A DNA stretch of 64,000 bases from Kiloniella litopenaei (GTDB lineage: Bacteria; Pseudomonadota; Alphaproteobacteria; Kiloniellales; Kiloniellaceae). A model generated the notes under the pieces. That model was given only the letters and a program-made list of their open reading frames with translations, made no database searches and had not been told where the DNA came from. Positions within the stretch are counted from its first letter, which is position 1. Every line of letters starts with the position of its first letter. Position numbers and translations under genes: made by a program. Shown one piece after another: positions 1-64,000 of this stretch. Location of the stretch: contig NZ_LANI01000005.1 of the NCBI RefSeq assembly GCF_000982415.1, forward strand, positions 1 through 64,000. Reading direction: 5' to 3'.

Positions 1-30
1 GAAAATCGACGGGGTTTGTCAACGGTCTGA

Positions 31-50
31 AAAAGGGGCAATGCCCCTTA
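31..50 (-). terminator. Intrinsic terminator of the LysR gene
   Basis: A 7-bp perfect stem (AAGGGGC, loop AAT, GCCCCTT) is followed on the minus strand by a run of T. The stem overlaps the stop codon of the LysR gene, so termination is right at the gene end. Confidence 0.7.
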
Positions 51-950
51 GATAAAGTGGTTTTCGGGCAGGTTGAATTTTTCCACCATGAAGTCCACGA
101 AGACGCGGACTTTGGGGGACAGGTGGCGACCCGGGGGGTAGATGGCGTAGATAGCGCTGTCGGGAACGTGGTAGTCAGGTAGAACTTCGACCATATGGGC
201 CTGGCGAATGGCGGGGCCAACCAGCCAGAGGGGGAGCAGGCTGATCCCCATGTTTTTGCAGGTCAGATCCATGATAACTTCGGGGTTGTTGGTTTCCACG
301 GCGCCACTGACATGGACCAGCTCTGCGCCGTCTGGTCCTTCAAAGCGCCAGTCGTTGCGAAAGGCACGTGAAGCATAGATCAGGCAATCATGATTTTCCA
401 AATCCTTCGGATGTTTTGGTGCGCCGTGCTTTTTGAGGTATTCCGGCGAAGCACAGACCACCCGGCGATTGGCCGCCAGCTTGCGTGCGATCAGGCTGGA
501 ATCTTCCAGATCGCCAATGCGCACGGCAAGGTCATAGCCTTCACTCAACAGATCCACAAAGCGGTCCTGTAGATTGAGATCCAACTTGATTTCGGGATAG
601 AGGCTCATAAATTCAGGAATAAGCCCGGTAATCCACAGGCGTCCAAAAGCAACGGGTACGTTTATTTTCAGGGTTCCCCGCGGCGCGGCATGCAGGTTTG
701 CTACCGCATCCTCGGCCTCTTCCACGTCCACCAGAATCTGACAGCAACGCTCATAGAAGCCCTTGCCGACTTCCGTCAGGGAAAGATGGCGCGTTGTGCG
801 ATTAAAAAGCCGCGCCCCGAGGCGATCTTCCAACCGCCCGACCTGTTTGCTCACCGCCGAAGGAGTCAAGGAAGCCGCCCGCGCCGCCGCCGAAAAGCTG
901 CCCTCGTTCACCACCTTCACAAAGATGCCCATCGCCGAAAGATTATCCAT
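48..950 (-). CDS. LysR family transcriptional regulator
   Basis: This 300-residue protein has the full LysR layout. Residues 1-60 are the winged helix-turn-helix (SFSAAARAASLTPSAVSKQV, then RLEDRLGARLFNRTTR), and about 90-295 form the periplasmic-binding-like effector domain. The RTTRHLSLTE pattern and the PRGTLKINVPVAFGR linker put it in the CrgA/AaeR-like branch, whose members often control drug efflux or aromatic metabolism; the effector cannot be read from sequence. The ATG is preceded by no strong SD. No divergent target gene lies upstream within 350 bp, so its regulon is not evident here. It resembles the LysR gene at 9246-10130 in length and motif spacing, a family-level paralogy. Confidence 0.95.
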   Translation of the reverse strand: MDNLSAMGIFVKVVNEGSFSAAARAASLTPSAVSKQVGRLEDRLGARLFNRTTRHLSLTEVGKGFYERCCQILVDVEEAEDAVANLHAAPRGTLKINVPVAFGRLWITGLIPEFMSLYPEIKLDLNLQDRFVDLLSEGYDLAVRIGDLEDSSLIARKLAANRRVVCASPEYLKKHGAPKHPKDLENHDCLIYASRAFRNDWRFEGPDGAELVHVSGAVETNNPEVIMDLTCKNMGISLLPLWLVGPAIRQAHMVEVLPDYHVPDSAIYAIYPPGRHLSPKVRVFVDFMVEKFNLPENHFI

Positions 951-1095
951 GTGCTCGCCCTGAGTCAGAATTTATTTGTGACACAGGGGAATAGATAGCA
1001 GGATTTTAATGGATTGTAACGATGATTAGGGAAGTAATTATACCTGCTGAAAGCAGTGTGCTACATGAAGGTAGGCAAAGCATCTAATTGAAATT

Positions 1096-1248
1096 TCAAC
1101 ACGCCAGCTTCAAAGCTCGACGCTTATTGTCAATCAAAGTCTGTAGGCGGGATTTCATTTCATCATTAGACATAAACCGCCCTGCTTGCCGTTTACGCAA
1201 CAAAAGGCCAAGTGCTTCTTGATCTTTGGGTTTTACTTTCTTCTCCAC
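1096..1248 (-). CDS. Small hypothetical protein (50 residues, GTG start)
   Basis: A short frame not covered by any longer gene starts at GTG behind a GGGGCAGG purine stretch and ends at TGA. An in-frame TAA lies just upstream, so it cannot extend. The product is basic and helical (EKKVKPKDQEALGLLLRKRQ, then a SNDEMKSRLQTLIDNKR stretch). The GRFMSNDEMKSRL segment loosely recalls the C-terminal arm of small ribbon-helix-helix or antitoxin proteins, but no toxin partner is adjacent. It could be a remnant of a longer gene. Coding status is uncertain. Confidence 0.35.
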   Translation of the reverse strand: MEKKVKPKDQEALGLLLRKRQAGRFMSNDEMKSRLQTLIDNKRRALKLAC

Positions 1249-1322
1249 TGAACCTGCCCCAGCTTAAGCCATCGTATTTAAACGATGCCAGTGTATCCTG
1301 TTAATAAAGCAGTATCAAAACT

Positions 1323-2354
1323 TCAATCCACACCCCAATCCAGTATCACCTTGCCGGAGTTGCCGGAACGCATGATGTCAAAGCCTTGCTGGAAGTCGTC
1401 GATGCTGTAGTGGTGAGTAATGATCGGGGTCAGGTCTAGGCCGCCTTGGATCAGGGCGGCCATTTTGTACCAGGTTTCGAACATTTCGCGGCCATAGATG
1501 CCCTTAATCACGAGGCCCTTGAAGATCACTTCGTTCCAGTCAATGCCCATGCGCCCGGGGGGAATGCCGAGCATGGCAATGCGGCCACCGTGGTTCATGG
1601 CGCCAAGCATCCCGTTAAAGGCGGGTTCACTGCCAGACATTTCAAGGCCAACGTCAAAGCCCTCTGTCATGCCGAGGTCGGCCATAACCTCTTCGATTGA
1701 GCTTTCCGTGACATTGACAGCATGCTTGATGCCCATCTTCTTGGCCAGTTCCAGACGGTAGGGATTAATATCGGTAATCACCACGTGGCGGGCACCGACA
1801 TGGCGGCAGATTGCGGCGGCCATGATGCCGATGGGGCCAGCCCCTGTGATCAGCACGTCCTCGCCCACCACATCAAAGGACAGCGCGGTATGGGCCGCAT
1901 TGCCAAAGGGATCGAGGATTGCCGCAATATCGTCAGAAATATCATCGGGCAGGATAAAGACGTTACTGGCCGGCAGGCAGAGATACTCGGCAAAGGAGCC
2001 TGTGCGATTCACGCCGACGCCTTCGGTATTGCGACAGAGATGACGCCGCCCCGCCCGACAGTTGCGGCAATGTCCACAGGTCAGATGGCCTTCGCCCGAG
2101 ACCCGCTGTCCGATTTCCAGATGTGAAACCTGACTGCCTACCTCTTCGATGGTCCCCACGTACTCATGCCCCACGGTCATGCCGACAGGAATCGTGGCCT
2201 TGGCCCAGTCATCCCAGTTATAGATATGCACATCGGTGCCACAGATCGACGACTTGCGGATCTTGATCAGCACATCATTGGGGCCGATTTCCGGTTTGGC
2301 TTCATCGCGCATCCAGATGCCGGGTTCTGCCTTTAACTTCGCCAAGGTTTTCAT
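1323..2354 (-). CDS. tdh: L-threonine 3-dehydrogenase
   Basis: The enzyme oxidises L-threonine to 2-amino-3-ketobutyrate with NAD+, the first step of threonine breakdown to glycine and acetyl-CoA, in the cytoplasm. It is a zinc medium-chain dehydrogenase: [12 protein letters not shown] supplies the catalytic-zinc Cys, GHEYVG the His-Glu pair, [15 protein letters not shown] the structural zinc, and [18 protein letters not shown] the Rossmann loop. I place the start at the ATG giving [15 protein letters not shown], because GGAG lies 7 bases upstream and the product is then 343 residues, near the 341 of E. coli; the open frame runs 26 codons further. It lies downstream of kbl on the same strand, so the pair is probably co-transcribed across a 388-bp gap filled by structured repeats. 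Confidence 0.96.
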
Positions 2355-2430
2355 ATCTAAACTCCAACCAGCCAGTGGCTGGTTTATGGTTATCGCTCTG
2401 TTCTCTAAATAGAGAACTTCTCTATCGTTC

Positions 2431-2742
2431 AAGCGCCACTAAGGCTTGTTCTCGCATAAGCTCGGGCGCGTAGTCACGCTTGCCAGATTGAGAATATTCA
2501 ATCTGGATTTGGTTTTATACCGCTTCTCAAGAAAGCGTATTGCGCTCAAGTGCCGCGCATGCTTGTCCTCACTTCGTTCCGGGCGTGCATTCGCACTTGC
2601 CAGATCCTGGATAGGATCTGGGTTAGGTTTGTACCGTCCCCCGAGAGGACGTATTGCGCTCAAACGCCACTAAGGCTTACCTCGTATAAACTCGGGCGTC
2701 CGGTCGGACTTGCCAAATTGCACCAGCAATTTGGTTTACTTC
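2431..2742. repeat. Three tandem structured repeats, about 115 bp each
   Basis: Unit 1 is 2431-2547, unit 2 is 2548-2661, and unit 3 is 2662-2742, cut short at the kbl stop. Each starts AAxxGCCxC and the complete ones end GTATTGCGCTC. Three hairpins recur with compensatory changes. The first is a 4-bp stem after CGGGC, with loops AGTC, ATTC and GGTC in units 1 to 3. The second is a 9-bp stem (CCAGATTGA, CCAGATCCT, CCAAATTGC with their complements). The third is a 5-bp stem (CGCTT/AAGCG, CGTCC/GGACG) with a 7-base loop. The element fills the kbl-tdh gap. Confidence 0.85.
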
Positions 2743-3930
2743 TTATATTATCCCCAGTTCTTTTCCGGCTTCGCCGAAGGCTTTGATGGCCCGGTCGATC
2801 TGTTCCTTTGTGTGGGCTGCAGACATCTGGGTGCGGATGCGCGCCTCGCCTTTTGGCACCACGGGGAACGAGAAGCCGATGACATAGATGCCCCGTTGCA
2901 GCAGCGCATCTGCCAATTTGGTGGCAAGGGCGGCATCGCCGATCATCACCGGGATAATGGGGTGCTCGCCCGGGAGCAAATCAAAACCCAGCTCGGCCAT
3001 ACCTTTGCGGAAATGGTTGCTGTTTTCCACCAGCTTGGCGCGCAGGTCCTGCCCGTTTTCCACCAGATCCAATACTGCAAGAGTCGTTGCTGTGATCACC
3101 GGGGCCAGAGAGTTGGAGAAGAGATAGGGGCGCGAGCGCTGGCGCAACCAGTCCACAATCTCTTTTTTCGCAGAGGTATAGCCGCCAGACGCCCCGCCCA
3201 GCGCTTTGCCCAACGTGCCTGTAATGATATCCACGCGGTCGCGCAGGCCCCAGTAATCCGGCGTTCCGGCACCGTTTGGCCCCATAAACCCGACGGAATG
3301 GCTGTCGTCCACCATCACCAGTGCGTCGTACTTGTCCGCCAGATCACAGATTGCGGGCAGGTTGGCAATGTAACCATCCATAGAAAAGACGCCGTCTGTC
3401 ACGATTAGACGGAAACGCTGGTCCTGTGCCTCTTTCAGGCAGCGTTCCAGCTCGTCCATATCACTGTTGGCATAGCGATAACGCTTGGCTTTGCAGAGGC
3501 GAACCCCGTCGATGATACTGGCATGATTCAAGGCATCACTGATCACCGCATCTTCGGCCCCGAGGATCGTTTCAAACAGACCAGCGTTGGCATCAAAACA
3601 AGAGGAATAGAGAATGGTGTCTTCCTGTCCCAGAAAGCGGGAAAGGCGGTCTTCAAGCTCTTTATGAATGCCCTGGGTGCCACAGATAAAACGTACGGAG
3701 GAAAGCCCGAAACCATAGTCATCCAGCGCCTTTTGCGCCGCGGCCACCAAAGCAGAATCATTGGACAGACCAAGATAGTTATTGGCACAAAAATTCAAAA
3801 CATCGCCAGAGGACTGGACCTTGATCGCCGAAGACTGGGATGATTCAATCACCCGTTCAGCCTTGTAGAGGCCTGATTCCTTCAAGGTGGCGATTTCACC
3901 CGTTAGATGCTTGATAATGGACTTGCTCAT
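2743..3930 (-). CDS. kbl: 2-amino-3-ketobutyrate CoA ligase (glycine C-acetyltransferase)
   Basis: This PLP enzyme of the alpha-oxoamine synthase family cleaves 2-amino-3-ketobutyrate with CoA to glycine and acetyl-CoA, completing the threonine dehydrogenase pathway started by the downstream tdh. At 395 residues it matches the family (398 in E. coli). Recognisable features are [13 protein letters not shown] near the N-terminus, the [12 protein letters not shown] segment, [12 protein letters not shown], which contacts PLP, and [15 protein letters not shown] with the Schiff-base lysine at about residue 241. It is first in the kbl-tdh unit. An AT-rich palindrome 40-55 bp upstream is a possible operator. 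Confidence 0.97.
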
Positions 3931-3969
3931 AACCCGTCGCGATCCCGTTTCAATGGAAGTTCAATATAA

Positions 3970-3984
3970 TAGATATATTATCTA
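3970..3984. promoter_or_regulatory. Perfect palindrome upstream of kbl
   Basis: TAGATA-TAT-TATCTA is a perfect 15-bp inverted repeat inside an AT-rich stretch upstream of kbl. Position and symmetry suggest an operator or part of the promoter. The binding protein is unknown. Confidence 0.4.
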
Positions 3985-4248
3985 GTATAAGGGATTCGTC
4001 AAGCCACTTACTGCCCAGTACTGCCCAGAATTTTACCCGTAACCTGAGAACAGTGCTTCAAGAATGCTAACAAGGCTGCTGTTTCCCCTATCGTCGTTAT
4101 CAGGAATACTAGCATACTGCGCAGGTACAATATCAGCTATATTAGGCCGAACACAGGAATCAGCCTGAACAACAGGAGCCTCAGCATGTAACAGTTCACA
4201 GAAGCGGAACTCTTCACCGGGGGATGCCTCTGTGGCAAGGTCCGGCTT

Positions 4249-4599
4249 GTGGCGTCGGGAAGGCCCGATCGGGTCGGGGTCTGTCACTGTCTTGATTGCC
4301 GGAAACATCATGGCGCACTTTTCTATGCCGCCGCTATATTCCCGCAAACTGCTGTCACCGTCGACGGCAAAACCCGCGCCTATAAGGGGCGGCATTTCTG
4401 CCCTGATTGCGGATCATCGGTTTTTGCACAGACGGGAGATGAGATCGAAGTGCACCTTGGCACGCTGGATGCCCCTGACCAGTTTGCACCCGACTATGAA
4501 AGCTGGACCCTGCGCCGCGAAGCCTCCTTGCCCGCCTTTCCCCACACAAAACAATACGCCCGTGATCGTGATGATTCAGAAGGCTCTAAAGAGTCGTAA
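4249..4599 (+). CDS. GFA family protein (zinc-binding), 5' end interrupted by a stop codon
   Basis: The product belongs to the glutathione-dependent formaldehyde-activating (GFA) fold family, small beta-proteins holding two zinc ions. The open frame shows the CHCLDCRKHHG cluster and FCPDCGSSVF, but the family's first zinc motif (GGCLCGKVRL) lies upstream of the only available GTG start used here. Homology reads in frame back to an ATG at 4186 with AGGAG 7 bases before it, but the second codon there is TAA. So either codon 2 carries a nonsense change and the gene is dead or expressed by reinitiation, or a non-canonical start between 4192 and 4248 is used. A sequencing error must also be excluded. 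The substrate of GFA proteins is generally not known. Confidence 0.75.
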   Translation: MASGRPDRVGVCHCLDCRKHHGALFYAAAIFPQTAVTVDGKTRAYKGRHFCPDCGSSVFAQTGDEIEVHLGTLDAPDQFAPDYESWTLRREASLPAFPHTKQYARDRDDSEGSKES

Positions 4600-4702
4600 C
4601 ACCGCAGCTTAAGGCTTGAATCACAAACAAACGCGCTACTGCGATAAACTGAACCAAAGCCGCAAACTCATCCCCAAATAAAGCCCGTGGCGCTGCCACA
4701 GA

Positions 4703-5779
4703 TTAGAGGATCTGGTAGTTCTGGCGGTATCGGGTCGGGCTGATTCCCATTTGATCACGGAAGTGATGGCGCAGGGTATCGGCGAGGCCAAAACCACAGT
4801 GCGAGGCGATTTCTTCCACAGACATCGCGGTTTCTTCCAGACAGGTACAGGCCAGCGCCAGGCGTTCCTGAATCATCCACTTGGCCGGGGGCAGCCCCGT
4901 TGCTTCCTTGAATCGCCGGATAAAAGTGCGCAGACTCATATGCGCGCGTCTGGCCAGCTCTTCGACCCGCAGCGGCGTGTGCAGGTGCTTTCTGATCCAG
5001 GCCAGAAGGTCATCCATCGCCAGTTCTCTCCGCACCTGTGGGCGGTCGATAAACTGCGCCTGTCCGCCATCGCGCTGTGCCGGAAGCACCAGACGTTTGG
5101 CGACCTTGTTCGCTACGGCAGGGCCAAAGTCGTTGCGGATAATATTCAAACAGAGGTCGAGTCCCGCGGCGGACCCCGCCGAAGTCATGATTCGCCCCTC
5201 ATCAATAAAGAGGACATTGGGATCAACGTGTAAATCAGGGTATGTCTCTGCCAAAAGATCCGCATAGCGCCAGTGTGTCGTGACCTTTTGATTGCGCAGG
5301 ATTCCCGCCGCCGCCAGCACAAAGACACCGGAACAGATCGACACAATTCTGGCCCCGCGATAATAGGCCGCCCAGATGGCTTCCAATAACGCCTCGGGCG
5401 GGCGTTCGTGCACAGAGCGCCAGCCCGGCACCACGATGGTGTCCGCCTTTTCCAGCACTTCCAGCCCCTTTTCCGCCGTCACCTGTAGCCCACCAATGGC
5501 GCGGCACGGCCCGCTGTCTGCCGAGCAGGTCGTGAAGTCATACCAGTCATCAAACTCGGGGCGGTCCAGACCAAAAGCCTCTACAACCATGCCGTATTCA
5601 AAGGTACAGAGACCGTCATAGACCACCGCCGCAACAAGGTGGTTTGCCTTCTTCACAGCTATTTCTTGAGAGGTTTCCAAGTTCTTTTTTGAGATCGTCT
5701 TCTGAACTGATTGCGGGACTAGTTTCTGGCGAGATTTTTTATTCATGGCAGATTTTTCACTATCTGAATTAATTGGCAT
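4703..5779 (-). CDS. GlxA-like AraC family transcriptional regulator (DJ-1/PfpI domain plus HTH)
   Basis: The 358 residues comprise a Lys/Ser-rich tail (1-45), a class I glutamine amidotransferase-like DJ-1/PfpI sensor domain (about 47-225, with the nucleophile-elbow sequence SICSGVF, Cys149), and a C-terminal double helix-turn-helix AraC domain (about 255-355, RRAHMSLRTFIRRFKEATG and HCGFGLADTLRHHF). Relatives (GlxA, GbdR, ArgR-type) control catabolism of amines, betaine and amino acids. The sensor is generally not an enzyme. The start is uncertain: Met1 lies inside a large palindrome at 5772-5810, and Met12 (5746) would free that palindrome to act as an operator. It is divergent from the rhodanese gene. 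Confidence 0.93.
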   Translation of the reverse strand: MPINSDSEKSAMNKKSRQKLVPQSVQKTISKKNLETSQEIAVKKANHLVAAVVYDGLCTFEYGMVVEAFGLDRPEFDDWYDFTTCSADSGPCRAIGGLQVTAEKGLEVLEKADTIVVPGWRSVHERPPEALLEAIWAAYYRGARIVSICSGVFVLAAAGILRNQKVTTHWRYADLLAETYPDLHVDPNVLFIDEGRIMTSAGSAAGLDLCLNIIRNDFGPAVANKVAKRLVLPAQRDGGQAQFIDRPQVRRELAMDDLLAWIRKHLHTPLRVEELARRAHMSLRTFIRRFKEATGLPPAKWMIQERLALACTCLEETAMSVEEIASHCGFGLADTLRHHFRDQMGISPTRYRQNYQIL

Positions 5780-5810
5780 TATTTATATTAATATAGTCAT
5801 TTATGCCAAT
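5772..5810. promoter_or_regulatory. Nested inverted repeat over the GlxA-like gene start
   Basis: ATTGGCAT (5772-5779) and ATGCCAAT (5803-5810) are perfect inverted arms. Between them lies a second perfect palindrome, TATATTAATATA (5784-5795). The site covers the annotated start codon of the AraC-type gene and lies between two divergent genes, as expected for an autoregulatory operator. Confidence 0.55.
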
Positions 5811-5881
5811 AGGCAAGCGTAAAAACACGCCCTATGATCATTTTCATCACCACCTGAACACGAAGATTTTGGAGAAAAGAA

Positions 5882-6283
5882 ATGCCGTCTAATGTCGCCC
5901 TCGTTCCCGCCGCACCTCCCGAAGAAGCGCTAATGCATTTCGAGCGCCGCCTGCGTCTGGAAACCGATTGCTGGGACACGCATCATGCGCTGAACGAACA
6001 GGAACAGGATTTTGTTTTGCTGGATGTACGATCACCGGATCTCTACGAGGCCGGACACATTCCCAAGGCCATCAACTTGCCCCACGGCAAGATCATCGCC
6101 CGCAAAATGCGCGGTTTTCCCGACGATACCCTGTTCGTCGTCTATTGCGCTGGCCCCCACTGTAACGGCGCCAACAAAGCCGCCATACGCCTCGCCAAAC
6201 TGGGCTATCAGGTCAAAGAGCTGATCGGTGGTATCGAAGGTTGGAAAGACGAAGGCTTTGACCTCGTCACAGGCGTTATTTGA
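5882..6283 (+). CDS. Rhodanese-like domain protein
   Basis: A single rhodanese domain makes up nearly the whole 133 residues: FVLLDVRSPDLYEAGHIPKAINLP is the CH2-A-type motif, and VVYCAGPHCNGANKA is the active-site loop with Cys89 as persulfide carrier. The loop has a second Cys (Cys94) and the YCxGPxCNGA form found in a subgroup of free-standing rhodaneses, so the sulfur acceptor is not predictable. GGAG lies 8 bases before the ATG. It is divergent from the GlxA-like regulator and separated from it by the palindrome at 5772-5810, which makes it the natural candidate target of that regulator (inference). Confidence 0.93.
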   Translation: MPSNVALVPAAPPEEALMHFERRLRLETDCWDTHHALNEQEQDFVLLDVRSPDLYEAGHIPKAINLPHGKIIARKMRGFPDDTLFVVYCAGPHCNGANKAAIRLAKLGYQVKELIGGIEGWKDEGFDLVTGVI

Positions 6284-6373
6284 TTTTTGGGCTGATTTTT
6301 TTTGTGGCCTGTTTTGGGCCAGTTACAAGGCCATCTACGACAGGATAGAAGTCCGGCAAAACATTATTTCCTG

Positions 6374-6425
6374 GGTCGTTACCTTGGGTCGTTGGCTTGG
6401 ATCGTTGGCTTGGATCGTTGGCTGG
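6374..6425. repeat. Four tandem 13-bp repeats
   Basis: Four consecutive 13-mers read GGTCGTTACCTTG, GGTCGTTGGCTTG, GATCGTTGGCTTG and GATCGTTGGCTGG. They sit in the non-coding gap after the rhodanese gene. This is a small minisatellite that could vary in copy number between strains. Confidence 0.85.
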
Positions 6426-6466
6426 CCCGAATCACAAGATAGAGATTTACCAGCACTTACATCAAG

Positions 6467-6511
6467 AAAAGGCATCTATACGACACGAGCAGGTCGAAGT
6501 AGATGCCTTTT
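6467..6511. terminator. Bidirectional terminator hairpin
   Basis: AAAAGGCATCTA and TAGATGCCTTTT are perfect 12-bp arms around a 21-base loop that itself contains CGAC/GTCG. With A-tract and T-tract at the two ends it can stop both the rhodanese transcript and the convergent XRE-cupin transcript. Confidence 0.7.
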
Positions 6512-6549
6512 CATATAAATAGCCTACGCGTTAACATACCGCCCGAATT

Positions 6550-7134
6550 TTACAGCCCCTGTAGCCGTTCGACCACCAGCAAGGCAACAGCGTTGCCGTC
6601 GCCCACGTTGATCAGGGCATGGTCGCAATCGGCGGGGTAGCGGGCGGTGCCGCCGGCTTCGACAGTTTCTGTATCGCCCGCGGACTCAACCTCTATGCGC
6701 CCCGACAGCACCGTCAGGTGTTCGCGGGTTCCTTCGGCATGGGGGGCAGAGCGCAAGGCCCCGGCGGCTTCGAAGCTCAGTTCGTACCACTCGCACAGCG
6801 CAGCATTTTCAACGGGGGAGAGAATACGCATCACACAGCTGCCATCCGGGCTGGACATGGTGGGCGTCAGGTTCGCGGGCACGGCCTCTATCTTGACCAC
6901 TTCCGGCTCGCGCGGCGCGCCCTCTAGCAGTTCATAGATATCCATGCCAAAGCTTTGCGTCAGGCTCCAGAGCGTCGCAAAGGTCGGGTTGGCCTGTCCG
7001 CGCTCTATCTGCGAGAGCATGGACTTGGACACCCCCGAAAGCTTCGCCAGCTGATCCAGCGTCAGCTTCTTTTCCTTGCGCGCATCCCGCACCTTATCCC
7101 CGATCTGCGGCACACCCTTGCGTTTCGTACTCAT
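6550..7134 (-). CDS. XRE family transcriptional regulator with C-terminal cupin domain
   Basis: The 194 residues carry an N-terminal Cro/C1-type helix-turn-helix (about 8-65: LTLDQLAKLSGVSKSMLSQI, ERGQANPTFATLW) followed by a small cupin barrel (about 100-190; SAPHAEGTREHLTVLSGRIEV). This is the layout of the PuuR/SutR-like family, in which the cupin senses a small metabolite. The metal-ligand pattern is only partly preserved, so the ligand is unknown. Two half-sites of TCCACTA lie just upstream (7156-7182), consistent with autorepression. It is convergent with the rhodanese gene. Confidence 0.93.
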   Translation of the reverse strand: MSTKRKGVPQIGDKVRDARKEKKLTLDQLAKLSGVSKSMLSQIERGQANPTFATLWSLTQSFGMDIYELLEGAPREPEVVKIEAVPANLTPTMSSPDGSCVMRILSPVENAALCEWYELSFEAAGALRSAPHAEGTREHLTVLSGRIEVESAGDTETVEAGGTARYPADCDHALINVGDGNAVALLVVERLQGL

Positions 7135-7155
7135 ACCTTACCTAAAACCCCTTTA

Positions 7156-7182
7156 GTGGAATTTCCACCATAGTGGATTTTT
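7156..7182. promoter_or_regulatory. Probable operator of the XRE-cupin gene
   Basis: GTGGAA-T-TTCCAC (7156-7168) is a perfect inverted repeat, followed at 7171 by a further TAGTGGAT half-site. The cluster begins 22 bp upstream of the XRE-cupin start codon, the usual place for autoregulation by this family. Also within reach of the divergent HEPN-like gene. Confidence 0.5.
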
Positions 7183-7300
7183 AGAGCGAGTGCCAGATGG
7201 AAGGAGTTTTAGGTTTAAATTATTGAAATGCTAATGATAGTATTAAATTTAATTGTGTATAATAATTAGCAACTCACACTAAGGCATTTCTAGGTGCAAA

Positions 7301-7810
7301 ATGACAGACCCTGCTCAATGGCTAAATATGCATTTTGAAGGTTGGAGCAATCTCACACCCCAAGAGAAGAAAGCTATAAGAGATTTTCCAATCTTGTGGT
7401 CTATATTCGAGTTGCAAGCAACTGGCCAAAATGGCGAGCGTCCAAATGCTACGCCAGAGAGAATTTGCAGAGCAATTGAAAACCTAACTGCCGATATAGA
7501 TGAGAATGGAATTCAACAAGCTAAACATTACTTCTCTGGACGTTACTATAATGACAACGGTCAAGGAACGTATGCATTTGATCAACTTAGAGTTCACAGC
7601 GACTATCAACAATACGTAAGAAATGCACTTCTTGAGGTAGATGTATCCAGCCAAAATATTTTGCTTGGATTATTATTAATTATCAATCGGCTGAGAAACA
7701 ATTTTCTGCACGGAGAAAAAGCATCATATGCATTCGCAAATCAACTAGAAAATTTTCGTCATGCTAATAGTGTGTTAATGTTCGCAATCCCTTTATGGGA
7801 TACACCCTAA
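7301..7810 (+). CDS. HEPN-like hypothetical protein
   Basis: I do not recognise a named family for this 169-residue protein. Residues 129-140 read NRLRNNFLHGEK, which contains R-x4-H (Arg132-His137), the catalytic signature of HEPN ribonucleases, and sits in a predicted helix pair near the C-terminus as in RNase-type HEPN proteins. The gene is visibly more AT-rich than its flanks and has its own AT-rich promoter region. No nucleotidyltransferase (MNT) or other antitoxin-like partner is next to it. It lies beside a decayed yaeQ fragment, so local rearrangement or transfer is likely. The function could be toxin, defence or none. Confidence 0.7.
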   Translation: MTDPAQWLNMHFEGWSNLTPQEKKAIRDFPILWSIFELQATGQNGERPNATPERICRAIENLTADIDENGIQQAKHYFSGRYYNDNGQGTYAFDQLRVHSDYQQYVRNALLEVDVSSQNILLGLLLIINRLRNNFLHGEKASYAFANQLENFRHANSVLMFAIPLWDTP

Positions 7811-7841
7811 GACATTTTTCTTTTAATTCATCTCGGGCTAA

Positions 7842-7918
7842 CTAGCGCTTTTCCATCTGACGTGCGTCACATGCAACGTACTGTCATCAATCGCGACCAC
7901 GACGTCGCCGTCCTGAAT
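7842..7918 (-). pseudogene. Decayed copy of the 3' end of yaeQ
   Basis: Bases 7849-7918 match 10251-10320, the 3' end of the intact yaeQ gene, at 61 of 70 positions by hand count. The reading frame is still open and gives IQDGDVVVAIDDSTLHVTH before a TAG at 7842, against IQDGDVMVAIDDSTLHVTP in the intact protein. The rest of the gene is missing. The two copies are direct repeats flanking the MFS-LysR pair. Confidence 0.85.
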
Positions 7919-7951
7919 GAAAAGGCACCACAAAACATTACTTCCCAAATG

Positions 7952-7966
7952 GAACTAGTATAGTTC
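7952..7966. promoter_or_regulatory. Inverted repeat upstream of the MFS gene
   Basis: GAACTA-GTA-TAGTTC is a perfect 15-bp inverted repeat 72 bp before the MFS start codon. A symmetric AT-rich site of this size in this place suits a LysR binding site, and the LysR gene is the next gene of the same operon. Confidence 0.45.
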
Positions 7967-8037
7967 TTATTAATGATATTTTGGTCGTCTTGAATCAATT
8001 CTATTGTTAACTCCTACAGATTTCCGGAGTTAACACC

Positions 8038-9249
8038 ATGGACCAACCCAACCGTCGTTTTGAGATAGAATTCATCATTCTAATCGCCACGTTGATGGCA
8101 ATTGTAGCAATGGCGATAAATATGATCTTGCCTGCCTTTGCAGACATCACCCGACATTTCGGATTGGATACACCAACACAGGTTGGGTTAACGGTATCGC
8201 TGTTGTATGTCGGGCTGGCATTTGGCCAAATCACCTTTGGCGCGATCTCAGACAACTTGGGCAGAAAACCGGCAATGCTCGCTGGTCTGGGGATTTTTGT
8301 CGTGGGTACACTGGTGTCCTGGAGTGCCCCGACATTTCCATTGCTGATATTCGGACAGATTATTCAGGGCTTCGGTCTGGGGGCACCCAGGGTCATCACA
8401 GTCGCCATTATACGGGACCGTTTTGAAGGCTCGGGCATGGCGCGAATCATGTCATTCATTATGATGATCTTTGCATTGGTTCCCACCGTATCACCCTATA
8501 TTGGTCAAGCGGTGATCGTCGCCTCTGATTGGCGCATGCTGTTTGTGGTTTTTGTCGCCGGGACAATGCTGGCCGCGCTCTGGTTTGCATGTCGCTTGCC
8601 CGAGAGCCATCCCACGTCAGCAAGAACGGGCTTTTCATTTCGCCCTGTGCTTGTCAATTTGCGCGACGTTCTGTCGAACCGCGCTGCTATGGTACACGCG
8701 GCTACCCTTGGTATTGTGTCTGGTGCGTTCATTGCCTATCTGAATCTGTCCCAACAAATTTTTGAGTTTCAATACGGCTTGGGAAATCAATATCCCTTTT
8801 ATTTTGCTCTGATGTCTTTGAGTCTGGCATCGGCATCATTTATCAACGGACGAGTCGTCGTCGCCGTCGGTCTGGAGCGCCTCTCTGCATTTGGATTATT
8901 TGGTATGATAGCCGGATCCACGGTTTTAGTCGGCATCATTGCTATATCGCCCAGCGATCCAGCCCTGCCCGTCCTGCTCGTATATCTGATGGCGATGATG
9001 TTCTGCTTTGGCATTTTGGTAAGCAATCTCAACGCTTTGGCCATGAAATCTCTGGGAACTGTCGCAGGAACAGGTGCTGCGCTGGTTGGTGCACTGACCA
9101 CACTCATATCGGTACCGCTGGCCATTATGGTTGGCAATATCCACCACAACTCGGTACTGTCGCTTGCATCAGCATTTGGTTTGTTCGCACTCATTAGCCT
9201 GTGCATGGTGCGTTTCATCCCGACGGAACGATTGCAGGTAAACACATGA
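8038..9249 (+). CDS. MFS transporter, Bcr/CflA-type multidrug efflux
   Basis: The product is a 403-residue inner-membrane protein with about 12 hydrophobic segments. The loop after segment 2 carries the MFS motif A in the form GAISDNLGRKPAM, and the second-to-third segment pattern (GLDTPTQVGLTVSLLYVGLAFGQ) together with QIIQGFGLGAPRV follows the 12-TM DHA1 Bcr/CflA drug:proton antiporters. It would export small hydrophobic compounds using the proton gradient; the actual substrate is unknown. GGAG stands 8 bases before the ATG. Its stop codon overlaps the start of the following LysR gene (ATGA), so the two are co-transcribed and translationally coupled, which suggests the regulator controls this pump. 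Confidence 0.93.
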   Translation: MDQPNRRFEIEFIILIATLMAIVAMAINMILPAFADITRHFGLDTPTQVGLTVSLLYVGLAFGQITFGAISDNLGRKPAMLAGLGIFVVGTLVSWSAPTFPLLIFGQIIQGFGLGAPRVITVAIIRDRFEGSGMARIMSFIMMIFALVPTVSPYIGQAVIVASDWRMLFVVFVAGTMLAALWFACRLPESHPTSARTGFSFRPVLVNLRDVLSNRAAMVHAATLGIVSGAFIAYLNLSQQIFEFQYGLGNQYPFYFALMSLSLASASFINGRVVVAVGLERLSAFGLFGMIAGSTVLVGIIAISPSDPALPVLLVYLMAMMFCFGILVSNLNALAMKSLGTVAGTGAALVGALTTLISVPLAIMVGNIHHNSVLSLASAFGLFALISLCMVRFIPTERLQVNT

Positions 9250-10130
9250 AGCTGTTGGACATGGAAACATTTGTAGCGGTTGCCAGGGCGGGCAGCTTTG
9301 CAGGAGCGTCCGCGATTTTGGGCATTACAAGCTCGGCAGCCAGTCGACGTATCGCCCGTCTGGAAGACAGTTTACAGGTTAAACTTCTTTACCGTACCAC
9401 ACGCGCGCTGTCACTAACCGAGGCGGGTAACGAGTTCCTCATACATGCCCAATCGGCTTTGTTATCTGCAGAGAATGCAGTTGATGCCGTCAAAAGTCAT
9501 CAATCATCTCCCGAGGGGCACCTGAGGGTACATGCGCCTATGTCATACGGAAAGCTTCATGTTTCGCCACTCATACCTGAATTTCTGGATCAATTTCCAA
9601 ATCTGAAAATCAGTTTGTTCCTGGATGACAAGATTCCCGACCTGTTGGACGCAAATCTCGATGTTGCCATTACTGGCCGCCACATTTCTTCCGGCAGCTA
9701 TATCGTACGCAAGGTTGGCGCGCTGACAAGTGTGCTATGCGCAGCACCTCACTATCTTGAGCATCACGGGGCGGTCCAACACCCACAGGACTTGTCAGCA
9801 CACAACTGCCTTTTCTATCATCATTCCGAAAACACACCTTATTGGGTTTTTAACCATGACGGCATTTCATTTGAGGTGGAGGTATCCGGAAACTTCCTGT
9901 CCGATAGCAGCGAAGCTGTTCACGATGCGGCTCTCAAGGGAATGGGGATTGCACGCATCCCTCGATTTCTCGCCAATCCCGACTTAAAAGCCGGTCGTCT
10001 CATCGAACTGTTGCCGGATTTTGTCATGCCGGAAAAACTGCTTTTCACCGTTTACCCTGAGCGAGAGCACAAGCCTGCCAAATTGAACGCCTTTCTTGAG
10101 TTTTTTATACCCAGACTGGCGACACCATAA
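9246..10130 (+). CDS. LysR family transcriptional regulator
   Basis: This 294-residue LysR protein has an N-terminal winged helix (MKLLDMETFVAVARAGSFAGASA, then SSAASRRIARLEDSLQVKLL) and the effector-binding domain from about residue 90. The frame is open 15 codons upstream, but the ATG at 9246 overlaps the MFS stop as ATGA and gives the canonical LysR N-terminus, so I chose it. Unlike most LysR genes it is not divergent from its presumed target but lies downstream of it in the same operon, forming a portable efflux-regulator cassette. The palindrome at 7952-7966 may be its site. It is related to the LysR protein at 48-950. Confidence 0.93.
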   Translation: MKLLDMETFVAVARAGSFAGASAILGITSSAASRRIARLEDSLQVKLLYRTTRALSLTEAGNEFLIHAQSALLSAENAVDAVKSHQSSPEGHLRVHAPMSYGKLHVSPLIPEFLDQFPNLKISLFLDDKIPDLLDANLDVAITGRHISSGSYIVRKVGALTSVLCAAPHYLEHHGAVQHPQDLSAHNCLFYHHSENTPYWVFNHDGISFEVEVSGNFLSDSSEAVHDAALKGMGIARIPRFLANPDLKAGRLIELLPDFVMPEKLLFTVYPEREHKPAKLNAFLEFFIPRLATP

Positions 10131-10152
10131 AAGTTGGCAACACCATAAAATT
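10117..10152. repeat. Tandem 18-bp direct repeat at the LysR stop codon
   Basis: TGGCGACACCATAAAAGT is followed directly by TGGCAACACCATAAAATT. The first copy contains the LysR stop codon. It is probably a replication-slippage duplication at the edge of the duplicated segment. Confidence 0.7.
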
Positions 10153-10242
10153 CGACCCTATCATACAGCATTGTTTTTTTATGGCGAGAGGTAGAGTTCT
10201 TTGGCGCAGAAGAAACATTCTGATACAGCGAAAGCCTGTAGC

Positions 10243-10785
10243 CTAAAGCTTTTTCCACCTCATCGGCGTCACATGCAGCGTACTGTCATCAATCGCAACC
10301 ATAACGTCGCCGTCCTGAATAGTGACGGACAGACGCATGGAGCGGTTGGCGAGGTCGGCCAGGGCGCGAGTGTCTTCTCGTGAGAAGTTTATCACCTCGA
10401 GATTATCAAACCGCGTGGTGCTGTTTTTGACCTTCTCCCACCACATCTCTGCTGTTGAGCCGCCGTAACAATAGATTATGACCTTGTTGGCCTTGCCACA
10501 GGACTGGCGCACGATTTTTTCCCCCGGCATGCCCAGCGCGATCCACAGATCGATCTCGCCACTCAGGCTTTTTTGCCACAGGTCCGGTTCATCCTCTGTG
10601 GACAGACCCCGGGTAAATTCCAGTTGCTCGTGGGCGTTCAGGGCAAAGCTCAACACGCGCAGCATCAAACGCTCATCGGTTTCCGAAGGGTGCTTGGCAA
10701 CGGTGAGATTATGGGTCTCGTAATAGTGACGATCCATATCAGCAACGGAAAGTTCTACTTTATAGATGGTGGCATTCTTTGCCAT
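10243..10785 (-). CDS. yaeQ: YaeQ family protein
   Basis: Length (180 residues) and sequence follow E. coli YaeQ: ATIYKVELSVADMDRHYYET at the start, AKHPSETDERLMLRVLSFAL, FTRGLSTEDEPDLWQKS, EIDLWIALGMPGEKIVRQSC, and the C-terminal MRLSVTIQDGDVMVAIDDST. YaeQ has a PD-(D/E)XK nuclease-like fold; E. coli YaeQ was proposed to compensate for loss of RfaH, but its activity is unsettled. The last 70 bp are duplicated, in degenerate form, at 7849-7918. It is convergent with the LysR gene and appears monocistronic. Confidence 0.94.
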   Translation of the reverse strand: MAKNATIYKVELSVADMDRHYYETHNLTVAKHPSETDERLMLRVLSFALNAHEQLEFTRGLSTEDEPDLWQKSLSGEIDLWIALGMPGEKIVRQSCGKANKVIIYCYGGSTAEMWWEKVKNSTTRFDNLEVINFSREDTRALADLANRSMRLSVTIQDGDVMVAIDDSTLHVTPMRWKKL

Positions 10786-11066
10786 GAATTGCGCCTGTTC
10801 TGCTTTTTTCAGGAATTTGAATGACTCAACTTGGGTACTGAATGTTGTTTAATGGCATTGGCGACTTTGGGAAAGCAGAAAGAAAAGGGACAAGGCTTTT
10901 CCTTGAAGGATAGCATTTTGAGTCTGGATTTTTTAAGCTCCTGATTTTTAATCTCCCCTAACAATTAGCCCTTACCCATACTCTATTTGTGAGCTACCAA
11001 GTCTATGTCGGTAACAACATAATCAAGCCAGCTTTAATGTATAGTTGATAAACTTGCGCTAAAGTT
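10786..11066. other. Intergenic region between yaeQ and the binding-protein gene
   Basis: This 281-bp divergent spacer must hold the promoters of yaeQ and of the extracellular binding-protein gene. I see no convincing palindrome, terminator or open frame in it. Confidence 0.5.
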
Positions 11067-11951
11067 GTGCCCAAGACAAATAACGTTTGGACAGTTAGTT
11101 TATGGACAGGCAAATTTGGGGAGGCAAGCTTGCCCACAGGTAACACTCCGGTAAGAGGTTTGTTTCTATTGCTAAACCAGTATGTTGCCCCGTTAACGGG
11201 TCTCTTTCTCATCCTGTTTTGCTGCATGATCTCTGGGGTATTGTTAAGCAGTGTCTCTGCGCAAGACATATCAACCGGACAAACCATACGCATAGTCGCC
11301 ACAGACTATCCGCCACATGTAATCGCCGCTGAGGAAGGTGGCATGGATCTGGATATCCTGCGGGGTGTTCTGGATGAAATGGGGCACCCATCCACCGTCA
11401 GTTTTGTGCCCACCAAACGCGCATTGGCCATGGTCACCCGGGGTGATGCCGATGTTGCCGTGCCTGTTTTCCTTGAAACAGATCGGGATGGTTATTACAC
11501 GTCAGACGCAATCATAGAATACAAGCCAACTGTTTTTACCCTCAGCAAAAACCAAGATAAATTTCGAAACTTGGGCGCTCTGAGTGAACACAGGGTTGTC
11601 ACCTTTATCGGTGCAAGCGGTTATTTTGGAACAGTTTTTACCAATGCCACAGATAAAGCTATTTCCTATAACGAAATAAATAACGTTGACGCAATGCCAG
11701 AACTTTTATTGATGGAACGCTATTCAGCCGCAGTTCTGGATGCGAACATTTTTTATTATTTTTACAGAAAAGAAAATAAAAACAGAGACCTAAGCGTTTT
11801 TGACGCCCATGCCGTTTTCCCCAAGGTCGAGGCCTCTGTCGGGTTTAACAATAAAAGCTTTCGAGATTCCTTTAACCAACACCTTGCCAAATACCGCGCC
11901 GCAGGAAAAGACCATCAAGTCATCGAAAAATACATTGGCGCCACGCGTTAA
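11067..11951 (+). CDS. Periplasmic solute-binding protein, family 3
   Basis: A hydrophobic secretion segment (about residues 30-62, ending SSVSAQD) precedes a type II periplasmic-binding domain: IRIVATDYPPHVIAAEEGG and GMDLDILRGVLDEMG match the family 3 binding-protein pattern, with SFVPTKRALAMVTRGDADVAV following. Many such proteins serve amino-acid ABC importers, but no permease or ATPase gene is adjacent, so it could also be a stand-alone sensor-like protein as is common in gammaproteobacteria and alphaproteobacteria. The frame opens at a GTG; the first 29 residues are atypical for a signal peptide and the real start may be further in, possibly at a TTG or GTG near 11150. Confidence 0.85.
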   Translation: MPKTNNVWTVSLWTGKFGEASLPTGNTPVRGLFLLLNQYVAPLTGLFLILFCCMISGVLLSSVSAQDISTGQTIRIVATDYPPHVIAAEEGGMDLDILRGVLDEMGHPSTVSFVPTKRALAMVTRGDADVAVPVFLETDRDGYYTSDAIIEYKPTVFTLSKNQDKFRNLGALSEHRVVTFIGASGYFGTVFTNATDKAISYNEINNVDAMPELLLMERYSAAVLDANIFYYFYRKENKNRDLSVFDAHAVFPKVEASVGFNNKSFRDSFNQHLAKYRAAGKDHQVIEKYIGATR

Positions 11952-11953
11952 AT

Positions 11954-12298
11954 TTAATTATCCCTTTTTGTTTCAAGTACATGCTCTGCGCCCCAATCAC
12001 CCAAGGCCAACAAAATAGGCCGCAGGCTCTCGCCCTTTGGTGTTAAGCTGTATTCTACCTTTGGCGGAACCACGGGATAGACTTCGCGGTGGATCAGGCC
12101 ATCCCCCTCCAACTCCCGAAGCTGTTTGGTCAGCATCCGTTGTGTAATTGTGCCACAATCCCGCTGTAGTTCATTAAAGCGTTTGGTACCGGACAACAAA
12201 TGAAAGAGAACAATGCCTTTCCACTTGCCGCCGATTATCTCTAACGCAGCCTCAACAGGGCAACCTTTGGAACAGTCATAAATATCGTATCGCATCAC
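11954..12298 (-). CDS. HxlR family transcriptional regulator
   Basis: The 114 residues form a single MarR-like winged helix of the HxlR type. Near the N-terminus is [20 protein letters not shown], with the family Cys that in some members senses quinones or electrophiles, then the recognition helix region [19 protein letters not shown] and the wing [12 protein letters not shown]. It is divergent from a small antibiotic-biosynthesis-monooxygenase-fold gene, a pairing commonly seen when HxlR repressors control quinone detoxification. A near-perfect inverted repeat lies in the shared promoter (12319-12341). Met1 and Met2 are both possible starts. Confidence 0.93.
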
Positions 12299-12318
12299 TC
12301 ATAGTATACTTTTTGTAT

Positions 12319-12341
12319 GTATAGCACAAAATTGTGCATAC
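12319..12341. promoter_or_regulatory. Operator candidate between HxlR and monooxygenase genes
   Basis: GTATAGCACAA and TTGTGCATAC face each other across two bases. The arms pair perfectly apart from one extra base in the left arm. An additional AGTATAC lies at 12303. Placement between divergent genes fits HxlR control of both. Confidence 0.55.
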
Positions 12342-12448
12342 TTGTTAAATTACCCCTTAAATATATATTCGATTCATCCCCGGATAACTAAGTGAAATAT
12401 CTAGACGAAAATATCCACTGGAAAACATCGACAAAAACGGAAATGCTC

Positions 12449-12739
12449 ATGACAAAACTTGCCATTGTTGCCAATATTTACGCCAAGCCTGATCAGATTG
12501 ATCTGGTACGAGCCGAGCTGGAAAAACTGATCCCCATTACACGCGCTGAAAATGGATGTCTGCAATACGATCTGCATCAGGATAATGACGATCCGGCTCA
12601 TTTTATGTTCTTTGAAAGTTGGGAAACCCGCGAGCTGTGGCAAACCCACATGAACGCCCCGCACCTTGCCGCCTACATGGCCGCAACCGACGGGGCCGTT
12701 GAAAACTTTACCCTGAATGAAATGAGTCAGATCGGGTAA
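12449..12739 (+). CDS. Antibiotic biosynthesis monooxygenase (ABM) domain protein, putative quinol monooxygenase
   Basis: From the ATG at 12449 the product has 96 residues and forms one ferredoxin-like ABM domain: KLAIVANIYAKPDQIDLVRA, then ITRAENGCLQYDLHQDNDDP, FMFFESWETRELWQTHMNAP. This pattern is that of the YgiN/LsrG-type small dimeric enzymes; YgiN acts on quinols without a cofactor. The frame is open 19 codons upstream, but only the ATGs at 12443 and 12449 give a family-like N-terminus, and CGGAA suits 12449 best. It is divergent from HxlR. A role in quinone or electrophile stress is an inference from that pairing. Confidence 0.88.
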   Translation: MTKLAIVANIYAKPDQIDLVRAELEKLIPITRAENGCLQYDLHQDNDDPAHFMFFESWETRELWQTHMNAPHLAAYMAATDGAVENFTLNEMSQIG

Positions 12740-12900
12740 GTCAAACAAATCCAAAGACAAAAGCGGAACCGTTTTTATGGGCTTCTGCTTCTCTGCTTGC
12801 CGGTTTATTTTCCCCCAATTATTGCCATTTCTCCAGGAAACGGGCATGAATGAAGAAGCAATTTTATTCAATAAATCACTTTAGAAGCGGGGGAGCTTTC

Positions 12901-13221
12901 ATGCAGATCGTCACAACTGATTCCATCGAGGGAAAACGCATCGTAGCCTATAAAGGTATCGTCAGCGGTGATGCCATCGTCGGTGCCAACTTCGTAAAGG
13001 ACTTCTTTGCCAAGGTAACCGACGTGCTCGGCGGACGTGCAGGTGGCTATGAAAAAGCCCTGCGCGGTGCCAAGAATCACGCCATGGACGATATGATAGA
13101 ACAGGCAGAAGAAGTTGGCGCCAACGCCGTGATCGGCGTTGATCTAGATTATGAATCAATCGGCGGGTCCATGTTAATGGTCAGCGTCAATGGCACCGCT
13201 GTGGTTCTGGAAGACGCCTAA
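12901..13221 (+). CDS. YbjQ family (UPF0145) protein
   Basis: This is a 106-residue member of the YbjQ/UPF0145 family, pentameric alpha-beta proteins sometimes called heavy-metal-binding domain proteins. The motifs are present in order: MQIVTTDSIEGKRIVAYKGI, GANFVKDFFAKVTDVLGGRAG, EEVGANAVIGVDLDYESI and a C-terminal MVSVNGTAVVL strand. The molecular role is not established. GGGGGAG lies 8 bases before the ATG at 12901, which fits the family start better than the upstream ATG at 12850. Two tandem intrinsic terminators follow. Confidence 0.93.
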   Translation: MQIVTTDSIEGKRIVAYKGIVSGDAIVGANFVKDFFAKVTDVLGGRAGGYEKALRGAKNHAMDDMIEQAEEVGANAVIGVDLDYESIGGSMLMVSVNGTAVVLEDA

Positions 13222-13259
13222 CATACACTTCGTGTACACACACTTTGTGATTTTGGGTT

Positions 13260-13290
13260 AAGGTCGGTGCGCTTGTTCCGGCCTTTTTCT
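13260..13290 (+). terminator. First of two tandem terminators after the YbjQ gene
   Basis: AAGGTCGG and CCGGCCTT pair (one wobble) around TGCGCTTGTT and are followed by TTTTTCTTTT. Confidence 0.7.
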
Positions 13291-13313
13291 TTTCAGAAAA
13301 GAAAACAAAGTAT

Positions 13314-13345
13314 AAAAGGCCGAAGCACATGCTCCGGCCTTTCTT
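13314..13345. terminator. Second terminator, between YbjQ and NAD-GDH genes
   Basis: AAAGGCCGAAGCA and TGCTCCGGCCTTT form a GC-rich stem with one mismatch and an AAA/TTT tract on each side, so it can serve both the plus-strand YbjQ gene and the convergent glutamate dehydrogenase gene. Confidence 0.75.
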
Positions 13346-13386
13346 ATTTAGTTCAAGCCCTGATCAAAGCAGAGCAACACTGTTGC

Positions 13387-16300
13387 TTAGGAAGACACCA
13401 TGTTCTTGAGCTGACGGTTGGCCACCGCCAACATGGCGTAGTCGGGCTTTCCAGCGGCGTTCAGTTCCGCGAGGATCTGTTCGGTCCGGTTTACCAATGG
13501 GCGTTTCGATTCAGCCCACTCTTTGATAGCGGCCTCAACACGATCGGTTTTCCCTGCGGCCTCAAGTACCCGGGCTGTCAGTTCACCCTGATGACCATAG
13601 AGATCATCCACAATCGCCGTCACCGCCAGTTTATCCCATGCAGATTCACTTGGCAGACGACCGGCCGCACTGCGCAACCAGTCAAAGCCATAGCGTTCCC
13701 CGATAGAGAAATAGGTGCTGCCAACGGTATCCACGGGCATTTTCAGGGTATGGGCCAGACGCACAATATCACAGGCTGGCGTCAGAAGACGCAGACCCGC
13801 AATCCGCTTGGCGATATCAGCCGGAACACCCTGTGCTTTGAAGTTGGCGATTTTCTTTTTCAGAAGTGCCGTATTTTCCTTGGACAGTAGTTTTTCCAGC
13901 TGATCCGCAATCGTGCCGACTTCCTTGCCATAGGAATTGACCTCTTTTCGGATATCAAGCGGATGTGCTCCGTGACGCAGGAACCAGACAGTGCCCTGTT
14001 CAATCAGACGCCCACATTCCGCCAAAAGCGTTGCCTGAAGCGACGCGGGGGCCTTGTTATCCAGGCCTTCGATCATATCAAACAACGTATTCATATCGAA
14101 CACTTCGCGGGCGATGGTATAGGCCCGGGCAATGTCGCAGGACGCCATGCCGGTTTTTTCCTTCACCTCGTAGACAAAGGTAATGCCGACCCGGTTGATC
14201 ATGTCATTGGTTACTGCCGTAGCAATAATTTCACGACGCAGACGATGTTCGCCAATCTGTTTGGCAAACTTTTTCCGCAAGGCCGTCGGGAAATAGTCAA
14301 TCAGCGTATCTTCCATATAGGAATCATCCGGCAGATTAGAGCCTAACAACTCGTCATAGAGAGAAATCTTGCTGTAAGACATCAGGGTCGCAAGCTCTGG
14401 CCGTTCAAAACCAAGGCCCTGTTTCATGCGCTCAAGCACCATCTCGTCATCGGGAAGGAACTCAATGGCCCGGTTCAGCAGGCCCTGCTTCTCTAAAGAC
14501 CGCATATAGCGGGCAATACGGTCAAGCAGACGTCCGCCGATATTTGCAGTGACCGAAATCGCCTGACTTTGCAGATAGTTATCGCGCAAGACCAGATCCC
14601 CAACCTCATCAGTCATGGATTCCAGCAATTTGTCACGCTGCTTGCGTGTCATATCACCGTCCTGCTCGACAGCGCCAAGGAGAATCTTGATATTCACTTC
14701 GTGGTCAGAACAATCAACGCCCGCCGAGTTATCCAGGAAGTCAGCGTTTACACGACCACCGTTTTGCGCATATTCAATACGCGCCCGGTGGGTCATCCCC
14801 AGGTTCGCTCCCTCGCCCACGACTTTACACCGCAGTTCCTTGCCATTGAGACGCAGCGCATCATTCGCGCGGTCCCCGGCATCCCCATTGGTTTCGGTCG
14901 AATGCTTCACATAGGTGCCAATGCCGCCGAACCAGAGCAATTCAGCCTCTGATTTTAACATGGCACGAAGCAGATCATTCGGTGCCAGTTCGTCTTCGGC
15001 AATACCAAAGAGATCTTTCATCTCTTTGCTGATCTTCAAAGACTTGGCGCTGCGATCAAATACACCGCCACCCTGGGAAATCAGCTTTTCGTTATAATCT
15101 GTCCAGGATGAACGCGGTAAATCAAAAAGACGCCTGCGCTCGGCAAAGGATTTCGCCACATCGGGATCGGGATCAACAAAGATATGCAGATGGTTAAAAG
15201 CACCGACAAGCTTGGTTTGGTCCGACAACAGCATCCCGTTCCCGAACACATCGCCAGACATATCGCCAACACCGATCGCCGTGAAGGGTTCGTTCTGAAT
15301 ATCCTTACCCAGTTCGCGGAAATGACGTTTCACAGATTCCCAGGCACCCTTGGCTGTAATACCCATTTTCTTATGGTCATAGCCGGCAGAACCACCAGAG
15401 GCAAAGGCATCATCCAGCCAGAAACCATAGTCAGCCGAAACACCATTTGCGATATCAGAGAAGGTTGCCGTTCCCTTATCAGCCGCCACCACAAGATAGG
15501 GGTCATCCCCATCGCGACGAATCAATCTTTCAGGTGGCACAACTTCGCCAGCCACCAGATTATCGGTCAAGTCCAGCAAACCACGGATAAAGGTTTTATA
15601 ACACTCGATACCAGAGTCGATAAAGGCTTCGCGCCCTTCGCTGGCCGGCGGCGGATTCTTGACCACAAAACCACCCTTGGATCCCACAGGTACGATGACT
15701 GAGTTTTTGACCTGCTGTGCTTTCACAAGACCAAGAATTTCAGTTCTGAAATCTTCCCGGCGATCTGACCAACGCAACCCACCACGCGCAACAGGGCCAA
15801 AACGAAGGTGCACGCCTTCTATATCCGGGCTATAGACAAAGATCTCGCGATAAGGTCTAGGCAACGGAAGATCAGTAATTTTTTCCGAATTCAGCTTGAA
15901 CGACAGGTAAGATTTAAAATCGCCCTCTTCCGTTTTCTGCAAGAAGTTTGTTCGCAGTGTACATTCGATCACATTGCGGAAACGACGAATAATTCTGTCT
16001 TCATCAAGGTTGCTGACACCATCCAAAGCTTCGTTGATCTTTTTGTTCAGATCATCCGCAAGCTGTTCGTCCCGCTCGGTCCCTTTGCCCATAAATCGCA
16101 CAAGGAAAAGATCGACAAGCATCCGGGTGATATTCGGATTATTGGCCAGCGTCTGTTCCATGTAGCTTTGAGAAAAAGGAATCTGTGCCTGAAGCAGGTA
16201 CTTGCAATAGGCACGAAGAATAGTAACTTCACGAACTTTCAGACCCGCAATTAGAACCAGTCTGTTAAAACCGTCGTTTTCCATCTGCCCATGCCAGACA

Positions 16301-18222
16301 GAAGCAAAAGCCTCGTGGAAACCTTCGCGCAGGCTTGAGATTGAAATTTCCTGATCACCCGAAATCACCATGTTAAAATCGTGCATCCACACGCTTTCAC
16401 CGGTTTCAAGGGAATTAAAGTGATAGGGAATTTCACTAAATACCTTTAGTCCCATGTTTTCCAACATCGGCAAGACATCAGACAATGGAACTGGATTATC
16501 CCGCAAATAGATTTTGAATCTGACCTGCTCGGGATCAGCCCCAAGCGGGCGATACAGATTCATGGCCAAGCCGTCACCCTCAAGCGCCTCTTCGGCCCGG
16601 GTAATGTCAAAAACCGCATCGTTTTCGTTAAAGTGTTCCTGATAATTCACCGGGAAAGCTGCGCCGAGACGACGCATGGCCCGGATACCCTGTTCTTCAC
16701 CACGATCTTCGATCAAAACCCGTTCAAGGCGGTCTTCCCAAGAACGGCCTGCATCTGCAATACGAGCTTCCAGTTCGCTGACATCAACATCGGGCAACTG
16801 ACCACGGGTTGTTTTAACAATGAAGTGAACCCGCGCGAGAACCGTGTCGGAAAGATGGGTAAAGAATGCGCTGATCTGGCCATTATAGGCATTGCATAAA
16901 ATTTCCCCGATCTTGCGGCGCAAGGCCGTATCAAAACGGTCGCGAGGAATATAGGTTAGACAAGAAATAAACCGCTCAAAAGGATCTTTGCGCACAAAAA
17001 GTGCAATCCGGCGGCGTTCTTGCAAATGAAGAATACCATGCGATATCGCAGATAGTTCAGTACTGGAAATCTGGAACAGCTCATCTCGGGGATAGGTATC
17101 CAGAATATGGGTCAAACCTTTGCTGTCATGACTGCCGGCTTTAAACCCGGACTTATCCAGAACTTTCTTGACCTTGTGGCGCAACAGCGGAATATCGCTA
17201 GGTGAACAAGCATAGGCCGTAGAGGTCAAAAGGCCCGCAAACAAAATCTCACCGATCACTCGCCCCTTGGCATCAAAACGTTTCACAGCAACTGTATCAA
17301 GGTGGACAGCCCGGTGAACCGTTGAACGACGGTTTGCCTTCGTAATACGCAACAGAACAGGCTTGGTCATGAAATCCCGGACTTCTGCTGGCAAAGATCC
17401 AAAGTCTCTTAGACCGTCAAAAACATGAACATCAATATCACGCAGTAAGCCCAAAGAATCAGGATGTACCTTTAAAATCGCATTGGTGCCTTCGCCTTCA
17501 AACTTGTATTCGCGATATCCAAGGAAAGTGAAATTATCCTGGGTCATCCATTCCAGAAAAGAAATAGACTCGCTAATTTCAGTTTTGGATAGTGACGGCG
17601 GAGATTTTTTAAGCTCACCAATCACATCGTTCATCTTGCCAAGCATTGGCTGCCAGTCTTCGACGGCGGCTTTGACGTCTTCAAAAACCTTGGTCAGTTC
17701 ATGCGCAATCTGTGTATGACTTTCGACAACCTGTTCACTAATCTGTATGTGCATCACAGATTCTGTCAGAATACCTTTGCCGCCACCGTTTGCATTGATG
17801 CCACTTAACTTACCCTTTGCATCGCGGACACAGCTGAGAACGGGGTGCACGACAAGATGTACTTCGACATCCAGACGTTCCAGGGCTGCAGTAACTGAAT
17901 CTACCAGAAACGGCATGTCGTCATTAACGACTTCGATAATGGTATGGGACGATTTCCACCCGTGTTCTTCAGGTCGCGGGTTATAGACCTTTATTTTGGT
18001 TTCTCCGGCGTTGCGCTGCTGTAATTGCCCCCAGAGAGCCAGTGACGCCCCAAAGAGGTTATCTGCTGTCTCTTCACGCAAATCATCCGGCGGGACGTTT
18101 TCATAAAAAGTGCGCACAAACTGTTCAATCATCTGGGCTTTATCAGCACTTATTTTTTTGTGAACCAGCTCGACTACTTTATCAATACATTCAGATGTAC
18201 TGCTATTGCCATGAATGGCCAT
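13387..18222 (-). CDS. NAD-specific glutamate dehydrogenase, large (L_180) class
   Basis: The 1611-residue enzyme deaminates glutamate to 2-oxoglutarate and ammonia with NAD+, in the catabolic direction, in the cytoplasm. The length is typical of the approximately 180 kDa class. The N-terminal half contains the class's regulatory ACT-like and helical segments. The catalytic dehydrogenase core starts near residue 810 (GPVARGGLRWSDRREDFRTE) with the glutamate-binding GSKGGFVVK near 846, then PYLVVAADKGTATFSDIAN and the NAD-binding GVGDMSGDVFGNGML. The C-terminal helical domain ends at about 1600. The gene is monocistronic; its upstream leader contains a hairpin at 18275-18316. No frameshift is seen over the full length. 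Confidence 0.97.
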   Translation of the reverse strand: MAIHGNSSTSECIDKVVELVHKKISADKAQMIEQFVRTFYENVPPDDLREETADNLFGASLALWGQLQQRNAGETKIKVYNPRPEEHGWKSSHTIIEVVNDDMPFLVDSVTAALERLDVEVHLVVHPVLSCVRDAKGKLSGINANGGGKGILTESVMHIQISEQVVESHTQIAHELTKVFEDVKAAVEDWQPMLGKMNDVIGELKKSPPSLSKTEISESISFLEWMTQDNFTFLGYREYKFEGEGTNAILKVHPDSLGLLRDIDVHVFDGLRDFGSLPAEVRDFMTKPVLLRITKANRRSTVHRAVHLDTVAVKRFDAKGRVIGEILFAGLLTSTAYACSPSDIPLLRHKVKKVLDKSGFKAGSHDSKGLTHILDTYPRDELFQISSTELSAISHGILHLQERRRIALFVRKDPFERFISCLTYIPRDRFDTALRRKIGEILCNAYNGQISAFFTHLSDTVLARVHFIVKTTRGQLPDVDVSELEARIADAGRSWEDRLERVLIEDRGEEQGIRAMRRLGAAFPVNYQEHFNENDAVFDITRAEEALEGDGLAMNLYRPLGADPEQVRFKIYLRDNPVPLSDVLPMLENMGLKVFSEIPYHFNSLETGESVWMHDFNMVISGDQEISISSLREGFHEAFASVWHGQMENDGFNRLVLIAGLKVREVTILRAYCKYLLQAQIPFSQSYMEQTLANNPNITRMLVDLFLVRFMGKGTERDEQLADDLNKKINEALDGVSNLDEDRIIRRFRNVIECTLRTNFLQKTEEGDFKSYLSFKLNSEKITDLPLPRPYREIFVYSPDIEGVHLRFGPVARGGLRWSDRREDFRTEILGLVKAQQVKNSVIVPVGSKGGFVVKNPPPASEGREAFIDSGIECYKTFIRGLLDLTDNLVAGEVVPPERLIRRDGDDPYLVVAADKGTATFSDIANGVSADYGFWLDDAFASGGSAGYDHKKMGITAKGAWESVKRHFRELGKDIQNEPFTAIGVGDMSGDVFGNGMLLSDQTKLVGAFNHLHIFVDPDPDVAKSFAERRRLFDLPRSSWTDYNEKLISQGGGVFDRSAKSLKISKEMKDLFGIAEDELAPNDLLRAMLKSEAELLWFGGIGTYVKHSTETNGDAGDRANDALRLNGKELRCKVVGEGANLGMTHRARIEYAQNGGRVNADFLDNSAGVDCSDHEVNIKILLGAVEQDGDMTRKQRDKLLESMTDEVGDLVLRDNYLQSQAISVTANIGGRLLDRIARYMRSLEKQGLLNRAIEFLPDDEMVLERMKQGLGFERPELATLMSYSKISLYDELLGSNLPDDSYMEDTLIDYFPTALRKKFAKQIGEHRLRREIIATAVTNDMINRVGITFVYEVKEKTGMASCDIARAYTIAREVFDMNTLFDMIEGLDNKAPASLQATLLAECGRLIEQGTVWFLRHGAHPLDIRKEVNSYGKEVGTIADQLEKLLSKENTALLKKKIANFKAQGVPADIAKRIAGLRLLTPACDIVRLAHTLKMPVDTVGSTYFSIGERYGFDWLRSAAGRLPSESAWDKLAVTAIVDDLYGHQGELTARVLEAAGKTDRVEAAIKEWAESKRPLVNRTEQILAELNAAGKPDYAMLAVANRQLKNMVSS

Positions 18223-18902
18223 TATTCTTTCCTCGGACCGCTGTCGCTTTTTAATTATTGGGTTATCGCTCTATTCGACGTCTCCACCCCAGGTCCGCCC
18301 TTAAAGGTGGAGGACAAACCACGTTAACCTATTTCAGGACCATTGTTAGTAAAAAATACGTCGTCTACAGGATATTTTTTCAATACTTACAAAAGAGTAA
18401 AGTTATCCACATTATTTTCGCCCATAGGTTTAAAAAATTGGCGCCAAAATCACCAAATGGAAGAGAACAAAGTCAGTCCATTTGTCCTACCTATTTTTAC
18501 TATGGATACAGGCTATCTTGCCTTTTGATATCTAAGATCAGATTCGATCAGAGTCGGACTTATCCAGCGTTCTCAGCGTTCAAATTGTCATCACTTTTTT
18601 ATCTAGGTCTCTATTTAACACGGCTCTCGGTGATTTTCCTCTGTCCTTGGGGTGCTCTTTGCAAAATACCAGCCGAAAGCAGCGGGAGAACGTCATATCT
18701 GAATGTTTTTTTAAGGACACTTTCAGGCCGTAAAATACCCACAATACCCGTGCCTTATAAAGCAATACGAGAGTTAGGTTGTCCCAAAAGCACAATTAAT
18801 GCGCCCGTGTGACATCCAAATCTCTCTCAAAAGAATTAACAATGACACCTTTGTGGCCAGTTTATCAACGGCTTGCATTAAAACATCAGACAAGGTAACT
18901 CT
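18223..18902. other. 680-bp gap upstream of the NAD-GDH gene
   Basis: The part next to the glutamate dehydrogenase gene can fold into a hairpin (CTCCACC/GGTGGAG within 18277-18316), which would lie in the mRNA leader. Further on the gap is AT-rich and contains a consensus DnaA box TTATCCACA (18403-18411) and a TTGGCGCCAA palindrome near 18438. Long open frames here have no coding character. I see no RNA gene. Confidence 0.5.
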
Positions 18903-19076
18903 ATGAGCATGTATCGGATTAACACAGAAATTGCTGCGCGAATGTACACGAGCACGCGAATGACCGGGGGCATGGAAATGTCAACGACCATCGTCACGTC
19001 TGCTTGTTTAAATCTTCGCCACACGAGATCCGATCATGAATACTTCAGCTCTATCGCAGCAAAACAGCCTATCTAA
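18903..19076 (+). CDS. Small hypothetical protein (57 residues)
   Basis: An ATG 7 bases after AAGG opens a 57-codon frame (MSMYRINTEIAARMYTSTRM to the end SSIAAKQPI). The composition is Met- and Thr-rich and I recognise no family. Its 3' end overlaps the start of the next plus-strand frame by 41 bases in another frame, so at most one of the two may be real, or they are coupled. Low confidence. Confidence 0.3.
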   Translation: MSMYRINTEIAARMYTSTRMTGGMEMSTTIVTSACLNLRHTRSDHEYFSSIAAKQPI

Positions 19077-19389
19077 TTCCTGTAAGCTACCGAACTCCTA
19101 CCGATTTATCAGACTAAGCTTTTCGGTACCTTCGCTTTCAATAGACACAATCAAAGATCAACTGACTTTCAATCAGTACAATGTCTTAGCAGATTTATCT
19201 GCCTCTTCACCTGGGGGACATTACCACCTTTTGATAGAAGCAGAGGTTTCCGCCCTTGATCTCCCGATTATTAGCCAATGGTTCATCAAACGCGTTAAAT
19301 CTGAATTCGTTCACAGCAAGCTTGAAAATAAATCAGGTGAAATTATCGCCGAATGCAAACTTTATTGCGATGGTAACAGCAGTTTTTGA
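19036..19389 (+). CDS. Hypothetical protein (117 residues)
   Basis: The product is 117 residues without a signal peptide or membrane segment. After a Ser/Asn-rich start it reads as a compact alpha-beta domain (YRFIRLSFSVPSLSIDTIKD, then GHYHLLIEAEVSALDLPIIS and KSGEIIAECKLYCDG). The amino-acid make-up looks like a real soluble protein, but I recognise no family. It converges on, and overlaps by 28 bases, the exported-protein gene on the minus strand. Confidence 0.5.
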   Translation: MNTSALSQQNSLSNSCKLPNSYRFIRLSFSVPSLSIDTIKDQLTFNQYNVLADLSASSPGGHYHLLIEAEVSALDLPIISQWFIKRVKSEFVHSKLENKSGEIIAECKLYCDGNSSF

Positions 19390-19775
19390 AGCTGTGGATC
19401 ACTTAGAATTTTTGGGCAGTGACTGTCGAGCATCGCGATATAAAGAAAAAGATTACCGGATTCAGCTTTGAGCGCAGCCCGGTCCTCAGGCCTTAATCCC
19501 TGGTGTCGAACCAAGCGTGCCAAAGGCGTTTTTAGGGATTCTGGTGTCTTATCCAAAGCAAGATCAGCGGCACAAGAACAGTGATCTTCCATCTTCAAAG
19601 CATTTTCCGCACCAATTCTTTTCCCAAGTTCGGTGACACAAAAGTCTAGTGTTTCTTCGTGACCCAGACTATCAAAAGCCCTGACAGTACTAGGGAGAAC
19701 AAAGGACACAGCCAAACAGAGGCATATTGCACTCCACAAAAACCTATTCGGCCACAAGAACGTATTTGGTCGCAT
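19362..19775 (-). CDS. Exported hypothetical protein with four cysteines
   Basis: A signal peptide (about residues 1-33, hydrophobic LWSAICLCLAVSFVLPS, cleavage near VRA-FDS) precedes a 104-residue mature domain with Cys in DFCVTELG, DHCSCAADL and DSHCPKIL, a pattern suited to two disulfides in the periplasm. No family is recognised with certainty. It overlaps by one base (TAATG) the DUF2842 gene immediately upstream, so the two form one operon and their products may act together at the membrane. Confidence 0.75.
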   Translation of the reverse strand: MRPNTFLWPNRFLWSAICLCLAVSFVLPSTVRAFDSLGHEETLDFCVTELGKRIGAENALKMEDHCSCAADLALDKTPESLKTPLARLVRHQGLRPEDRAALKAESGNLFLYIAMLDSHCPKILSDPQLQKLLLPSQ

Positions 19776-19981
19776 TAACTCTCTTGCCCTTCACGCCGTC
19801 GTTTCATCCAGAACATTATCTTAATCACAGGATAAATCCAGACAAGCCCAACAAAGGGATAATATAAAAGATGAACAAAAGGGTGATCAGGCAGCCAGTC
19901 TGTTCCGATAGAGATAACCAGTGCAGAATAGAGACCCAGCAAAAGGAAAAAGACGAGATACCCAACAAGGTTTTTAACCAA
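19775..19981 (-). CDS. DUF2842 family small membrane protein
   Basis: The 68 residues hold two membrane helices (LVGYLVFFLLLGLYSALVIS and VHLLYYPFVGLVWIYPVIKI) joined by a short periplasmic loop, and a basic cytoplasmic tail MKRRREG. This matches DUF2842, a small inner-membrane family found almost only in Alphaproteobacteria and of unknown function. It is the first gene of a two-gene operon with the exported cysteine protein. Confidence 0.88.
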   Translation of the reverse strand: MVKNLVGYLVFFLLLGLYSALVISIGTDWLPDHPFVHLLYYPFVGLVWIYPVIKIMFWMKRRREGQES

Positions 19982-20228
19982 AACTGTAACTCTTTGAACA
20001 ATAATTAATAATGCAAATCGTTTGGTGATTTATATCCTGCAAGACAAATAAGAACCAGCATAAAAACATCACCATGTTTTAGGTTCTCTCTTCTTATTTC
20101 ATTAAAGAGTGTAACAAACAGGAAAAATTACATTTAAAGATTTGGCCTGTATGAACTCGGCTCAAGAGCTTTAGCCCAAGAACTATAACTGAGCAAAATT
20201 TGATCTACAAAATGGTATTAAAAACGAA

Positions 20229-20256
20229 AAAACCCAGCCTAAGCCGGGTTTTTTTC
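20229..20256 (-). terminator. Intrinsic terminator of the tRNA-Gly gene
   Basis: Downstream of the tRNA on the minus strand, AACCCGGC and GCTGGGTT pair around TTAG and are followed by TTTTTT. Confidence 0.85.
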
Positions 20257-20265
20257 AAGCAACAC

Positions 20266-20340
20266 TGGAGCGGGCGATGAGATTCGAACTCACGACATTC
20301 TCGTTGGCAACGAGATGCTCTACCACTGAGCTACGCCCGC
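20266..20340 (-). tRNA. tRNA-Gly (GCC)
   Basis: The minus strand folds into a complete cloverleaf: acceptor GCGGGCG/CGCCCGC, D-arm with AGCTCAGTGGTAGAGC, anticodon arm TCTCG-TTGCCAA-CGAGA with anticodon GCC, and T-arm GAGTTCGAATCTC. The discriminator is T and CCA is encoded. It reads glycine codons GGC and GGU. It is divergent from the prolyl-tRNA editing gene. Confidence 0.98.
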
Positions 20341-20506
20341 GTCTCTGTGTTGGTGGAGGGGTATTTACGTCACGAAGTTTGACATTGCAAGAGCTTTTTT
20401 CACAAAAAAATAATCCTGTATGATTCTTTCTGGTTTCAAAGATAAAAAAAACGAGGCATATCCTTAATTCTAAACAAATTTTGCAAAAGTACGCAGGCAA
20501 AAAAAT

Positions 20507-21040
20507 ATGACTGACACCCCCCCTTGTACCCCAGATGAACTCTTTCAAAAACTCGATGATCTAGGAATCGAAACAACAACGATTACTCATCCCGCCGTTT
20601 ATACAGTCGAAGAATCCAAAGAACACTGTGGTGACATTCCCGGTGCCCATACAAAAAACCTTTTTTTGCGTAACAAAAAGGGACAAATGTGGCTGCTTGT
20701 TTGTTTTGAAGATCGAAAAATCGATATGAAAATATTGGGTAAAGCACTTGGCGCAGGAAAGCTCTCTTTTGGTAGCGCAGATCGTCTGATGGAATTTCTT
20801 GGCATAACCCCGGGGTCAGTTTCACCCTTTACCGCAATCAATGATAAAAACAATGCTGTAAAGGTTGTTCTGGATAAACAGATGATGAAACAATCACCCA
20901 TAAATGCGCACCCCCTCACCAACACCATGACCACATCAATTTCACCCACAGACCTTGTAAAGTTTCTGTCGGCTATTGATCACTCGCCGGAAGAACTGGA
21001 TATGGATAATTTGACACAACTCGCACAGGACTTAACTTGA
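20507..21040 (+). CDS. Prolyl-tRNA synthetase-associated (ProX/YbaK-like) editing domain protein
   Basis: This 177-residue free-standing editing domain of the INS/YbaK superfamily most resembles the ProXp-ala (PrdX) group, which deacylates alanyl-tRNA(Pro) made in error by prolyl-tRNA synthetase. Family features visible are FQKLDDLGIETTTITHPAVY, the GAHTKNLFLRNKKG segment containing the conserved Lys of the catalytic site, and INAHPLTNTMTTSISPTDL near the end. Because most alphaproteobacterial ProRS lack the inserted editing domain, a trans-acting protein of this kind is expected. It is a single gene followed by a long hairpin at 21124-21160. Confidence 0.92.
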   Translation: MTDTPPCTPDELFQKLDDLGIETTTITHPAVYTVEESKEHCGDIPGAHTKNLFLRNKKGQMWLLVCFEDRKIDMKILGKALGAGKLSFGSADRLMEFLGITPGSVSPFTAINDKNNAVKVVLDKQMMKQSPINAHPLTNTMTTSISPTDLVKFLSAIDHSPEELDMDNLTQLAQDLT

Positions 21041-21123
21041 TCTCTTGCAGTTCACGTCATTCAATATCATCTTGTCAGGTAGAAAAATAACTTTCTAGGG
21101 TTGAGGCTCTGCAATTAAAACCT

Positions 21124-21160
21124 AAGTCTGGTGAAACCTGTGTTTGGAACACCAGATTTT
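21124..21160 (+). terminator. Long hairpin after the ProX-like gene
   Basis: AAGTCTGGTG pairs with CACCAGATTT (one G-U), with a second inner stem AAAC/GTTT, and TTTT follows. It is probably a weak terminator, 84 bases after the stop codon. Confidence 0.5.
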
Positions 21161-21216
21161 ATGGTTCCTGATTTTATGTGCTTCAGAGACTAATTTTAAA
21201 GCTCGGATATTAAACA

Positions 21217-22131
21217 ATGGAAGAACTCATCGGCAGCAACGCAACACCACAAGCTGATCTGATAAAAGATACAAATCAGCAAGATTTTGCCAAGGATGTC
21301 ATGGAAGCTTCCATGAACCAACCGGTACTGGTCGATTTCTGGGCGCCGTGGTGTGGGCCATGCAAACAAATGATGCCCGCCATTGAACAGGCTGTAATGG
21401 CCGCCAAAGGTGCGGTTAAACTTGTGAAAGTCAATATTGATGAAAATCAAATGCTGGCATCACAACTGCGCGTTCAATCCGTTCCAACCGTATATGCTTT
21501 TTTTCAGGGACAACCTGTTGATGGTTTTAACGGTGCTCTGCCGCCCAGCGAAATCAGCAAATTTATTGATACTGTTATTAAAAAAACCGGAGGTGCCAAA
21601 GGTGACCCCATAACCAACGCACTTGAACAAGCAACCATTGCCCGGGAAAATCAAGACGATATGGCGGCAATGTCCATCTATAGTCAAATTCTGGAACACG
21701 TTCCGGATAATGAACCGGCGCTTGTCGGTATGCTTGAATGCCAAATTAGTGCTAACATGGAAGAAGAAGCACAAGCGTTGTTTGATCAATTACCTGACGA
21801 TGTTAAATCAAAACCCGAGTTTTCAGGTGTTAGAGCCAAGCTGGAACTCGCTGGTCAAAGCCTTGATAACGAAGAAATTATTGCACTGAAAAATAAAGTT
21901 GAAAAAGATCAATCTGATAATCAATCACGGTTTGATCTGGCACTGGCATTACAAGCTGAAGGTAATCACGAAGAAGCCGCAGATCATTTGTTGTATATCA
22001 TCAAACACGATCGCGAATGGAATGATGACGCAGCCCGTATTCAGCTTTTGAAATTTTTTGAGGCTTGGGGCATGATGGATCCAATGACGATGAAAGCACG
22101 CGGCAAATTATCTTCGTTACTTTTCAGGTAA
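21217..22131 (+). CDS. Thioredoxin-TPR protein, CnoX/YbbN-like co-chaperone
   Basis: Residues about 17-125 form a thioredoxin domain with an intact WCGPC active site (Trp45-Cys49), cis-Pro in QSVPTVYAF, followed by a helical TPR-type region (about 135-300; DDMAAMSIYSQILEHVPDNE, FDLALALQAEGNHEEAADHL). That is the layout of CnoX/YbbN, a redox-linked holdase that hands clients to GroEL/DnaK. E. coli CnoX lacks the resolving Cys (SxxC), but alphaproteobacterial relatives such as Caulobacter's have CxxC as here, so it may also act as an oxidoreductase. The following LON-domain, Trm112 and DUF971 genes run in the same direction with short gaps and form a string common in Rhodospirillales. Confidence 0.95.
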   Translation: MEELIGSNATPQADLIKDTNQQDFAKDVMEASMNQPVLVDFWAPWCGPCKQMMPAIEQAVMAAKGAVKLVKVNIDENQMLASQLRVQSVPTVYAFFQGQPVDGFNGALPPSEISKFIDTVIKKTGGAKGDPITNALEQATIARENQDDMAAMSIYSQILEHVPDNEPALVGMLECQISANMEEEAQALFDQLPDDVKSKPEFSGVRAKLELAGQSLDNEEIIALKNKVEKDQSDNQSRFDLALALQAEGNHEEAADHLLYIIKHDREWNDDAARIQLLKFFEAWGMMDPMTMKARGKLSSLLFR

Positions 22132-22208
22132 ATTATTCATTGTCACTTCATAAGAATAAATAAAACTATCAAGGCGGGTTCCCCAATAACAATCTTCAAG
22201 GGCATGCT

Positions 22209-22880
22209 ATGACCGGTGGTATCTTCGATCCAAAGTTTAACGAGCTCCCGAACGAAATTCCTGTGTTTCCGCTAGAGGGCGCACTGTTGCTCCCCGGCGG
22301 AACTCTTCCACTTAATATTTTTGAACCTCGCTATCTGACAATGATCGATCATGCATTGGGGCAAGATCGGTGTATCGGGATGATCCAGCCCAATAGTAAA
22401 CCTGATCAAACTCTGTTAGATGATTCCAACACTCCACTATATAAAATCGGGTGCCTTGGAAGAATTACATCCTTTATGGAAACAGATGACGGACGCTACC
22501 TTATCTCTCTACAGGGATTGATTCGCTATAATATCGACAGCGAGTTAGCATCCGATTTTGGCTATAGGCGTGTCATTCCGGACTACACCTCCTATCGCCC
22601 TGATCTTGAAAATACCGAATCTGAAGATCTGGATCGCAACCGCTTGTTGTCCAGCCTGCGAAGCTATTTCGACACCAACAACATTGATGCAGACTGGAAA
22701 GCCATAGAACACACAAACAATCATCGACTAGTGAATACTCTTGCGATGATTTGCCCCTTTTCATCAGCAGAAAAGCAGGCGATATTAGAAGCATCAACTT
22801 TGATACAGCGTGCCGATATCATGGAAACAATCATGGACATGGCCGTGCACCAAAGTAACCAAAACTTTGCCAAACAGTAA
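22209..22880 (+). CDS. LON peptidase substrate-binding domain protein
   Basis: The 223 residues match the N-terminal substrate-binding (LAN) domain of Lon protease without the ATPase and protease parts: PNEIPVFPLEGALLLPGGTL, LNIFEPRYLTMIDHAL, then GCLGRITSFMETDDGRYLIS and a helical C-terminal part. Stand-alone LON-domain proteins are widespread and their role is not settled; a substrate-adaptor function is often proposed. The gene follows the thioredoxin-TPR gene after 77 bp in the same direction. Confidence 0.94.
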   Translation: MTGGIFDPKFNELPNEIPVFPLEGALLLPGGTLPLNIFEPRYLTMIDHALGQDRCIGMIQPNSKPDQTLLDDSNTPLYKIGCLGRITSFMETDDGRYLISLQGLIRYNIDSELASDFGYRRVIPDYTSYRPDLENTESEDLDRNRLLSSLRSYFDTNNIDADWKAIEHTNNHRLVNTLAMICPFSSAEKQAILEASTLIQRADIMETIMDMAVHQSNQNFAKQ

Positions 22881-22924
22881 AACACCCCTGATAAAATGAA
22901 GTCAGGGATTTATGGATAAAATTG

Positions 22925-23107
22925 ATGAGCAGTGAACCACGTGTCGACAGAAAATTACTCGAAATATTAGTATGCCCAGAAACCAAGGGGCCACTTGAAT
23001 ACGATGCACAGAATCAGGAATTGATTTCACGACAGGCAAAACTTGCTTATCCAATACGCGATGGCATACCCGTGATGCTAACAGACGAAGCAAGATCAAT
23101 CGATTAA
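22925..23107 (+). CDS. Trm112 family protein
   Basis: A 60-residue protein of the Trm112/UPF0434 (YcaR) family: [20 protein letters not shown] at the N-terminus and [20 protein letters not shown] at the end. Eukaryotic and some bacterial relatives bind and activate methyltransferases acting on tRNA, rRNA and release factors. Only one Cys of the zinc-ribbon set (VCPETKGPL) is kept and the usual CxxC partner is absent, which is common in bacterial members that fold without zinc. The ATG directly follows a TTG in frame; I chose the ATG. Confidence 0.93.
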
Positions 23108-23122
23108 TCTGGGTAAATATCA

Positions 23123-23521
23123 ATGACCGGGTCAATTGAAGAAGATAATGCACAGAATTTTCATACTGAGCATTGGCCGACAGATCTGAAATATAAATCA
23201 GAACAACGGGCCCTTCATATAACTTTTGAAAACGGAGAAACCTTTGTCTTACCGGCAGAGTACCTTCGTGTGGAAAGCCCCTCTGCAGAAGTGCAAGGCC
23301 ATCATCCTAGCCAAAAGCAGATCCTGTCCGGACGGCGAATGGTCGGAATTATTGAAATTGAACCCGTTGGGAACTATGCCGTCAAACTAACATTTGATGA
23401 TTTGCATGACACGGGTATCTATTCTTGGCAGTACCTTTATAAACTGGCCACAGAGCAAGAAAGTATCTGGCAAAAATATCTGGATGAGATAGAGAAGCGA
23501 GGCCTTTCCAGAAACCCCTAA
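23123..23521 (+). CDS. DUF971 / gamma-butyrobetaine hydroxylase-like N-terminal domain protein
   Basis: The 132 residues contain one DUF971 domain (about 18-110): WPTDLKYKSEQRALHITFEN, LPAEYLRVESPSAEVQGHHP and the terminal FDDLHDTGIYSWQYLYKLA. In eukaryotic gamma-butyrobetaine hydroxylase this fold precedes the oxygenase, and in bacteria it is also found next to or fused with Fe-S carrier proteins (Mrp/ApbC), so an iron-sulfur role has been suggested. It starts 15 bp after the Trm112 gene, so both are in one operon with the thioredoxin and LON-domain genes. Confidence 0.93.
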   Translation: MTGSIEEDNAQNFHTEHWPTDLKYKSEQRALHITFENGETFVLPAEYLRVESPSAEVQGHHPSQKQILSGRRMVGIIEIEPVGNYAVKLTFDDLHDTGIYSWQYLYKLATEQESIWQKYLDEIEKRGLSRNP

Positions 23522-23580
23522 GGTTTGACAACAATCCTTAGCGCAAACAAATCTAGCCTCTATATAACTAAGGTCAGCCC

Positions 23581-24153
23581 TTAACCCTCGGCCAACAGGT
23601 GAAGGGCTATCTTTTTGGCCCTGGCTGCAGCTTGTTTATCACCACTGACCTGTGCGGTAACAATCGCCCCTTCTTTCAAGAGCATTAATTCAGCGGCCAA
23701 CTCTTCTGAATGGGAAAAGCCAGTTTTTTCAACTATTTTCAGGATTTCTTGTGTTAAAACACCTTTATGGCGCGCAGCAACTTGGTGCGCCAACTGCTTT
23801 AAATCAGAGAATTCCGCAGCTGCATTTATAAACAAACATCCACAGAAACGGTGCTCTGGAAAAGCTTTATCGTTAAACCACAGCTCCAAAGCATCAAACA
23901 TCGCCAGTATCTGATCCTTTGGCTTTTCTTCCTTAGTCATATAATTTAGCAACCACTCTCTGAACTGTTCATCACGCCGTTCCAAAACAGCGATGATCAG
24001 ATCATCCTTGGATGGGAAATGTTTATATAGCGTCATGCGCGCTACGCCGGCCTCTGAAACAATCTGCTCAACCCCAGTCGCGTGAAATCCTTGGGCATAA
24101 AAAAGCCCAAGTGCAACATCGACGAGGTGTTCACGTTTTTTAGATCGGCGCAT
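23581..24153 (-). CDS. TetR/AcrR family transcriptional regulator
   Basis: The first 60 residues hold the TetR helix-turn-helix (LVDVALGLFYAQGFHATGVE, then EAGVARMTLYKHFPSKDDL) and the rest is an all-helical ligand-binding domain with a Cys-containing RFCGCLFINAAAEF stretch. Proteins with this RxCGCLFINAxxEF pattern form a TetR subgroup near NemR/AcrR-like regulators in which the Cys pair may sense electrophiles (inference). It lies 54 bp downstream of the exported hypothetical gene on the same strand. The regulated gene is not clear. Confidence 0.94.
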   Translation of the reverse strand: MRRSKKREHLVDVALGLFYAQGFHATGVEQIVSEAGVARMTLYKHFPSKDDLIIAVLERRDEQFREWLLNYMTKEEKPKDQILAMFDALELWFNDKAFPEHRFCGCLFINAAAEFSDLKQLAHQVAARHKGVLTQEILKIVEKTGFSHSEELAAELMLLKEGAIVTAQVSGDKQAAARAKKIALHLLAEG

Positions 24154-24207
24154 TTCTTTTCATTCAGGTTTTATTGGACCTTTCGCTCAAAACCGATTTT
24201 GCAAAAT

Positions 24208-24921
24208 CTATTTTGGAGCCTTAATAACAACAACGGATGGCTTTCCATCAAGTTTTGACAAGGAACTTTGCCAACTTGGTGGACATGGGTGTTTTTTCGA
24301 ATTCTGATTACATGCCCATCCCGTTCGAATACCTTCGAAAGCCTGTTTCATTGCATCGTTCGTAACGGGCTGAGCACCAATTTCAAATTCAGGCACACGA
24401 AAAACATGTTGGATCAAGTACAAGGCATTCTGGCCAACCGTCGCCCGAAAGAGCGCTACTTCGCCTGTGTTACGGGTTAAATCACGTGTACAGTTGATCA
24501 AACGAAAACCTGTTGGGAAACCATTAACCTGATCCTTTAGGGGCGGTGTAGCACCACTTACCTCACAATTCTGCTTATAAATTGCGGCCAATTCATCCAA
24601 AAAACTGACAACATCACCATCAGCCCACCCCGGAAAAACCTGAACGGTGATCATGTCTTTCCAGTTATTGACGTTCTGTCCTGGCGGCAACCATTCTGCC
24701 GTCGTTGATTGCGCCTGCGTACTTCTGGGCAAAGCCTGCCATTGATCAGGTAAAGCTGCAAAAAAGACTTCACCGTTTCCACCCTGGGCAATAACAGAAT
24801 CACCAGCGGCCCGAGCAGTGCTCAAAGACACCACACTGACAGCCCCAAATAACAAACTGGCAAGAAATACCCCTGACAAGAAGTTTCCGGGCCATTTAAC
24901 TTCGCCTTTAATCAAAGACAC
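24208..24921 (-). CDS. Exported hypothetical protein (237 residues)
   Basis: A signal peptide (about residues 1-39: basic start, LSGVFLASLLFGAVSVVSLS, cleavage near ARA-AGD) leads to a periplasmic domain of about 200 residues with TAEWLPPGQNVNNWKDMITV, which is a recurrent motif in an unnamed alphaproteobacterial family, and with four Cys (NCEVSG, NCTRD, WACNQ, PCPPSW) able to form two disulfides. Function is unknown. It shares strand with the TetR gene (54 bp downstream) and may be in one transcript with it. Confidence 0.8.
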   Translation of the reverse strand: MSLIKGEVKWPGNFLSGVFLASLLFGAVSVVSLSTARAAGDSVIAQGGNGEVFFAALPDQWQALPRSTQAQSTTAEWLPPGQNVNNWKDMITVQVFPGWADGDVVSFLDELAAIYKQNCEVSGATPPLKDQVNGFPTGFRLINCTRDLTRNTGEVALFRATVGQNALYLIQHVFRVPEFEIGAQPVTNDAMKQAFEGIRTGWACNQNSKKHPCPPSWQSSLSKLDGKPSVVVIKAPK

Positions 24922-24952
24922 TGATACCTCTCAAACGCAAACAACTTCCATT

Positions 24953-25008
24953 TATCGCGACTATTACCAAGATACTGTATGCAAGGTTCCAACAGAGACA
25001 TCGCGATA
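24953..25008. promoter_or_regulatory. Spaced inverted repeat upstream of the exported-protein gene
   Basis: TATCGCGA (24953-24960) and TCGCGATA (25001-25008) are perfect 8-bp inverted copies, 40 bases apart, within the 209-bp gap before the exported-protein gene. Each could be one half of a looped operator site. Confidence 0.35.
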
Positions 25009-25130
25009 GATTCTCAAACACTAGAGTAAAATAACAACCAACTCTGGCGATTTTGTGTCAGCTATCAAAGACATTACATTGCCTGTTATCATTTTCCCTA
25101 CTCTACTTTTGTCAATTTTCATAAAGAGAT

Positions 25131-26381
25131 TTAGAGCTTCTGCCCCTGCATCAAACGAGGCAAATCCCCAACGATTCCCATAGCATGCTTCATGAAAAAC
25201 CGTTTTACAGGTGGAATTTTGTCAACAGTGGCCAGGCCGACATCACGTGCCACGCGAACTGGTGCCAAATCATTGGAAAACAGTTTCACAAGACCATCCA
25301 TGGCACCCAGCAGGAGCACGTTATCAAAACGACGCCACTTGGCGTAATCTTCCAGTACCTGTGGTGATCCAACATCGAGACCTACTCTTCGGGCATCCAC
25401 AACAACCTGCGCCAACGCGGCAACGTCCCGTAAACCAAGATTCAACCCCTGTCCGGCAATCGGGTGCATACCGTGGGCCGCATCCCCCACAAGAGCCAGG
25501 CGGGTATCTGTATAACGTTCTGCATGTAAAGAACTCAACGGATAGGACCAGCGCATATCCGTTACAGAAAAGGCACCGAGGCTTTCGCCAAATCGGCGAT
25601 GAAGCTCATTGGCAAAATCTTCATTACTCATGGCCATATAGCCATCAACAAGATCTCTTTTTTCTGACCAGACCAATGAAGAACGGTGCACCCCCTCATC
25701 GCTATCAGGTAACGGTAAAAGCGCAAAGGGACCTGAAGGCAGGAAATGTTCGAAAGCAACGCCGTTATGGGGCTTTTCATGCACCACGGTACAGACGATA
25801 CCGTTTTGCTGATAATCCGTCCCTGATACCTTGATTCCAGCACTTTTCCGCAGTTGAGAACCGCGCCCATCTGCCCCAATCACCAGGCGCGCTTTGATTT
25901 TTGTGCCATCACCCAGGGAAGCAACAACGCCACGCTTGTCTCTTTCCAGTTCTTGTAAATTATGGGGCGCCAGATGGTGTAGGTTTTCAAGCTCGGCAGC
26001 CTTGGCATGTGTCGAAAGCCTGATGGCCCGATTTTCCACAATCCACCCCATCGGCGTGTCACCGACTTCCTTAAAATCATAAGACATGGAAAGCGGCGAT
26101 GCACCGCGGTCAATCTGACCATCAGTAATCTCAATATAGCGAATGGCCTCTGCGGCCCATGCCATACCATCCCACAAACCAACCTGATCAAAAACTCTTT
26201 GAGACCCCAATGCAATAGCAGACGATCGACCATCAAAAGGCGCAGCTTTTTGATCAGAAGGCTGTTCACGATCAACAACTGCGACGTCCATTCCCGCACC
26301 GGCAAGGGCGACACCCAGCGTCAGGCCAACCAGGCCACCGCCAACGACAAGAACTTCAACGGTTAGATCTTTTTGAGCCAT
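25131..26381 (-). CDS. UbiH/UbiF/VisC/COQ6 family FAD-dependent hydroxylase
   Basis: The enzyme is a class A flavin monooxygenase that hydroxylates the aromatic ring of ubiquinone precursors using NAD(P)H and oxygen. Residues 9-35 give the dinucleotide-binding fold (VVGGGLVGLTLGVALAGAG), LVIGADGRGSQLRKSAGIKV is the DG motif, and LALVGDAAHGMHPIAGQGLN, then LGLRDVAALA, is the GD/FAD-ribityl motif diagnostic for this group. The 416-residue length fits. Which ring position (C1, C5 or C6) is modified cannot be read off; alphaproteobacteria often use UbiL/UbiM-type enzymes with relaxed specificity. It appears monocistronic. Confidence 0.95.
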   Translation of the reverse strand: MAQKDLTVEVLVVGGGLVGLTLGVALAGAGMDVAVVDREQPSDQKAAPFDGRSSAIALGSQRVFDQVGLWDGMAWAAEAIRYIEITDGQIDRGASPLSMSYDFKEVGDTPMGWIVENRAIRLSTHAKAAELENLHHLAPHNLQELERDKRGVVASLGDGTKIKARLVIGADGRGSQLRKSAGIKVSGTDYQQNGIVCTVVHEKPHNGVAFEHFLPSGPFALLPLPDSDEGVHRSSLVWSEKRDLVDGYMAMSNEDFANELHRRFGESLGAFSVTDMRWSYPLSSLHAERYTDTRLALVGDAAHGMHPIAGQGLNLGLRDVAALAQVVVDARRVGLDVGSPQVLEDYAKWRRFDNVLLLGAMDGLVKLFSNDLAPVRVARDVGLATVDKIPPVKRFFMKHAMGIVGDLPRLMQGQKL

Positions 26382-26646
26382 ATTATTTTAAGCCATTTAT
26401 ATTCAGGATCTTCTTTAAGGTAAGCACAGTCCAACCAAAGAAATCCGATCGCGCCAACTTTCTTATTCCTATATAAGAGGGATTCCAGCCTTTGCCAAAA
26501 GATAACCGCCAACAAATCGGAATTTGCGACAATTTAGTCTGATATAGCAATAAGCCAGAACACCTTGTTCTGATTTATATTATTTCTTTCTGCAAATACG
26601 TCATACATAAAAAGAGCACTAAAAGGGTATAAATACAAAATCTCTC

Positions 26647-26677
26647 TTGACCTTCCCCCTAGAGGAAGCCCTACCTA
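26647..26677 (+). promoter_or_regulatory. CueR/MerR-type promoter of the copper operon
   Basis: TTGACC (-35) and TACCTA (-10) are separated by 19 bp, and the spacer carries the dyad CTTCC-CCCTAGA-GGAAG. The over-long spacer with a dyad ACCTTCC-N7-GGAAG is the hallmark of CueR-activated promoters. No MerR-family gene is in this window. The ATG of the first gene lies 7 bases after the -10, so the transcript may be leaderless. Confidence 0.85.
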
Positions 26678-26683
26678 GGTGGC

Positions 26684-27058
26684 ATGGAACGTATTCTTCA
26701 TATCTTGTTGATTTTGACCTTTGCCCTTTCGACGCCCTTGGTGACTGCCAAAGCCGCTGGACATTGGAATGATAACACTCATCATTATCCTGTTATATCA
26801 GAACAAATAAATACTGATGTCTCAGGTTCTGATATATTCGGTGTATCACAACAAGACCAATCTCTTCCTTCTGAAAAGCAGGCTATGGAAGAGTGTACGA
26901 AGATTATGCACTGTAGTTCTTCCAGTAGCTATTTTTTAACTACAAACACCCAACAATATGTTGATTTCTATCAACATAGCCTCTGGAGCCTACTGCAAGA
27001 ACAACGTCTGTTGGATCAATCTCCTGCAGTAGATCTTCCTCCACCGCGATTTCTGTAA
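26684..27058 (+). CDS. Small exported protein, first gene of the copper operon
   Basis: The 124 residues begin with a clear signal peptide (MERILHILLILTFALSTPLV, cleavage after AKA), giving a mature domain of about 100 residues with a single Cys pair, EECTKIMHCSSSS, and scattered His. Its position right after a CueR-type promoter and before a cupredoxin and CopA/CopB indicates a role in copper handling, perhaps as a periplasmic carrier, but I recognise no family. The ATG sits where transcription should begin, so translation may be leaderless. Confidence 0.75.
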   Translation: MERILHILLILTFALSTPLVTAKAAGHWNDNTHHYPVISEQINTDVSGSDIFGVSQQDQSLPSEKQAMEECTKIMHCSSSSSYFLTTNTQQYVDFYQHSLWSLLQEQRLLDQSPAVDLPPPRFL

Positions 27059-27191
27059 CTCCACTTCAAGATTTAGATCTTATACCTCTCTTTCGTGAAG
27101 CAGGATTTTCATCCTCCCAGCAAAGAGTGAGATAGCGTCTGAATCTCTTTTTGCTCACAAATTGATACAAATTATACTGCTGGAGTTGCAG

Positions 27192-27770
27192 ATGAAAATA
27201 ACACTTACATACCCAAAAGTCTTGACCTCAACCTTAACTAGCTTTGCTTTATCCCTTGGCCTGATTTCCGCCTCGATTTCCACAGCAATGGCAAGCCCGG
27301 GCCACGGTAACACCGAATTGCCATCAATTGGTAAACAGGGTAAAGCCTCTCAGATAAGCCGGACAGTTGAGGTTAATCTAGAAGATAATTACTTTAGCCC
27401 CGAGACAATTTCGGTAACTAAGAATCAAACTGTGCGTTTTGTAATTAAAAACAGCGGAGAGTTTGTTCACGAGTTTAATATTGGCACCGCCGCCATGCAT
27501 GCCGGCCATCAGAAAGAAATGATGATGATGACCGAACATGGCATCTTAGAGGTGGATAAAATCAACCGGGACAAGATGATGATGATGGATATGGGGGATG
27601 GAGAAACTATGTCCCACGATGATCCAAACTCTGTATTACTGGAACCGGGCGAAACCGCTGAGATTATTTGGCAATTTCCCGAAGCTGCAGAACTGGAATT
27701 CGCCTGTAATGTCCCGGGACATTACGAGAGTGGCATGGTCGGTGAGATCAAGGTCGGAAAAGGCCAATAA
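27192..27770 (+). CDS. Cupredoxin (plastocyanin/azurin-like) copper protein
   Basis: After a signal peptide (about residues 1-35, ending STAMA-SPG) comes a type 1 copper domain (about 60-190). Likely ligands are His in SGEFVHEFNIG and the Cys, His and Met of FACNVPGHYESGM. Between the first His and the Cys is a Met/His-rich insertion (AAMHAGHQKEMMMMTEHGIL and a further MMMMDMGDGETMSHDD run) typical of periplasmic copper-resistance cupredoxins and probably an extra Cu(I) site. GGAG stands 7 bases before the ATG at 27192; the frame opens 10 codons earlier. It lies second in the copper operon. Confidence 0.93.
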   Translation: MKITLTYPKVLTSTLTSFALSLGLISASISTAMASPGHGNTELPSIGKQGKASQISRTVEVNLEDNYFSPETISVTKNQTVRFVIKNSGEFVHEFNIGTAAMHAGHQKEMMMMTEHGILEVDKINRDKMMMMDMGDGETMSHDDPNSVLLEPGETAEIIWQFPEAAELEFACNVPGHYESGMVGEIKVGKGQ

Positions 27771-27920
27771 ATACCCACCACATTTTCAAATCATCAAGAT
27801 TGGATATTGAGAGCAGATAAGGCTGTCATCCAATTAATATTGATATCAATCACATAGTTAAACCCGCAGGTACGATTGTTGTTTACCTGCGGGAAGACTG
27901 TCATGGGTAAGGAAAAATTT

Positions 27921-29717
27921 ATGAAACGAGAAATACGTTATCTCGCGTCTGTCCTTGGCGTCATATCTTTTATGACTTCAACTTATATGACAGAAGCAGA
28001 AGCCGCCAGCTATGACCTTACAGTTGATAAGGTTGAAATTGAAACAGCAGAATTCACCAAAACAGGTATCGGTTATAACGGTAGTTCACCCGGTCCAATA
28101 CTACGCTTTACCGAAGGCGAAGATGTCACCATTAATGTGACAAACAATCTCGACGAACCCACTTCCATCCACTGGCATGGTTTGATTTTACCAGCCAATA
28201 TGGATGGTGTTCCAGGGATTAGTTTTGATGGTATCGCACCTGGCGAAACCTTTAGTTACCAATTCCCTGTGGTCCAGTCTGGGACTTATTGGTATCACAG
28301 CCATTCTGGCTTTCAAGAGCCTGATGGCGCCTATGGGACGATTGTAATTGAGCCCCAAAAGCGTGAACCTTACCGTTATGATCGTGATTATGTTGTTCAA
28401 TTTACGGACAAACATCCACAATCGGGTTCTACCATCATGCGTAACCTCAAGCTGATGGATGACTATTACAATCGCAGCCAGCGTACTCTTGCCGATTTTT
28501 TCTCAGATGTTTCACGCAAAGGGTTTTCCGAGACAATTTCTGAGCGCATGTCTTGGGGGCAAATGCGGATGACACCAACTGACATCGAAGATGTGCAAGG
28601 CTTTACCACCTTGATTAACGGGCAAGACCCAGAGGCAAACTGGACTGGTCTGTTTAAACCGGGTGAGCGAATCAGGCTGCGTTTTATCAATTCATCTGCA
28701 ATGGCCTATTTTGATGTACGGATCCCCGGCTTGAAAATGACCGTTGTCAGTGCGGATGGCAACAATGTACAGCCAGTGAAAGTTGATGAGTTTCGAATTT
28801 CCGTAGCCGAGACATACGACGTAATCGTTCAACCGAAAGAGAATAAAGCCTACAGCATTTTCGCTGAATCCATGGGTCGCAGTTCATACGGCCTCGGGAC
28901 ACTTGCACCGCGTAAAGGCATGAAAGCAGCAGTACCTGAAATGCGAGAGAAGCCGTTACTGACTATGGCTGATATGGGCATGGATCATGGCTCGATGGAG
29001 CATAACAATATGATGTCATCAGGTAAAAATTCTGCAGAGATGACAAATAATACCAGCAAAGACCACACACCAACACTATCCAGTGCAGAAACAGGTATCT
29101 CTACAATGATGCGAATGGATCATTCCAAGATGCCTGATTCCCATGCTGCCAGCATGAAGAACATGAGCAACAAAACAGATCCGTTTTATGCCAACGGCAG
29201 TGGACTAAAACCTGAGATCTCTGAGGGTGCGAAAGTTTTGTCCTATGCTGATTTGAAAGCTCAAAAACCACTTTATGAAGATCGGGAAGCAACACGAGAG
29301 ATTGAGCTGCGACTAACGGGAAACATGAATCGATATAGCTGGTCGATCAATGGGGTTAAATATGAAGATGCCGACCCTATCCGTCTGAAATATGGTGAAC
29401 GAGTGCGTTTTAAGTTTGTCAATGAAACCATGATGACTCACCCTATGCACCTACATGGTATGTGGTCCATTTTGGATAACGGCAATGGCAAATGGAATCC
29501 GGTAAAGCACACCATCTCTATCGCCCCCGGCACAACGGTCTATTCCGAAACTGAAGTTGATGCTACTGGCCAATGGGCGTTTCATTGCCATCTCTCCTAT
29601 CACGCAGCAACAGGTATGTTCCGCAAAGTAATTGTTGAGGGCGGTCCAGATGTTGCGCAAAGCACAACTGATGTTGAGAACCCTGTTTCTGAAACAGACT
29701 TAGAGCAAAAGGGTTAA
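27921..29717 (+). CDS. copA: Multicopper oxidase, CopA copper-resistance type
   Basis: The periplasmic oxidase converts Cu(I) to less toxic Cu(II) and binds extra copper. Three cupredoxin domains are seen. The first has SIHWHGLILPANMDGVPG and TYWYHSHSGFQEPDGAYG; the last has HPMHLHGMWS and HCHLSYHAATGM, supplying the trinuclear and type 1 copper ligands. Between domains 2 and 3 is a Met/His-rich stretch (MADMGMDHGSMEHNNMM and RMDHSKMPDSHAASMKNM). I place the start at 27921 (AAGGA upstream, signal peptide to EAEA-ASY); the ATG at 27903 is an alternative. The copB gene follows after 3 bp. Confidence 0.95.
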   Translation: MKREIRYLASVLGVISFMTSTYMTEAEAASYDLTVDKVEIETAEFTKTGIGYNGSSPGPILRFTEGEDVTINVTNNLDEPTSIHWHGLILPANMDGVPGISFDGIAPGETFSYQFPVVQSGTYWYHSHSGFQEPDGAYGTIVIEPQKREPYRYDRDYVVQFTDKHPQSGSTIMRNLKLMDDYYNRSQRTLADFFSDVSRKGFSETISERMSWGQMRMTPTDIEDVQGFTTLINGQDPEANWTGLFKPGERIRLRFINSSAMAYFDVRIPGLKMTVVSADGNNVQPVKVDEFRISVAETYDVIVQPKENKAYSIFAESMGRSSYGLGTLAPRKGMKAAVPEMREKPLLTMADMGMDHGSMEHNNMMSSGKNSAEMTNNTSKDHTPTLSSAETGISTMMRMDHSKMPDSHAASMKNMSNKTDPFYANGSGLKPEISEGAKVLSYADLKAQKPLYEDREATREIELRLTGNMNRYSWSINGVKYEDADPIRLKYGERVRFKFVNETMMTHPMHLHGMWSILDNGNGKWNPVKHTISIAPGTTVYSETEVDATGQWAFHCHLSYHAATGMFRKVIVEGGPDVAQSTTDVENPVSETDLEQKG

Positions 29718-29720
29718 ATT

Positions 29721-30494
29721 ATGAAAAAACTTGGAAAAATAACTCTTGCCTCAAGCAAACGCTTTGTGCTGACTAGTCTTATCTTCTTTACCTTTTTGGG
29801 AGCTGGAGTACCTGCCACCTCACAAGAACTCAAGTATGATAATCTTGGAAAAGATCCTTATATCTATTATGGATTAAGCATTGAGCAGCTGGAAACCCGC
29901 ATCGGAGAAAGCGGCCATTCCCTTGTTTGGGATGGTGATGCCTTTGTAGGGACAGATGAAGCAAAGTTGCGCCTGCGATCAGCGGGGGAATATTCACTGG
30001 ACGAGAGTCTGTTGGAGAATTTGGAACATCAAGCTTTGGTCCAAACACCTGTATCAGACTTCTTTGATGCTAAAGCCGGTCTTCGCTACGACAGCCCTAA
30101 TGGCAAGAACAGAGGCTATGCCGTTGTTGGTTTTCAAGGTTTAGCCCCGCAATGGTTTGAGCTTGAGGGTGATCTGTTCCTCAGTGAGAAGGGTGATCTA
30201 TCTGCACGGTTGGAAGCAGACTATGAATTGCTTTTAACCAATCGTCTGATCCTGATACCAACTGCTGAAATTGATCTGGCCTTTTCTGATGATGAAGATA
30301 TAGGTATTGGAGCAGGTCTGAATTCTATCGAGACAGGTCTTCGCCTTAGCTATGATCTCGTAGATCGTACCATTGCACCTTATATTGGGGTCAACTACGA
30401 ACGTAGTTTTGGTCAAACTCGGGATTTTGCCAGAGAAGATGGTGAAGACACAGATCAAACGACCTTTGTTATGGGCGTTCGCTTGCTATTCTAA
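29721..30494 (+). CDS. copB: Copper resistance protein B
   Basis: This 257-residue outer-membrane protein of the CopB/PcoB family forms a beta-barrel that binds or passes copper. A signal peptide (about 1-36, ending ATS-QEL) leads directly to the barrel: YYGLSIEQLETRIGESGHSL, LVWDGDAFVGTDEAKLRLRS, DFFDAKAGLRYDSPNGKNRG, FELEGDLFLSEKGDLSARLE and a terminal aromatic VRLLF as expected for BAM insertion. Unlike many CopB proteins it has no Met-rich N-terminal region, presumably because CopA and the cupredoxin carry that load. It is the last gene of the copper operon. Confidence 0.94.
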   Translation: MKKLGKITLASSKRFVLTSLIFFTFLGAGVPATSQELKYDNLGKDPYIYYGLSIEQLETRIGESGHSLVWDGDAFVGTDEAKLRLRSAGEYSLDESLLENLEHQALVQTPVSDFFDAKAGLRYDSPNGKNRGYAVVGFQGLAPQWFELEGDLFLSEKGDLSARLEADYELLLTNRLILIPTAEIDLAFSDDEDIGIGAGLNSIETGLRLSYDLVDRTIAPYIGVNYERSFGQTRDFAREDGEDTDQTTFVMGVRLLF

Positions 30495-30517
30495 TACTTC
30501 GATAAGTTAATCAGCAT

Positions 30518-30555
30518 AAAAAGCTTCACCACGAAATCTGGTGAAGCTTTTTTTT
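30518..30555. terminator. Strong bidirectional terminator after copB
   Basis: AAAAGCTTCACCA and TGGTGAAGCTTTT pair perfectly around CGAAATC, with TTTT following. It separates the copper operon from the convergent merF pair. Confidence 0.9.
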
Positions 30556-30608
30556 GGAATAGATACACAAAATAGGACCTGCCATGAACATACATATCGC
30601 TATAAAAA

Positions 30609-30833
30609 TCAAGAGCAATATGAGTTTCCTTGCTGAATTGGCGGACAAGCGACTGTGCCATATGAACAATACACACAACAATCGCCTTTGAGGGGGCGTA
30701 AAATCTCGTTGCATCCTTTACAGTCATAAAACCACTGGCAAGCATCAGTCGGCATTGTTTCAGATTCAGCATGTCCGCATTTAGGACAAGTAATAATCGA
30801 GATTACTTCAAACGACGCTTTTGACGTTTCCAT
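30609..30833 (-). CDS. GDCCVxC domain-containing protein
   Basis: This 74-residue Cys-rich protein shows ITCPKCGHAESETMPTDACQ, FYDCKGCNEILRP and the name-giving GDCCVYCSYGT, plus a C-terminal Cys. Such proteins regularly accompany MerF or MerT-like mercury transporters and are thought to bind thiophilic metals; the exact role is not shown. It overlaps the merF gene upstream by 31 bases, indicating translational coupling. Confidence 0.9.
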   Translation of the reverse strand: METSKASFEVISIITCPKCGHAESETMPTDACQWFYDCKGCNEILRPLKGDCCVYCSYGTVACPPIQQGNSYCS

Positions 30834-31015
30834 AGTGCGTATCCCGTGATGATAACGAAGAAAGCAAGGACAGGAAGCAAAACGAAGTCCAAGTAACCAA
30901 CTATCGCCGAAAGGCCAAGCAAACTAAACAGAACAACAAGAAGAGGTGTAAAACAACACAATGCAGTGATAATTGTTCCAACAATACCAACGGTAAGAAG
31001 GTCAGGTTTCATCAA
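30803..31015 (-). CDS. merF: Mercury resistance transport protein MerF
   Basis: The 70 residues form two membrane helices with the Hg(II)-binding Cys pair in the first (ALCCFTPLLVVLFSLLGLSA), followed by GYLDFVLLPVLAFFVIITGY and a basic tail. This is the MerF pattern; MerF carries Hg(II) across the inner membrane, normally to mercuric reductase, but no merA, merP or merR is present in the window. The second Cys pair of classical MerF near the C-terminus is absent. Paired with the GDCCVxC protein and next to copper genes, it may serve another soft metal (inference). Confidence 0.9.
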   Translation of the reverse strand: MMKPDLLTVGIVGTIITALCCFTPLLVVLFSLLGLSAIVGYLDFVLLPVLAFFVIITGYALWKRQKRRLK

Positions 31016-31132
31016 GTTTTAATCCCATATGACACCTTCATATTTACCATCAATATTATCGTTTTTCATAATCATCTATGCGTGATCATCTCTATCCCGA
31101 CCACCGTAATTGAAAACAAGAACACCCAAGAA

Positions 31133-34100
31133 TCAGTAATCCCATTTCCAGAAGACACCGACCTTGCTGTCTGCTGTTTGTCCGGTTTCGCTTTCAAGCG
31201 TGATATTGGGCGTCAGATCAATTTGGACTTTGGCTTTGGTGCTGTCCGCTGAAGCCCCTTGGTCGACACCGATATAGATATTATCGGTGATGTATTTTCC
31301 GGCGCTGACCTCTGGCGATCCGGTATCAGAATTCGTTCCCGCAGTCAGAACATCTACCCCCAGTGTATCCCGGGCGAAGCCCAGAACACCCCCGCCGGAA
31401 TCTATCTTACCGGAAAGGGATGCAACAGCAGATGCAAGTTGCAAGGCCTCAACCGCCGAAAGTTTTCCCGAAGCTTTGCCAAAGAGAACATGGGAAAGCA
31501 CCTCATCCTCGGGCAGACCATCAGGCGAAGAGAAACTGATCTTTGGGTTGGACGCTGTTCCCTGAATAGAAACAATAGCTGTCACGTTATCGGCTTCATA
31601 GATTGCAGAAAGATCGAGTTCCGGATTAATCTGTGTACCGCCCACTAGTGCGATCTTGCCCTTTCGCAATTTAAAGTTCTTACCCGCGAATGAGAACTGT
31701 CCTCTAACCGGGCTTAGATATCCTTCAATCACTGGTGCATTGGCAAGCCCCTTGATGGTGAACCTGCCTTCCCATTCCGAATCAAGCCCCCGTCCGCGAA
31801 TGAAAACCTTACGCGGCATATTCAACAGTAAATCCAGTGAAATTTTTGAAGGTGGTTTTTCCTTCTCAGCCGTCACATCCCCCGAAGTCGGCTGCCCCGG
31901 ACGATGGGGACGATTTATTTCAGTTACCTCCAGCTCTACGACGCTAGGGGCAACGGCACTGCCGATATTAATATTGGTTTCCCGGGTCGTGATATCACCC
32001 GCCACAGTCATACTGGTCGGCGAACCTTTGATTGCAATATTACCATCGGTCTGGACGGCTATCTGATCCTGATCCAGCGCGGCAAGATTATCGAGTTGAA
32101 TAGCCAGGTCAACCAGTGGATTGCTAAGGCTTTCAAAGCGCACGGTGCCTTCGGATCTCAAAACCCCCTGTTTATTGTCATTCGCCTGAAGGTTTAATCG
32201 CAACAACTGGCTATTTTCCAACCCGGCATCAAGGGTGATATTTTTAAGCAACGTTCCCAGTTCAATATTTTCATAACGACCTTCACGCACAGTGGCTGTA
32301 CCGATCAACTGCGGGTTTGCAACAGTCCCGGAAACCTGGAGATCAGTGTGAAGCTTCCCGCGCATTTCCTGCGTATCCAGTGCCAGAATAGCCCACAAAC
32401 TTTCGATTTCACTATCAATCAGCAGATCCCCGCTCAAAGGCTGGCTTTCAGGAACAGTGACAGAAAAAGGAGAAAAACCTACCTGTAGAGGCACAGAACC
32501 TTTGGCCTGAACTGTTGATTTTTCCAACCCCGTTACATCATTTTGAAAGTCAAAACGGGTATTATTCAGTGTACCGGATAAGGTTGTGCGCAAAGGAGGT
32601 ATTGTTGAGTTCGGATCGTCTGTAAGTTTGACGTTTTCCGCCTTCAACAAAAGACTCCCCTGTGCATTATCAGGGCGTAGAGACAAGTCTGCCTTTCCGG
32701 CCAGTACCCCTTTGATCTCTAAGTCAGGAGCCACCAGATTGACCAGATCAAGCGGGAAAGTTTTGATTTCTATCTGCGCATCTGCACTGGATTTTGTCAG
32801 TGCACCCGTGCCGGAAATCACACCGCGATCAAATGCAAGTTCAAAGGGATCAATACTGGTTTTATCCTGATCCTGAAGCACGACAAGAGCCTGGCGTAAA
32901 GCCAGAACCTTGTCTGCAATCGTGCCATCCAGCTGAGACAGTTCAAAACGTGTGTGTGATGTTTTCCCCGCTACTGGAAGCGTCAGATTACCGCCCCCTC
33001 CTAACGAAACAGAAGGTGCCATTGAGCTGTCCACAGCAAAGGTAAAATCAGCATTGGAGAGGCCACCCCTAACATCCAGCCGAGCTTGTTCGATCAAGCG
33101 ATCCTGAACAGAAACATCAGACAAAGTGGCCGTCATCGCCAACAAGGGATCATTAAAATTCCCCTGTGATGTGGCAGTCACCTCCAGATTCCTGATAACT
33201 GTCCCCCCGGAGTCAGGTGAGAAATTATTTACCTTCGAGTCCAAAGCCAGATGTTGCACACCGCCTTTTTCTGTCAGGGCTGCATTGGCCGTGACTACCC
33301 CTGCGAGATCAACCCCAAAGGCTGTTCCCAGAGAGGAAACATCACGGAAATCCCCCCGGATATCAGCAATAAGCGGTGCCCCATCAAAGGGAACCGTTGC
33401 CGTACCCGACATATTATTCTGCCCCGTTTGCAGCAGAATATCCGCGACTTCCAGCTTCCCGTAATCGGGCATAGAAAACCCAAACGCCAGATCCAGAGGA
33501 AGAATTCCCCCGCGAAGCTCTGAATCAACACCCCCACTTGCCCCGCTCGCCAATGTCTTCGCGTTAAAGGTTGTCACCAAATCACCGATTTTATTCTGAT
33601 TCAGATTCAAAGCGGACAGGGTTAACGTTCCTTCTGCTTTTGGATCTGTGACCTCACCGCTTAGCGTGGTTTCAAAGTTTGCTGCCCCCGACAAGTCAAG
33701 TCCGGCAACCTTATTCAACCTTGAAAGCTCTGGTGCTTCGACCTTTACATCAGCCAAAAGACTTTCAAAGGTGGCAGGAAGTTCAGCTGCCCCGGTAAGT
33801 TGTGCCACCGGAAGCGGTAAGGAGATATCCAATATCCTGAAGCCCCCATCACCCAAATTCAAATTTGCCCTCAAGGATGGATCGCTGCTCACGAGTTCCT
33901 GAAGAACAGGATCACCCACATCAAGGCTTTGAGCTGTAATCGTGATGTCACCCGTCATCTGATTGGCAACATCCAGACTCTGCAAACTTAATTCGGTGAC
34001 AAGCTTTCCCTTTATTGGTGCAATCCGGGAAAGATCATCCAGAACGATTGCAATTTTTGAGCTTGCCGTATTCTCACGGGTTGCCATGGCCGCTCTGACA

Positions 34101-35599
34101 TCTGCACCGATGAAAGCCCCGCGTGCACGCAGCATCGGGATATTTAACAATCCGCTTTCAAGGACATAATGACTCTCAAGCTCAAGACGTAAGTTACGCC
34201 CCAGCAAGTTCTCTGCCTGAGGAGGAAGCCCGCTAATTTCTGTGAGAGCTGCCGAAGCATTAACGGGAATCATTTCCAGCGACGCCAAATAGATATCAGA
34301 GCTGATACTGCCAATAATGTCCCCGATACCCAAGGCAGGCTGCGCAGCAGTATCAAGCTTTTCGCGCTGATTGAGCTTGATGTCCCCCGCCTGAAAGGTC
34401 GTCGTGATATTCATCGACTGAAAATCACCAACGACATCAAGATCGACAACCCCACGCCCAAGCGAGGCCGGTGCAATCAACGAATTAAGCGTATCGACAC
34501 CTAACAACAAGGTACTGGCGGAGACATGAACGCTTTCCTTGTCGAGATCCACATCACCACTGACTGAAACACTCAGGTTAGAATTGGTAACCTCCAGAGA
34601 TGACAGTGTGATCAGATCACTTTCTCTGTCCCAAAGAACCGTCGATGCCAAATCGATCGGCATATTGTCGATCAATGGCAGAGAGGTTGCCAACTTTTCT
34701 GAAACCACTGTGGCACCAGAAAGGGCAAATGTAATCGCATCCTGCCCCTGGCTAGAAAGAGAGAGGTCGGTTTCAAACAATTCCCCCGCATGCCCCTTGA
34801 GCTGTCCTTGCCAATTCACCAAGGGCCCCTGCCCTGTGATTGTAAAATTCACTTCAGGATAACCGGGAAGATCTAACGCCCGTGCAATCAATCCCCCTTG
34901 AGGCTCTGAAAGCTGTGCGTCAATTGACAAGGTGTCTGCATCAGGCTGGTAATTAACTCTGGCACTGACAGATCCCTGATGCGCATCCAATTGGTCAATA
35001 TCAAGAGTACTGACAATCCCGGATTCATCCCGTGCAGAAAGCTTCATAGATAGAGCCAACAGAGCCTCTCGCCCCAATATGCTCTCGGCGAGATCAATCT
35101 TTGCGATATCAAGCTGCCCAAGACTTATATCTATGGGTAAAGGCAGAGGTGATGATGTGCTCTCTTCCTCTTCCGGTGCGGAAGGAAAGTCCGGATTACG
35201 TTTCACAACCAGCGAAGCAAGAGAGATTTGGTTTATTTTTAACTGGCCAAATAATAAATCCTGTGGAGACCAATCCAGAACAAGGTCTGTTGCTTCAAGC
35301 CAGTCACCTTGAGGGTCCCGCAAGATGACCTTGGCAAGCCGTGCATTGGAAAAGACGTTGCCATCAAGCTGTTGCAGATCAAGGGTCAGACCATCGGGGT
35401 CATTTACTGCAACCTCAATCTCTGCCAACAGGGTCGCCCGCCCGCTATCGGTTTGCAGATAAATATACCCGCCCAGCAACAAAACCAAAAGAAGGACCAG
35501 CGGCGCAAAGATGATCGCAGCAACAATTTTGCCTTTGCCTGTTTTCCCTATGGGGCCATTTGGGGAACCATTTTGACTTTGAACTGATCTTGATCTCAA
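31133..35599 (-). CDS. tamB: Translocation and assembly module subunit TamB
   Basis: This 1488-residue AsmA-like bridge protein is anchored in the inner membrane by one helix (residues about 25-47, IFAPLVLLLVLLLGGYIYL) and spans the periplasm as a long beta-groove, working with TamA in outer-membrane protein assembly and/or phospholipid transport. The bulk is repeated beta-strand segments; the conserved DUF490 domain is at the C-terminus (GYLSPVRGQFSFAGKNFKLR, LPEDEVLSHVLFGKASGKLS). The start codon is TTG and overlaps the tamA stop as TTGA, so synthesis of the two is coupled. Confidence 0.95.
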   Translation of the reverse strand: MRSRSVQSQNGSPNGPIGKTGKGKIVAAIIFAPLVLLLVLLLGGYIYLQTDSGRATLLAEIEVAVNDPDGLTLDLQQLDGNVFSNARLAKVILRDPQGDWLEATDLVLDWSPQDLLFGQLKINQISLASLVVKRNPDFPSAPEEEESTSSPLPLPIDISLGQLDIAKIDLAESILGREALLALSMKLSARDESGIVSTLDIDQLDAHQGSVSARVNYQPDADTLSIDAQLSEPQGGLIARALDLPGYPEVNFTITGQGPLVNWQGQLKGHAGELFETDLSLSSQGQDAITFALSGATVVSEKLATSLPLIDNMPIDLASTVLWDRESDLITLSSLEVTNSNLSVSVSGDVDLDKESVHVSASTLLLGVDTLNSLIAPASLGRGVVDLDVVGDFQSMNITTTFQAGDIKLNQREKLDTAAQPALGIGDIIGSISSDIYLASLEMIPVNASAALTEISGLPPQAENLLGRNLRLELESHYVLESGLLNIPMLRARGAFIGADVRAAMATRENTASSKIAIVLDDLSRIAPIKGKLVTELSLQSLDVANQMTGDITITAQSLDVGDPVLQELVSSDPSLRANLNLGDGGFRILDISLPLPVAQLTGAAELPATFESLLADVKVEAPELSRLNKVAGLDLSGAANFETTLSGEVTDPKAEGTLTLSALNLNQNKIGDLVTTFNAKTLASGASGGVDSELRGGILPLDLAFGFSMPDYGKLEVADILLQTGQNNMSGTATVPFDGAPLIADIRGDFRDVSSLGTAFGVDLAGVVTANAALTEKGGVQHLALDSKVNNFSPDSGGTVIRNLEVTATSQGNFNDPLLAMTATLSDVSVQDRLIEQARLDVRGGLSNADFTFAVDSSMAPSVSLGGGGNLTLPVAGKTSHTRFELSQLDGTIADKVLALRQALVVLQDQDKTSIDPFELAFDRGVISGTGALTKSSADAQIEIKTFPLDLVNLVAPDLEIKGVLAGKADLSLRPDNAQGSLLLKAENVKLTDDPNSTIPPLRTTLSGTLNNTRFDFQNDVTGLEKSTVQAKGSVPLQVGFSPFSVTVPESQPLSGDLLIDSEIESLWAILALDTQEMRGKLHTDLQVSGTVANPQLIGTATVREGRYENIELGTLLKNITLDAGLENSQLLRLNLQANDNKQGVLRSEGTVRFESLSNPLVDLAIQLDNLAALDQDQIAVQTDGNIAIKGSPTSMTVAGDITTRETNINIGSAVAPSVVELEVTEINRPHRPGQPTSGDVTAEKEKPPSKISLDLLLNMPRKVFIRGRGLDSEWEGRFTIKGLANAPVIEGYLSPVRGQFSFAGKNFKLRKGKIALVGGTQINPELDLSAIYEADNVTAIVSIQGTASNPKISFSSPDGLPEDEVLSHVLFGKASGKLSAVEALQLASAVASLSGKIDSGGGVLGFARDTLGVDVLTAGTNSDTGSPEVSAGKYITDNIYIGVDQGASADSTKAKVQIDLTPNITLESETGQTADSKVGVFWKWDY

Positions 35600-37446
35600 A
35601 AAGCCTGCCCTATGCTAACGTAAAATTGCCAGGCATCATCGATATCTTTACGTCTGTTCAATGGAACTGCCACATCCAAACGGATCGGTCCGATGGCCGT
35701 ATAATACCGCAACCCCAGTCCCGCACCCCACTGAAAATTCTCGAAAAAATCAGGAACAGCACTGTCGTAAACATTACCCCCCTCGATGAAAGGAACCAGG
35801 CCAATGTCTTCAGTCACACGCACTCTGGCCTCTGCCCCAAATTCAACAAGAGACCGCCCGCCAACGGGATCATCACTTGAATTTAGTGGGCCAACAGTCT
35901 GGTGTTCATAGCCTCGAATTGACCCGCCACCCCCGGCATAAAACCGTTTGGTCGCCGGTATATCGCTGGAGCTATCCCCGGCCAACAGACCGATTTTACC
36001 ACGGGTGGCAAAGACCAGCCTGTCATCATCCAGAATTGAATAATAGGTCGATCCGTCAATTTCTGTCTTGAAGAATTCCGGAGAAGCCGCCGTTAATCCA
36101 TAATAGGGTGTTGCTGTCACACCAAAGCGAAAGCCTGTTGTTGGGTCCAGCAAATCATTTGTTGAATCATACCGTGCACTAAGCGGGATGCTGGCAAAGG
36201 CATATGATTCTGTATCATCTTCATCTTGAATTTCAGACAATTCAAGCTCAAGACCGCCACCAACAGTCCAGTGCTGACCCCACTTGCGATCAATACCAAC
36301 AAACGCGCTTACAGATTTCTCTTCGTAAGCATCTGTATCTTCGTGCTTGATGTTTATGTTAGCATTTAAGCTTTGATTATTTCTGAGGTAATTTGGCTTA
36401 TTAAACCCAAGTTTTAATTGCTGACGTATCTCGGCAACTGTTAAATCTGCCCGCAGCTTTTCACCCTGCCCGAAGGTATTTCTGTTTTCCCAGAAAAACT
36501 GTGTTCCGGCCCCTTCACTGGTTGAGAAACTGGCGCCAAGACCGACTGATTTATGCTCACGCTCAACAAAAATCATTGTAATCGGAGTCACATAAGTACC
36601 GTCACGAGCGGCATTAGTCGTATCCAGCGGCTTCATCCGCACCGCTTCAAACAATCCGGTACGCAAATATTTACGACGCAGTTCGTCTATGATCTTGGCA
36701 TTATAGAGAATACCAGCTTTCCACTGACTCAATTGTTGCAGATAATTTGCATCTACGTCTTTCAAACCTTCAAATTCAAGATTCCCCACAACCAGTCTTG
36801 GGCCCTCGTCAAGAACAAGCGTGACATCCATCTTTTGTGTCGCAAAATCAACGACAACGTCCTGATCAGCCAGTTTTGCATCTGGATAACCATGATCAGC
36901 CAGAACAACAATTGCCCGATTTTTGGCTTCAACAACAACTTCCGAGCGGGCAACAACACCCGTTGAGATTCCGATGTTGGCGTTGTTTAAGGCTGAAGGG
37001 ATCTGCTTTCCGGATTTAAAGATAATACGGAATGAGTTGAGGTAAAATTGTGGACCCGTCTTAATTTCATAAACAATATTGATGGGCCTTTGGCTCTCAT
37101 CAACGTCATAGGAAATGGTATTGTCATAGTACCCTTCAGAGCGCAGAACCTTATCAAACCCCTCACTGTCTTCCCTTACCCTGCGCTTGAGTGCCGCCAA
37201 ACTTGAAGGTAGCTTATCTTTTAGCTGCTTTAGGCGAGATGATTCTTCAATCAGACTCAGTAAGTCACCCTGTACATCGCCCGAAAACGAAACTTCATAC
37301 CCATAGGATTGAGATTCACCAGAAGTTGCCTGATCTTGGGCCCTCGCACTGCTATGCACCCCGAATGACAGCAGGGTTAGAAAAAGAAAAACAAAATTAC
37401 ATCTTGGGGGCCTCAACGTCCTCTCAAGAAATTTAAATCGTCTCAT
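35596..37446 (-). CDS. tamA: Autotransporter assembly factor TamA (BamA/Omp85 family)
   Basis: The mature protein has POTRA domains in its first half (for example GYYDNTISYDVDESQRPINI and DVTLVLDEGPRLVVGNLEFE) and a 16-strand Omp85 barrel in the second, with the lid-lock motif region GGGGSIRGYEHQTVGPL and a C-terminal FYVSIGQAF strand for BAM recognition. It inserts outer-membrane proteins together with TamB, whose gene overlaps its stop codon. The open frame reaches 37488 at a TTG, but the first ATG (37446) gives a normal signal peptide (RCNFVFLFLTLLSFGVHSSA) and is preferred. Confidence 0.95.
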   Translation of the reverse strand: MRRFKFLERTLRPPRCNFVFLFLTLLSFGVHSSARAQDQATSGESQSYGYEVSFSGDVQGDLLSLIEESSRLKQLKDKLPSSLAALKRRVREDSEGFDKVLRSEGYYDNTISYDVDESQRPINIVYEIKTGPQFYLNSFRIIFKSGKQIPSALNNANIGISTGVVARSEVVVEAKNRAIVVLADHGYPDAKLADQDVVVDFATQKMDVTLVLDEGPRLVVGNLEFEGLKDVDANYLQQLSQWKAGILYNAKIIDELRRKYLRTGLFEAVRMKPLDTTNAARDGTYVTPITMIFVEREHKSVGLGASFSTSEGAGTQFFWENRNTFGQGEKLRADLTVAEIRQQLKLGFNKPNYLRNNQSLNANINIKHEDTDAYEEKSVSAFVGIDRKWGQHWTVGGGLELELSEIQDEDDTESYAFASIPLSARYDSTNDLLDPTTGFRFGVTATPYYGLTAASPEFFKTEIDGSTYYSILDDDRLVFATRGKIGLLAGDSSSDIPATKRFYAGGGGSIRGYEHQTVGPLNSSDDPVGGRSLVEFGAEARVRVTEDIGLVPFIEGGNVYDSAVPDFFENFQWGAGLGLRYYTAIGPIRLDVAVPLNRRKDIDDAWQFYVSIGQAF

Positions 37447-37590
37447 AAAGGGCGTACCCGATCTATTTTCTTCGCAGTTAATATCCAATCCAGATACTTT
37501 AACCTCAATCCAGAATCACTTTACTTTTTACCCTAGAACAAAAAAGCAAAAATTTACCCTAAACACTATTCAATTAATGCTTATAGGCTT

Positions 37591-37616
37591 AAAGCCATTA
37601 GTTCAATCGTGGCTTT
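37591..37616. other. Hairpin in the tamA leader region
   Basis: AAAGCCA and TGGCTTT pair around a 12-base loop; an alternative pairing GGCTT-A-AAGCC (37586-37596) competes with it. It lies 145 bp upstream of tamA. It could be a terminator remnant or a leader structure. Confidence 0.35.
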
Positions 37617-37643
37617 TACCTACCCCACTTTCTCAACACGCAC

Positions 37644-37697
37644 ATAATGCCCAATATTTAATCACCAAACGATCAATGATTAAATATTGGGCATTAT
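37644..37697. repeat. 21-bp perfect inverted repeat with 12-base loop
   Basis: The arms 37644-37664 and 37677-37697 are exact complements (left arm begins ATAATGCCCAATATTTAATC) and TATTTTT follows on the plus strand. It lies between the divergent tamA and amtB genes. No transcript is evident for it to terminate on the plus strand. Confidence 0.85.
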
Positions 37698-37788
37698 TAT
37701 TTTTGCATTGCACAATTTGAATCCACATCAAAGTACCATATACAACATCTATCATATTGATATATATAATTATTTTATTTTTTTAAAG

Positions 37789-37805
37789 TTGGCACGTTTC
37801 TTGGA
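37789..37805 (+). promoter_or_regulatory. Sigma-54-like promoter of amtB
   Basis: TTGGCACGTTTCTTGGA matches the sigma-54 pattern TGGCAC-N5-TTGCA except for one base at the -12 element. It lies about 42 bp upstream of amtB, a gene that is usually under NtrC and sigma-54 control. No clear NtrC dyad was found. Confidence 0.55.
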
Positions 37806-37846
37806 TCTAATGGATCAGTCCCAGAACGCAAATAATGGAAGAAATA

Positions 37847-39220
37847 ATGTCCAGCTTTCTCAGTTCCAACAAAAATACTATCGCACTTTCTGCGGTCACA
37901 GTTTCGTTGCTTACGCTCTCTGCACCAGCTCAAGCCGCAGTAACGGAAGAGACCGCGTTTGTCTTCAACACATTTTCCTTTTTGATAAATGGTGTCCTTG
38001 TTATGTGGATGGCTGCTGGTTTTGCCATGCTAGAAGCAGGATTGGTTCGAAGTAAAAACACAGCGGCTATATGTCTGAAAAATATTGCACTCTATTCCAT
38101 CGCTGGGCTGATGTTTTATCTCGTTGGCTATAACCTTTTATATGTTGGCGTGGAAGAAGGCGGTTTTATTGGAACATTTAGTTTCTTTTATGATTCAGGA
38201 GAGGCAGAGGTCGCCCTGCTTTCCGCAGAAACAAGCACCGAAGAAATGATTACAGCAGTTACTTCAAACGGTTATTCCGTTATGTCTGACTGGTTTTTCC
38301 AAATGGTCTTTGTTGCTGCAACCGCCTCTATTGTCTCTGGCACTCTTGCAGAGCGCATTAAATTCTGGCCTTTCATGCTATTTATCGCCGTATTGACCGC
38401 CATAATCTATCCAATTCAAGCTTCCTGGAGCTGGGGTGGTGGCTGGTTGGCTGATCTGGGCTTCAGTGATTTTGCCGGATCCAGTATCGTTCACTCTGTA
38501 GGTGGGTGGGCTGCTCTGACGGGTGCGATCATTCTAGGTCCACGCAAAGGTAAATTCACTGCCGAGGGACGCGTAAAACCAATCCCCGGCTCAAATCTCC
38601 CCTTGGCCACACTTGGTACCTTTATCCTCTGGATGGGATGGTTCGGCTTTAACGGTGGATCACAACTTGCTCTTGGATCCGCAGCAGATGCCGTTGCCAT
38701 GGCGATCGTATTTGTGAACACAAACATCGCCGCTGCTGCTGGTGTTGTTGCCGCCATGATCCTGACACAACTTCTATACAAAAAAGTTGATCTTACAATG
38801 GCCCTTAACGGTGCACTTGCAGGGTTGGTTGCGATTACTGCCGGACCCGATGTCTCCCACGCTTATATGGCCATAATCATCGGCGGCATTGGTGGTGCAA
38901 TAGTGGTCTTTGCCGTTCCCCTGCTTGATAGTCTTCAGATTGATGATGTTGTCGGCGCTATTCCTGTTCACCTTTGCGCTGGAATCTGGGGAACCCTTGC
39001 CGTAGGAATTTTTGGTTCTGGCAGTATCGTTTCCCAATTAACAGGAATCATCGCAATTGGTGCCTTCACCATTATCTGTAGTGCAACCTTGTGGATTTTG
39101 CTCAAGATTACTGTTGGTATTCGTATCTCTGAAGAAGAAGAATACAACGGACTTGATGTAAGCGAACTCGGCCTCGAAGCCTACCCGGAATTTGGACGAG
39201 GTTCTCAGAAACTCGTCTAA
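37847..39220 (+). CDS. amtB: Ammonium transporter
   Basis: The inner-membrane channel conducts ammonia/ammonium under nitrogen limitation. An N-terminal cleavable signal sequence (ending APAQA-AVT) is followed by 11 membrane helices. Recognisable are FAMLEAGLVRSKNTA, the twin pore histidines (SSIVHSVGGWAALTGAIILG and VHLCAGIWGTLAVGIFG) and the substrate-site WMGWFGFNGGS. Met1 at 37835 is possible, but GGAAG before the second ATG (37847) makes that start better. The gene has a sigma-54-like promoter. It has no glnK partner beside it, unlike most amtB genes, and its 3' region contains a candidate regulatory RNA. Confidence 0.96.
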   Translation: MSSFLSSNKNTIALSAVTVSLLTLSAPAQAAVTEETAFVFNTFSFLINGVLVMWMAAGFAMLEAGLVRSKNTAAICLKNIALYSIAGLMFYLVGYNLLYVGVEEGGFIGTFSFFYDSGEAEVALLSAETSTEEMITAVTSNGYSVMSDWFFQMVFVAATASIVSGTLAERIKFWPFMLFIAVLTAIIYPIQASWSWGGGWLADLGFSDFAGSSIVHSVGGWAALTGAIILGPRKGKFTAEGRVKPIPGSNLPLATLGTFILWMGWFGFNGGSQLALGSAADAVAMAIVFVNTNIAAAAGVVAAMILTQLLYKKVDLTMALNGALAGLVAITAGPDVSHAYMAIIIGGIGGAIVVFAVPLLDSLQIDDVVGAIPVHLCAGIWGTLAVGIFGSGSIVSQLTGIIAIGAFTIICSATLWILLKITVGIRISEEEEYNGLDVSELGLEAYPEFGRGSQKLV

Positions 39221-39224
39221 CGAC

Positions 39225-39405
39225 TTCAGTCTCCCCACTGAAACTGGTGGTTTTGCAATTGATCGTAAAACCACCTGAGATATCCGGTTAATCCCTTTTC
39301 CGGTATGTCTCATCCTCCTTAGGCCCTACAGACCGCTATCCGAGCTCTTTCCTAGTAGGGTCTTAACTTGCCGCCTATTACATCCCCGTAATAGGCGGTC
39401 TTTTT
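39225..39405 (+). ncRNA. Candidate regulatory RNA in the amtB 3' region (C-rich hairpin loops)
   Basis: Five hairpins follow amtB, starting four bases past its stop codon: TTCAGT-[CTCCCC]-ACTGAA (39225-39242); GGTGGTTTT/AAAACCACC (39246-39275); CCGG-[TTAATCCCTTTT]-CCGG (39284-39303); GGCCCTAC/GTAGGGTC (39322-39362); and CCGCCTATTAC-[ATCCCC]-GTAATAGGCGG followed by TCTTTTT (39371-39405), a strong intrinsic terminator. A free CATCCTCCTTA linker lies at 39311. I find no good promoter inside, so this may be a 3'-UTR-derived RNA or simply an unusual amtB 3' UTR. Confidence 0.55.
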
Positions 39406-39530
39406 AATTAAAGCCCAAAAATATTTCTTTTCACTAGCCACGCTCTTGCCCGAATTGGTATTTAGTTACATTAATTAAACCAATTCATGTTGACCAAAAC
39501 ATTATTAAGAGTCCGAGGTTAAGAGTTCAC

Positions 39531-40841
39531 GTGATTACCCGCCAATTTGTTGATCGCCAAAATTTACAGGAATTTCATCCCTTTACTCGCCTTCGCGCCT
39601 TACTCGAAGACATACCTGTCGGCCGATCATGCCTGCAAGATGGACAGGTGATAAACCTTTCTATCGGCGAACCGCAGACTCAGCCACCAGCATTTGTTGC
39701 CGAAGAAATTGAAAAAGCGTCAACAGGTTGGTCAAAATACCCTCTTTCAAAGGGAACACCTGATTACCTGGAAGCTAGCGCCAATTGGCTGGAAAAACGT
39801 TACAATCTCCCTGAGCAATTTATTGATCCGACAAAACATCTTTTGGCTGTACCGGGAACACGCGAAGGGTTGTTTATGACGGCCCTTACTGTCCTTTCTA
39901 CGCCCCAAAAGGATACTCAAGCCCCTGTATTTCTTACACCAAACCCTTGTTATCATGTTTACACCGGAGCTGCCGCTGCCGCCGCTGCAGAAGTTGTAAC
40001 CGTAAGCGCGACTAAGGAAAGTGGTTATCTTCCCGATTACACAACCGTGCCCGAAGATATTCTAGAACGGACCGAACTTTGCGTGCTTTGCAGCCCCTCT
40101 AACCCCGAAGGAGCGGTCGCAACCCCACAACAGATCAAAGATCTTATTTCTCTTGCTCGCAAATACGACTTCGTTGTCGTCTTTGATGAATGTTATGCCG
40201 AGATATATAATGAAACAGCCCCACATTCAGCCTTAGAAATGGCACTGGAAATAGCCCAGGATATGGTTGGGGAAACCACAACAGAAACAAACACAAATTT
40301 TTCCCATAATTCTCAGATAGATCCCTTAGCCAATATTCTGGTTTTTCATTCTCTTTCCAAACGATCTAGTGCTGCTGGTCTTCGTTGTGGTTTCATTGCC
40401 GGTGATGAGAAATGGATCTCTATGATTAACACAACCTGTCAGGTTGGTGGTGCTGGTGTTCCCATTCCAGTCCAGGCAGCAGGCACACGCTTGTGGCAAG
40501 ATGAAGAGCACGTCAAAGAGAATCGCGCACGTTATAAACAGAACTTCGATCTCGCCAAAAAAATCTTGGGGCAAGCCCATAGCGTAGAAATCCCTGCTGG
40601 TGGTTTTTGTTTGTGGCTAGATGTAGGCAACGGCATAGAGGTAACAAAAAAACTATGGCAAGAGGCCGGCATTCGTGTCATGCCCGGTGCCTTTATGAGC
40701 CACGCAAACAGTAAAGGCACATCCCCGGGGGATCGCTATATCCGTCTTGCCTTGGTTTACGATCCAAGCTTTATGGAACAGGCTCTTTTGAGTATCGCAA
40801 ACATACTGAAAGAAATAAAAGACATAGGGGTTAACGATTAA
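39531..40841 (+). CDS. PLP-dependent aminotransferase, DapC-like (N-succinyldiaminopimelate aminotransferase)
   Basis: This fold-type I aminotransferase probably converts N-succinyl-2-amino-6-ketopimelate to N-succinyl-LL-diaminopimelate in lysine and peptidoglycan precursor synthesis. Visible features are FHPFTRLRALLEDIP and INLSIGEPQTQPPAF near the N-terminus, the LCSPSNPEGAV substrate/PLP segment, DECYAEIY, and FHSLSKRSSAAGLRCGF with the Schiff-base Lys near residue 275. A hydrophilic insertion of about 20 residues (TTTETNTNFSHNSQIDPL) precedes that strand. It starts with GTG and its stop overlaps the ftsK start (TAATG). Assignment as DapC is by sequence resemblance only. Confidence 0.88.
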   Translation: MITRQFVDRQNLQEFHPFTRLRALLEDIPVGRSCLQDGQVINLSIGEPQTQPPAFVAEEIEKASTGWSKYPLSKGTPDYLEASANWLEKRYNLPEQFIDPTKHLLAVPGTREGLFMTALTVLSTPQKDTQAPVFLTPNPCYHVYTGAAAAAAAEVVTVSATKESGYLPDYTTVPEDILERTELCVLCSPSNPEGAVATPQQIKDLISLARKYDFVVVFDECYAEIYNETAPHSALEMALEIAQDMVGETTTETNTNFSHNSQIDPLANILVFHSLSKRSSAAGLRCGFIAGDEKWISMINTTCQVGGAGVPIPVQAAGTRLWQDEEHVKENRARYKQNFDLAKKILGQAHSVEIPAGGFCLWLDVGNGIEVTKKLWQEAGIRVMPGAFMSHANSKGTSPGDRYIRLALVYDPSFMEQALLSIANILKEIKDIGVND

Positions 40842-43222
40842 TGGCAAGATCCGCCAAATCAGATAAAGTTCAACTCCTGCCTCAGGGAACAGGCGTATTT
40901 TTTAAAAAGCGCCTGATAGAGTGTCTGGGTGCCACCCTCTTCCTTACAGGCTGTTTACTTTTCCTGTCCCTCGTAACCTATAGCCCGAATGACCCCGGCT
41001 TTAATAGGGCCACAGATGGAATGGTAGAGAACCTTCTGGGTATTTATGGTGCTCAAACAGCAAGTTTTATGCTCCCATTTATCGGGTTATCTGCCTATTG
41101 TTTGCCTCTCATACTCATTGGCTGGTGCTGGAGGTGTTTCAAAGATCACGGCCTGAGACATCCTTGGCTTAGAATTTTAACTCTACCATTTTTAACCCTT
41201 TCCCTTCTCATCGCATTTGCAGGGCTTCCACAAACAGAGGGGTGGTTGGGACAGGGTCAGACATCCAGTTTAGGCGGTACCTTTGGTCAATTAATTCTTA
41301 ACGAATCACAACCCTATTTAGGCAACTTGTCCTGGGTGCTTTCTGTCGCCTCATTTTTTATTGCCATTCCCCTTTTCCTCTATGCTGTCGCCCTCAGAAA
41401 AGAAGAATGGCAAACAATCGGACGCGGATTAAAATTTGGCTTTTCTGCTGCGGGGCAAATCAAACACATCTTCAACGCACCTAACCCGTTCAAAAATAAT
41501 CGTGACGATGATGAAACCCCGGATATCAGAGGGAAAAGAGATCAAGCCATTCGCAGACGGGCAAAGAAAGATCGAATTGAACCCACTCTGGAAGACGAAA
41601 AAATTACCAACGCGCGTGTTGAAACATCTGCAAAACCAACAAAGCCAAGCAAACGGATCAAAGCGGAAGAACAGGGGCGTCTGAATCTGGAAACTGTTGA
41701 TGGTGAATATGAACTGCCCCCGATTTCCATACTCAATGATCCCCCCAGTGATTCAGGGAAAAATAGCCTTAGTAAAGACGCATTGGAAAAAACGGCGCGT
41801 TTACTGGAAACCGTTTTGGATGATTTTGGCGTCAAGGGCGAGATCGTTACAATCCGCCCCGGTCCGGTTGTTACACGCTATGAACTAGAGCCTGCCCCCG
41901 GCACCAAAACCAGTCGGGTTGTTGGCCTTGCCGATGATGTCGCCCGATCAATGTCCGCAATTTCAGTACGTGTTGCCGTTGTCCCTGGATCAACAACAAT
42001 TGGTATAGAACTGCCAAACAGCAAACGGCAAACCGTCTATCTGCAAGAATTAATGGGGTCCAGCGACTACGACAAAGACAAGGGCAAACTTCCCATCATT
42101 CTCGGGAAAGATATCGGTGGCATCCCCTCTATTGTGGATCTTGCACGCATGCCACACTTACTGATTGCCGGTACCACAGGATCGGGTAAATCAGTGGCCG
42201 TGAATGCAATGATTCTGTCGCTGTTATACCGCTTTACGCCAGATGAATGTAAATTCATCATGATTGACCCCAAGATGTTGGAACTGTCTGTCTATGACAA
42301 TATTCCACATCTGTTAGCACCTGTGGTGACAGAGCCTAAAAAAGCGGTAGTTGCCCTCAAATGGACTGTGCGTGAAATGGAAGATCGTTATCGCGCCATG
42401 TCCAAACTGGGCGTCCGAAATATCGACGGCTATAACGCCCGAATGGCAGAAGCACGCAAGAACGGTGAAATTCTGACACGTAAAGTCCAGACAGGGTTTG
42501 ACCCTGAAACCGGGCAACCTATTCACGAAGAACAACCGTTTGATATGAACGCACTGCCCTATATCGTCGTTGTAGTCGATGAAATGGCCGATCTTATGCT
42601 TGTGGCTGGTAAGGATATTGAAGCAGCGATTCAACGGCTTGCACAAATGGCCCGTGCCGCGGGGATTCATATTATGATGGCAACACAACGTCCCTCGGTT
42701 GATGTTATTACCGGTACAATCAAAGCCAACTTCCCGACACGCATCAGTTTCCACGTCACGTCAAAAATTGACAGTCGTACAATCCTTGGGGAACAGGGGG
42801 CTGAACAACTTCTTGGACAAGGTGATATGCTATACATGGGTCAGGGCGGCAGAATTCAGCGTGTCCACGGCCCACTGGTAACGGATGAAGAGGTAGAGGA
42901 AGTCGTGAACTGGCTAAAAAAACAGGCCATGCCGAACTACATCGAATCAGTTACCACCGAAGACTCTGAAAGCCCTGATTTTGACGCCGCCGCTCCCTCC
43001 AGTAGCGGTGGAAATGGTAGCAAAGCAGACGAGCTCTATGACCGAGCAGTCGCGGAAGTGGTTAAAAGCAGAAAAGCATCGACCAGCTACGTCCAGCGAC
43101 GTCTTCAGATCGGATACAACCGCGCTGCCACTATCATTGAAAGGATGGAAGACGAAGGCGTTATTTCATCTGCAAACCACGTTGGAAAACGGGAAGTGCT
43201 GGTTCCAGACAGAGATGAATAG
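40841..43222 (+). CDS. ftsK: DNA translocase FtsK
   Basis: FtsK couples septum closure with pumping of chromosome termini and activation of XerCD recombination. The 793 residues comprise four N-terminal membrane helices (about 25-190), a fairly short charged linker (about 200-300) and the RecA-like motor (about 320-690) with Walker A GTTGSGKS near 447 and Walker B-like YIVVVVDEMADLM, then the winged-helix gamma domain (about 720-785: YDRAVAEVVKSRKASTSYVQ) that reads KOPS sequences. It overlaps the aminotransferase gene by one base and precedes lolA, an order common in Alphaproteobacteria. Confidence 0.97.
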   Translation: MARSAKSDKVQLLPQGTGVFFKKRLIECLGATLFLTGCLLFLSLVTYSPNDPGFNRATDGMVENLLGIYGAQTASFMLPFIGLSAYCLPLILIGWCWRCFKDHGLRHPWLRILTLPFLTLSLLIAFAGLPQTEGWLGQGQTSSLGGTFGQLILNESQPYLGNLSWVLSVASFFIAIPLFLYAVALRKEEWQTIGRGLKFGFSAAGQIKHIFNAPNPFKNNRDDDETPDIRGKRDQAIRRRAKKDRIEPTLEDEKITNARVETSAKPTKPSKRIKAEEQGRLNLETVDGEYELPPISILNDPPSDSGKNSLSKDALEKTARLLETVLDDFGVKGEIVTIRPGPVVTRYELEPAPGTKTSRVVGLADDVARSMSAISVRVAVVPGSTTIGIELPNSKRQTVYLQELMGSSDYDKDKGKLPIILGKDIGGIPSIVDLARMPHLLIAGTTGSGKSVAVNAMILSLLYRFTPDECKFIMIDPKMLELSVYDNIPHLLAPVVTEPKKAVVALKWTVREMEDRYRAMSKLGVRNIDGYNARMAEARKNGEILTRKVQTGFDPETGQPIHEEQPFDMNALPYIVVVVDEMADLMLVAGKDIEAAIQRLAQMARAAGIHIMMATQRPSVDVITGTIKANFPTRISFHVTSKIDSRTILGEQGAEQLLGQGDMLYMGQGGRIQRVHGPLVTDEEVEEVVNWLKKQAMPNYIESVTTEDSESPDFDAAAPSSSGGNGSKADELYDRAVAEVVKSRKASTSYVQRRLQIGYNRAATIIERMEDEGVISSANHVGKREVLVPDRDE

Positions 43223-43307
43223 AATACGTATAGATACGGCCTTGTTTTCAGGACCGATACAGCGCACAAACTTACTATCGAACTATTGATTTATTAAGGA
43301 TCAAACT

Positions 43308-44024
43308 TTGATCATGTTTTATAAAATATTTTCCTTAAAATCCTTAATGACGGCTATGTTTTTTGCCGCGTTTATTTTAACGGGACAACTCATCGCAAGT
43401 GATCACGCTGCCTTAGCCGACACAAAGACAGAAACACCCCCTGCGGAGAAAACAAGCGGTCTGGATGGGCTATCCCCTGATGAAGTATCAATTGTTCGTC
43501 GTGTCGAATCTTATCTTAACGACCTGAAATCAGTCTCGGCACGGTTCATTCAAATTTCCAGCAATGGTAGTCTAGCCGAGGGAAACGTTAACATTCAACG
43601 TCCGGGAAGGATGCGTTTTGAATATGACGAACCCGTGCCAATCGTCATGATCGCAAACGGAGTCACCCTGCTCTATTTCGATAAAAAATTAAAACAATCG
43701 ACTTATTTGCCCCTATGGAAAACACCCTTGTGGTTTCTAATTCGCGAAAAGGTCGAGCTTCATAAGGACATCCAAATCCTTCGCGCACAGGAATCTGACA
43801 GTACAATTCAACTGGAAATAAGAGCCGAAGGTGAATCCGACGGCACACAGATGACATTGTTATTTAGTGATAACCCAATATCTCTGCGAAAGTGGGAAGT
43901 AGTTGATGCACAAGGCATTACAACACAGGTGTCGCTTGTTAACCCTGTTTATGATGCGTCGATTGACGAGGCTGTGTTCAAAACAGATGATCTGGATATG
44001 AAAAAGAAAAAAATAGGCGACTAA
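43308..44024 (+). CDS. lolA: Outer-membrane lipoprotein carrier protein LolA-like
   Basis: The protein is a 238-residue periplasmic chaperone that carries lipoproteins from the inner-membrane LolCDE complex to the outer membrane. A signal peptide (about 1-37, ending AALA-DTK) leads to the LolA fold: YLNDLKSVSARFIQISSNG, RPGRMRFEYDEPVPIVMIAN, DKKLKQSTYLPLWKTPLWFL. AGGA seven bases ahead supports the TTG at 43308 as start; the ATG at 43314 is the alternative. It follows ftsK after 85 bp and its 3' end overlaps the convergent hydroxylase-family gene by 4 bases. Confidence 0.93.
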   Translation: MIMFYKIFSLKSLMTAMFFAAFILTGQLIASDHAALADTKTETPPAEKTSGLDGLSPDEVSIVRRVESYLNDLKSVSARFIQISSNGSLAEGNVNIQRPGRMRFEYDEPVPIVMIANGVTLLYFDKKLKQSTYLPLWKTPLWFLIREKVELHKDIQILRAQESDSTIQLEIRAEGESDGTQMTLLFSDNPISLRKWEVVDAQGITTQVSLVNPVYDASIDEAVFKTDDLDMKKKKIGD

Positions 44025-44818
44025 TCTTTTCTTTTTACAAAAGGCCTGAGGAATAGCTGTGGGAGGGATTTATCCGTCGCTCCCTCTACCCCTATTTTCA
44101 TATTTAATGTTCTTCGCGCAAGGCTTTTAGAACTGAAAACTCTATCCCAGAAGCTGAAAACTGAACCGTAATTACTATCTGTATCGCTCCGAAGTGCATG
44201 ATGATGAACCCAATGGATGGATGGTGTTACAATGACCATGGACAAGGCTTTTTCCAATCTCTGGTCCAATCGTAGATTTGAATGGTGGAAAATCGTTCCG
44301 ACCAATAATATCGTTTCAAAAATTATGACGGATACCAATGGGATATCAAAAAGAACAATAACGAGAACTCTCATAATTGCGGATAATATAACCTCCCCAA
44401 AATGAAAGCGAAGAGCCGAAGTTGTATCTAAGTTCATGTCCAGGTGATGTATTTCATGAAACCGCCAGAGAAACGGGATTTCATGATTGAGCCGATGCCA
44501 CCAATAGATAAAGCAATCTAACAAAATCACATCCAGAATAATACCAATACCACCTGATAAAACAGCTGGACGCCAGCCAACAAGATGTGTGGTGGCCCAA
44601 ATAGTCAGGGGAATAACCACAAGCGGTGACAAAAGCAAATTACAGAACCAGAGGCATATATTCCGCCAAACCCTGACAGGGAAATATTTTTCAACTCCTT
44701 CGCTGTTTTTTGTCAAAGCAGAAGCAGGAAAAGTTCGCTCCAAGACAAAAAGCAATAAGAGCCAAACAAAAACGATCAATCCTTTATAGGTCAAAAGCAC
44801 TTCTACAAAATTTTCCAT
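44021..44818 (-). CDS. Fatty acid hydroxylase / sterol desaturase superfamily membrane protein
   Basis: The 265-residue integral membrane di-iron protein carries the full set of histidine boxes of this superfamily: HRLNH (H108-H112), HEIHH (H121-H125), FHHSN (H178-H179) and HWVHHH (H202-H206), within four membrane segments. Members hydroxylate or desaturate lipids, carotenoids or sterols using oxygen; the substrate here is unknown, though membrane lipids are likely in a bacterium of this type. It is convergent with lolA (4-bp overlap) and divergent from the amidotransferase-like gene. Confidence 0.92.
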   Translation of the reverse strand: MENFVEVLLTYKGLIVFVWLLLLFVLERTFPASALTKNSEGVEKYFPVRVWRNICLWFCNLLLSPLVVIPLTIWATTHLVGWRPAVLSGGIGIILDVILLDCFIYWWHRLNHEIPFLWRFHEIHHLDMNLDTTSALRFHFGEVILSAIMRVLVIVLFDIPLVSVIIFETILLVGTIFHHSNLRLDQRLEKALSMVIVTPSIHWVHHHALRSDTDSNYGSVFSFWDRVFSSKSLARRTLNMKIGVEGATDKSLPQLFLRPFVKRKD

Positions 44819-44985
44819 CTAGTTACTGCACCGCCATATATTCAATATTCGATTATATCGTTTTACTTATTTTGAGTTTTGCTACAAACCAATCATCCTT
44901 ACCGATAGAATCATACTTGCACTCAATAGCTTATACAGTACGATCACAAATCACATTTTCCTGAGTTTTTTGATCCGTAAGTCCA

Positions 44986-45753
44986 ATGGCCAATCCAACA
45001 TTATCACCAGTACTTCCCATCGTCGGTGTATCAGCATGCCTCTATAAAGCAGAAACACCTAAACCCTATCATGCCGTCGACGATAAATATCTACGCGCCG
45101 TAGCCACATCATCAAATACAATGCCTGTGATCATTCCAGCATTACCTGATCTATTGGATATTCCACGTCTGGTTTCCAAACTTGATGGCATAATGCTGAC
45201 CGGAAGCGCCAGTAACGTACACCCCAAACGTTATAGAGCATCGCCCTCTCCAGAGGCTGAGCCCTATGACGAAATGCGGGACCAGACAACTTTTGCCTTA
45301 ATCAAAGAAGCCATTAATCAGGAAGTCCCCCTTTTAGCTATCTGTCGCGGGTTTCAAGAGCTTAATGTCGCCTTAGGTGGCAGTTTATATCCACAGGTCA
45401 AAGAGATCGCAGACCGCATGGATCATAGCAGCCCAGACACAAACAATATGGAAATTGACTACGGGCCAAATCATTCAATTACGCTTGACCGAAATGGCCG
45501 ATTGTATGAGATCCTGAAAAAAGACGATGCGATGGTAAATTCATTACACTATCAGGCGGTCAACAAACTCGGGGATGGTCTCATGGCCGATGCAACCGCA
45601 AAAGACGGAACGATAGAAGCCATTTCCATGCCTGGACAAAAGTCTTTTGTTCTCGGTGTTCAATGGCACCCGGAATACAAAGCAAGTGAAAATAGCACAT
45701 CACAAGCTATCTTCAGGGCTTTTGGAAAAGCCGTGATTAACAGGATACAATAG
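44986..45753 (+). CDS. Gamma-glutamyl-GABA hydrolase-like class I glutamine amidotransferase (peptidase C26)
   Basis: The 255-residue protein has the PuuD-type fold: VGVSACLYKAE at the start, GIMLTGSASNVHPKRY, the nucleophile elbow LLAICRGFQELNVALGG (Cys120) and the catalytic His and Glu in QWHPEY (His228, Glu230). Family members hydrolyse gamma-glutamyl bonds, for example gamma-glutamyl-GABA in putrescine breakdown. No other putrescine gene is nearby, so the substrate is inferred only from the family. It is followed by a 500-bp non-coding region with a candidate small RNA. Confidence 0.9.
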   Translation: MANPTLSPVLPIVGVSACLYKAETPKPYHAVDDKYLRAVATSSNTMPVIIPALPDLLDIPRLVSKLDGIMLTGSASNVHPKRYRASPSPEAEPYDEMRDQTTFALIKEAINQEVPLLAICRGFQELNVALGGSLYPQVKEIADRMDHSSPDTNNMEIDYGPNHSITLDRNGRLYEILKKDDAMVNSLHYQAVNKLGDGLMADATAKDGTIEAISMPGQKSFVLGVQWHPEYKASENSTSQAIFRAFGKAVINRIQ

Positions 45754-45884
45754 ATCATCTTTTCTTCGGCGCAGTTACTCCCCCCAAAAGATCATAGTTT
45801 CCGTGGAGTCCCTTGACCTATACCCAATTTAATCAGCGTTTTTCTGCACAAATAAGGATAATATTCTCTAAAATACAAAAAATC

Positions 45885-45920
45885 TGTGAATAAAAACCTA
45901 TAACTTAAATTTTATCCACA
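45885..45920. promoter_or_regulatory. Pair of DnaA boxes in opposite orientation
   Basis: TGTGAATAA (45885-45893) and TTATCCACA (45912-45920) both fit TTATNCACA, the first on the minus strand. They are separated by 18 AT-rich bases and lie about 40 bp upstream of the candidate small RNA start. This is too few boxes for an origin; it could be a DnaA-regulated promoter or titration site. Confidence 0.45.
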
Positions 45921-45926
45921 GGTTCA

Positions 45927-45954
45927 TTGAAATCCCCACTAGATGGCTTATCTT
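45927..45954 (+). promoter_or_regulatory. Promoter of the candidate small RNA
   Basis: TTGAAA (45927-45932) and TATCTT (45949-45954) are spaced by 16 bp. This predicts a start at about 45961, exactly the first base of the first hairpin. Confidence 0.5.
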
Positions 45955-45960
45955 AGAATC

Positions 45961-46085
45961 ACGTCGCCTCCTACCTCACTCCTGGCGACGTTAAAGGAAC
46001 TGGAATCCCCCCTCTGGTTCCTTGAAACTCTGCGAAGAAGCGGGAACACCTGGTTATCCCCCCAATCAGGTGTTCCTTTCTTTTA
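45961..46085 (+). ncRNA. Candidate small RNA with three C-rich-loop hairpins
   Basis: The roughly 125-nt region folds into three hairpins. Hairpin 1 is ACGTCGCC/GGCGACGT with loop TCCTACCTCACTCCT. Hairpin 2 has an 11-bp stem (AAGGAACTGGA pairing with TCTGGTTCCTT) and loop ATCCCCCC. Hairpin 3 has a 13-bp stem (GGAACACCTGGTT with AATCAGGTGTTCC), the same loop ATCCCCCC, and the following TTTCTTTT makes it an intrinsic terminator. A promoter lies directly upstream. No open frame covers it. Pyrimidine loops of this kind can pair with GGGGG or GGAGG in ribosome-binding sites, or bind a protein. Confidence 0.7.
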
Positions 46086-46253
46086 TTCCTTAGATCTATG
46101 TGTTAAAGTATCTTAGGAATAAAATTAACATTATTTGATTAAAGCATTTAACACTCGTTTCGCCTCAGAAACAAAAACCTATTAAACATTCCATATTCGA
46201 AACAAATTCATAACGATAGTGGAATGAAATCATTTCGCGTATGGAATAAATAA

Positions 46254-47051
46254 ATGTCACTTCGTATTGCTACCTGGAACATCAACTCGATCAGACAGCG
46301 TTTGGGGCACCTCAAAGATTTCACAGATAGCCATGGTCCAGATGTTCTATGTCTTCAAGAAACAAAAGTACAAGACAGCGAATTCCCCTTATCCGATTTA
46401 GAATCAATGGGTTATGAAGAGGTATTTTTCCACGGGCAAAAAAGTTATAATGGCGTTGCGATCTTGTGCAAAAAAGCAGTTCAAAGCCATCAGAAAATTG
46501 TCTGGTGTAACAAGGATGACCGAAGGCACCTGTCCGTCACACTGAATAATGGCCTGGAAGTTCATAATTTTTATGTACCATCAGGTGGCCCCATTCCGGA
46601 TCCGGAACAAAATGACAAATTTGCCCATAAAATCCAGTTCCTCAAAGAAATGGCAAAGTGGGTCAAAAATCCAGATATAAAAGATAAAAAATTAATCCTT
46701 GTTGGCGACCTTAACGTTGCCCCCTTGGAAAAGGATGTCTGGAACCATAAGAAGCTGTTGAAATCAGTTGGTCACACACCTTTGGAAAGTGACCTTATGG
46801 CAGGGCTAAGACAATCAGGCGATTTAATCGATGTCGGCCGTCACTTTGTCCCGGATGATCAACCGCTCTATAGCTGGTGGGGCTATCGCTACAAACCATC
46901 CTTTGAAAAAGATTACGGATGGCGGTTGGATCACATACTTGCAACCCAAAGTTTGAAACCTGCTTTAAAAAAGTTCGAAATTGTCAGACACACCCGCGGC
47001 TGGGAAAAACCCTCTGACCACGTTCCAAATGTCGTCGATATTGATGTCTGA
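46254..47051 (+). CDS. xthA: Exodeoxyribonuclease III
   Basis: The base-excision-repair AP endonuclease and 3'-phosphodiesterase has 265 residues, as usual. Catalytic motifs are all present: ATWNINSIRQRL, LQETKVQD (metal-binding Glu36), FYVPSGGPIPD, LVGDLNVAPLEKDVW (Asp-Asn pair), WWGYRYKPSFEKDYGWRLDH and the terminal SDHVPNVVDI. In Alphaproteobacteria it often lies near ftsK and lolA, as here. It converges on the cyclic-nucleotide-binding gene. Confidence 0.96.
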   Translation: MSLRIATWNINSIRQRLGHLKDFTDSHGPDVLCLQETKVQDSEFPLSDLESMGYEEVFFHGQKSYNGVAILCKKAVQSHQKIVWCNKDDRRHLSVTLNNGLEVHNFYVPSGGPIPDPEQNDKFAHKIQFLKEMAKWVKNPDIKDKKLILVGDLNVAPLEKDVWNHKKLLKSVGHTPLESDLMAGLRQSGDLIDVGRHFVPDDQPLYSWWGYRYKPSFEKDYGWRLDHILATQSLKPALKKFEIVRHTRGWEKPSDHVPNVVDIDV

Positions 47052-47112
47052 TCAGCAAGAAAGATTTACTGTTGATCTAAATTGAACCATCGCCACAGCG
47101 TGATTTGAAATG

Positions 47113-47188
47113 TGTCTCAGAGGTTTATTTAAATCTGCAGATACACGGAACGTCCCACAGAAACGTCCGCTGAGACAATGTAAACCTC
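47113..47188. other. Interleaved inverted repeats between xthA and the CNB gene
   Basis: TGTCTCAG (47113-47120) pairs with CTGAGACA (47170-47177), and GAGGTTTA (47120-47127) pairs with TAAACCTC (47181-47188). The order a, b, a', b' gives either alternative or pseudoknot-like folding. A 10-bp palindrome ATCTGCAGAT (47133-47142) lies inside. It probably belongs to the transcript ends of the two convergent genes. Confidence 0.4.
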
Positions 47189-47651
47189 AACTTGTCTTTT
47201 CAGCCAGCGCGTTCCGGGCTTCGGTCAATTGACTCGTAGTATGGTCGATGCGGTGCGCAAGAACCCGCATAACCTCGACCCCCATTTCAGGAAAGTCCAT
47301 CACCATATTAAAAAAGAGTTCTTTGGTAATCTTGAGAGTTACCAGCTCTGACTTGGCTTTAATAGTTGCTGTTCTTGGTACATCACAGAGGATAGCAATT
47401 TCACCGACAAAATCATTTTTCCCAAAGGTCGCAACGACAAGAGGTCCATCGTCAGTATCAACAATAACATCGGCCTCTCCTTCGATAAAAATATAGGCCG
47501 CATCTCCGGCATCTCCCTGATGAAAAAGCTCCTTTCCTTCCTTGAAAGTAAGTCTTTCACTCGCAAAAGCCATAAGTTTTAACCGAGAAGGATCAATGTT
47601 TGCGAAAAGTGGTATGTTTTTTAACGCTTCAACTTCTTGTTCAATCGACAT
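47187..47651 (-). CDS. Cyclic nucleotide-binding domain protein, stand-alone
   Basis: The 154 residues form a single CRP-type cyclic-nucleotide-binding beta-roll without a DNA-binding domain: LFHQGDAGDAAYIFIEGEAD and the phosphate-binding cassette FVGEIAILCDVPRTATI, with the key Glu84 and Arg93 kept, so real cAMP or cGMP binding is plausible. It lies 67 bp downstream of the large ABC protein on the same strand, and I believe some relatives of that protein carry such a domain fused at the C-terminus, so this is likely its regulatory subunit (inference). A nucleotide cyclase gene lies 15 kb away at 62439-63767. Confidence 0.92.
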   Translation of the reverse strand: MSIEQEVEALKNIPLFANIDPSRLKLMAFASERLTFKEGKELFHQGDAGDAAYIFIEGEADVIVDTDDGPLVVATFGKNDFVGEIAILCDVPRTATIKAKSELVTLKITKELFFNMVMDFPEMGVEVMRVLAHRIDHTTSQLTEARNALAEKTS

Positions 47652-47718
47652 CTACTTATTTTTCCAGCTACTCTGTTTCTCTTTGGCTTCGTTTCACGAT
47701 GGCTATTTCTTGATTTTT

Positions 47719-50436
47719 CTATTCATCATCAATAAGACTTTTTAAAACTTTTCCATCTTTGTTCAGCTCTTCAAAACGGCCGCTTTCAACAACTTTTCCA
47801 TTTTGCATTACAATGACATATTCGAAATGCTGCGACAAACTGGCTCTTTGCAATGTCCAACAAACACCTCGATTTTCCTGCGCTTCCATAATAGACGGAA
47901 CCAGCCTGTTTTGACTCTGTGAATCCATAACCGCTGCTGCTTCATTCAGGATCAATAAATCAGGTCGTTTGATCAGCGATCGCGCCAATGCCAGCTTTTG
48001 TCGCTGAACGCTGCTTAGACGGTTACCTGCAATACCAACATTAAATTCCAGGCCAACTTCAATAACTTCTGACCTTAGCCCCAAATCATCCAAAAGCTCT
48101 GTCATGACGCGCCCTATTGTTGCGCCAGCTTCCGCACGACCATAGGCCAAACGACCAAACAATATATTATCCTGAATACTAGCTGCTGAGTTATAATTGT
48201 CCGGATCATAAAACTCGACTGCGTCCGGGTCACGGCTTTCCAGTTTCTCTGCAAAAATCTTACGGGCCCTTAAGATTTTTGCCTCGACATCTTTGGTTAC
48301 AAGCCCAAGACGATGACGGGCCTCGACATAATCAAAAGGCAAATACATCAAAGCTTCCCGATCAGAATCAGATATATCGGCAAAGCTGCTTTTATCAGCT
48401 CTTTTCACTATTTTATCGAACTCGGGCAAATCATCTGCAGATATAAAACTAAACTGCTCAAAGAACTGATGAGACGGTGGCAATCCCATAAAAAGTTCAA
48501 CCATCGTACGGGCAATGGACAAACCCATATTATAAATACTGTCCCGCAGGTCTGCTTCTTCAACTGCCTCGCGCAAAACCGGCATCGCCAAAAGGTTATT
48601 TCCCGCATACTGCTTTTTACGGGGTGTTCCAAATAAAAGGTTTTCGCGCAAAGTCGCGTTATTATTGTATTTCTCGGGATCAAAAGCGATTACAAGATCT
48701 TCATCGCCTGTGGATTTAAGGTGCTCCTTTAACGCTATCCTTGCCCCAAGGATGCTTTCAGCAATGTCTGGTCGATTTTCACTATCAACGATGCCACTTA
48801 GTCCGAATAAATAAACATCTTCTTCAAAATCAACGGCACGCAATACCTCTGTAACCCGAGGCACCAATTCCGCCGGATCATTAATCCCCGCAGAAACAAA
48901 GTCGACCCATTCACCATCAGGGTTGAGCGCAATGTTTCCAGTCCGCAGGGCTTCTTGCTTTTCGCGTTGATATTCAGCCTCGGAATGAGAAAGCAGGGAT
49001 GAATCTTTGATCATCCAGTTCCGTAACCCATAAAAAAGGTTGTCCATAACCGACAAGGGAAATAGATAAGCCTCAGAACTAACATAGGAAATTCGACGTC
49101 CGGTTATGGCAGAAGGCAATTGAGCCATTGATTTGCCCCCTATCTTCATCGACCCCGAAGACGATTTAACCAAATTGGCAAGAAGCAACCCCAGATATTC
49201 CTTTCCACTGCTGGCGTTGCCAACAACGGCAATTTTCTTATCAACACCAACACTGAAAGTGATACCGTCTAGAAGTTTGTTCTCATTTTCATCAACCAGA
49301 CAAAGGTTGCTTGCAACAATATCCCCTTCCAGTGGCGGGCTATGCTTTTCTTCAAGTCGTTGCATTTCTGCATCGATCATACCATTTGGCTGGAACTGTT
49401 CAGCAACCTGCTCGTACTTGATTTGAACATCATTTCGTTGCTGATCCCAGTTAATGAGATCTTTGATCGGCGGGGGTAAATCCTTATAAGCTGCAAGAAC
49501 CGCCACAAGGGTACCGATTTCAAACTGTCCGGTTATTACCAAATATCCACCGCCAAGATAAAAGATAAAAGGTGTTATTTGCGCCAACAAGTTGTTCAGA
49601 AACTTAACAAAAAACTTTCTCTGATAAATTTCATATCGAATTTTGAAAATCTTGCCCAGCCGGCTTGATATCTCGGCACGCTCATAGTTGCTGGTATCAT
49701 GGGCCTGAATTTCAACGGCACCTTCGACCAATTCACTAACGCGACCAGCCAACGCCCGTGCTGTCATCTGCCGTTGGCGACCAAGGTCGAGAATACGTCG
49801 CCGCAGTTTGGGAATCAAAAAAGCCTGCACCAATACGATGCTCATGGCCACAATGCCCAACCACACGTTCTGGACCATAATAAAAATCAAGGCCGTTAAG
49901 GCTTGGCCGCCTAAAAAGACGGGGGTAACAATGGCATCACCGATAAAGCCGCCCAAAGGTTCGACTTCATCCTTAAGCATTGTTGCAATCTCTGCCTGCT
50001 TGACCCGTCGGCTGTGCATAACTGGAAACCGGAGAATACGATCAGTCAATTCAAACCGTAGCCTGCGGAGCATTCGCTCCCCTAGCTGACCTTTTAACGT
50101 ATTGATTACAAACTTGAATAGACCGTTGACAAGTACCAACCCCAAAAAGGAAAAACACAATGCAAACAGTAAAGAGATTTGTGTTAAATCAAACCCCTCA
50201 AACAACACCACCGGCTGACCAAAGATTGCTTCCCCAAAGGGAAGGTCAAACCGCATGAAAGACAAAGTTGAATTAATGTCAGAAAAATTTTGAGAGTCGA
50301 CAGCCCGGTTTATTATGCTTTTTGGTAAATCCAATGACAGAAAGTAAAAAGGCATTGAAGCAAGTACCAGGAACAAAATTTTAATCTGGTCTGCTTTACT
50401 GTGCTTCCAAATATACTTAAAAAGTCGTTGCTCCAT
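47719..50436 (-). CDS. ABC exporter-like protein with degenerate, expanded nucleotide-binding domain
   Basis: Residues 1-340 are a type I exporter membrane domain with about six helices. The nucleotide-binding domain (about 370-905) is about 290 residues too long. Every catalytic motif is altered: Walker A GNASSGKE (406-413, Glu for Ser/Thr), no Q-loop Gln (YVSSEAYLF), signature LSSVQ (807-811), Walker B LLILNEA with Asn831 for Asp, and Gln863 where the H-loop His belongs. The segment after the Q-loop is reiterated: VMDNLFYG (463-470), ATLRENLLFG (594-603) and ASIQDNILFG (752-761), the last two each at the end of a repeat of about 62 residues (542-603, 698-761). It is probably not an ordinary ATPase. 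Divergent from the glycosyltransferase cluster. Confidence 0.9.
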   Translation of the reverse strand: MEQRLFKYIWKHSKADQIKILFLVLASMPFYFLSLDLPKSIINRAVDSQNFSDINSTLSFMRFDLPFGEAIFGQPVVLFEGFDLTQISLLFALCFSFLGLVLVNGLFKFVINTLKGQLGERMLRRLRFELTDRILRFPVMHSRRVKQAEIATMLKDEVEPLGGFIGDAIVTPVFLGGQALTALIFIMVQNVWLGIVAMSIVLVQAFLIPKLRRRILDLGRQRQMTARALAGRVSELVEGAVEIQAHDTSNYERAEISSRLGKIFKIRYEIYQRKFFVKFLNNLLAQITPFIFYLGGGYLVITGQFEIGTLVAVLAAYKDLPPPIKDLINWDQQRNDVQIKYEQVAEQFQPNGMIDAEMQRLEEKHSPPLEGDIVASNLCLVDENENKLLDGITFSVGVDKKIAVVGNASSGKEYLGLLLANLVKSSSGSMKIGGKSMAQLPSAITGRRISYVSSEAYLFPLSVMDNLFYGLRNWMIKDSSLLSHSEAEYQREKQEALRTGNIALNPDGEWVDFVSAGINDPAELVPRVTEVLRAVDFEEDVYLFGLSGIVDSENRPDIAESILGARIALKEHLKSTGDEDLVIAFDPEKYNNNATLRENLLFGTPRKKQYAGNNLLAMPVLREAVEEADLRDSIYNMGLSIARTMVELFMGLPPSHQFFEQFSFISADDLPEFDKIVKRADKSSFADISDSDREALMYLPFDYVEARHRLGLVTKDVEAKILRARKIFAEKLESRDPDAVEFYDPDNYNSAASIQDNILFGRLAYGRAEAGATIGRVMTELLDDLGLRSEVIEVGLEFNVGIAGNRLSSVQRQKLALARSLIKRPDLLILNEAAAVMDSQSQNRLVPSIMEAQENRGVCWTLQRASLSQHFEYVIVMQNGKVVESGRFEELNKDGKVLKSLIDDE

Positions 50437-50798
50437 AGTGCCCCTAATCCCCCGCAGCCGTCCTTTAAAAGTTTAATTGCAGCCATTACATCTGTATTTC
50501 AAGTGGTTACAGGATAAAATAAGATTTTTTCCGGTAAACCGTCCACAAATTTTAATGTGCGACAACGATTAGCCTATCCGAAGTCACAACAGAGGTAAAC
50601 TCGAAGAGCATAAACTGATTGTTATCCAACGTGTCTCTCCTAATTAATAACTCTACAGTATTATAAAGAACGCAGTGCACCGGGGATGTGATTATGTCAT
50701 GCCAAATAGAAAATTTTTTTAGAACATATAGTTACACATAATCCATGCGATATTTATCACAAAAAAACTGGTAAAATACTCTTTGGCTATATTCTTTC
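50437..50798. other. Divergent promoter region of the ABC and glycosyltransferase genes
   Basis: The 362-bp gap is AT-rich and must hold promoters in both directions. Only short dyads are seen (CGGTAAACCG near 50536). I found no open frame, RNA gene or clear operator. Confidence 0.4.
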
Positions 50799-52109
50799 TT
50801 GGGTCTTGGGAATGAATTATGGCATAGTCCCGACATTATTGAGGGGAGCAAAACCATTACAAAAGACAGTAGACACATTGTTGACGATCAAAAAAGTACC
50901 CGTGTTCTGATTTACAGTCACGATAGCTTTGGTCTGGGGCATTTGCGACGCTGTCGGGAAATTGCCCATACACTGGTGGAAGAACATAAAAACCTATCAG
51001 TTTTAATTCTGTCTGGGTCACCAATCATTGGATCTTTCGGATTTAAGGCACGGGTGGATTTTGTCCGTATCCCTGGCGTAATCAAACTGAGAAATGGCGA
51101 TTACACCTCTCTCAATCTGCATATTGATATTGAACAAACTCTGAGCATCAGATCTTCTATTATCAAACACACAGCAGAGTTTTATGACCCCGACCTTTTC
51201 ATTGTGGATAAGGAGCCTTTGGGCCTAAGAGGTGAAGTGGAAGACACACTTCGCTTGCTGAAAAGTAGAGGCACCCCCTGTGTGCTCGGCCTCAGAGACG
51301 TCATGGATGATCCGGATCTGCTGTCAAATGAATGGGAACGTAAGAATACAGCCCCCGCTTTATCTGAATATTATGACGACATATGGGTCTATGGCCTTCC
51401 TCAAATATGTGATCCGTTGGATGGCATTGACCTGCCCCCGTCAGTCCAAAGAAAGATGACCTATACCGGATATCTGCGGCGAACCGGGGGCAACGATGTT
51501 CCCATGCCTGTTCTGGAAAAAATCGATGAAGAAACGCCCTATTTGCTTGTGACTGTCGGTGGGGGCGGTGATGGTGAAGAAATAATCGATTGGGTTCTCT
51601 CTGCCTATGAAAGTGACCCGGACCTGCCATATCCTGCGCTGATTGCTCTTGGTCCCTTTATGAACAGCGACCTTCAACACGATTTTCAAGTTCGCGCCAG
51701 CAAACTGCCAAATGTTGAAGCCATCACCTTTAATGCACAATTCGAGAGTCTGGTCGATAGAGCCATCGGTATTGTTGGTATGGGCGGATACAATACTTTC
51801 TGTGAAATTCTTTCCTACGATAAACGCGCTCTCATCGTACCTAGAACTGTTCCCAGAATGGAGCAATACATAAGGGCCAGTCGTGCACAGGAACTAGGCT
51901 TGGTGTGTATGCTCGAAAATGATGGCAAGCGCGACCCGCAAAAAATGGCAACTGCCTTGAGGAACTTACCTCAACAACATCTGCCATCCGATGTGGTTGT
52001 CCCCGGTTTGCTTGATGGTCAGAAAAATGTGATCAAACTTGCTGATAACTGCTTCAAGGCAAAGCTTTCAAAGCTCGGATTAATTGATAAGTTATCAAAT
52101 ACAAACTAA
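50799..52109 (+). CDS. MurG-like (GT-B) glycosyltransferase, COG4671 type
   Basis: The 436 residues form a GT-B fold. The N-terminal domain starts after about 30 residues with VLIYSHDSFGLGHLRRCREI, the glycine loop used for lipid or acceptor binding in MurG-like enzymes; the C-terminal domain has PYLLVTVGGGGDGEEI and the donor-site segment GIVGMGGYNTFCEILSYDKR. Donor and acceptor are unknown. No ATG is available; a TTG at 50799 is used as the only start after an in-frame stop, so the N-terminus is uncertain. It is the first of five glycosyltransferase genes and a distant paralogue of those at 54630 and 56502. Confidence 0.88.
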   Translation: MGLGNELWHSPDIIEGSKTITKDSRHIVDDQKSTRVLIYSHDSFGLGHLRRCREIAHTLVEEHKNLSVLILSGSPIIGSFGFKARVDFVRIPGVIKLRNGDYTSLNLHIDIEQTLSIRSSIIKHTAEFYDPDLFIVDKEPLGLRGEVEDTLRLLKSRGTPCVLGLRDVMDDPDLLSNEWERKNTAPALSEYYDDIWVYGLPQICDPLDGIDLPPSVQRKMTYTGYLRRTGGNDVPMPVLEKIDEETPYLLVTVGGGGDGEEIIDWVLSAYESDPDLPYPALIALGPFMNSDLQHDFQVRASKLPNVEAITFNAQFESLVDRAIGIVGMGGYNTFCEILSYDKRALIVPRTVPRMEQYIRASRAQELGLVCMLENDGKRDPQKMATALRNLPQQHLPSDVVVPGLLDGQKNVIKLADNCFKAKLSKLGLIDKLSNTN

Positions 52110-52190
52110 CAACATCTGCTTAATCGCGCTCCACACCCAAAAGACGTCTCCCCAAAGCAGACAACAGAAAAAGAGATATAATCCGGCGGT

Positions 52191-53414
52191 ATGAAAAAAA
52201 TAACCGTAATTCTTAAGGGGTATCCACGCCTTTCCGAAACTTTTATCGCACAGGAACTTCTTGCGCTGGAACAACGCGGCCTAGACCTTTCACTGGTCTC
52301 ACTGCGCCATCCAACGGATACATCCACACATCCCATTCATCAGGAAATCAAGGCGCCCGTCAGTTACCTGCCCGAGTATATCTATCAAGAACCTTTACGG
52401 GTTTTGAAAAGCTGGTGGAAAGCCCGGAAGATGGCAGGATATAAAAAGGCATTTTCTCTTTTCATCAAAGACCTGAAACGTGACCGAACGCCAAATAGAA
52501 TAAGGCGTTTTGCCCAAGCCTGTGTTCTCGCAGCTGAATTGCCAGAGGATGTTGATTGGCTCTACGCGCACTTTTTACACACTCCCTCTTCTGTCACACG
52601 CTATGCATCCTTTATGCGTGGAATTCCCTGGTGCGGATCGGCCCATGCCAAGGATATATGGACATCGCCAGAGTGGGAATTGAGAGAAAAGCTGGCCGAC
52701 ATTAAGTGGTTGGCAACCTGCACAAAATTTAACGTGGACTATTTAAGGGGCTTAACCCAAGACAAAGGCCGTGTAGACCTTGTCTACCACGGTCTTGATT
52801 TTGACCGTTTCGATAAAGCAGCGAACAGCCATTCACTGAATGACGGTAGTTCAGAAGATAAAAAAGTTACCCTGATTTCCGTAGGGCGGGCAGTTGCCAA
52901 AAAAGGCTATGACGATCTTTTGAAAGCCCTTTCCCATCTACCCCCAACTTTACATTGGCAATTTATTCATATCGGAGGGGGAACATTAAGCAAGAGCCTG
53001 AAAGATCAGGCTGAATCACTCGGCATTAGCCATAAAATCTTCTGGATGGGCGCTCAACCGCAAGAGGTCGTTCTGAAGCAATACCGAAAAGCAGATCTTT
53101 TTGTATTAGCGTCCAGAATCACCGAAGACGGGGATCGCGACGGCATGCCAAATGTGCTTATGGAAGCACAAAGTCAGGCTCTGGCCTGCCTTTCAACCGA
53201 TATATCTGCTATACCTGAGCTTATTGTTAACAATGAAACGGGTATATTGGTTTCACCAGAAAACCCGGATGCTTTAAGTGATGCCCTTAATAAGCTTATC
53301 AAGGATCCTGCGCTCAGGAAAAGGTTAGGGGAAGCTGGGGCAAAGCGTGTGAGAGGTGAATTTTCTATGAAACAAGGCATAGACCAGCTTTTTAATCGGT
53401 TCACAGCAACATAG
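52191..53414 (+). CDS. Glycosyltransferase family 4 (GT-B)
   Basis: A 407-residue cytoplasmic transferase: ITVILKGYPRLSETFIAQEL is typical of GT4 enzymes of exopolysaccharide and colanic-acid type (WcaL-like), AHFLHTPSSVTRYASFMRGI and SAHAKDIW form the acceptor domain, and the C-terminal nucleotide-sugar domain has LISVGRAVAKKGYDDLLKAL and the EX7E-type region RITEDGDRDGMPNVLMEAQS. It would transfer a sugar from a nucleotide donor to a growing glycan. It begins 81 bp after the first glycosyltransferase gene and ends 13 bp before the next. Confidence 0.93.
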   Translation: MKKITVILKGYPRLSETFIAQELLALEQRGLDLSLVSLRHPTDTSTHPIHQEIKAPVSYLPEYIYQEPLRVLKSWWKARKMAGYKKAFSLFIKDLKRDRTPNRIRRFAQACVLAAELPEDVDWLYAHFLHTPSSVTRYASFMRGIPWCGSAHAKDIWTSPEWELREKLADIKWLATCTKFNVDYLRGLTQDKGRVDLVYHGLDFDRFDKAANSHSLNDGSSEDKKVTLISVGRAVAKKGYDDLLKALSHLPPTLHWQFIHIGGGTLSKSLKDQAESLGISHKIFWMGAQPQEVVLKQYRKADLFVLASRITEDGDRDGMPNVLMEAQSQALACLSTDISAIPELIVNNETGILVSPENPDALSDALNKLIKDPALRKRLGEAGAKRVRGEFSMKQGIDQLFNRFTAT

Positions 53415-53427
53415 TCGGGCGATAGAA

Positions 53428-54633
53428 ATGCGGATTGCTTTTTACGCCCCCCTAAAATCCCCACATCACCCAACACCATCGGGCGATCGCCACGTTGCCA
53501 GATTAATTATTCAAGCTTTGGAAACACAGGGTCATGAGGTTGAGATCGCGTCTCATCTTCGAAGCAGGGATGCAAAAGGCGATAAAGAGCGCCAGATCAG
53601 AATGAAGAAGATTGGGGAAAAACTGGCCGCAAGATATATCAAGAAAATTCAAAACAAACCAGAGGACCAACGCCCAGATATCTGGATTACCTATCACCTC
53701 TATTACAAAGCACCCGACTGGATTGGCCCTCTTGTTTGTGAGGCCCTTAATATCCCCTATATTCCCATCGAAGCATCGATCGCCAACAAACGTGCAAATG
53801 GCCCTTGGGATCTAAGCCATCAAGCTGTCGTTGCCGCGGTTCATCAAGCCGATTGTATCATTAGCCTCAACCCCCATGACTCAAACTGTTTACCTAAAAG
53901 TATCAGAAACTGGACTTTGCCACCCTTTATTATCCCAGACCCCATTATAGAAAACCGGGAAAACTGGTCGCAGTGTCGTAAAATCATTGCAGAAAAATAC
54001 GGGCTGGACCCCCATAAGCAATGGTTGCTGGCAATTGCCATGATGCGCCCCGGGGACAAGCTGGAATCATACAAAGTGCTATCAAAAGCCTTGCGCGGCC
54101 TTCCAGACTTGTCCTGGCAGTTAATCATCGTTGGTGATGGACAGGCCAGACCCGATGTTGAAACGGCATTTGTCTGGGTACCTAATACAAAGATCACCTA
54201 TACGGGTCAGCTCGATTCAGACGAGCTGGCGACACTTATTCCGGCGTGTGATATCTATACCTGGCCCGCAGTTAATGAAGCCTATGGCCTCGCTTTTTTA
54301 GAAGCCCAAGCAGGGGGGCTACCAGTCATCGCAGGAAACACCGGGGGGGTTCCGGCTGTGGTTGCAGATGGTGAAACCGGCCTGTTAACAACACCCGGAG
54401 ATCCCGTGGCCTTTGCAGCAGCGCTGAGAAGTTTACTCACCGCGCCTGTTCGTCGCCGAGATATGGGAAAAGCCGCAGCAGAAAAAGTAGAAGCAATGCA
54501 TAGTCTGGTGACAGCTGGAAAGCGTTTGGATGCAATCCTTGCAACATCCAGAAAAAACTTTATTGAACCCGGCTTACCCCTGTTCGATTATGTCCAAAAA
54601 AATACCAATAAAAACAATACTTTATTATCATGA
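53428..54633 (+). CDS. Glycosyltransferase family 4 (GT-B)
   Basis: The product (401 residues) begins MRIAFYAPLKSPHHPTPSGD, has an acceptor domain with Arg/Lys-rich helices, and a donor domain with LLAIAMMRPGDKLESYKVLS and the EX7E motif region PAVNEAYGLAFLEAQAGGLP followed by NTGGVPAVVADGETGLL. That is a standard GT4 enzyme, with a preference for retaining chemistry known for the family; sugar and acceptor are unknown. Its stop overlaps the next start as ATGA, so translation is coupled within the cluster. Confidence 0.93.
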   Translation: MRIAFYAPLKSPHHPTPSGDRHVARLIIQALETQGHEVEIASHLRSRDAKGDKERQIRMKKIGEKLAARYIKKIQNKPEDQRPDIWITYHLYYKAPDWIGPLVCEALNIPYIPIEASIANKRANGPWDLSHQAVVAAVHQADCIISLNPHDSNCLPKSIRNWTLPPFIIPDPIIENRENWSQCRKIIAEKYGLDPHKQWLLAIAMMRPGDKLESYKVLSKALRGLPDLSWQLIIVGDGQARPDVETAFVWVPNTKITYTGQLDSDELATLIPACDIYTWPAVNEAYGLAFLEAQAGGLPVIAGNTGGVPAVVADGETGLLTTPGDPVAFAAALRSLLTAPVRRRDMGKAAAEKVEAMHSLVTAGKRLDAILATSRKNFIEPGLPLFDYVQKNTNKNNTLLS

Positions 54634-55850
54634 CATCTGACACTCAAAACCCAGAAATCAAGAGATCAGAAGAACGCATTGATGTTCTTTTTTATGTTCA
54701 ACATCTTCTCGGTATCGGGCATCAAAAACGAGCAGCGACTCTCACCCGAGCTATGAATAAAGCCGGTCTTTCAGTTGCTTTTGTTTCCGGTGGGATGAAC
54801 GTTCCCGGACTCGATACCGGTAGTGCAGAATTTTATCAACTCGATCCCGTTCGTGCTGATGGTATCCTGTTTACAGAATTACTGGATAAAAACGATCAGC
54901 CCATTGATAAAACCTTCAAGGCCAAACGCGCACAAGATCTTGTCGATATCTATCACGCAACAAAACCACGGCTTGTACTGTTGGAAATGTTTCCCTTTGG
55001 CCGTCGGCAAATGCGCTTTGAACTAATTCCCTTGCTTGAGGCCGCGAAAGCATCAGAATTTTCCAGTAAAATCGTCTCATCCGTTCGGGATATCTTGGTC
55101 AAGGCCCCCAAACCGGAACGCCTTACCGAAATGCTTGCCTGGGTAGATACTCATTTCGATCATGTCCTTATCCACGGTGATCAAAACCTGATTCCCTTTG
55201 ATAAAACCTTTCATCCTGCCCGGGATATCGCTGATAAAATTCTCTATAGCGGCTACGTCATTGATGAAAAGGTTGATGCGACACCTCACCCGACAGATGG
55301 TATTGACGAAGTCCTTGTTTCAACCGGCGGCGGTGCTGTCAGCGAACGTCTGATCGACGCAGCCTTGAGCGCGAGAAAACAAAGTATTTTGAAAGAAAAA
55401 CTTTGGCGCATACTTATTGGCCATAGCCTACCGGAAAAATTATTTGAAAAGTACAAAGCACAGTCAGATGATAACTTGATTGTTGAGCGTTCAAGACCGG
55501 ATTTCACATCTCTTTTGGCTAACTGCGCCCTATCCATAAGTCAGGGCGGCTACAACACGGTTATGGAGGTTCTACGCGCCGGATGTCCTCGTGTCATCGT
55601 CCCCTATTCCGGTGGCCTGGAAACAGAACAAACCCTCAGGGCCAAGCTGTTATCTGAACAAAACGCCCTTACCTGTGTAGATGAAGAAACACTGACAGGT
55701 GAGAAGCTTGCTACAGCCATGGAGAAAACATTACAAAAGAAACAAAAGCCGCCATCCAGCCTTAATACAAATGGCGCTGAAAACACAGCGACAATCCTCG
55801 CAAACATTCTGAATGATAACCCCCTGCAACAGTTTTTGAAAAATGGCTGA
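54630..55850 (+). CDS. MurG-like (GT-B) glycosyltransferase
   Basis: The 406 residues read DVLFYVQHLLGIGHQKRAAT at the N-terminal glycine loop, LEMFPFGRRQMRFELIPLLE in the middle, and VLVSTGGGAVSERLIDAALS and LSISQGGYNTVMEVLRAGCP for the donor site. It is closely similar along its whole length to the gene at 56502 (same VQHLLGIGH, FPFGRRQMRFEL and GYNTVME blocks), so the two arose by duplication with the histidine phosphatase between them. The acceptor may be a lipid-linked saccharide by analogy with MurG. Overlaps its neighbours by 4 and 8 bases. Confidence 0.9.
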   Translation: MTSDTQNPEIKRSEERIDVLFYVQHLLGIGHQKRAATLTRAMNKAGLSVAFVSGGMNVPGLDTGSAEFYQLDPVRADGILFTELLDKNDQPIDKTFKAKRAQDLVDIYHATKPRLVLLEMFPFGRRQMRFELIPLLEAAKASEFSSKIVSSVRDILVKAPKPERLTEMLAWVDTHFDHVLIHGDQNLIPFDKTFHPARDIADKILYSGYVIDEKVDATPHPTDGIDEVLVSTGGGAVSERLIDAALSARKQSILKEKLWRILIGHSLPEKLFEKYKAQSDDNLIVERSRPDFTSLLANCALSISQGGYNTVMEVLRAGCPRVIVPYSGGLETEQTLRAKLLSEQNALTCVDEETLTGEKLATAMEKTLQKKQKPPSSLNTNGAENTATILANILNDNPLQQFLKNG

Positions 55851-56505
55851 ACTCTTGATCTTCAGGCATGGGCCAACCATTTGGAATGCTGAAAAAAGAA
55901 TACAGGGAAGGTCTGATATTTCCCTTTCTGAACAAGGCATCGAAACAGTTCAAAAATGGCAGCTTCCAGACGAATGGATGGCTGTACCCTGGTATGTCAG
56001 CCCTCTGCAACGTGCTCAGGAAACAGCCAAACTTCTGGGCCAAGAAAAGCTCGAAACCGATCCCTTGCTGATTGAAATGTCCTGGGGAAAGTGGGAAGGA
56101 CAAAGGTTACCTGAATTAAGGAAAAAATTGGGACCAGAAATGGAAAAGATGGAGGCCCTTGGACTTGATCTTTGCCCCCCTGGTGGCGAAAGTCCGAGAG
56201 ATGTCCAAAACCGCCTGAAACCATTTTTATACAAGGTCGCCGGATCGAACCAGTCAGCGGTCGCCGTGGCACACAAAGGTGTTCTAAGAGCCCTTTATGC
56301 CGAGGCAACAAACTGGGATATGCTCGGCAAACCAAAAGAAAAAATCAGAGATAACTGCGCCCACCTTTTTCAGATTTCCTCAACGGGTATAATCAGTGTA
56401 AAAGCAATGAATATCAGTTTATTGTCATCCATTGATTTTTTTCCAAGACCAATAAAACAATCAGAGCATCCCCCATCAGACTTCCCCAAAGAAAATCGCT
56501 CATGA
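55843..56505 (+). CDS. Histidine phosphatase family protein
   Basis: A 220-residue phosphoglycerate-mutase-like phosphatase with catalytic residues in place: LIFRHGPTIWN (Arg8, phospho-acceptor His9), SPLQRAQETA (Arg57), EMSWGKWEG (proton donor Glu78) and AVAHKGVLRA (His144). Relatives dephosphorylate sugar phosphates, cobalamin precursors (CobC) or nucleotides. Lying between two duplicated glycosyltransferase genes with 8-bp and 4-bp overlaps, it most likely removes a phosphate from a sugar or lipid intermediate of the same pathway (inference). Confidence 0.92.
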   Translation: MAELLIFRHGPTIWNAEKRIQGRSDISLSEQGIETVQKWQLPDEWMAVPWYVSPLQRAQETAKLLGQEKLETDPLLIEMSWGKWEGQRLPELRKKLGPEMEKMEALGLDLCPPGGESPRDVQNRLKPFLYKVAGSNQSAVAVAHKGVLRALYAEATNWDMLGKPKEKIRDNCAHLFQISSTGIISVKAMNISLLSSIDFFPRPIKQSEHPPSDFPKENRS

Positions 56506-57707
56506 GTATCCACAAAAATACGGGTAATGTTTTTATCTATGTGCAGCACCTTCTGGGGATTGGACACCTGAGACGTGCTTCTTTACTTGCCAAAGCCATG
56601 GACAACGCAGGAATGTCTGTTGTCTTTGCCTCTGGGGGGCGCCCCGTGTCCTATCTTGATATCGGAAATGCGCAACTTTTCCAGCTCCCTGCCCTGCATG
56701 CTGCCGATAACAGCTTCAAAGTTCTAAAGGATATTGAAGGATCAATCGTCAATGATGAGTGGAAAAAACAGCGAAAAGAGCTGCTTTTATCAGCTTTTCG
56801 CGAGGCCCGGCCAGATGTCCTCCTGATTGAGATGTTTCCCTTTGGCAGGCGCCAGATGCGTTTCGAACTGGACCCCTTAATTACTTTGGCCAAATCGATG
56901 AATATTCCCGTCGTCAGTTCTATCCGGGATATTCTCACAACCCATAAAACCCCGGGCAAAAGTGAATGGATCATTGATCGGGTTCAAAAAGACATTGATC
57001 ATGTTCTAGTTCATGGCGATCCGGATTTTATCCCTCTTGAGGACAGCTTTCCCCTTGCCGAAAAAATAAAAGATAAAATCGTCTATACCGGCTACGTTGT
57101 TGAAAACAATACAGAACATAGAAGCCGGAACTTAGAAAAAAAACGAAGAGGTGTGCTCGTCTCTGCAGGCGGCGGTGCCGTTGCCCTGCCCTTGGCTGAA
57201 GCAGTCATAACAGCCAAAAACCTTTCCTCTTTGAACGATGTACCCTGGCGATTGCTTTTGGGAAACAATCTGCCTGATGAGGAATTTAATAAAGTTCTTA
57301 AAAGTGCGTCCGATGGGTTAATTGTTGAACGAAACCGCCCGGACTTTTGCACGCTTCTGGCCGCAAGCCAGCTTTCGATCAGCCAGGCCGGATACAATAC
57401 CGTTATGGAAACCCTTATGACCGGAACACCCGCGATTGTCGTTCCCTTTTCGGCAGATGGTCAAAGCGAACAAACGGATCGTGCACAAAAACTGGCGCAA
57501 GCAGGCGTGCTATCACTGCTATCAGAAGCAGACCTAACCCCGGAAAATCTGGCAAAGACTATTGACCATGCCGTCGAAAAGGCGTCATTGAAGAACCTGG
57601 AGTCAGAAATAACAGTCGATGTTCACGGCACAGACAAAACAACGTTATTTATCAAAAACCTAATTGAAAAGAGACACAAAAAGAGAGACACACAGTGCCC
57701 CAGATAA
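56502..57707 (+). CDS. MurG-like (GT-B) glycosyltransferase, paralogue
   Basis: The 401-residue enzyme shows FIYVQHLLGIGHLRRASLLA, LIEMFPFGRRQMRFELDPLI, VLVSAGGGAVALPLAEAVIT and LSISQAGYNTVMETLMTGTP, the same order of blocks as the product of 54630-55850. Two related enzymes side by side suggest addition of the same or similar sugars at successive positions. The start overlaps the phosphatase stop (ATGA) and the end overlaps the following membrane-protein gene by 13 bases. Confidence 0.9.
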   Translation: MSIHKNTGNVFIYVQHLLGIGHLRRASLLAKAMDNAGMSVVFASGGRPVSYLDIGNAQLFQLPALHAADNSFKVLKDIEGSIVNDEWKKQRKELLLSAFREARPDVLLIEMFPFGRRQMRFELDPLITLAKSMNIPVVSSIRDILTTHKTPGKSEWIIDRVQKDIDHVLVHGDPDFIPLEDSFPLAEKIKDKIVYTGYVVENNTEHRSRNLEKKRRGVLVSAGGGAVALPLAEAVITAKNLSSLNDVPWRLLLGNNLPDEEFNKVLKSASDGLIVERNRPDFCTLLAASQLSISQAGYNTVMETLMTGTPAIVVPFSADGQSEQTDRAQKLAQAGVLSLLSEADLTPENLAKTIDHAVEKASLKNLESEITVDVHGTDKTTLFIKNLIEKRHKKRDTQCPR

Positions 57708-58246
57708 CCCCCCAAAGTTTCAAGTATCCTCTTTTTGATATTTATCTCGATTATCTGAAAACCGCCTTCGGTTTATCCATTGGCCTCGGCGGGCTGATTT
57801 ATGGCCTGAACAACACTTTTTCCCAAATCTGTTTTAGCATTATCCTCGTTATCTTTATCGTCTTTGGATTTCATTCTCTACGGCGCCATAAAACATGCGT
57901 AAAGCTGGATGGTCAGCAGGTTGAAATTACAGATTTCAAACAACGGAAAATTCTATTCAAAGACTTGGAAAACATAGAGTTGCGCTATTACGGACGTCCC
58001 GTCAAAGACAAAGATCGTGATCAAAAACCCAAAGGCGTTCTTCACCTGACGTTAAAGAGCAAAGAGCAAAAACTCACTTTTGATTCCAACTTGTATGGGT
58101 TCAGATATCTGGTCTGGTCAGCCATACTATTTGCGAAAGAGTGTAACCTGCCGCTTGACCCAAGCACCATTGGCAATATGCTAGATATCGGACTTGATCC
58201 AGAAGGCAGCAGTGAAATGCCGGATCCAAAAATGTCGGGAATTTAA
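57695..58246 (+). CDS. Small membrane protein of the glycosyltransferase cluster
   Basis: The 183 residues start at GTG. Two hydrophobic helices (FGLSIGLGGLIYGLNNTF and ICFSIILVIFIVFGFHSL) precede a soluble beta-rich domain (TCVKLDGQQVEITDFKQRKI, LENIELRYYGRPVKDKDRDQ, GVLHLTLKSKEQKLTFDSNL) that recalls bacterial PH-like domains. No named family is recognised. The 13-bp overlap with the preceding glycosyltransferase gene ties it to that cluster; it might anchor the enzymes at the membrane (inference). Confidence 0.75.
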   Translation: MPQITPQSFKYPLFDIYLDYLKTAFGLSIGLGGLIYGLNNTFSQICFSIILVIFIVFGFHSLRRHKTCVKLDGQQVEITDFKQRKILFKDLENIELRYYGRPVKDKDRDQKPKGVLHLTLKSKEQKLTFDSNLYGFRYLVWSAILFAKECNLPLDPSTIGNMLDIGLDPEGSSEMPDPKMSGI

Positions 58247-58301
58247 GAAGATATAAAAAGATCAAGCCAACAGGGTTTAACAACGGGGCCAGAGTATAAT
58301 C

Positions 58302-60218
58302 GTGGACGATCTGTTACAGGTCAAAGACCTCCGTGTCGCATTTAAGCTTCCAGAAGGCACTTTGAACGCCGTCAAAGGCGTATCCTTTCGTATTCCAAGG
58401 GGAAAAACAGTTTCTCTGGTCGGTGAATCAGGATCGGGTAAATCCGTTGTCAGTCAGGCAATCATGGGAATCTTACCCAAAGTAGCTGAAATTGCAGGCG
58501 GAGAGATTCTCTTTTCCGACCCGGAAAAACAGGGTGAAATCCTGAATCTGGCAAGGATCAAACCTGATAGTAAACAAATGAGACAAATCCGCGGTGGTCG
58601 CATCTCTATGGTTTTTCAGGAGCCCATGACCTCGCTTTCGCCAGTACACACCGTTGGTAACCAGATCTGCGAAGCTTTGGAACTACATCGGGATATTACC
58701 TCGGCTCAAGCACTGGAACTTGCAACCGACATGTTACGTATGGTCGGGTTCCCCGACCCAGCCCGCGCAATGCGTACCTATCCCTTTGAACTTTCAGGTG
58801 GTTTGCGTCAGCGCGCCGTCATTGCCATGGCACTGGTATGCCACCCCGTCCTACTGATTGCCGACGAACCCACCACAGCGTTGGACGTCACCATTCAGGC
58901 ACAAATTCTGAAGCTTATCAAAGATTTGCAGAGCGAGCTGGATATGTCCGTTCTGATGATCACCCACGACCTTGGCGTTGTTGCCAATATGGCCGATGAA
59001 GTCGTGGTCATGTACCACGGCGAGGTAATGGAAAGCGGTACGCTGGAGGATATTTTCAGAAAAGCCGAACACCCCTACCTCAAGGCCTTGCTTCACGCGG
59101 TTCCTCGTTTTGATATGAAGCCGGATGAACGGCTCAAGCCAATTCGTGAAATTGAACACCACCCTGATAATCCTATTCTCAAGGCAAAGAGACAAAGACG
59201 AAAAATCTGCAAAGATGATCCCCCTTTGCTTGAGGTAAATAACATCTCAAAAGCCTTTTCTATCAGAAAAGGAGGGTTTTTCTCTCAAAAATCAGAAGAG
59301 AAAGTACTCGCCGTCGACGATATCAGCTTTTTTGTCAATCGTGGGGAATGCCTCGGTTTGGTCGGGGAAAGTGGGTGCGGGAAAACCACCCTGTCAAAGA
59401 TCATTATGCGTGCTCTAAAGCCCGATCAGGGGTCAATTATTTTCCGCGATCAGGATAATAATCCGACAGATGTTTTAGCCCTGGAGAAAAAAGAGCTCTT
59501 TAAGTTTCGTGAACGTGTTCAGTTCATGTTCCAGGATCCTTATAGTTCGCTCAACCCCCGCATGACTGTGCAGGAACTAATTGGAGAACCCCTGCTCATC
59601 CATGGCATGAAAAATCCTAAAGAGCGACGAAAGTACGTTGAAAGCCTAATGGACGTGGTTGGATTGGCACCAATGCATATAAATCGCTATCCACATTCAT
59701 TTTCAGGGGGGCAGCGTCAACGGATCGGGATTGCCAGGGCACTGGCCCTACAACCCGACCTTTTGATCTGTGACGAGCCTGTTTCAGCCTTGGATGTCTC
59801 TATTCAGGCACAGGTTCTTAACCTGTTGAAAGATTTAAAAGCAGCTTTGGGTCTGACCTATATTTTCATCAGTCACAATCTGGCAGTTATCGATTACATT
59901 GCTGATCGGATTATCGTCATGTGCAGGGGACGATTGGTTGAAACTGCCCCCAAGGAATTACTCTTTAAAAATCCTGTTCATCCCTATACCCGGGCATTGG
60001 TATCTGCAGTACCTGATCCCGATCTCGACCATCCACTCGATTTAAAGGATTTATTGGAGGGCAAAGCTTCTGTGCCCGAAAACTGGCCAGCGCCTTTTAC
60101 TGTAAATGAGCAACACGAGATGGCCATGGTTGATTTGGGTGGTGGACATTATGTACGCGTCCATAAAGGCACTGAGAGTGATGCCATCCCTCAAGCAGAT
60201 ATGAGGGAGAACGCGTAA
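58302..60218 (+). CDS. Peptide-type ABC transporter ATP-binding protein with two NBDs (YejF-like)
   Basis: The 638 residues hold two complete nucleotide-binding domains of the oligopeptide/nickel class. Domain 1: GESGSGKS, LSGGLRQRAVIAMAL, LLIADEPTTALD. Domain 2 (from about residue 305): GESGCGKT, FSGGQRQRIGIARAL, LLICDEPVSALD. All catalytic residues are normal, in contrast to the ABC protein at 47719. It should energise the two permeases that follow, with which it overlaps by one base. The start is GTG. No substrate-binding protein gene is in the operon. Confidence 0.95.
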   Translation: MDDLLQVKDLRVAFKLPEGTLNAVKGVSFRIPRGKTVSLVGESGSGKSVVSQAIMGILPKVAEIAGGEILFSDPEKQGEILNLARIKPDSKQMRQIRGGRISMVFQEPMTSLSPVHTVGNQICEALELHRDITSAQALELATDMLRMVGFPDPARAMRTYPFELSGGLRQRAVIAMALVCHPVLLIADEPTTALDVTIQAQILKLIKDLQSELDMSVLMITHDLGVVANMADEVVVMYHGEVMESGTLEDIFRKAEHPYLKALLHAVPRFDMKPDERLKPIREIEHHPDNPILKAKRQRRKICKDDPPLLEVNNISKAFSIRKGGFFSQKSEEKVLAVDDISFFVNRGECLGLVGESGCGKTTLSKIIMRALKPDQGSIIFRDQDNNPTDVLALEKKELFKFRERVQFMFQDPYSSLNPRMTVQELIGEPLLIHGMKNPKERRKYVESLMDVVGLAPMHINRYPHSFSGGQRQRIGIARALALQPDLLICDEPVSALDVSIQAQVLNLLKDLKAALGLTYIFISHNLAVIDYIADRIIVMCRGRLVETAPKELLFKNPVHPYTRALVSAVPDPDLDHPLDLKDLLEGKASVPENWPAPFTVNEQHEMAMVDLGGGHYVRVHKGTESDAIPQADMRENA

Positions 60219-61216
60219 TGTTGACCTATATCGTGAATCGTATTTTGGCCATGGTGCCAACACTACTTATCATTTCAGCAGTTATCTTCACATTGATTCA
60301 GTTGCCGCCCGGCGACTATCTGGAAACACAGATTGCCGAAATGCAGGCACAGGGTGAAAACGTCGATCAGGAAAAAATCGATTATCTCCGCACCGAATAC
60401 GGTTTGGACAAACCCATGTACGAACAATATTTCGATTGGGTTTTTGGGCTTTTACAAGGTGATCTTGGCTATTCATTCGAACATGAATTACCTGTAACCG
60501 AAGTTATTGGTGATCGGATCACCTTAACCATTGTGCTCGCCCTTGCTGCAACGCTCTTTACCTACGTTCTTTCCTTCCCCATAGGTATCTATACCGCTGT
60601 AAAGCAATACTCTGTCGGTGATTATGTTTTCAGCTTTGTCGGGTTTATCGGCCTTGCAACACCTAACTTTTTGCTGGCTTTGGTTTTGTTATATTTTGCC
60701 AATGTCTGGTTCGGTACATCTATTGGCGGCCTGATGGATGATCAATTTATCGGCAAGCCCTGGAGTGTAGATAAAGCGCTGTCCGTCTTGGAACATCTAT
60801 GGGTTCCCGTTGTCGTAATTGGAACTTCCGGTACCGCAGGTATGATCAGACGGCTACGCGCGAATATGCTGGATGAACTATCCAAACAGTACGTCATTAC
60901 TGCCAAAGCCAAGGGCCAAACGCCCCTCAAAATCCTTTTGAAATATCCACTTCGTTTGGCAATAAACCCTTTTATAGCAGATATTGGATCTATTCTGCCT
61001 GACTTACTTTCCGGGTCTGTCTTGGTCGCGGTGGTCATGGGATTGGAAACAACCGGCCCAATGCTGGTCGATTCACTCTTGAGCCAGGATATGTATCTCG
61101 CGGGGTCATTTCTTATCATCGAAGCATCGCTTGTTGTTATCGGGGTTTTCCTTTCAGATCTTATTCTTGCCGCAATTGACCCCAGAATTCGTCTGGGCGG
61201 GGGAGCTGAAAAATGA
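60218..61216 (+). CDS. Peptide-type ABC transporter permease (DppB/YejB family)
   Basis: A 332-residue inner-membrane permease: the N-terminal VNRILAMVPTLLIISAVIFT signature, VDQEKIDYLRTEYGLDKPMY, six membrane segments, and the EAA loop GTAGMIRRLRANMLDELSKQ, YVITAKAKGQTPLKILLKYP that docks on the ATPase. This is the B-type partner of a heterodimeric oligopeptide importer. It starts on the last base of the ATPase gene and ends overlapping the second permease by 4 bases. Confidence 0.95.
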   Translation: MLTYIVNRILAMVPTLLIISAVIFTLIQLPPGDYLETQIAEMQAQGENVDQEKIDYLRTEYGLDKPMYEQYFDWVFGLLQGDLGYSFEHELPVTEVIGDRITLTIVLALAATLFTYVLSFPIGIYTAVKQYSVGDYVFSFVGFIGLATPNFLLALVLLYFANVWFGTSIGGLMDDQFIGKPWSVDKALSVLEHLWVPVVVIGTSGTAGMIRRLRANMLDELSKQYVITAKAKGQTPLKILLKYPLRLAINPFIADIGSILPDLLSGSVLVAVVMGLETTGPMLVDSLLSQDMYLAGSFLIIEASLVVIGVFLSDLILAAIDPRIRLGGGAEK

Positions 61217-62400
61217 GCAAAAACACAACAGATCATCAGCCCCAAAATCGGCCAATGGAACACTACGTCAATCCAGCCCCTTTTGATCCCCAATCGGTCA
61301 CAAAACTGACGCCACAGCAAGAACGCTATTTCACGGCATCGCAATGGCAGATCATGTGGTGGAAGTTCAAAAAACACAAATTGGCGGTTTATTCCGGGGT
61401 TATACTGCTTTGTATGTATGTGGTTGCCATTCTAGCAGAGCTGGTCGCCCCCTATAATTTACATAACAGGGAAACAAAATTTATCTATGCCCCGCCGCAG
61501 GCCATTCACTTTTTCCATGAAGGCGAGTTTATAGGGCCCTTTGTCTATGGCTTTGACTACAACCTCAATATGGAAAACCTGAAACGTGAATATACCCCGA
61601 ATACATCTGATATTCAGAAGTTAAACTTCTTTTGCCGAAGTGATCAGGAGTATGAGTATCTTGGTCTAATCAGCGGAGATTTTCATTTCGTCTGTCCGGC
61701 AGAGAATGGAACGCTTTTCATCTGGGGAACTGATCGTTTAGGACGAGATGTTTTTAGTCGGATTATCTATGGGTCAAGAATTTCTCTAACCATTGGGCTG
61801 ATCGGTGTTGCCATCAGCTTTGTGCTTGGCACCTTCTTTGGTGGTTTGGCCGGATATTTTGGTGGTCTGGTCGATAATTTTGTGCTGCGAGCCATTGAAA
61901 TACTCAAATCCTTCCCGAGCCTGCCATTATTCATGACTCTTTCCGCTCTTTTACCTGTCACTTGGAGTCCTTTGGGCGTTTTCTTTGGCATATCTATCAT
62001 TCAGGGTTTTCTGGATTGGCCGGGTCTAGCCCGCGCGGTCAGGTCAAAATTGTTGAGCCTACGCGAAGAGGATTTCACCACAGCAGCGCAGTTGATGGGC
62101 GCTTCACATGCAAGAATTATTGGCAAACACCTTTTACCATCTTTCAGCAGCCATCTTATTGCCTCTGCAACCCTGGCCATTCCCATGATGATACTGGGTG
62201 AAACCAGCTTGTCTTTCCTTGGTCTTGGTCTAAGAGCACCCATCACATCTTGGGGCGTATTGCTAAACGAAGCGCAAAATATTAGTGCTGTTGTTCTATA
62301 TCCATGGCTGCTGTTACCCGTACAGCCTGTGGTATTGGTCGTACTCTGTTATAATTTCTTGGGTGACGGACTGCGTGATGCAGCAGATCCCTATAAGTAA
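61213..62400 (+). CDS. Peptide-type ABC transporter permease (OppC/YejE family)
   Basis: The 395-residue C-type permease has an OppC_N helix (KHKLAVYSGVILLCMYVVAI), a large periplasmic insert (about 85-165) as in YejE, then the transport domain with GTDRLGRDVFSRIIYGSRIS and the EAA loop LREEDFTTAAQLMGASHARI, IGKHLLPSF. Together with the preceding permease and ATPase it forms a complete membrane complex for peptides or similar compounds. The large N-terminal insert is the reason to compare it with YejE, whose system takes up peptides and microcin C in E. coli. A terminator follows directly. Confidence 0.94.
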   Translation: MSKNTTDHQPQNRPMEHYVNPAPFDPQSVTKLTPQQERYFTASQWQIMWWKFKKHKLAVYSGVILLCMYVVAILAELVAPYNLHNRETKFIYAPPQAIHFFHEGEFIGPFVYGFDYNLNMENLKREYTPNTSDIQKLNFFCRSDQEYEYLGLISGDFHFVCPAENGTLFIWGTDRLGRDVFSRIIYGSRISLTIGLIGVAISFVLGTFFGGLAGYFGGLVDNFVLRAIEILKSFPSLPLFMTLSALLPVTWSPLGVFFGISIIQGFLDWPGLARAVRSKLLSLREEDFTTAAQLMGASHARIIGKHLLPSFSSHLIASATLAIPMMILGETSLSFLGLGLRAPITSWGVLLNEAQNISAVVLYPWLLLPVQPVVLVVLCYNFLGDGLRDAADPYK

Positions 62401-62405
62401 CTTTT

Positions 62406-62439
62406 AGTGTGGTGAGAAATGATTATTGCTCACCACACT
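62406..62439. terminator. Bidirectional terminator between the ABC operon and the cyclase gene
   Basis: AGTGTGGTGAG and CTCACCACACT pair perfectly (11 bp) around a 12-base loop. CTTTT on one side and the cyclase stop codon on the other show it serves both converging genes. Confidence 0.75.
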
Positions 62440-63767
62440 TAGTTCGCGATAACCACCAGATCCATTGCTTCGGTAACACCCATAACCTGACTTTTCTCCA
62501 GTACCTTTGGCTCTAATAAAGGCTGATATCCTTGTTCAAGTGCTCTCTGATAGGTCGTGTGGTCTGAAATAGCGCGTGCACCAACGTCTTTATTGTGCTT
62601 TTCAAGCTTTGCAGACAAGTTCACAGCGTCACCAATTACCGTATATTCCAAACGTGTATCATCACCCACAGCCCCAAAGAGAACGGGTCCAACCGCTATT
62701 GATCCATTTACCAACGGGGCTTCTTCACCGTTATCTCTTTGCCATGCCGCTGTTACATTCATCAACTCGTCCATGGCTCTTAAAGCGTCGGCCGCATAGG
62801 TTTCCGAAGGAACAGAAGCACCAAAGGTTGCCATAATACCATCGCCCATAAACTTATCGATTGATCCGCCATGCTTTTGGATAATCGGAACACAAAGCTG
62901 CTGATATTCAGCCAAAGTGCCCATGACAACCTCGGCAGATTCAACCGCTGCTAACTTTGTAAAGCCTCGCATATCCAAATTCATAATCGCAGCTTCGCGT
63001 CTTTCAGCACTTCCCACCATTATTTTATCTTTTGAATGGGCAATCTTTTTCGCAACTTCCGGGGAAAAGAAACGGGAAAGTTCTTGGGCAGCCTGTCGTT
63101 CAGAAACGGAATTGATCAACAAGGCCCGGGCACGCACAAGGGCAACAGCCAAAATAAGCGTTACAACCAGAATAGAGATTATCTTATCAAACTCTGCACC
63201 CAGAAGAATGGAATTTGACGTCATGTAATGCACATAATCACGCGTTATCATGCTGTCCATGGAATCCACAGAGACAACGTACATAATCATTATGCCCCAC
63301 CCCAAGGCCGCGAATAATCCAGCAATAACAACGAACTTTGCTTCAAACCGTAAGGCCCTGATGGCTATAAAAATAAATACATAAAGAAGTGTCGGCACTT
63401 TCAAATAAAAACTTGGGGGTTGATTGTACTGAATATGAAAGCTCCAGATCAGAACCATCAAAAGCGTCATATCAAACAATGCTGAAACGGCGAGCGACCA
63501 GTCAGGTAGATGAAAATTATAAGCCCAAACAATCCGAATGAGTGTCAAAACCAGATAAATGCTCAAGGCCCAGGGAACAGGAGCAAAGGTCACATCTTCG
63601 TTAAAGGTTTTAGGTGAAATCAGATAAAGGGACCCAAAAATAGAAACGACCCCCAGCTGAATCCAGCCAATCAATCGTTCTGTTTTATCTTCTTGCTCAT
63701 GAATGGCTTTCAAGACCCGCTCTGGCAGAGCTGTTTCATTGACCGGGCTAAACCATTTCATATTCAT
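62439..63767 (-). CDS. Membrane class III adenylate/guanylate cyclase
   Basis: The 442 residues contain a hydrophobic N-terminal half with about six membrane segments (roughly 35-225) and a C-terminal class III cyclase domain (about 255-435). Both metal-binding Asp are present (NLDMRGFTKLA near 267 and KFMGDGIMATFG near 310). The specificity Lys of IDKFMGDG favours ATP, so cAMP is the likely product. The transition-state position, usually Arg in N-x3-R, reads NLSAK here. It lies at the end of the region that includes a cyclic-nucleotide-binding protein (47187-47651), a possible receiver. Confidence 0.93.
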   Translation of the reverse strand: MNMKWFSPVNETALPERVLKAIHEQEDKTERLIGWIQLGVVSIFGSLYLISPKTFNEDVTFAPVPWALSIYLVLTLIRIVWAYNFHLPDWSLAVSALFDMTLLMVLIWSFHIQYNQPPSFYLKVPTLLYVFIFIAIRALRFEAKFVVIAGLFAALGWGIMIMYVVSVDSMDSMITRDYVHYMTSNSILLGAEFDKIISILVVTLILAVALVRARALLINSVSERQAAQELSRFFSPEVAKKIAHSKDKIMVGSAERREAAIMNLDMRGFTKLAAVESAEVVMGTLAEYQQLCVPIIQKHGGSIDKFMGDGIMATFGASVPSETYAADALRAMDELMNVTAAWQRDNGEEAPLVNGSIAVGPVLFGAVGDDTRLEYTVIGDAVNLSAKLEKHNKDVGARAISDHTTYQRALEQGYQPLLEPKVLEKSQVMGVTEAMDLVVIAN

Positions 63768-63892
63768 AATCCTGAATTTAAAACAACTGATTGTGGTCAG
63801 TTATGCGGTAAATTTAAAGAAATTCTGTTGTTTTATTCTACAGGAATATTGATCAAGCCATAGTCAGAATAATGTGATTCAGGGGTAAATTA

Positions 63893-64000
63893 TTATAGAC
63901 TAAGAACCAGGCCTTCTTTGGCAAACAAAGTGCCCGACCGTAATTTTTCTGCTTTCTCAGCTTCAATATCCAGAAAATCATCATTATGACAGGGGTCATG
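63893..64000 (-). CDS. C-terminal end of a gene cut by the window edge
   Basis: The last 35 codons of a minus-strand gene are visible, starting HDPCHNDDFLDIEAEKAEKL and ending LFAKEGLVLSL before TAA at 63893. The sequence has normal coding composition, but the part seen is too short to name a family. It is upstream of, and in line with, the cyclase gene (126-bp gap). Confidence 0.6.
   Translation of the reverse strand, partial: HDPCHNDDFLDIEAEKAEKLRSGTLFAKEGLVLSL

Follow-up and report, generated by a model that had tools for sequence, protein, structure and literature searches.

The lolA-xthA interval and its predicted RNA gene

The window analysed here, a 64,000-nt stretch of Kiloniella DNA, carries the gene order ftsK, lolA, a fatty-acid hydroxylase gene (opposite strand), a C26 peptidase/GATase gene, an RNA gene and xthA. 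The syntenic flanks are lolA (43308-44024, + strand; Pfam LolA, E 1.2e-25) and the exodeoxyribonuclease III gene xthA (46254-47051, + strand), homologues of which occur class-wide. The GATase gene (44986-45753, + strand) separates lolA from the RNA in many genomes. The RNA gene at 45961-46085 (+ strand) is a predicted member of the RusT family of small RNAs, with a predicted transcript of ~125 nt, identified from its fold, a conserved island and three covariance models (R1-R3). The minimum free energy of this segment is -52 kcal/mol, compared with -28.4 ± 3.0 kcal/mol for shuffled sequences (n = 200; z -7.8), and 0/200 shuffles were equally stable.

The predicted transcript is organized as a series of stem-loops (SL). 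SL1 (45961-45991, + strand) has an 8-bp stem and a 15-nt pyrimidine loop, UCCUACCUCACUCCU (45969-45983), and SL2 (45994-46023, + strand) has an 11-bp stem with the loop AUCCCCCC (46005-46012). These are followed by an invariant linker, CUCUGCGAAGAA (46028-46039, + strand), which could fold into a 3-bp hairpin capped by GCGA, and by SL4 (46042-46085, + strand), a 14-bp terminator hairpin with a second AUCCCCCC loop (46056-46063) and the tail UUUCUUUU. In the minimum free energy fold of the Kiloniella RNA, the linker pairs with the tail, not with itself. In transcript numbering, the SL2 loop spans nt 45-52; nt 68-79 make up the linker, and nt 82-117 the terminator. The initial annotation had described three stable hairpins of 8, 11 and 13 bp; their number and the first two sizes hold, the third stem has 14 bp, and the small fourth element (linker or stem-loop 3) was absent from that description. 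The predicted sigma-70-type promoter, TTGAAA-N16-TATCTT (45927-45954, + strand), and the matched terminator were recovered by promoter and terminator scans, the latter calling an intrinsic terminator at 46042-46077, and the promoter is kept throughout Kiloniella. The identical octaloops on two stems are likewise present in SL2 and SL4 for Kiloniella; in Caulobacter the C-rich loop occurs only in SL2. Because the octaloop word was seen four times in the 64-kb window with 2.2 occurrences expected, the word by itself is unremarkable, and it is the fixation of the loop that is remarkable.

Contrary to the initial description of a gap with no open frame, a 57-aa frame (45943-46116, + strand) traverses the RNA. 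Comparison of the eight species indicates that this frame probably arose by chance, and we rejected it as a gene: two species lack its ATG, and insertions of 1 nt throw four of the eight out of frame. The RNA is also flanked by two genes on the same strand, so that it might be read as an xthA leader or as the trailing terminator of the GATase gene. This reading is very unlikely, given that the element has its own conserved promoter island, that its intrinsic terminator lies about 170 nt upstream of xthA, and that several genomes retain the RNA even though their xthA is kilobases off or they lack the GATase gene.

Two conserved motifs lie upstream of the predicted RNA. A perfect DnaA-box-like 9-mer, TTATCCACA (45912-45920, + strand), ends six bases before the -35 element and is found in 8/8 Kiloniella sequences; any role in replication-linked control would be suggested by its likeness to a DnaA box. 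The window holds three such 9-mers versus 0.55 expected. A second, shorter conserved block, AAAAGATCATAGTTTCCGTGGAGTC (45786-45810, + strand), is found downstream of the GATase gene, at about -175 to -151 relative to the RNA, and 12 of its 25 positions are invariant in the eight species.

Conservation and covariation from genus to class

The RNA is present in seven further Kiloniella genomes, giving eight species with the window. Across these species, a conserved island from -50 to +125 shows a mean identity of 94-99% per 25-nt block, versus 42-83% in the flanking blocks. The SL2 loop is identical in all eight congeners; the exact SL4 octaloop occurs in 6/8, and the other two have AAUCCCCCC and ACCCCCCC (one each). 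SL1 is retained within Kiloniella and differs in other genera. In the sister genus (g4), which lacks the DnaA-box-like 9-mer, both loops read UCCCCCC, the linker CUCUGCGAAGAA is unchanged, and stem pairs change together, for example from G-C to A-U and from A-U to G-C.

A covariance model built from related genomes had been proposed as a check in the initial annotation. Such a model finds the RNA across the order, with near-fixed loops and compensatory changes in the stems: with a cut-off of E ≤ 1, R1 recovered it from 49 of 58 relatives, and from 43 of the 47 good-quality genomes. One match from the first homologue search (L013) was discarded as chance similarity within coding DNA. Among 17 order-level sequences, UCCCCUGCC in SL2 and CCCCCCGAC in the terminator are invariant, and two-sided changes are seen in 8/22 base pairs, including five of the seven SL2 pairs. 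Elsewhere in the order, a 4-bp hairpin of the CUCC-N4-GGAG type replaces the 3-bp linker hairpin of Kiloniella, and this counterpart of SL3 shows compensatory changes in the wider family. In one genome (G025) the RNA occurs twice, as near-identical copies (L052 and L053) at both ends of a single 4.62-Mb contig, and the xthA beside one of them reads as two fragments.

The class was searched with R2, a covariance model made from the 17 order sequences and holding no gene-context information. It matched in 36 of 385 genomes sampled from the class. Of the 25 R2 loci fetched from outside the order, 23 have ftsK, lolA, the GATase gene, the fatty-acid hydroxylase gene or xthA no more than about 1.5 kb away, and nearly all copies of the RNA are located between ftsK-lolA(-GATase) and xthA. 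Paramagnetospirillum kuznetsovii and Azospirillum brasilense are among the species with the RNA; a Tepidamorphus and a Hyphomicrobiales metagenome-assembled genome gave weaker matches. RNAs of the same plan were also seen upstream of xthA in other families (L095, L106, L112, L116, L120, L127, L129 and L132), with SL2 loops of AUCCCCUCCC, UUCCCCUGCC or similar and a terminator; several of them directly follow lolA.

Class-level counts were taken from a model-fitted alignment because MAFFT misplaces the hairpins between families. In this alignment (n = 42), whose fitting to the structure biases the covariation figures towards that structure, two-sided changes occur in 18/22 pairs, versus 8 to 10 after a one-column shift of the 3' partners, and 94.7% of cells are paired, versus 78.5% after shuffling. 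The C-rich loops are nearly fixed across the 42 diverse sequences. These patterns uphold the earlier proposal of a ~125-nt RNA of the trans-acting type, with its own promoter and terminator and with the C-rich loops as its conserved part, as the stems covary and the loops do not. A search of Rfam 15 with the window and 34 related loci gave no family above the gathering threshold for the RNA, the sole match being one tRNA in the window; matches at permissive E values were dismissed as chance.

Relationship to RusT of Caulobacter crescentus

RusT (CCNA_R0199) of Caulobacter crescentus was reported in 2024 as a 118-nt, Hfq-dependent sRNA of iron starvation, encoded in the lolA-xth intergenic region and folding into four stem-loops, the last of which is the terminator (PMC11005374). 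Its seed (nt 45-57) lies in SL2 and includes C53, the base that pairs with targets; the Hfq-binding SL3 comprises nt 72-87, and homologues have been published from Caulobacteraceae only (PMC11005374). The Kiloniella RNA is very probably the RusT orthologue in a conserved lolA-xthA interval, as judged by computation, and the initial label "undescribed" no longer fits in view of its locus, plan, seed loop and the covariance search. We hold it to be the orthologue because the address, the landmarks and the model scores agree; the scores alone would be insufficient.

Caulobacter genomes were located through an Hfq 100% identical to chain 6gwk_A, which we take to be the Hfq of C. crescentus, and the lolA-xth interval was then read. 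The record itself carries no rusT name, and the locus was assigned by Hfq identity, by the lolA-xth address and by the published landmarks. One start site in this Caulobacter-genus locus fits C53, SL3 at nt 72-87 and the length of 118 nt: C53 is the first C of UAUCCCCUCC in loop 2, nt 72-87 correspond to GAGAGACUAGACUUUC, and the RNA ends after five U at nt 118.

In the window, the predicted RNA has the same address and orientation between lolA and xthA, shared by its relatives. Both RNAs are ~118-125 nt long with their own promoter and a plan of four stem-loops closed by a terminator, of which SL1, SL2 and SL4 are strong in Kiloniella, and the Kiloniella genome also encodes Hfq. The C-rich SL2 loop falls at about nt 45-57 in both (AUCCCCCC at nt 45-52 in Kiloniella versus UAUCCCCUCC around nt 53 in Caulobacter), making it the counterpart of the RusT seed loop, and a small element follows at about nt 70-85. 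Unlike RusT, the Kiloniella RNA repeats AUCCCCCC as its terminator loop and has a 15-nt pyrimidine loop in SL1. The setting differs as well, with few TonB-dependent receptors in the genome, the DnaA-box-like motif upstream, and lolA separated from the RNA by the GATase gene.

R3, a covariance model made without Caulobacteraceae, hit the RNA in most loci of that family; the best E was 5e-4 and the others 0.002-0.3, several of them at 0.03-0.3. Matches within the genus Caulobacter were marginal (E 0.01-0.3), and two Caulobacter loci (L218 and L221) were not recovered at E ≤ 1. In the same run, R3 gave no match in the Rhizobiales, Sphingomonas or Rhodobacteraceae loci.

C-rich anti-Shine-Dalgarno loops are common among alphaproteobacterial sRNAs. 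The CcsR1-4 ("cuckoo") RNAs of Rhodobacter and NfeR1/alpha-r14 of rhizobia, for example, carry C-rich hairpin loops in several copies, for which pairing to G-rich ribosome-binding sites has been proposed; they differ from the window RNA in their loci and loop words. An independent sRNA of this kind could occupy the lolA-xthA gap and resemble RusT by convergence, and the variation of SL1 between genera would be in keeping with that, as would the low identity to Caulobacter RusT once the AUCCCC loop is set aside. We consider convergence improbable, since the address, the order of elements and the core of the SL2 loop all remain the same through the intermediates Pelagibius, Magnetospirillum, Azospirillum and Caulobacteraceae, and no Rfam family, the alpha-r families included, matches at the gathering score. 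StsR (RSs0827) of Rhodobacter sphaeroides is, like the RusT type, an Hfq-associated alphaproteobacterial sRNA induced by iron limitation (PMC8307010, PMC3413700). The literature found on StsR does not give its locus or sequence, and R3 has no match in the Rhodobacteraceae loci that were fetched.

The present analysis adds to the published picture of RusT a distribution beyond Caulobacteraceae, evidence of covariation, the lack of a corresponding Rfam family, and a C-rich terminator loop that is fixed in Kiloniella and its order.

Candidate targets and possible mode of action

In C. crescentus, iron limitation relieves repression by NtrX and RusT is made; the RNA, described as induced by iron starvation or zinc, acts with Hfq to repress TonB-dependent receptors and OmpW via the SL2 loop (PMC11005374). 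Extrapolating from these experiments, Hfq would bind the SL3/linker element and the U-rich tail of the Kiloniella RNA, and the linker is by analogy a putative Hfq site, the counterpart of RusT SL3. The C-rich SL2 loop would pair with G-rich sequences around start codons and block translation. By this analogy, the Kiloniella RNA most likely represses mRNAs by Hfq-aided pairing of its C-rich loops to G-rich start regions. The terminator loop, in which the same C-run is repeated in Kiloniella and the order, might conceivably serve as a second seed, and iron or envelope stress might conceivably induce the RNA.

A search for GGGGGAU in leaders, proposed in the initial annotation, yielded one conserved candidate, before an ABC-transporter gene, and none at the starts of Plug-domain genes. 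The candidate site (50447-50453, - strand) lies in the 5' leader of the gene at 47719-50436 (- strand). It reads GGGGGAU in seven of eight Kiloniella species and GGGGGAA in the eighth, within an otherwise divergent leader, and of the window's 48 gene starts it has, narrowly, the strongest predicted duplex (-15.2 kcal/mol; the runner-up reaches -15.0). Three genomes from other families of the order were inspected and lack a recognizable site. It may represent a target site, or else an unusual Shine-Dalgarno sequence, and the transporter gene is at most a tentative target. TonB-dependent receptors, the main targets of RusT, gave no candidate of this kind in Kiloniella, a point against the RusT reading: none of the five Plug-domain genes in the genome has GGGGGAU at its start. 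In the same genome, a FecA-like TonB-dependent receptor gene (L231) has the G-runs CGGGGGUAU and AUGGGGGGC within its first codons and is a possible RusT-type target, judging by these runs. Genome-wide, GGGGGAT-N-ATG matched 163 times versus 27 in a reversed control, which contains stop-codon words and is no fair null.

RNAs that titrate a protein through hairpin loops of similar shape are known, and one loop present in two sequence-fixed copies on rigid stems would suit an RNA that mainly sequesters an RNA-binding protein through its C-rich repeats without base pairing. Such titration is quite unlikely as the main role here: the SL2 loop of C. crescentus pairs with mRNA, where compensatory changes introduced into two targets rescue C53G (PMC11005374), and a GGGGGAU is conserved upstream of a Kiloniella gene.

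Alphaproteobacterial groups other than Caulobacteraceae share the structure and seed of RusT, which puts this RNA forward as a possible member of the small set of trans-acting sRNAs kept broadly across the class. The strong covariation and the fixed address support this broad retention, and a ready Rfam-type model results. Regulation of iron and envelope functions by RusT can now be compared between lineages rich and poor in TonB-dependent receptors. A bolder and rather doubtful proposal is that RusT is among the widely kept alphaproteobacterial sRNAs, that Kiloniella and its order have turned it into a regulator with two seeds, and that in Kiloniella the DnaA-box-like promoter site ties its level to replication. 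Loops of terminator hairpins usually drift, and the fixed one here can be tested directly as a possible second seed; if the proposal is true, the repeated seed in the terminator loop would let one RNA grip two G-rich sites.

Follow-up and report, generated by a model that had tools for sequence, protein, structure and literature searches.

What does a run of overlapping glycosyltransferase genes make when it lies beside a divergent gene for a degenerate ABC protein, and what does that protein do there? Such a locus occurs in the marine bacterium Kiloniella litopenaei, in the window analyzed here, which is the whole stretch of 64,000 nt from position 1 to 64,000 of contig NZ_LANI01000005.1 (GCF_000982415.1). 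The first-pass annotation of the window had described a dedicated pathway adding sugars to a lipid or small carrier, dephosphorylated by a phosphatase and flipped by the ABC protein, with cyclic-nucleotide input. The dedicated module and the cyclic-nucleotide input stood up to our analysis, whereas the lipid carrier and the flipping by the ABC protein did not. No characterization of the module was found in a full-text search, the coverage of which mostly excludes subscription papers, and the cluster is apparently an unstudied system without a described function that we could find.

Gene content and extent of the cluster

The gene types, order, and coordinates initially given for 47187–58246 were all borne out. 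On the forward strand, the GT28 C-terminal domain (PF04101) was found in three MurG-like glycosyltransferases: GT28a (50799–52109; E=8e-6), the MurG/UGT-like GT28b (54630–55850; E=2e-17), and its paralogue GT28c (56502–57707), which is 42% identical to GT28b. Two GT4 glycosyltransferases (PF00534) are encoded on the same strand, GT4a at 52191–53414 (E=2e-36) and GT4b at 53428–54633 (E=2e-24). GT28b and GT28c flank the gene of a branch 1 histidine phosphatase (55843–56505, forward; PF00300, E=1e-38), whose RHG motif was read in the translation, and the last of these genes encodes a small membrane protein, MP (57695–58246, forward), with no Pfam match and two transmembrane stretches as read. The overlaps reported from 53428 on are exact, namely 4 bp (54630–54633), 8 bp (55843–55850), 4 bp (56502–56505), and 13 bp (57695–57707). 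The start of GT28a is uncertain: a one-base difference between the window and other Kiloniella falls in the stretch that contains the TTG at 50799, and homology sets in about 30 codons after this TTG. Diverging from the glycosyltransferase genes, on the reverse strand, are those for the ABC protein (ABCx, 47719–50436) and for a stand-alone cyclic-nucleotide-binding protein (CNB, 47187–47651). As had been noted, no Wzx, Wzy, priming transferase, or capsule exporter (including the KpsMT type) was detected by the domain scan of the cluster proteins.

The best PDB matches of the UGT-like GT28 proteins are UDP-glycosyltransferases such as YjiC. GT4b is MshA-like in its C-terminal half: MshA is its best NCBIfam model, far under the cut-off, and residues 226–364 match the glycosyltransferase of PDB entry 3c4q (E=4e-17). 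While the window has five glycosyltransferases, most relatives have three or four, and in most of them a single copy corresponds to GT28b and GT28c. Homologues of MP were found in 35 of the 40 full-flank loci. The related clusters also contain genes that the first reading had overlooked, for a polysaccharide-deacetylase-like protein (in most relatives), for methyltransferases, and, in the rhizobial and Sulfitobacter clusters, for a UDP-sugar dehydrogenase.

The cluster reaches beyond 58246, where it had been proposed to stop. It extends over 58302–62400 through OppDF (58302–60218, forward), a fused double ATPase with PF00005 twice and PF08352, and the permeases OppB (60218–61216, forward; PF00528 and PF19300) and OppC (61213–62400, forward; PF00528 and PF12911, OppC_N). 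The reverse strand then encodes a class III adenylate/guanylate cyclase, whose gene converges with the operon (62439–63767; PF00211, E=2.5e-8; L033:4440–5768), and an MBL-fold hydrolase (PF12706, E=3e-24; L033:5894–6733), which occupies 63893–64732 of the contig and is cut by the end of the window, so that its 3' end alone (63893–64000) is included. OppDF was present in 38 of the 40 full-flank loci. In most relatives, the gene for a solute-binding protein (SBP) sits between OppDF and OppB; the K. litopenaei SBP gene is at C27:17671–19476 (PF00496; E=1.4e-192 against the SBP of the Rhizobium etli cluster). With two permeases, ATPases with an intact Walker A, and a family-5 SBP, OppDF-OppB-OppC is predicted to be an importer of the Opp/Dpp type. 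Neither this importer with its SBP nor the cyclase/MBL pair had been recognized in the first reading. The SBP homologues in the PDB include the pectin-binding SPH1118, an alpha-galactoside-binding protein, and OppA of Thermotoga, which is regarded as a peptide binder. SPH1118 favors pectin over oligopeptides (PMC9314435).

Promoter and terminator scans gave results close to the shuffle expectation and were not used. A CRP-like site upstream of GT28a (50746–50761) was discarded, since it lacks conservation in other Kiloniella and the window has no more sites of this kind than expected by chance.

ABCx and its cyclic-nucleotide-binding partner

ABCx is a type IV exporter-like half transporter of 905 aa (PF00664 and PF00005), and its AlphaFold2 model (pLDDT 82.8) contains a transmembrane domain and a complete nucleotide-binding domain (NBD) in the type IV exporter fold. 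By structure comparison of the model, the NBD resembles that of ComA (Z 30.7, 239/239 residues, rmsd 1.9), and TmrAB, TM287/288, and MsbA are further fold matches (Z about 28–30); SUR2 is also among the close matches, by shared fold only, like the other exporters. The best NCBIfam match is MsbA (TIGR02203), with 163.8 bits against a cut-off of 602.

The protein had been labeled degenerate, and the label is correct for the whole family. Among 59 homologues, the Walker A Ser/Thr is retained in three, the Walker B Asp in seven, and the H-loop His in 19; in ABCx of the window these positions are E, N, and Q, respectively. Its Walker A, GNASSGKE (residues 406–413; 49198–49221, reverse), ends in a position that is D/E in 45/59 homologues, while the Walker A Lys/Arg is present in 55/59 and the signature QRQ is mostly retained. 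In OppDF of the same loci, the Walker A Ser/Thr was present in all 93 of those scored. Because the ATPase motifs are eroded family-wide, ATP-driven flipping by ABCx is doubtful, and the flipping proposed earlier is at odds with a family in which the Walker A Ser/Thr and the Walker B Asp have been lost. A 997-aa frame in C34 accounts for the other split ABC matches of the genome; ABCx did not match them, and they were set aside.

Also family-wide is an NBD insertion at about residues 472–740 (48217–49023, reverse) in which the Q-loop/helical segment recurs in additional copies. The three segments match each other in profile-profile comparisons (E 1.3e-15, 3.7e-7, and 1.4e-5), and one Asn at the equivalent place in each copy is invariant in 59/59 homologues; as judged from these profiles, the helical segment is triplicated. 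Sequence conservation is also good in the transmembrane region, where many residues are invariant.

CNB (154 aa) gave PF00027 (E=3e-18) as its only match in the domain scan, with no C-terminal helix-turn-helix or other DNA-binding domain. The annotation of the gene as a CRP/FNR transcription factor in Sinorhizobium meliloti does not fit the CNB of the window. The phosphate-binding-cassette motif GEIA..R(T)A is strict in 84 of the 101 stand-alone homologues, the exceptions listed being near-matches, and the cassette of the window, with its Glu and Arg, is VGEIAILCDVPRTA. CNB lies at most 1 kb from ABCx in 97 of the 115 complete loci, and the two are fused in Azospirillum, Ruegeria, and Sulfitobacter. 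Since the fusion occurs in three genera, the cyclic-nucleotide input to ABCx predicted by the first-pass annotation is well supported. Cyclases recur in or next to the clusters of several lineages, and MBL genes are neighbors of ABCx or of CNB in rhizobia as well as in betaproteobacterial-titled genomes.

A conserved module

The survey of co-conservation proposed with the initial reading was strongly positive when run over 190 Alphaproteobacteria genomes. ABCx, GT28a, and OppC have near-identical distributions (59, 58, and 60 genomes, respectively), with all three in 55, as expected of a dedicated module. Both ABCx and GT28a occur in 56 genomes, only ABCx in three, only GT28a in two, and neither in 129 (Fisher p about 1e-41, a statistic that ignores kinship and is inflated by shared ancestry). 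In about 16 genomes the two genes are both present although unlinked (at least 30 kb apart or on other contigs). ABCx-CNB was found without GT28a or OppC in two genomes (G044 and G169). Some of the odd genomes are less than 90% complete (G025, G064, G071, and G137).

The glycosyltransferases and phosphatase, the Opp importer and its SBP, and ABCx with CNB form a conserved and largely vertically inherited module, joined in several lineages by the cyclase and the MBL hydrolase. Its chromosomal place beside xthA/puuD/lolA is fixed in many families, and it is also found on rhizobial plasmids. Of the Alphaproteobacteria genomes sampled, close to a third have it, and its carriers include the nitrogen-fixing symbionts S. 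meliloti, R. etli, and Mesorhizobium, as well as Azospirillum. As glycan-building enzymes are repeatedly paired with an importer, the module suggests that a bacterial glycan or oligosaccharide has gone unnoticed.

Betaproteobacterial-titled genomes carry the module as well, with ABCx-CNB at the importer end. The idea that a CNG potassium channel replaces a missing ABCx in their clusters was abandoned, because ABCx was found in 8/8 of those genomes, usually at the opposite end of the cluster, and its apparent absence was an artefact of the flank cut-off. For the S. meliloti cluster, at 838–846 kb of pSymB, the tags SMb21188–21191 (the msbA2 operon) and SMb20805–20815 were considered; its position does not fit msbA2, which is at 938 kb (PMC3687685), so the msbA2 literature concerns another operon.

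Possible function and comparison with known systems

Our preferred reading, held tentatively and with less than even confidence, is that the enzymes make a small glycan, that ABCx-CNB gates or regulates its passage under cyclic-nucleotide control, and that the Opp importer takes the glycan up again, whole or as fragments. The glycan, which may be soluble or belong to the envelope, would be synthesized in the cytoplasm, where the phosphatase probably strips the phosphate that remains, as in MshA-type pathways, once a GT4 enzyme has used a sugar phosphate or cyclitol phosphate as acceptor. The cyclase would supply the nucleotide controlling ABCx-CNB, which may act on passage over the inner membrane while forgoing the usual cycle of ATP hydrolysis, and the importer would return the product to the cell. 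Consistent with this are the co-occurrence, also in unlinked genomes, the CNB adjacency and fusion, the conserved CNB motif, the saccharide-binding relatives of the SBP, the UDP-sugar dehydrogenase, and the eroded ATPase motifs within a normal fold. On the other side, the SBP matches Thermotoga OppA as well as saccharide binders, ABCx may still be ATP-driven via a canonical partner, and G044 and G169 have ABCx-CNB without GT28a or OppC. A bolder version, which we consider rather unlikely, would make ABCx a novel type of membrane protein, devoid of ATP hydrolysis throughout its family, with an NBD enlarged by the Q-loop/helical triplication, and controlled directly through CNB by a cyclic nucleotide. 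This nucleotide, in place of ATP turnover, would give passage to a secreted glycan, or regulate it, and Opp would then recover the glycan.

The same genes can be read in other ways. If a lipid or small carrier received the sugars, ABCx could be an ATP-driven flippase or exporter like MsbA or PglK, perhaps paired in a heterodimer with a canonical half encoded elsewhere. The exporter fold, the MsbA match, the mostly retained Walker A Lys/Arg and signature QRQ, and the existence of heterodimeric exporters with one degenerate site (TmrAB and TM287/288, both among the fold matches) are in agreement with such a role, but it is made doubtful by the score far under the cut-off, by the loss of the Mg-binding Ser/Thr together with the Walker B Asp, and by the clusters, in which no canonical exporter partner was recognized; nor does any gene of the cluster, which has no lipid-carrier or priming enzyme, point to a lipid carrier. 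Alternatively, ABCx-CNB may be no conduit, being instead a membrane-embedded cyclic-nucleotide sensor, similar to SUR, that regulates the glycosyltransferases or the importer. An eroded ATPase with a cyclic-nucleotide-binding partner or fusion, the shared fold with SUR2, and the persistence of ABCx-CNB without glycan genes in some genomes would suit a sensor; however, it has no known physical partner, and the many invariant transmembrane residues exceed what a tether needs, which leaves this reading unlikely.

Uptake of exogenous oligosaccharides or peptides by the Opp importer, followed by their glycosylation or remodeling (for scavenging, detoxification, or small-molecule biosynthesis) and export of the product by ABCx-CNB, would explain why the importer belongs to the conserved core, and agrees with the YjiC-like GT28 proteins and with an SBP family of both oligosaccharide and oligopeptide binders. 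Nevertheless, de novo synthesis is the better match for several glycosyltransferases and for the UDP-sugar dehydrogenase of some lineages, and no catabolic genes were seen in the Kiloniella cluster, so that we regard this route as quite improbable. Least credible by far is a Pycsar-like anti-phage system of cyclase and CNB effector: the two do co-occur, and CNB matches the PADLOC Pycsar models (E of about 1e-14 at best), but the matches span just the generic CNB fold, and the fixed site in many families, unlike a defense island, and the tight linkage to glycan genes argue against it.

With an ABC exporter fold that persists over many families without its ATPase motifs and is tied to cyclic-nucleotide signaling, the module is a testable case that bears on how ABC proteins turn into channels or regulators. 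Among known systems, the mycothiol-type pathway of a GT4 enzyme (MshA) and a phosphatase recalls GT4b and its neighboring phosphatase, but the likeness is a generic GT4 one, far under the cut-off, and five glycosyltransferases are present here instead of one. Opp/Dpp importers with saccharide SBPs (SPH1118 for pectin, AgpA for alpha-galactosides) share the OppDF-OppB-OppC composition and a sequence-related family-5 SBP, whereas the Kiloniella importer lies within a glycosyltransferase cluster that also encodes ABCx and a cyclase. In MloK1-like cyclic-nucleotide-gated channels a CNB domain is likewise coupled to a membrane protein, although ABCx is not a 6-TM channel; a gene for an MloK1-like channel adjoins the cluster in three loci (L128, L159, and L161). 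MsbA and other type IV exporters, such as the NdvA/ChvA glucan exporter, agree with ABCx in fold and domain order and give the best curated match, but ABCx falls far below the cut-off and differs from them in its family-wide motif erosion, its NBD insertion of about 270 residues with a triplicated segment, and its CNB partner or fusion. SUR and CFTR are catalytically degenerate ABC proteins in which the exporter fold has been turned to regulation or gating. ABCx resembles them in combining this fold with impaired nucleotide sites, but it is a bacterial half transporter, with the motifs of a single chain eroded and with a predicted extra input through a cyclic-nucleotide-binding domain.

Composition and extent of the cluster

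The genes that the first-pass annotation had assigned to a glycoconjugate cluster at 47187–58246 are all true open reading frames at the positions it gave, their domain types were borne out by domain scans of the proteins, and the overlaps of 4, 8, 4 and 13 bp from 53428 on match exactly. CNB (47187–47651, minus strand; 154 aa) consists of a cyclic-nucleotide-binding domain only, and ABCx (47719–50436, minus strand; 905 aa), an ABC-exporter-like protein, has a match to ABC_membrane and one to ABC_tran that covers positions 1–80 of that model. The other genes encode three MurG-like (GT28a–c) and two GT4 (GT4a, GT4b) glycosyltransferases, a histidine phosphatase and a small membrane protein. The closest named loci of GT28a are from Kiloniella (96–97% identity), and its annotated start is doubtful, since the sequence around its 5' end (50799–50900) differs by one base from that of other Kiloniella. 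GT28b weakly resembles YjiC-type UDP-glycosyltransferases, and the C-terminal half of GT4b is GT4-enzyme-like, with MshA as the best NCBIfam model. A few kb upstream, outside the conserved module, a fatty-acid-hydroxylase-family protein (44021–44818) weakly resembles OlsE, an ornithine-lipid hydroxylase (E=6e-22, well short of the cut-off).

The proposed end at 58246 did not hold: an Opp-type importer (OppDF-OppB-OppC, 58302–62400) directly follows the glycosyltransferase operon, and a cyclase and then an MBL-fold hydrolase lie just past it on the opposite strand. In Rhizobium etli p42e, the same genes are joined by one for a UDP-sugar dehydrogenase, one for an adenylate/guanylate cyclase and the four genes of an Opp-type importer. 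Variants of this arrangement occur in Phyllobacterium, Mesorhizobium, Shinella, Sinorhizobium and Sulfitobacter, some with an added methyltransferase, MBL-fold hydrolase or polysaccharide deacetylase, the last absent from the Kiloniella cluster. A DUF3095 protein adjoins the dehydrogenase in Mesorhizobium and R. etli (L096:20028–21191, L031:1–20). In most relatives the gene for the solute-binding protein (SBP) lies between OppDF and OppB; that of Kiloniella has been relocated to another contig (C27:17671–19476; E=1.4e-192 against the R. etli SBP).

Co-conservation across genomes

Of 190 Alphaproteobacteria genomes, 59 carry ABCx, 58 carry GT28a and 60 carry OppC; 55 carry all three. The co-occurrence survey that the first-pass annotation had suggested was positive, ABCx and GT28a being found together in 56 genomes and both missing from 129 (Fisher p 7.5e-42, kinship ignored). 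In two families (f2 and f17), each with two sampled genomes, one genome has all three markers and the other none. The two genes are divergent neighbours in 48 of the 54 loci with both, and by a hand count they are at least 30 kb apart or on separate contigs in about 16 of the 56 genomes. In 40 named loci with full flanks, where the 10-kb flank undercounts distal genes, we found GT4a in 39, OppDF in 38, GT28b/c and GT4b in 37 each, the membrane protein in 35, the phosphatase in 34, CNB and the deacetylase in 32 each, and ABCx in 30. Because xthA, puuD and lolA flank the CNB side in many families, the locus looks old and largely vertically inherited.

In a 299-genome phylum sample, ABCx was found only within Alphaproteobacteria. 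All eight GT28a-cluster genomes titled beta- or unclassified proteobacteria, labels taken from titles only, hold ABCx (46–55% identity), mostly following the importer genes (OppDF-SBP-OppB-OppC-(MBL)-ABCx-CNB-(cyclase)). Copies away from any glycosyltransferase cluster were seen three times in one genome (G154; L085, L088, L089) and, as an ABCx-CNB fusion, on a Ruegeria sp. AD91A plasmid (L095); ABCx-CNB may thus have a second role besides the glycan cluster.

Motif loss, segment triplication and CNB coupling of ABCx

The membrane region and nucleotide-binding domain (NBD) of ABCx are strongly conserved in an alignment of 30 homologues. Among 59 homologues, the Walker A Ser/Thr position is Asp/Glu in 45 and Ser/Thr in three; the Walker B Asp is retained in seven, the following Glu in 31 and the H-loop His in 19. 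Since the loss is family-wide, and the Walker A Ser/Thr is present in 93 of 93 scored OppDF ATPases from the same loci, these are not decaying genes: the family is an ABC exporter line with consistent loss of ATPase motifs. The NBD has an insertion of about 270 residues between Q-loop and signature, and profile comparison revealed three tandem copies of the Q-loop/helical segment (E 1.3e-15, 3.7e-7 and 1.4e-5), each with one Asn invariant in 59/59 homologues. The AlphaFold2 model (pLDDT 82.8, pTM 0.76) keeps the type IV exporter fold and matches the ComA NBD with Z 30.7 over 239 residues.

The cyclic-nucleotide input proposed earlier gained support: of 115 complete loci, 97 have CNB no more than 1 kb from ABCx, and in Azospirillum, Ruegeria and Sulfitobacter the two form one protein, with CNB at the C-terminus of ABCx. 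CNB retains the phosphate-binding cassette, and cyclases recur inside or beside the cluster at differing places. To call the MBL hydrolase a cyclic-nucleotide phosphodiesterase would be guesswork, its closest solved relatives being RNase Z-type enzymes. In three genomes whose titles read Betaproteobacteria, Nitrosomonadales or Nitrosovibrio, a cyclic-nucleotide-gated potassium-channel-like gene closely precedes the glycosyltransferase genes (L128:7562–8716, L161:4471–5643, L159:7090–8373), with Ion_trans and cNMP_binding confirmed in L128 and a TTVGYGD filter in L128 and L161.

Possible substrate, mechanism and relation to known systems

The best solved relatives of the SBP are Thermotoga OppA, an alpha-galactoside-binding protein and the Sphingomonas protein SPH1118, which recognises pectin in preference to oligopeptides (PMC9314435). 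With the UDP-sugar dehydrogenase of several clusters, these sequence relationships lean toward an oligosaccharide, perhaps containing uronic acid, as the importer substrate, peptides also being possible. The relocated SBP gene lies directly downstream of an M14-type carboxypeptidase-like gene, read by eye (G000:C27, L188:7278–8474/8498–10480), a possible sign that the Kiloniella SBP binds a peptide.

We propose that a small glycan would be synthesised in the cytoplasm, that a cyclic nucleotide would control its passage or regulation via ABCx, and that the importer would take it back up. Flipping of a lipid carrier by ABCx, as first suggested, fits poorly as an ordinary ATP-driven step given the family-wide motif loss, and would require that ABCx work with an active partner or run an atypical ATP cycle. 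The main alternative is that ABCx acts as a SUR-like regulator; its model matches SUR2 as it does TmrAB, TM287/288 and MsbA (Z about 28–30), a common fold that proves no function.

We found no description of the module or of ABCx in open-access full-text papers. Both ABCx and the cluster build on types already known, a degenerate ABC protein and a glycan cluster, and there is a small chance that ABCx represents a mechanistically new class.

Follow-up and report, generated by a model that had tools for sequence, protein, structure and literature searches.

ABC exporters, exporters linked to a cyclic-nucleotide-binding (CNB) domain such as HetC, and ABC proteins that serve as channel or regulator (CFTR and the sulfonylurea receptors, SUR) are all already known, and it is their combination, as seen at the locus described here, that we have not found described. 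The type IV (B-family) exporters, among them MsbA, TM287/288, ComA and PCAT1, join a transmembrane domain (TMD) to a complete NBD fold. In the HetC/NHLP-type exporters with cNMP domains, an ABC exporter is joined to a CNB domain. The published account of HetC of Nostoc places the CNB domain at the N-terminus of a protein that also has a C39 peptidase and an ATPase residue it cannot do without, and it reports that the CNB domain is required in vivo and binds ppGpp, with no protection by cAMP (PMC10986499). CFTR and SUR are former pumps among the ABC proteins that have become a gated channel and a regulator, with CFTR still binding ATP and hydrolyzing it in one site (PMC7756269). Both are eukaryotic full-length ABCC proteins, unlike the protein considered below. 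To our knowledge, neither has a CNB subunit. Non-canonical residues at a nucleotide site are also a feature of the degenerate halves of heterodimeric exporters. Finally, MsbA2 of Sinorhizobium meliloti (SMb21191) is an ABC exporter encoded beside glycosyltransferases, and its polysaccharide is given as unknown in two reports (PMC3687685, PMC12239276).

The protein of interest, here called pseudo-ABC, is encoded in a window of 64,000 nucleotides from Kiloniella litopenaei (Table 1). With the type IV exporters it shares the TMD and the complete NBD fold; it differs from them in lacking, as a set, the A-loop, Walker A and B, signature, Q-loop and H-loop residues, and in having a 290-residue insert and a CNB partner. 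The HetC/NHLP-type exporters resemble it in the association with a CNB domain, and TIGR03896 and TIGR03796 give sub-threshold matches to pseudo-ABC, but here the CNB domain is separate or C-terminal, the NBD is degenerate and there is no peptidase match; the intact ATPase and C39 peptidase of that type were not found. Non-canonical nucleotide site residues are shared with the degenerate halves of heterodimers, whereas the degeneration in pseudo-ABC is much wider and no active half is linked to it. The glycosyltransferase neighborhood recalls MsbA2, which was considered as a characterized member of the family and rejected: in strain 1021 the family copy sits at pSymB 841,723-844,408, whereas msbA2 belongs to an operon near 938 kb, where the nearest match is a 600-aa frame at E 5e-8 only. 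No characterized homolog of pseudo-ABC was identified, and in the part of the literature covered we found no description of a bacterial exporter family that has lost the ATP site throughout and is almost always accompanied by a CNB partner.

Table 1. Features of the pseudo-ABC locus; positions are those of the window, residue numbers those of pseudo-ABC.
Feature	Position	Strand	Remark
Pseudo-ABC exporter ORF, 905 aa	47722..50436, stop 47719-47721	(-)	Pfam ABC_membrane and ABC_tran above cut-off
Transmembrane domain, residues 1-360	49357..50436	(-)	Strongly conserved; basic residues in helices
NBD core first part, residues 361-471 (A-loop, Walker A, Q-loop)	49024..49356	(-)	
A-loop position, Tyr to Asp 382	49291..49293	(-)	Alignment of members
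Walker A GNASSGKE, residues 406-413, Glu in place of Ser/Thr	49198..49221	(-)	
Q-loop YVSSEAYLF, residues 451-459, Ser 454 in place of Gln	49060..49086	(-)	
NBD insert, residues 472-761, 290 residues	48154..49023	(-)	Between Q-loop and signature
Repeat copy 1, residues 538-657, with RENLLFG	48466..48825	(-)	Profile-profile comparison
Repeat copy 2, residues 704-812, with QDNILFG, runs into signature	48001..48327	(-)	Profile-profile comparison
NBD core second part, residues 762-905 (signature, Walker B, D-loop, H-loop)	47722..48153	(-)	
Signature LSSVQ, residues 807-811	48004..48018	(-)	
Walker B LLILNE, residues 827-832, Asn 831 in place of Asp, Glu 832 retained	47941..47958	(-)	
H-loop position, Gln 863 instead of His	47848..47850	(-)	
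Stand-alone CNB-domain protein, 154 aa	47187..47651	(-)	67 bases downstream of pseudo-ABC, same strand
GTa, GT28/MurG-like glycosyltransferase	50799..52109	(+)	Divergent from pseudo-ABC; single copy per genome
GT4 glycosyltransferase	52191..53414	(+)	Relative in 80/111 loci
GT4-type glycosyltransferase	53428..54633	(+)	Relative in 74/111 loci
GTb, GT28-like glycosyltransferase	54630..55850	(+)	
GTb second copy, GT28-like glycosyltransferase	56502..57707	(+)	

Family members are annotated "ABC transporter ATP-binding protein." As far as the fold is concerned, the AlphaFold2 model (mean pLDDT 84.1, pTM 0.78; input, 65 homologues) indicates that pseudo-ABC keeps that of an ABC exporter. In VIA, ABC exporters align with the whole model at Z about 29-30 across about 430 residues, TM287/288 for instance at Z 29.9 across 428, and the NBD of this predicted model aligns with that of ComA over 239/239 residues at Z 30.9 and an rmsd of 1.8 A. 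Together with the Pfam TMD and NBD matches, the range of Z 28.5-30.9 among the VIA matches listed places the predicted structure with the type IV exporters, and a single profile comparison matches the NBD to these exporters over 240 columns (E 1.2e-38). The fold is thus predicted to be intact; the chemistry is not.

The loss of chemistry can be followed through 184 distinct members, that is, 183 distinct locus proteins plus the Kiloniella protein. As controls, six canonical exporters encoded in this genome all align with K, S/T, Q, G, G, D, E, D and H at the relevant positions and with Tyr in the A-loop. The Kiloniella protein is altered at the Walker A Ser/Thr, the Q-loop Gln, both signature glycines, the Walker B Asp and the H-loop His. 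The original prediction had all NBD catalytic motifs lost, which is correct for these positions but not for Walker A Lys 412, the catalytic Walker B Glu 832 and the D-loop Asp 838, all retained; it also missed the loss of the A-loop Tyr. Across the family, the numbers of members with an intact residue are 106 for the Walker A Lys, 12 for the Ser/Thr, 49 for the Q-loop Gln, 19 and 15 for the first and second signature Gly, 26 for the Walker B Asp, 86 for the Glu, 33 for the His and 172 for the D-loop Asp. Homologues with intact motifs, named beforehand as the finding that would speak against a dead NBD, thus exist residue by residue but never as a set: all eight catalytic residues occur together in 0/184 members, the maximum being six, in one member, while 35 members have none; the Lys, Ser/Thr, Asp and Glu are kept together in two. 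On the tree, each catalytic site changes 8 to 22 times in a pattern of recurrent loss, and such coming and going is expected once residues cease to matter. The A-loop position is aromatic in 0/184 members and Asp or Glu in 174, and the Walker A Ser/Thr position is Glu or Asp in 150. In ABC proteins the A-loop aromatic stacks the adenine, and the Walker A Ser/Thr is a ligand position for Mg-ATP. With acids standing where adenine is stacked and Mg-ATP is held, we interpret the pocket as one that ATP cannot enter; judged from sequence, it is as if ATP were excluded by the acid residues, and the NBD has probably ceased to be a normal ATPase, as had been proposed.

The insert is as general as the loss of the ATP site. 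About 290 extra residues had been noted, and the alignment confirms them: an insert is present in 184/184 members, at 263-362 aa, where the same columns hold 26 residues in six canonical exporters. It contains much of a tandem repeat, which proves to be real and longer than the 62 residues first claimed, since a single profile-profile comparison aligns residues 538-690 with 698-812 over 108 columns (probability 98.5%, E 2.6e-14). Likeness of the repeats to the canonical Q-loop segment is weak and confined to about 21-31 residues (probability 27-40%). Modeled alone, the insert reaches a mean pLDDT of 89.7. A Pfam search with the insert returned 0 families, Foldseek with its model returned 0 matches in the PDB at E <= 0.001, and VIA returned nothing at Z 8 or more; the two structural results suggest, with the weakness of evidence from absence, that the insert fold has no clear relative. 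Below the noise guide of VIA, at Z 3.6-5.3, the best 9/9 matches are ABC exporter chains, and the second-ranked, MsbA, aligns with the insert at MsbA 417-491, which we take to be its Q-loop-to-signature part. This consistency in identity and place supports the earlier suggestion of a duplicated Q-loop segment, and on the model we read the insert as a helical segment of the NBD that is probably present a second time.

A near-constant companion of pseudo-ABC is the CNB protein. That of Kiloniella has the cNMP_binding fold (Pfam E 2.9e-18), and its phosphate-binding cassette is conserved (n = 188: Gly83 100%, Glu84 95%, Arg93 100%, Thr94 93%, Ala95 97%). Of 196 loci, 179 have a CNB relative as the next gene downstream in the same orientation and 9 have it fused at the C-terminus, together 188/196, a collection that includes same-genome repeats from two sources; counted per distinct locus protein, the CNB domain is beside or fused in 177/183 and absent next door in 6. 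Four of those 6 genomes (G262, G196, G238, G126) carry a CNB relative on another contig, beside GTa. Pfam confirmed the fused domain in 6/6 proteins tested, plus Azospirillum thermophilum, and on the tree the fusion is one change in one clade (support 99), although the tree warns of long branches meeting and the single event is therefore provisional. Across 289 genomes drawn as a sample of the class, 92 have both pseudo-ABC and CNB, 5 pseudo-ABC alone, 4 CNB alone and 188 neither, in a table shaped, like that for GTa below, by the E cut-offs used (1e-60, 1e-25, 1e-60) and with Fisher values that ignore phylogeny. Three of the 5 pseudo-ABC-only genomes (G062, G193, G256) have fused, divergent CNB domains and were scored as lacking CNB because such domains are missed at these cut-offs. 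Adjacency or fusion on this scale, together with co-inheritance, means that the CNB neighbor is no accident. The CNB protein is a partner of pseudo-ABC, and the original view that it belongs with the exporter stands. Class III cyclases, for their part, lie near pseudo-ABC in the Kiloniella window and in Mesorhizobium; as general neighbors they were considered and rejected (PF00211 in 36 genomes, with proximity taken among the strong matches listed; a W_AC-like sequence in 13/111 loci). In Mesorhizobium the next gene encodes an MBL-fold protein whose similarity to a cyclic-nucleotide phosphodiesterase family is sub-threshold and a hint only.

The family was found in 97 of the 289 genomes, about a third of the alphaproteobacteria sampled, and the insert as query retrieved 260 plasmid records, chiefly from Rhizobium (144) and Sinorhizobium (80). 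Some of the named loci, which are the best 80 of 534, sit in records that are betaproteobacterial by title alone. Among the 111 of 196 loci longer than 11 kb, 82 have a relative of GTa; gene-caller clustering of flanks was too crude in GC-rich loci and contributes no counts, and PADLOC matches are domain-level only. Pseudo-ABC and GTa, the latter single-copy at the cut-off used, occur together in 91 of the 289 genomes, with pseudo-ABC alone in 6, GTa alone in 1 and neither in 191. Where both are present, GTa is within 5 kb in 65 genomes and distant or on another contig in 26, so the co-occurrence goes beyond what linkage alone explains. The sole GTa-only genome, G065 (86% complete), also has a CNB gene beside GTa. 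An Opp-type transporter is a conserved neighbor in several lineages, and pSymB of Sinorhizobium meliloti 1021 and pRL11 of Rhizobium johnstonii 3841 carry the block again, with two Opp-type permeases (62% identity) alongside GTa, GT4, GTb, pseudo-ABC and CNB. SMb20804/05 of S. meliloti 1021 are capsule genes (PMC5539429) and pRL110056 of R. leguminosarum is an O-antigen enzyme required for root colonization (PMC11103875), and these may lie in or near the module. Linkage to the glycosyltransferases shows that a pathway is shared but does not identify a substrate, and it is likely that pseudo-ABC, CNB and GTa act on a surface-glycan pathway, including that of Rhizobium and Sinorhizobium symbionts.

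The best explanation, as far as comparison of sequences can carry it, is that the pseudo-ABC family consists of type IV (MsbA-like) exporters that gave up ATP as fuel. By a modest balance of probability, we regard pseudo-ABC as an ATP-independent, ABC-derived membrane protein controlled by the CNB subunit within a surface-glycan module. The CNB subunit would dock on the dead NBDs, a placement supported by the fusion of CNB at the NBD end. Ligand-bound CNB would then take the role that ATP has in ordinary exporters and set the NBDs and TMD in motion, and this movement would open or close an ATP-independent flippase or channel. Basic residues in five of the six TM helices (K39, K108, K210/R212, K274/K278, K318/K325) are conserved in more than 90% of 65 aligned rows and suggest an anionic substrate; the cargo would most likely be an anionic surface glycan made by the glycosyltransferases, or its lipid-linked precursor. 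A homodimer, the ligand and the substrate are all what we infer. Only tentatively, and with less than even confidence, would we go on to propose that cyclic-nucleotide binding by CNB replaces ATP as the driver of NBD movement in a ligand-gated flippase or channel for a surface glycan precursor, widespread in Alphaproteobacteria, with the NBD remodeled by the duplicated segment into an ATP-excluding docking platform.

A membrane receptor or scaffold that transports nothing would fit the data almost as well. Such a protein would sense a ligand through its TMD or CNB and regulate the linked glycosyltransferases or another transporter, much as sulfonylurea receptors do. The dead NBD, the CNB partner and the co-inheritance with glycosyltransferases agree with it equally well, and the Opp-type neighbors would supply a transporter to regulate. 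On the other hand, the conserved TMD and its basic residues suggest a pathway that has been kept, although they could also bind a ligand, and we consider a receptor without transport possible but somewhat unlikely.

It counts against ATP-independence that the Kiloniella protein and many other members still have the Lys of Walker A, the Glu of Walker B and the Asp of the D-loop, so that weak ATP binding may persist. On these residues could be built a residual ATP sensor, in which the NBD binds ATP without hydrolysis through the Lys and Glu and CNB modulates the outcome. Yet the A-loop aromatic is gone from every member, mostly in favor of an acid, and the Lys itself is gone in 78/184, with Ala in its place in Rhizobium copies, which makes such a sensor improbable.

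Pairing with another ATPase half had also been proposed, in the manner of TM287/288, where an intact half-exporter supplies one working site. That heterodimeric exporters can have degenerate sites is well established (PMC7756269), and other ABC exporters are present in the same genome. A second exporter-type TMD, however, was found within about 5 kb of pseudo-ABC in only 1/102 distinct loci longer than 11 kb. The lack of a conserved second half argues against a heterodimer within the scope of the locus, although a partner could be encoded elsewhere in the genome. Moreover, in the heterodimers known to us degeneration is confined to one of the two composite sites, and we know of no exporter half with an A-loop acid and a large insert. 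We therefore hold a heterodimer to be distinctly improbable.

That the gene is a decaying pseudogene, in spite of the lost catalytic residues and of the S. meliloti 1021 copy (pSymB 841,723-844,408) split between two frames, is very hard to credit and was rejected for Kiloniella, since the frame is open in nearly all genomes with pseudo-ABC and the gene is under strong purifying selection in all four regions, insert included (omega between 0.010 and 0.055 in each region when compared with the nearest three Kiloniella copies, L021-L023, from finite, near-saturated dS only, infinite-dS rows carrying no ratio).

ABC exporters are usually taken to be ATP machines, and the pseudo-ABC family would be one that has lost the ATP site and has a sensor of the second-messenger type as its fixed partner. 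If CNB does move the NBDs, the question of whether NBD closure depends on a fuel or on a ligand would become testable without ATP.

Several genes beyond the pseudo-ABC exporter, the CNB gene and the glycosyltransferases lie near this module in some of its loci. The Opp/Yej-type ABC transporter, possibly a further member, has permeases that are 62% identical to those adjoining the same module in Sinorhizobium, and its genes are found also in Rhizobium and Azospirillum. In the window, some 15 kb separate the class III nucleotidyl cyclase and the CNB gene, and the counterpart region in Mesorhizobium holds two cyclases and a DUF3095 gene; such proximity of cyclases to the pseudo-ABC/CNB region is not general. 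Immediately past the CNB gene of a Mesorhizobium locus (L237) stands an MBL-fold hydrolase whose similarity to a family of phosphodiesterases that degrade cyclic nucleotides stays below threshold, and relatives of this hydrolase occur in 12 of the 111 loci longer than 11 kb.

Coordinates of the features discussed
Feature	Location	Strand
Cupredoxin-like, multicopper oxidase and CopB-like genes	window 27162-30494	
Opp/Yej-type ABC transporter genes	window 58302-62400	
Class III nucleotidyl cyclase	window 62439-63767	-
MBL-fold hydrolase	L237:11204-12058	
TMD-only protein, about 400 aa	L239:5040-6281	-
TMD-only protein, about 400 aa	L240:5001-6200	+
TMD-only protein, about 400 aa (third case)	G653:C8:100746-101651	

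The family gene itself varies in form. One genome (G193) carries three diverged pseudo-ABC-CNB fusion proteins (L077, L078 and L079). On pSymB of Sinorhizobium meliloti 1021 (NC_003078, 841723-844408) the gene is divided over two reading frames, whereas in strain RCAM1750 it is an open frame; the split either sets the two strains apart or is an artefact of sequencing.

Elsewhere in the window, the cupredoxin-like, multicopper oxidase and CopB-like genes, as read from their translations, probably form a copper-resistance cluster. In two loci, L239 and L240, relatives of the pseudo-ABC exporter that consist of the TMD without an NBD have genes for a multicopper oxidase and a CopB-like protein beside them; a third TMD-only case is in G653. 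These TMD-only relatives suggest that the TMD of the family can function even when no NBD is attached.
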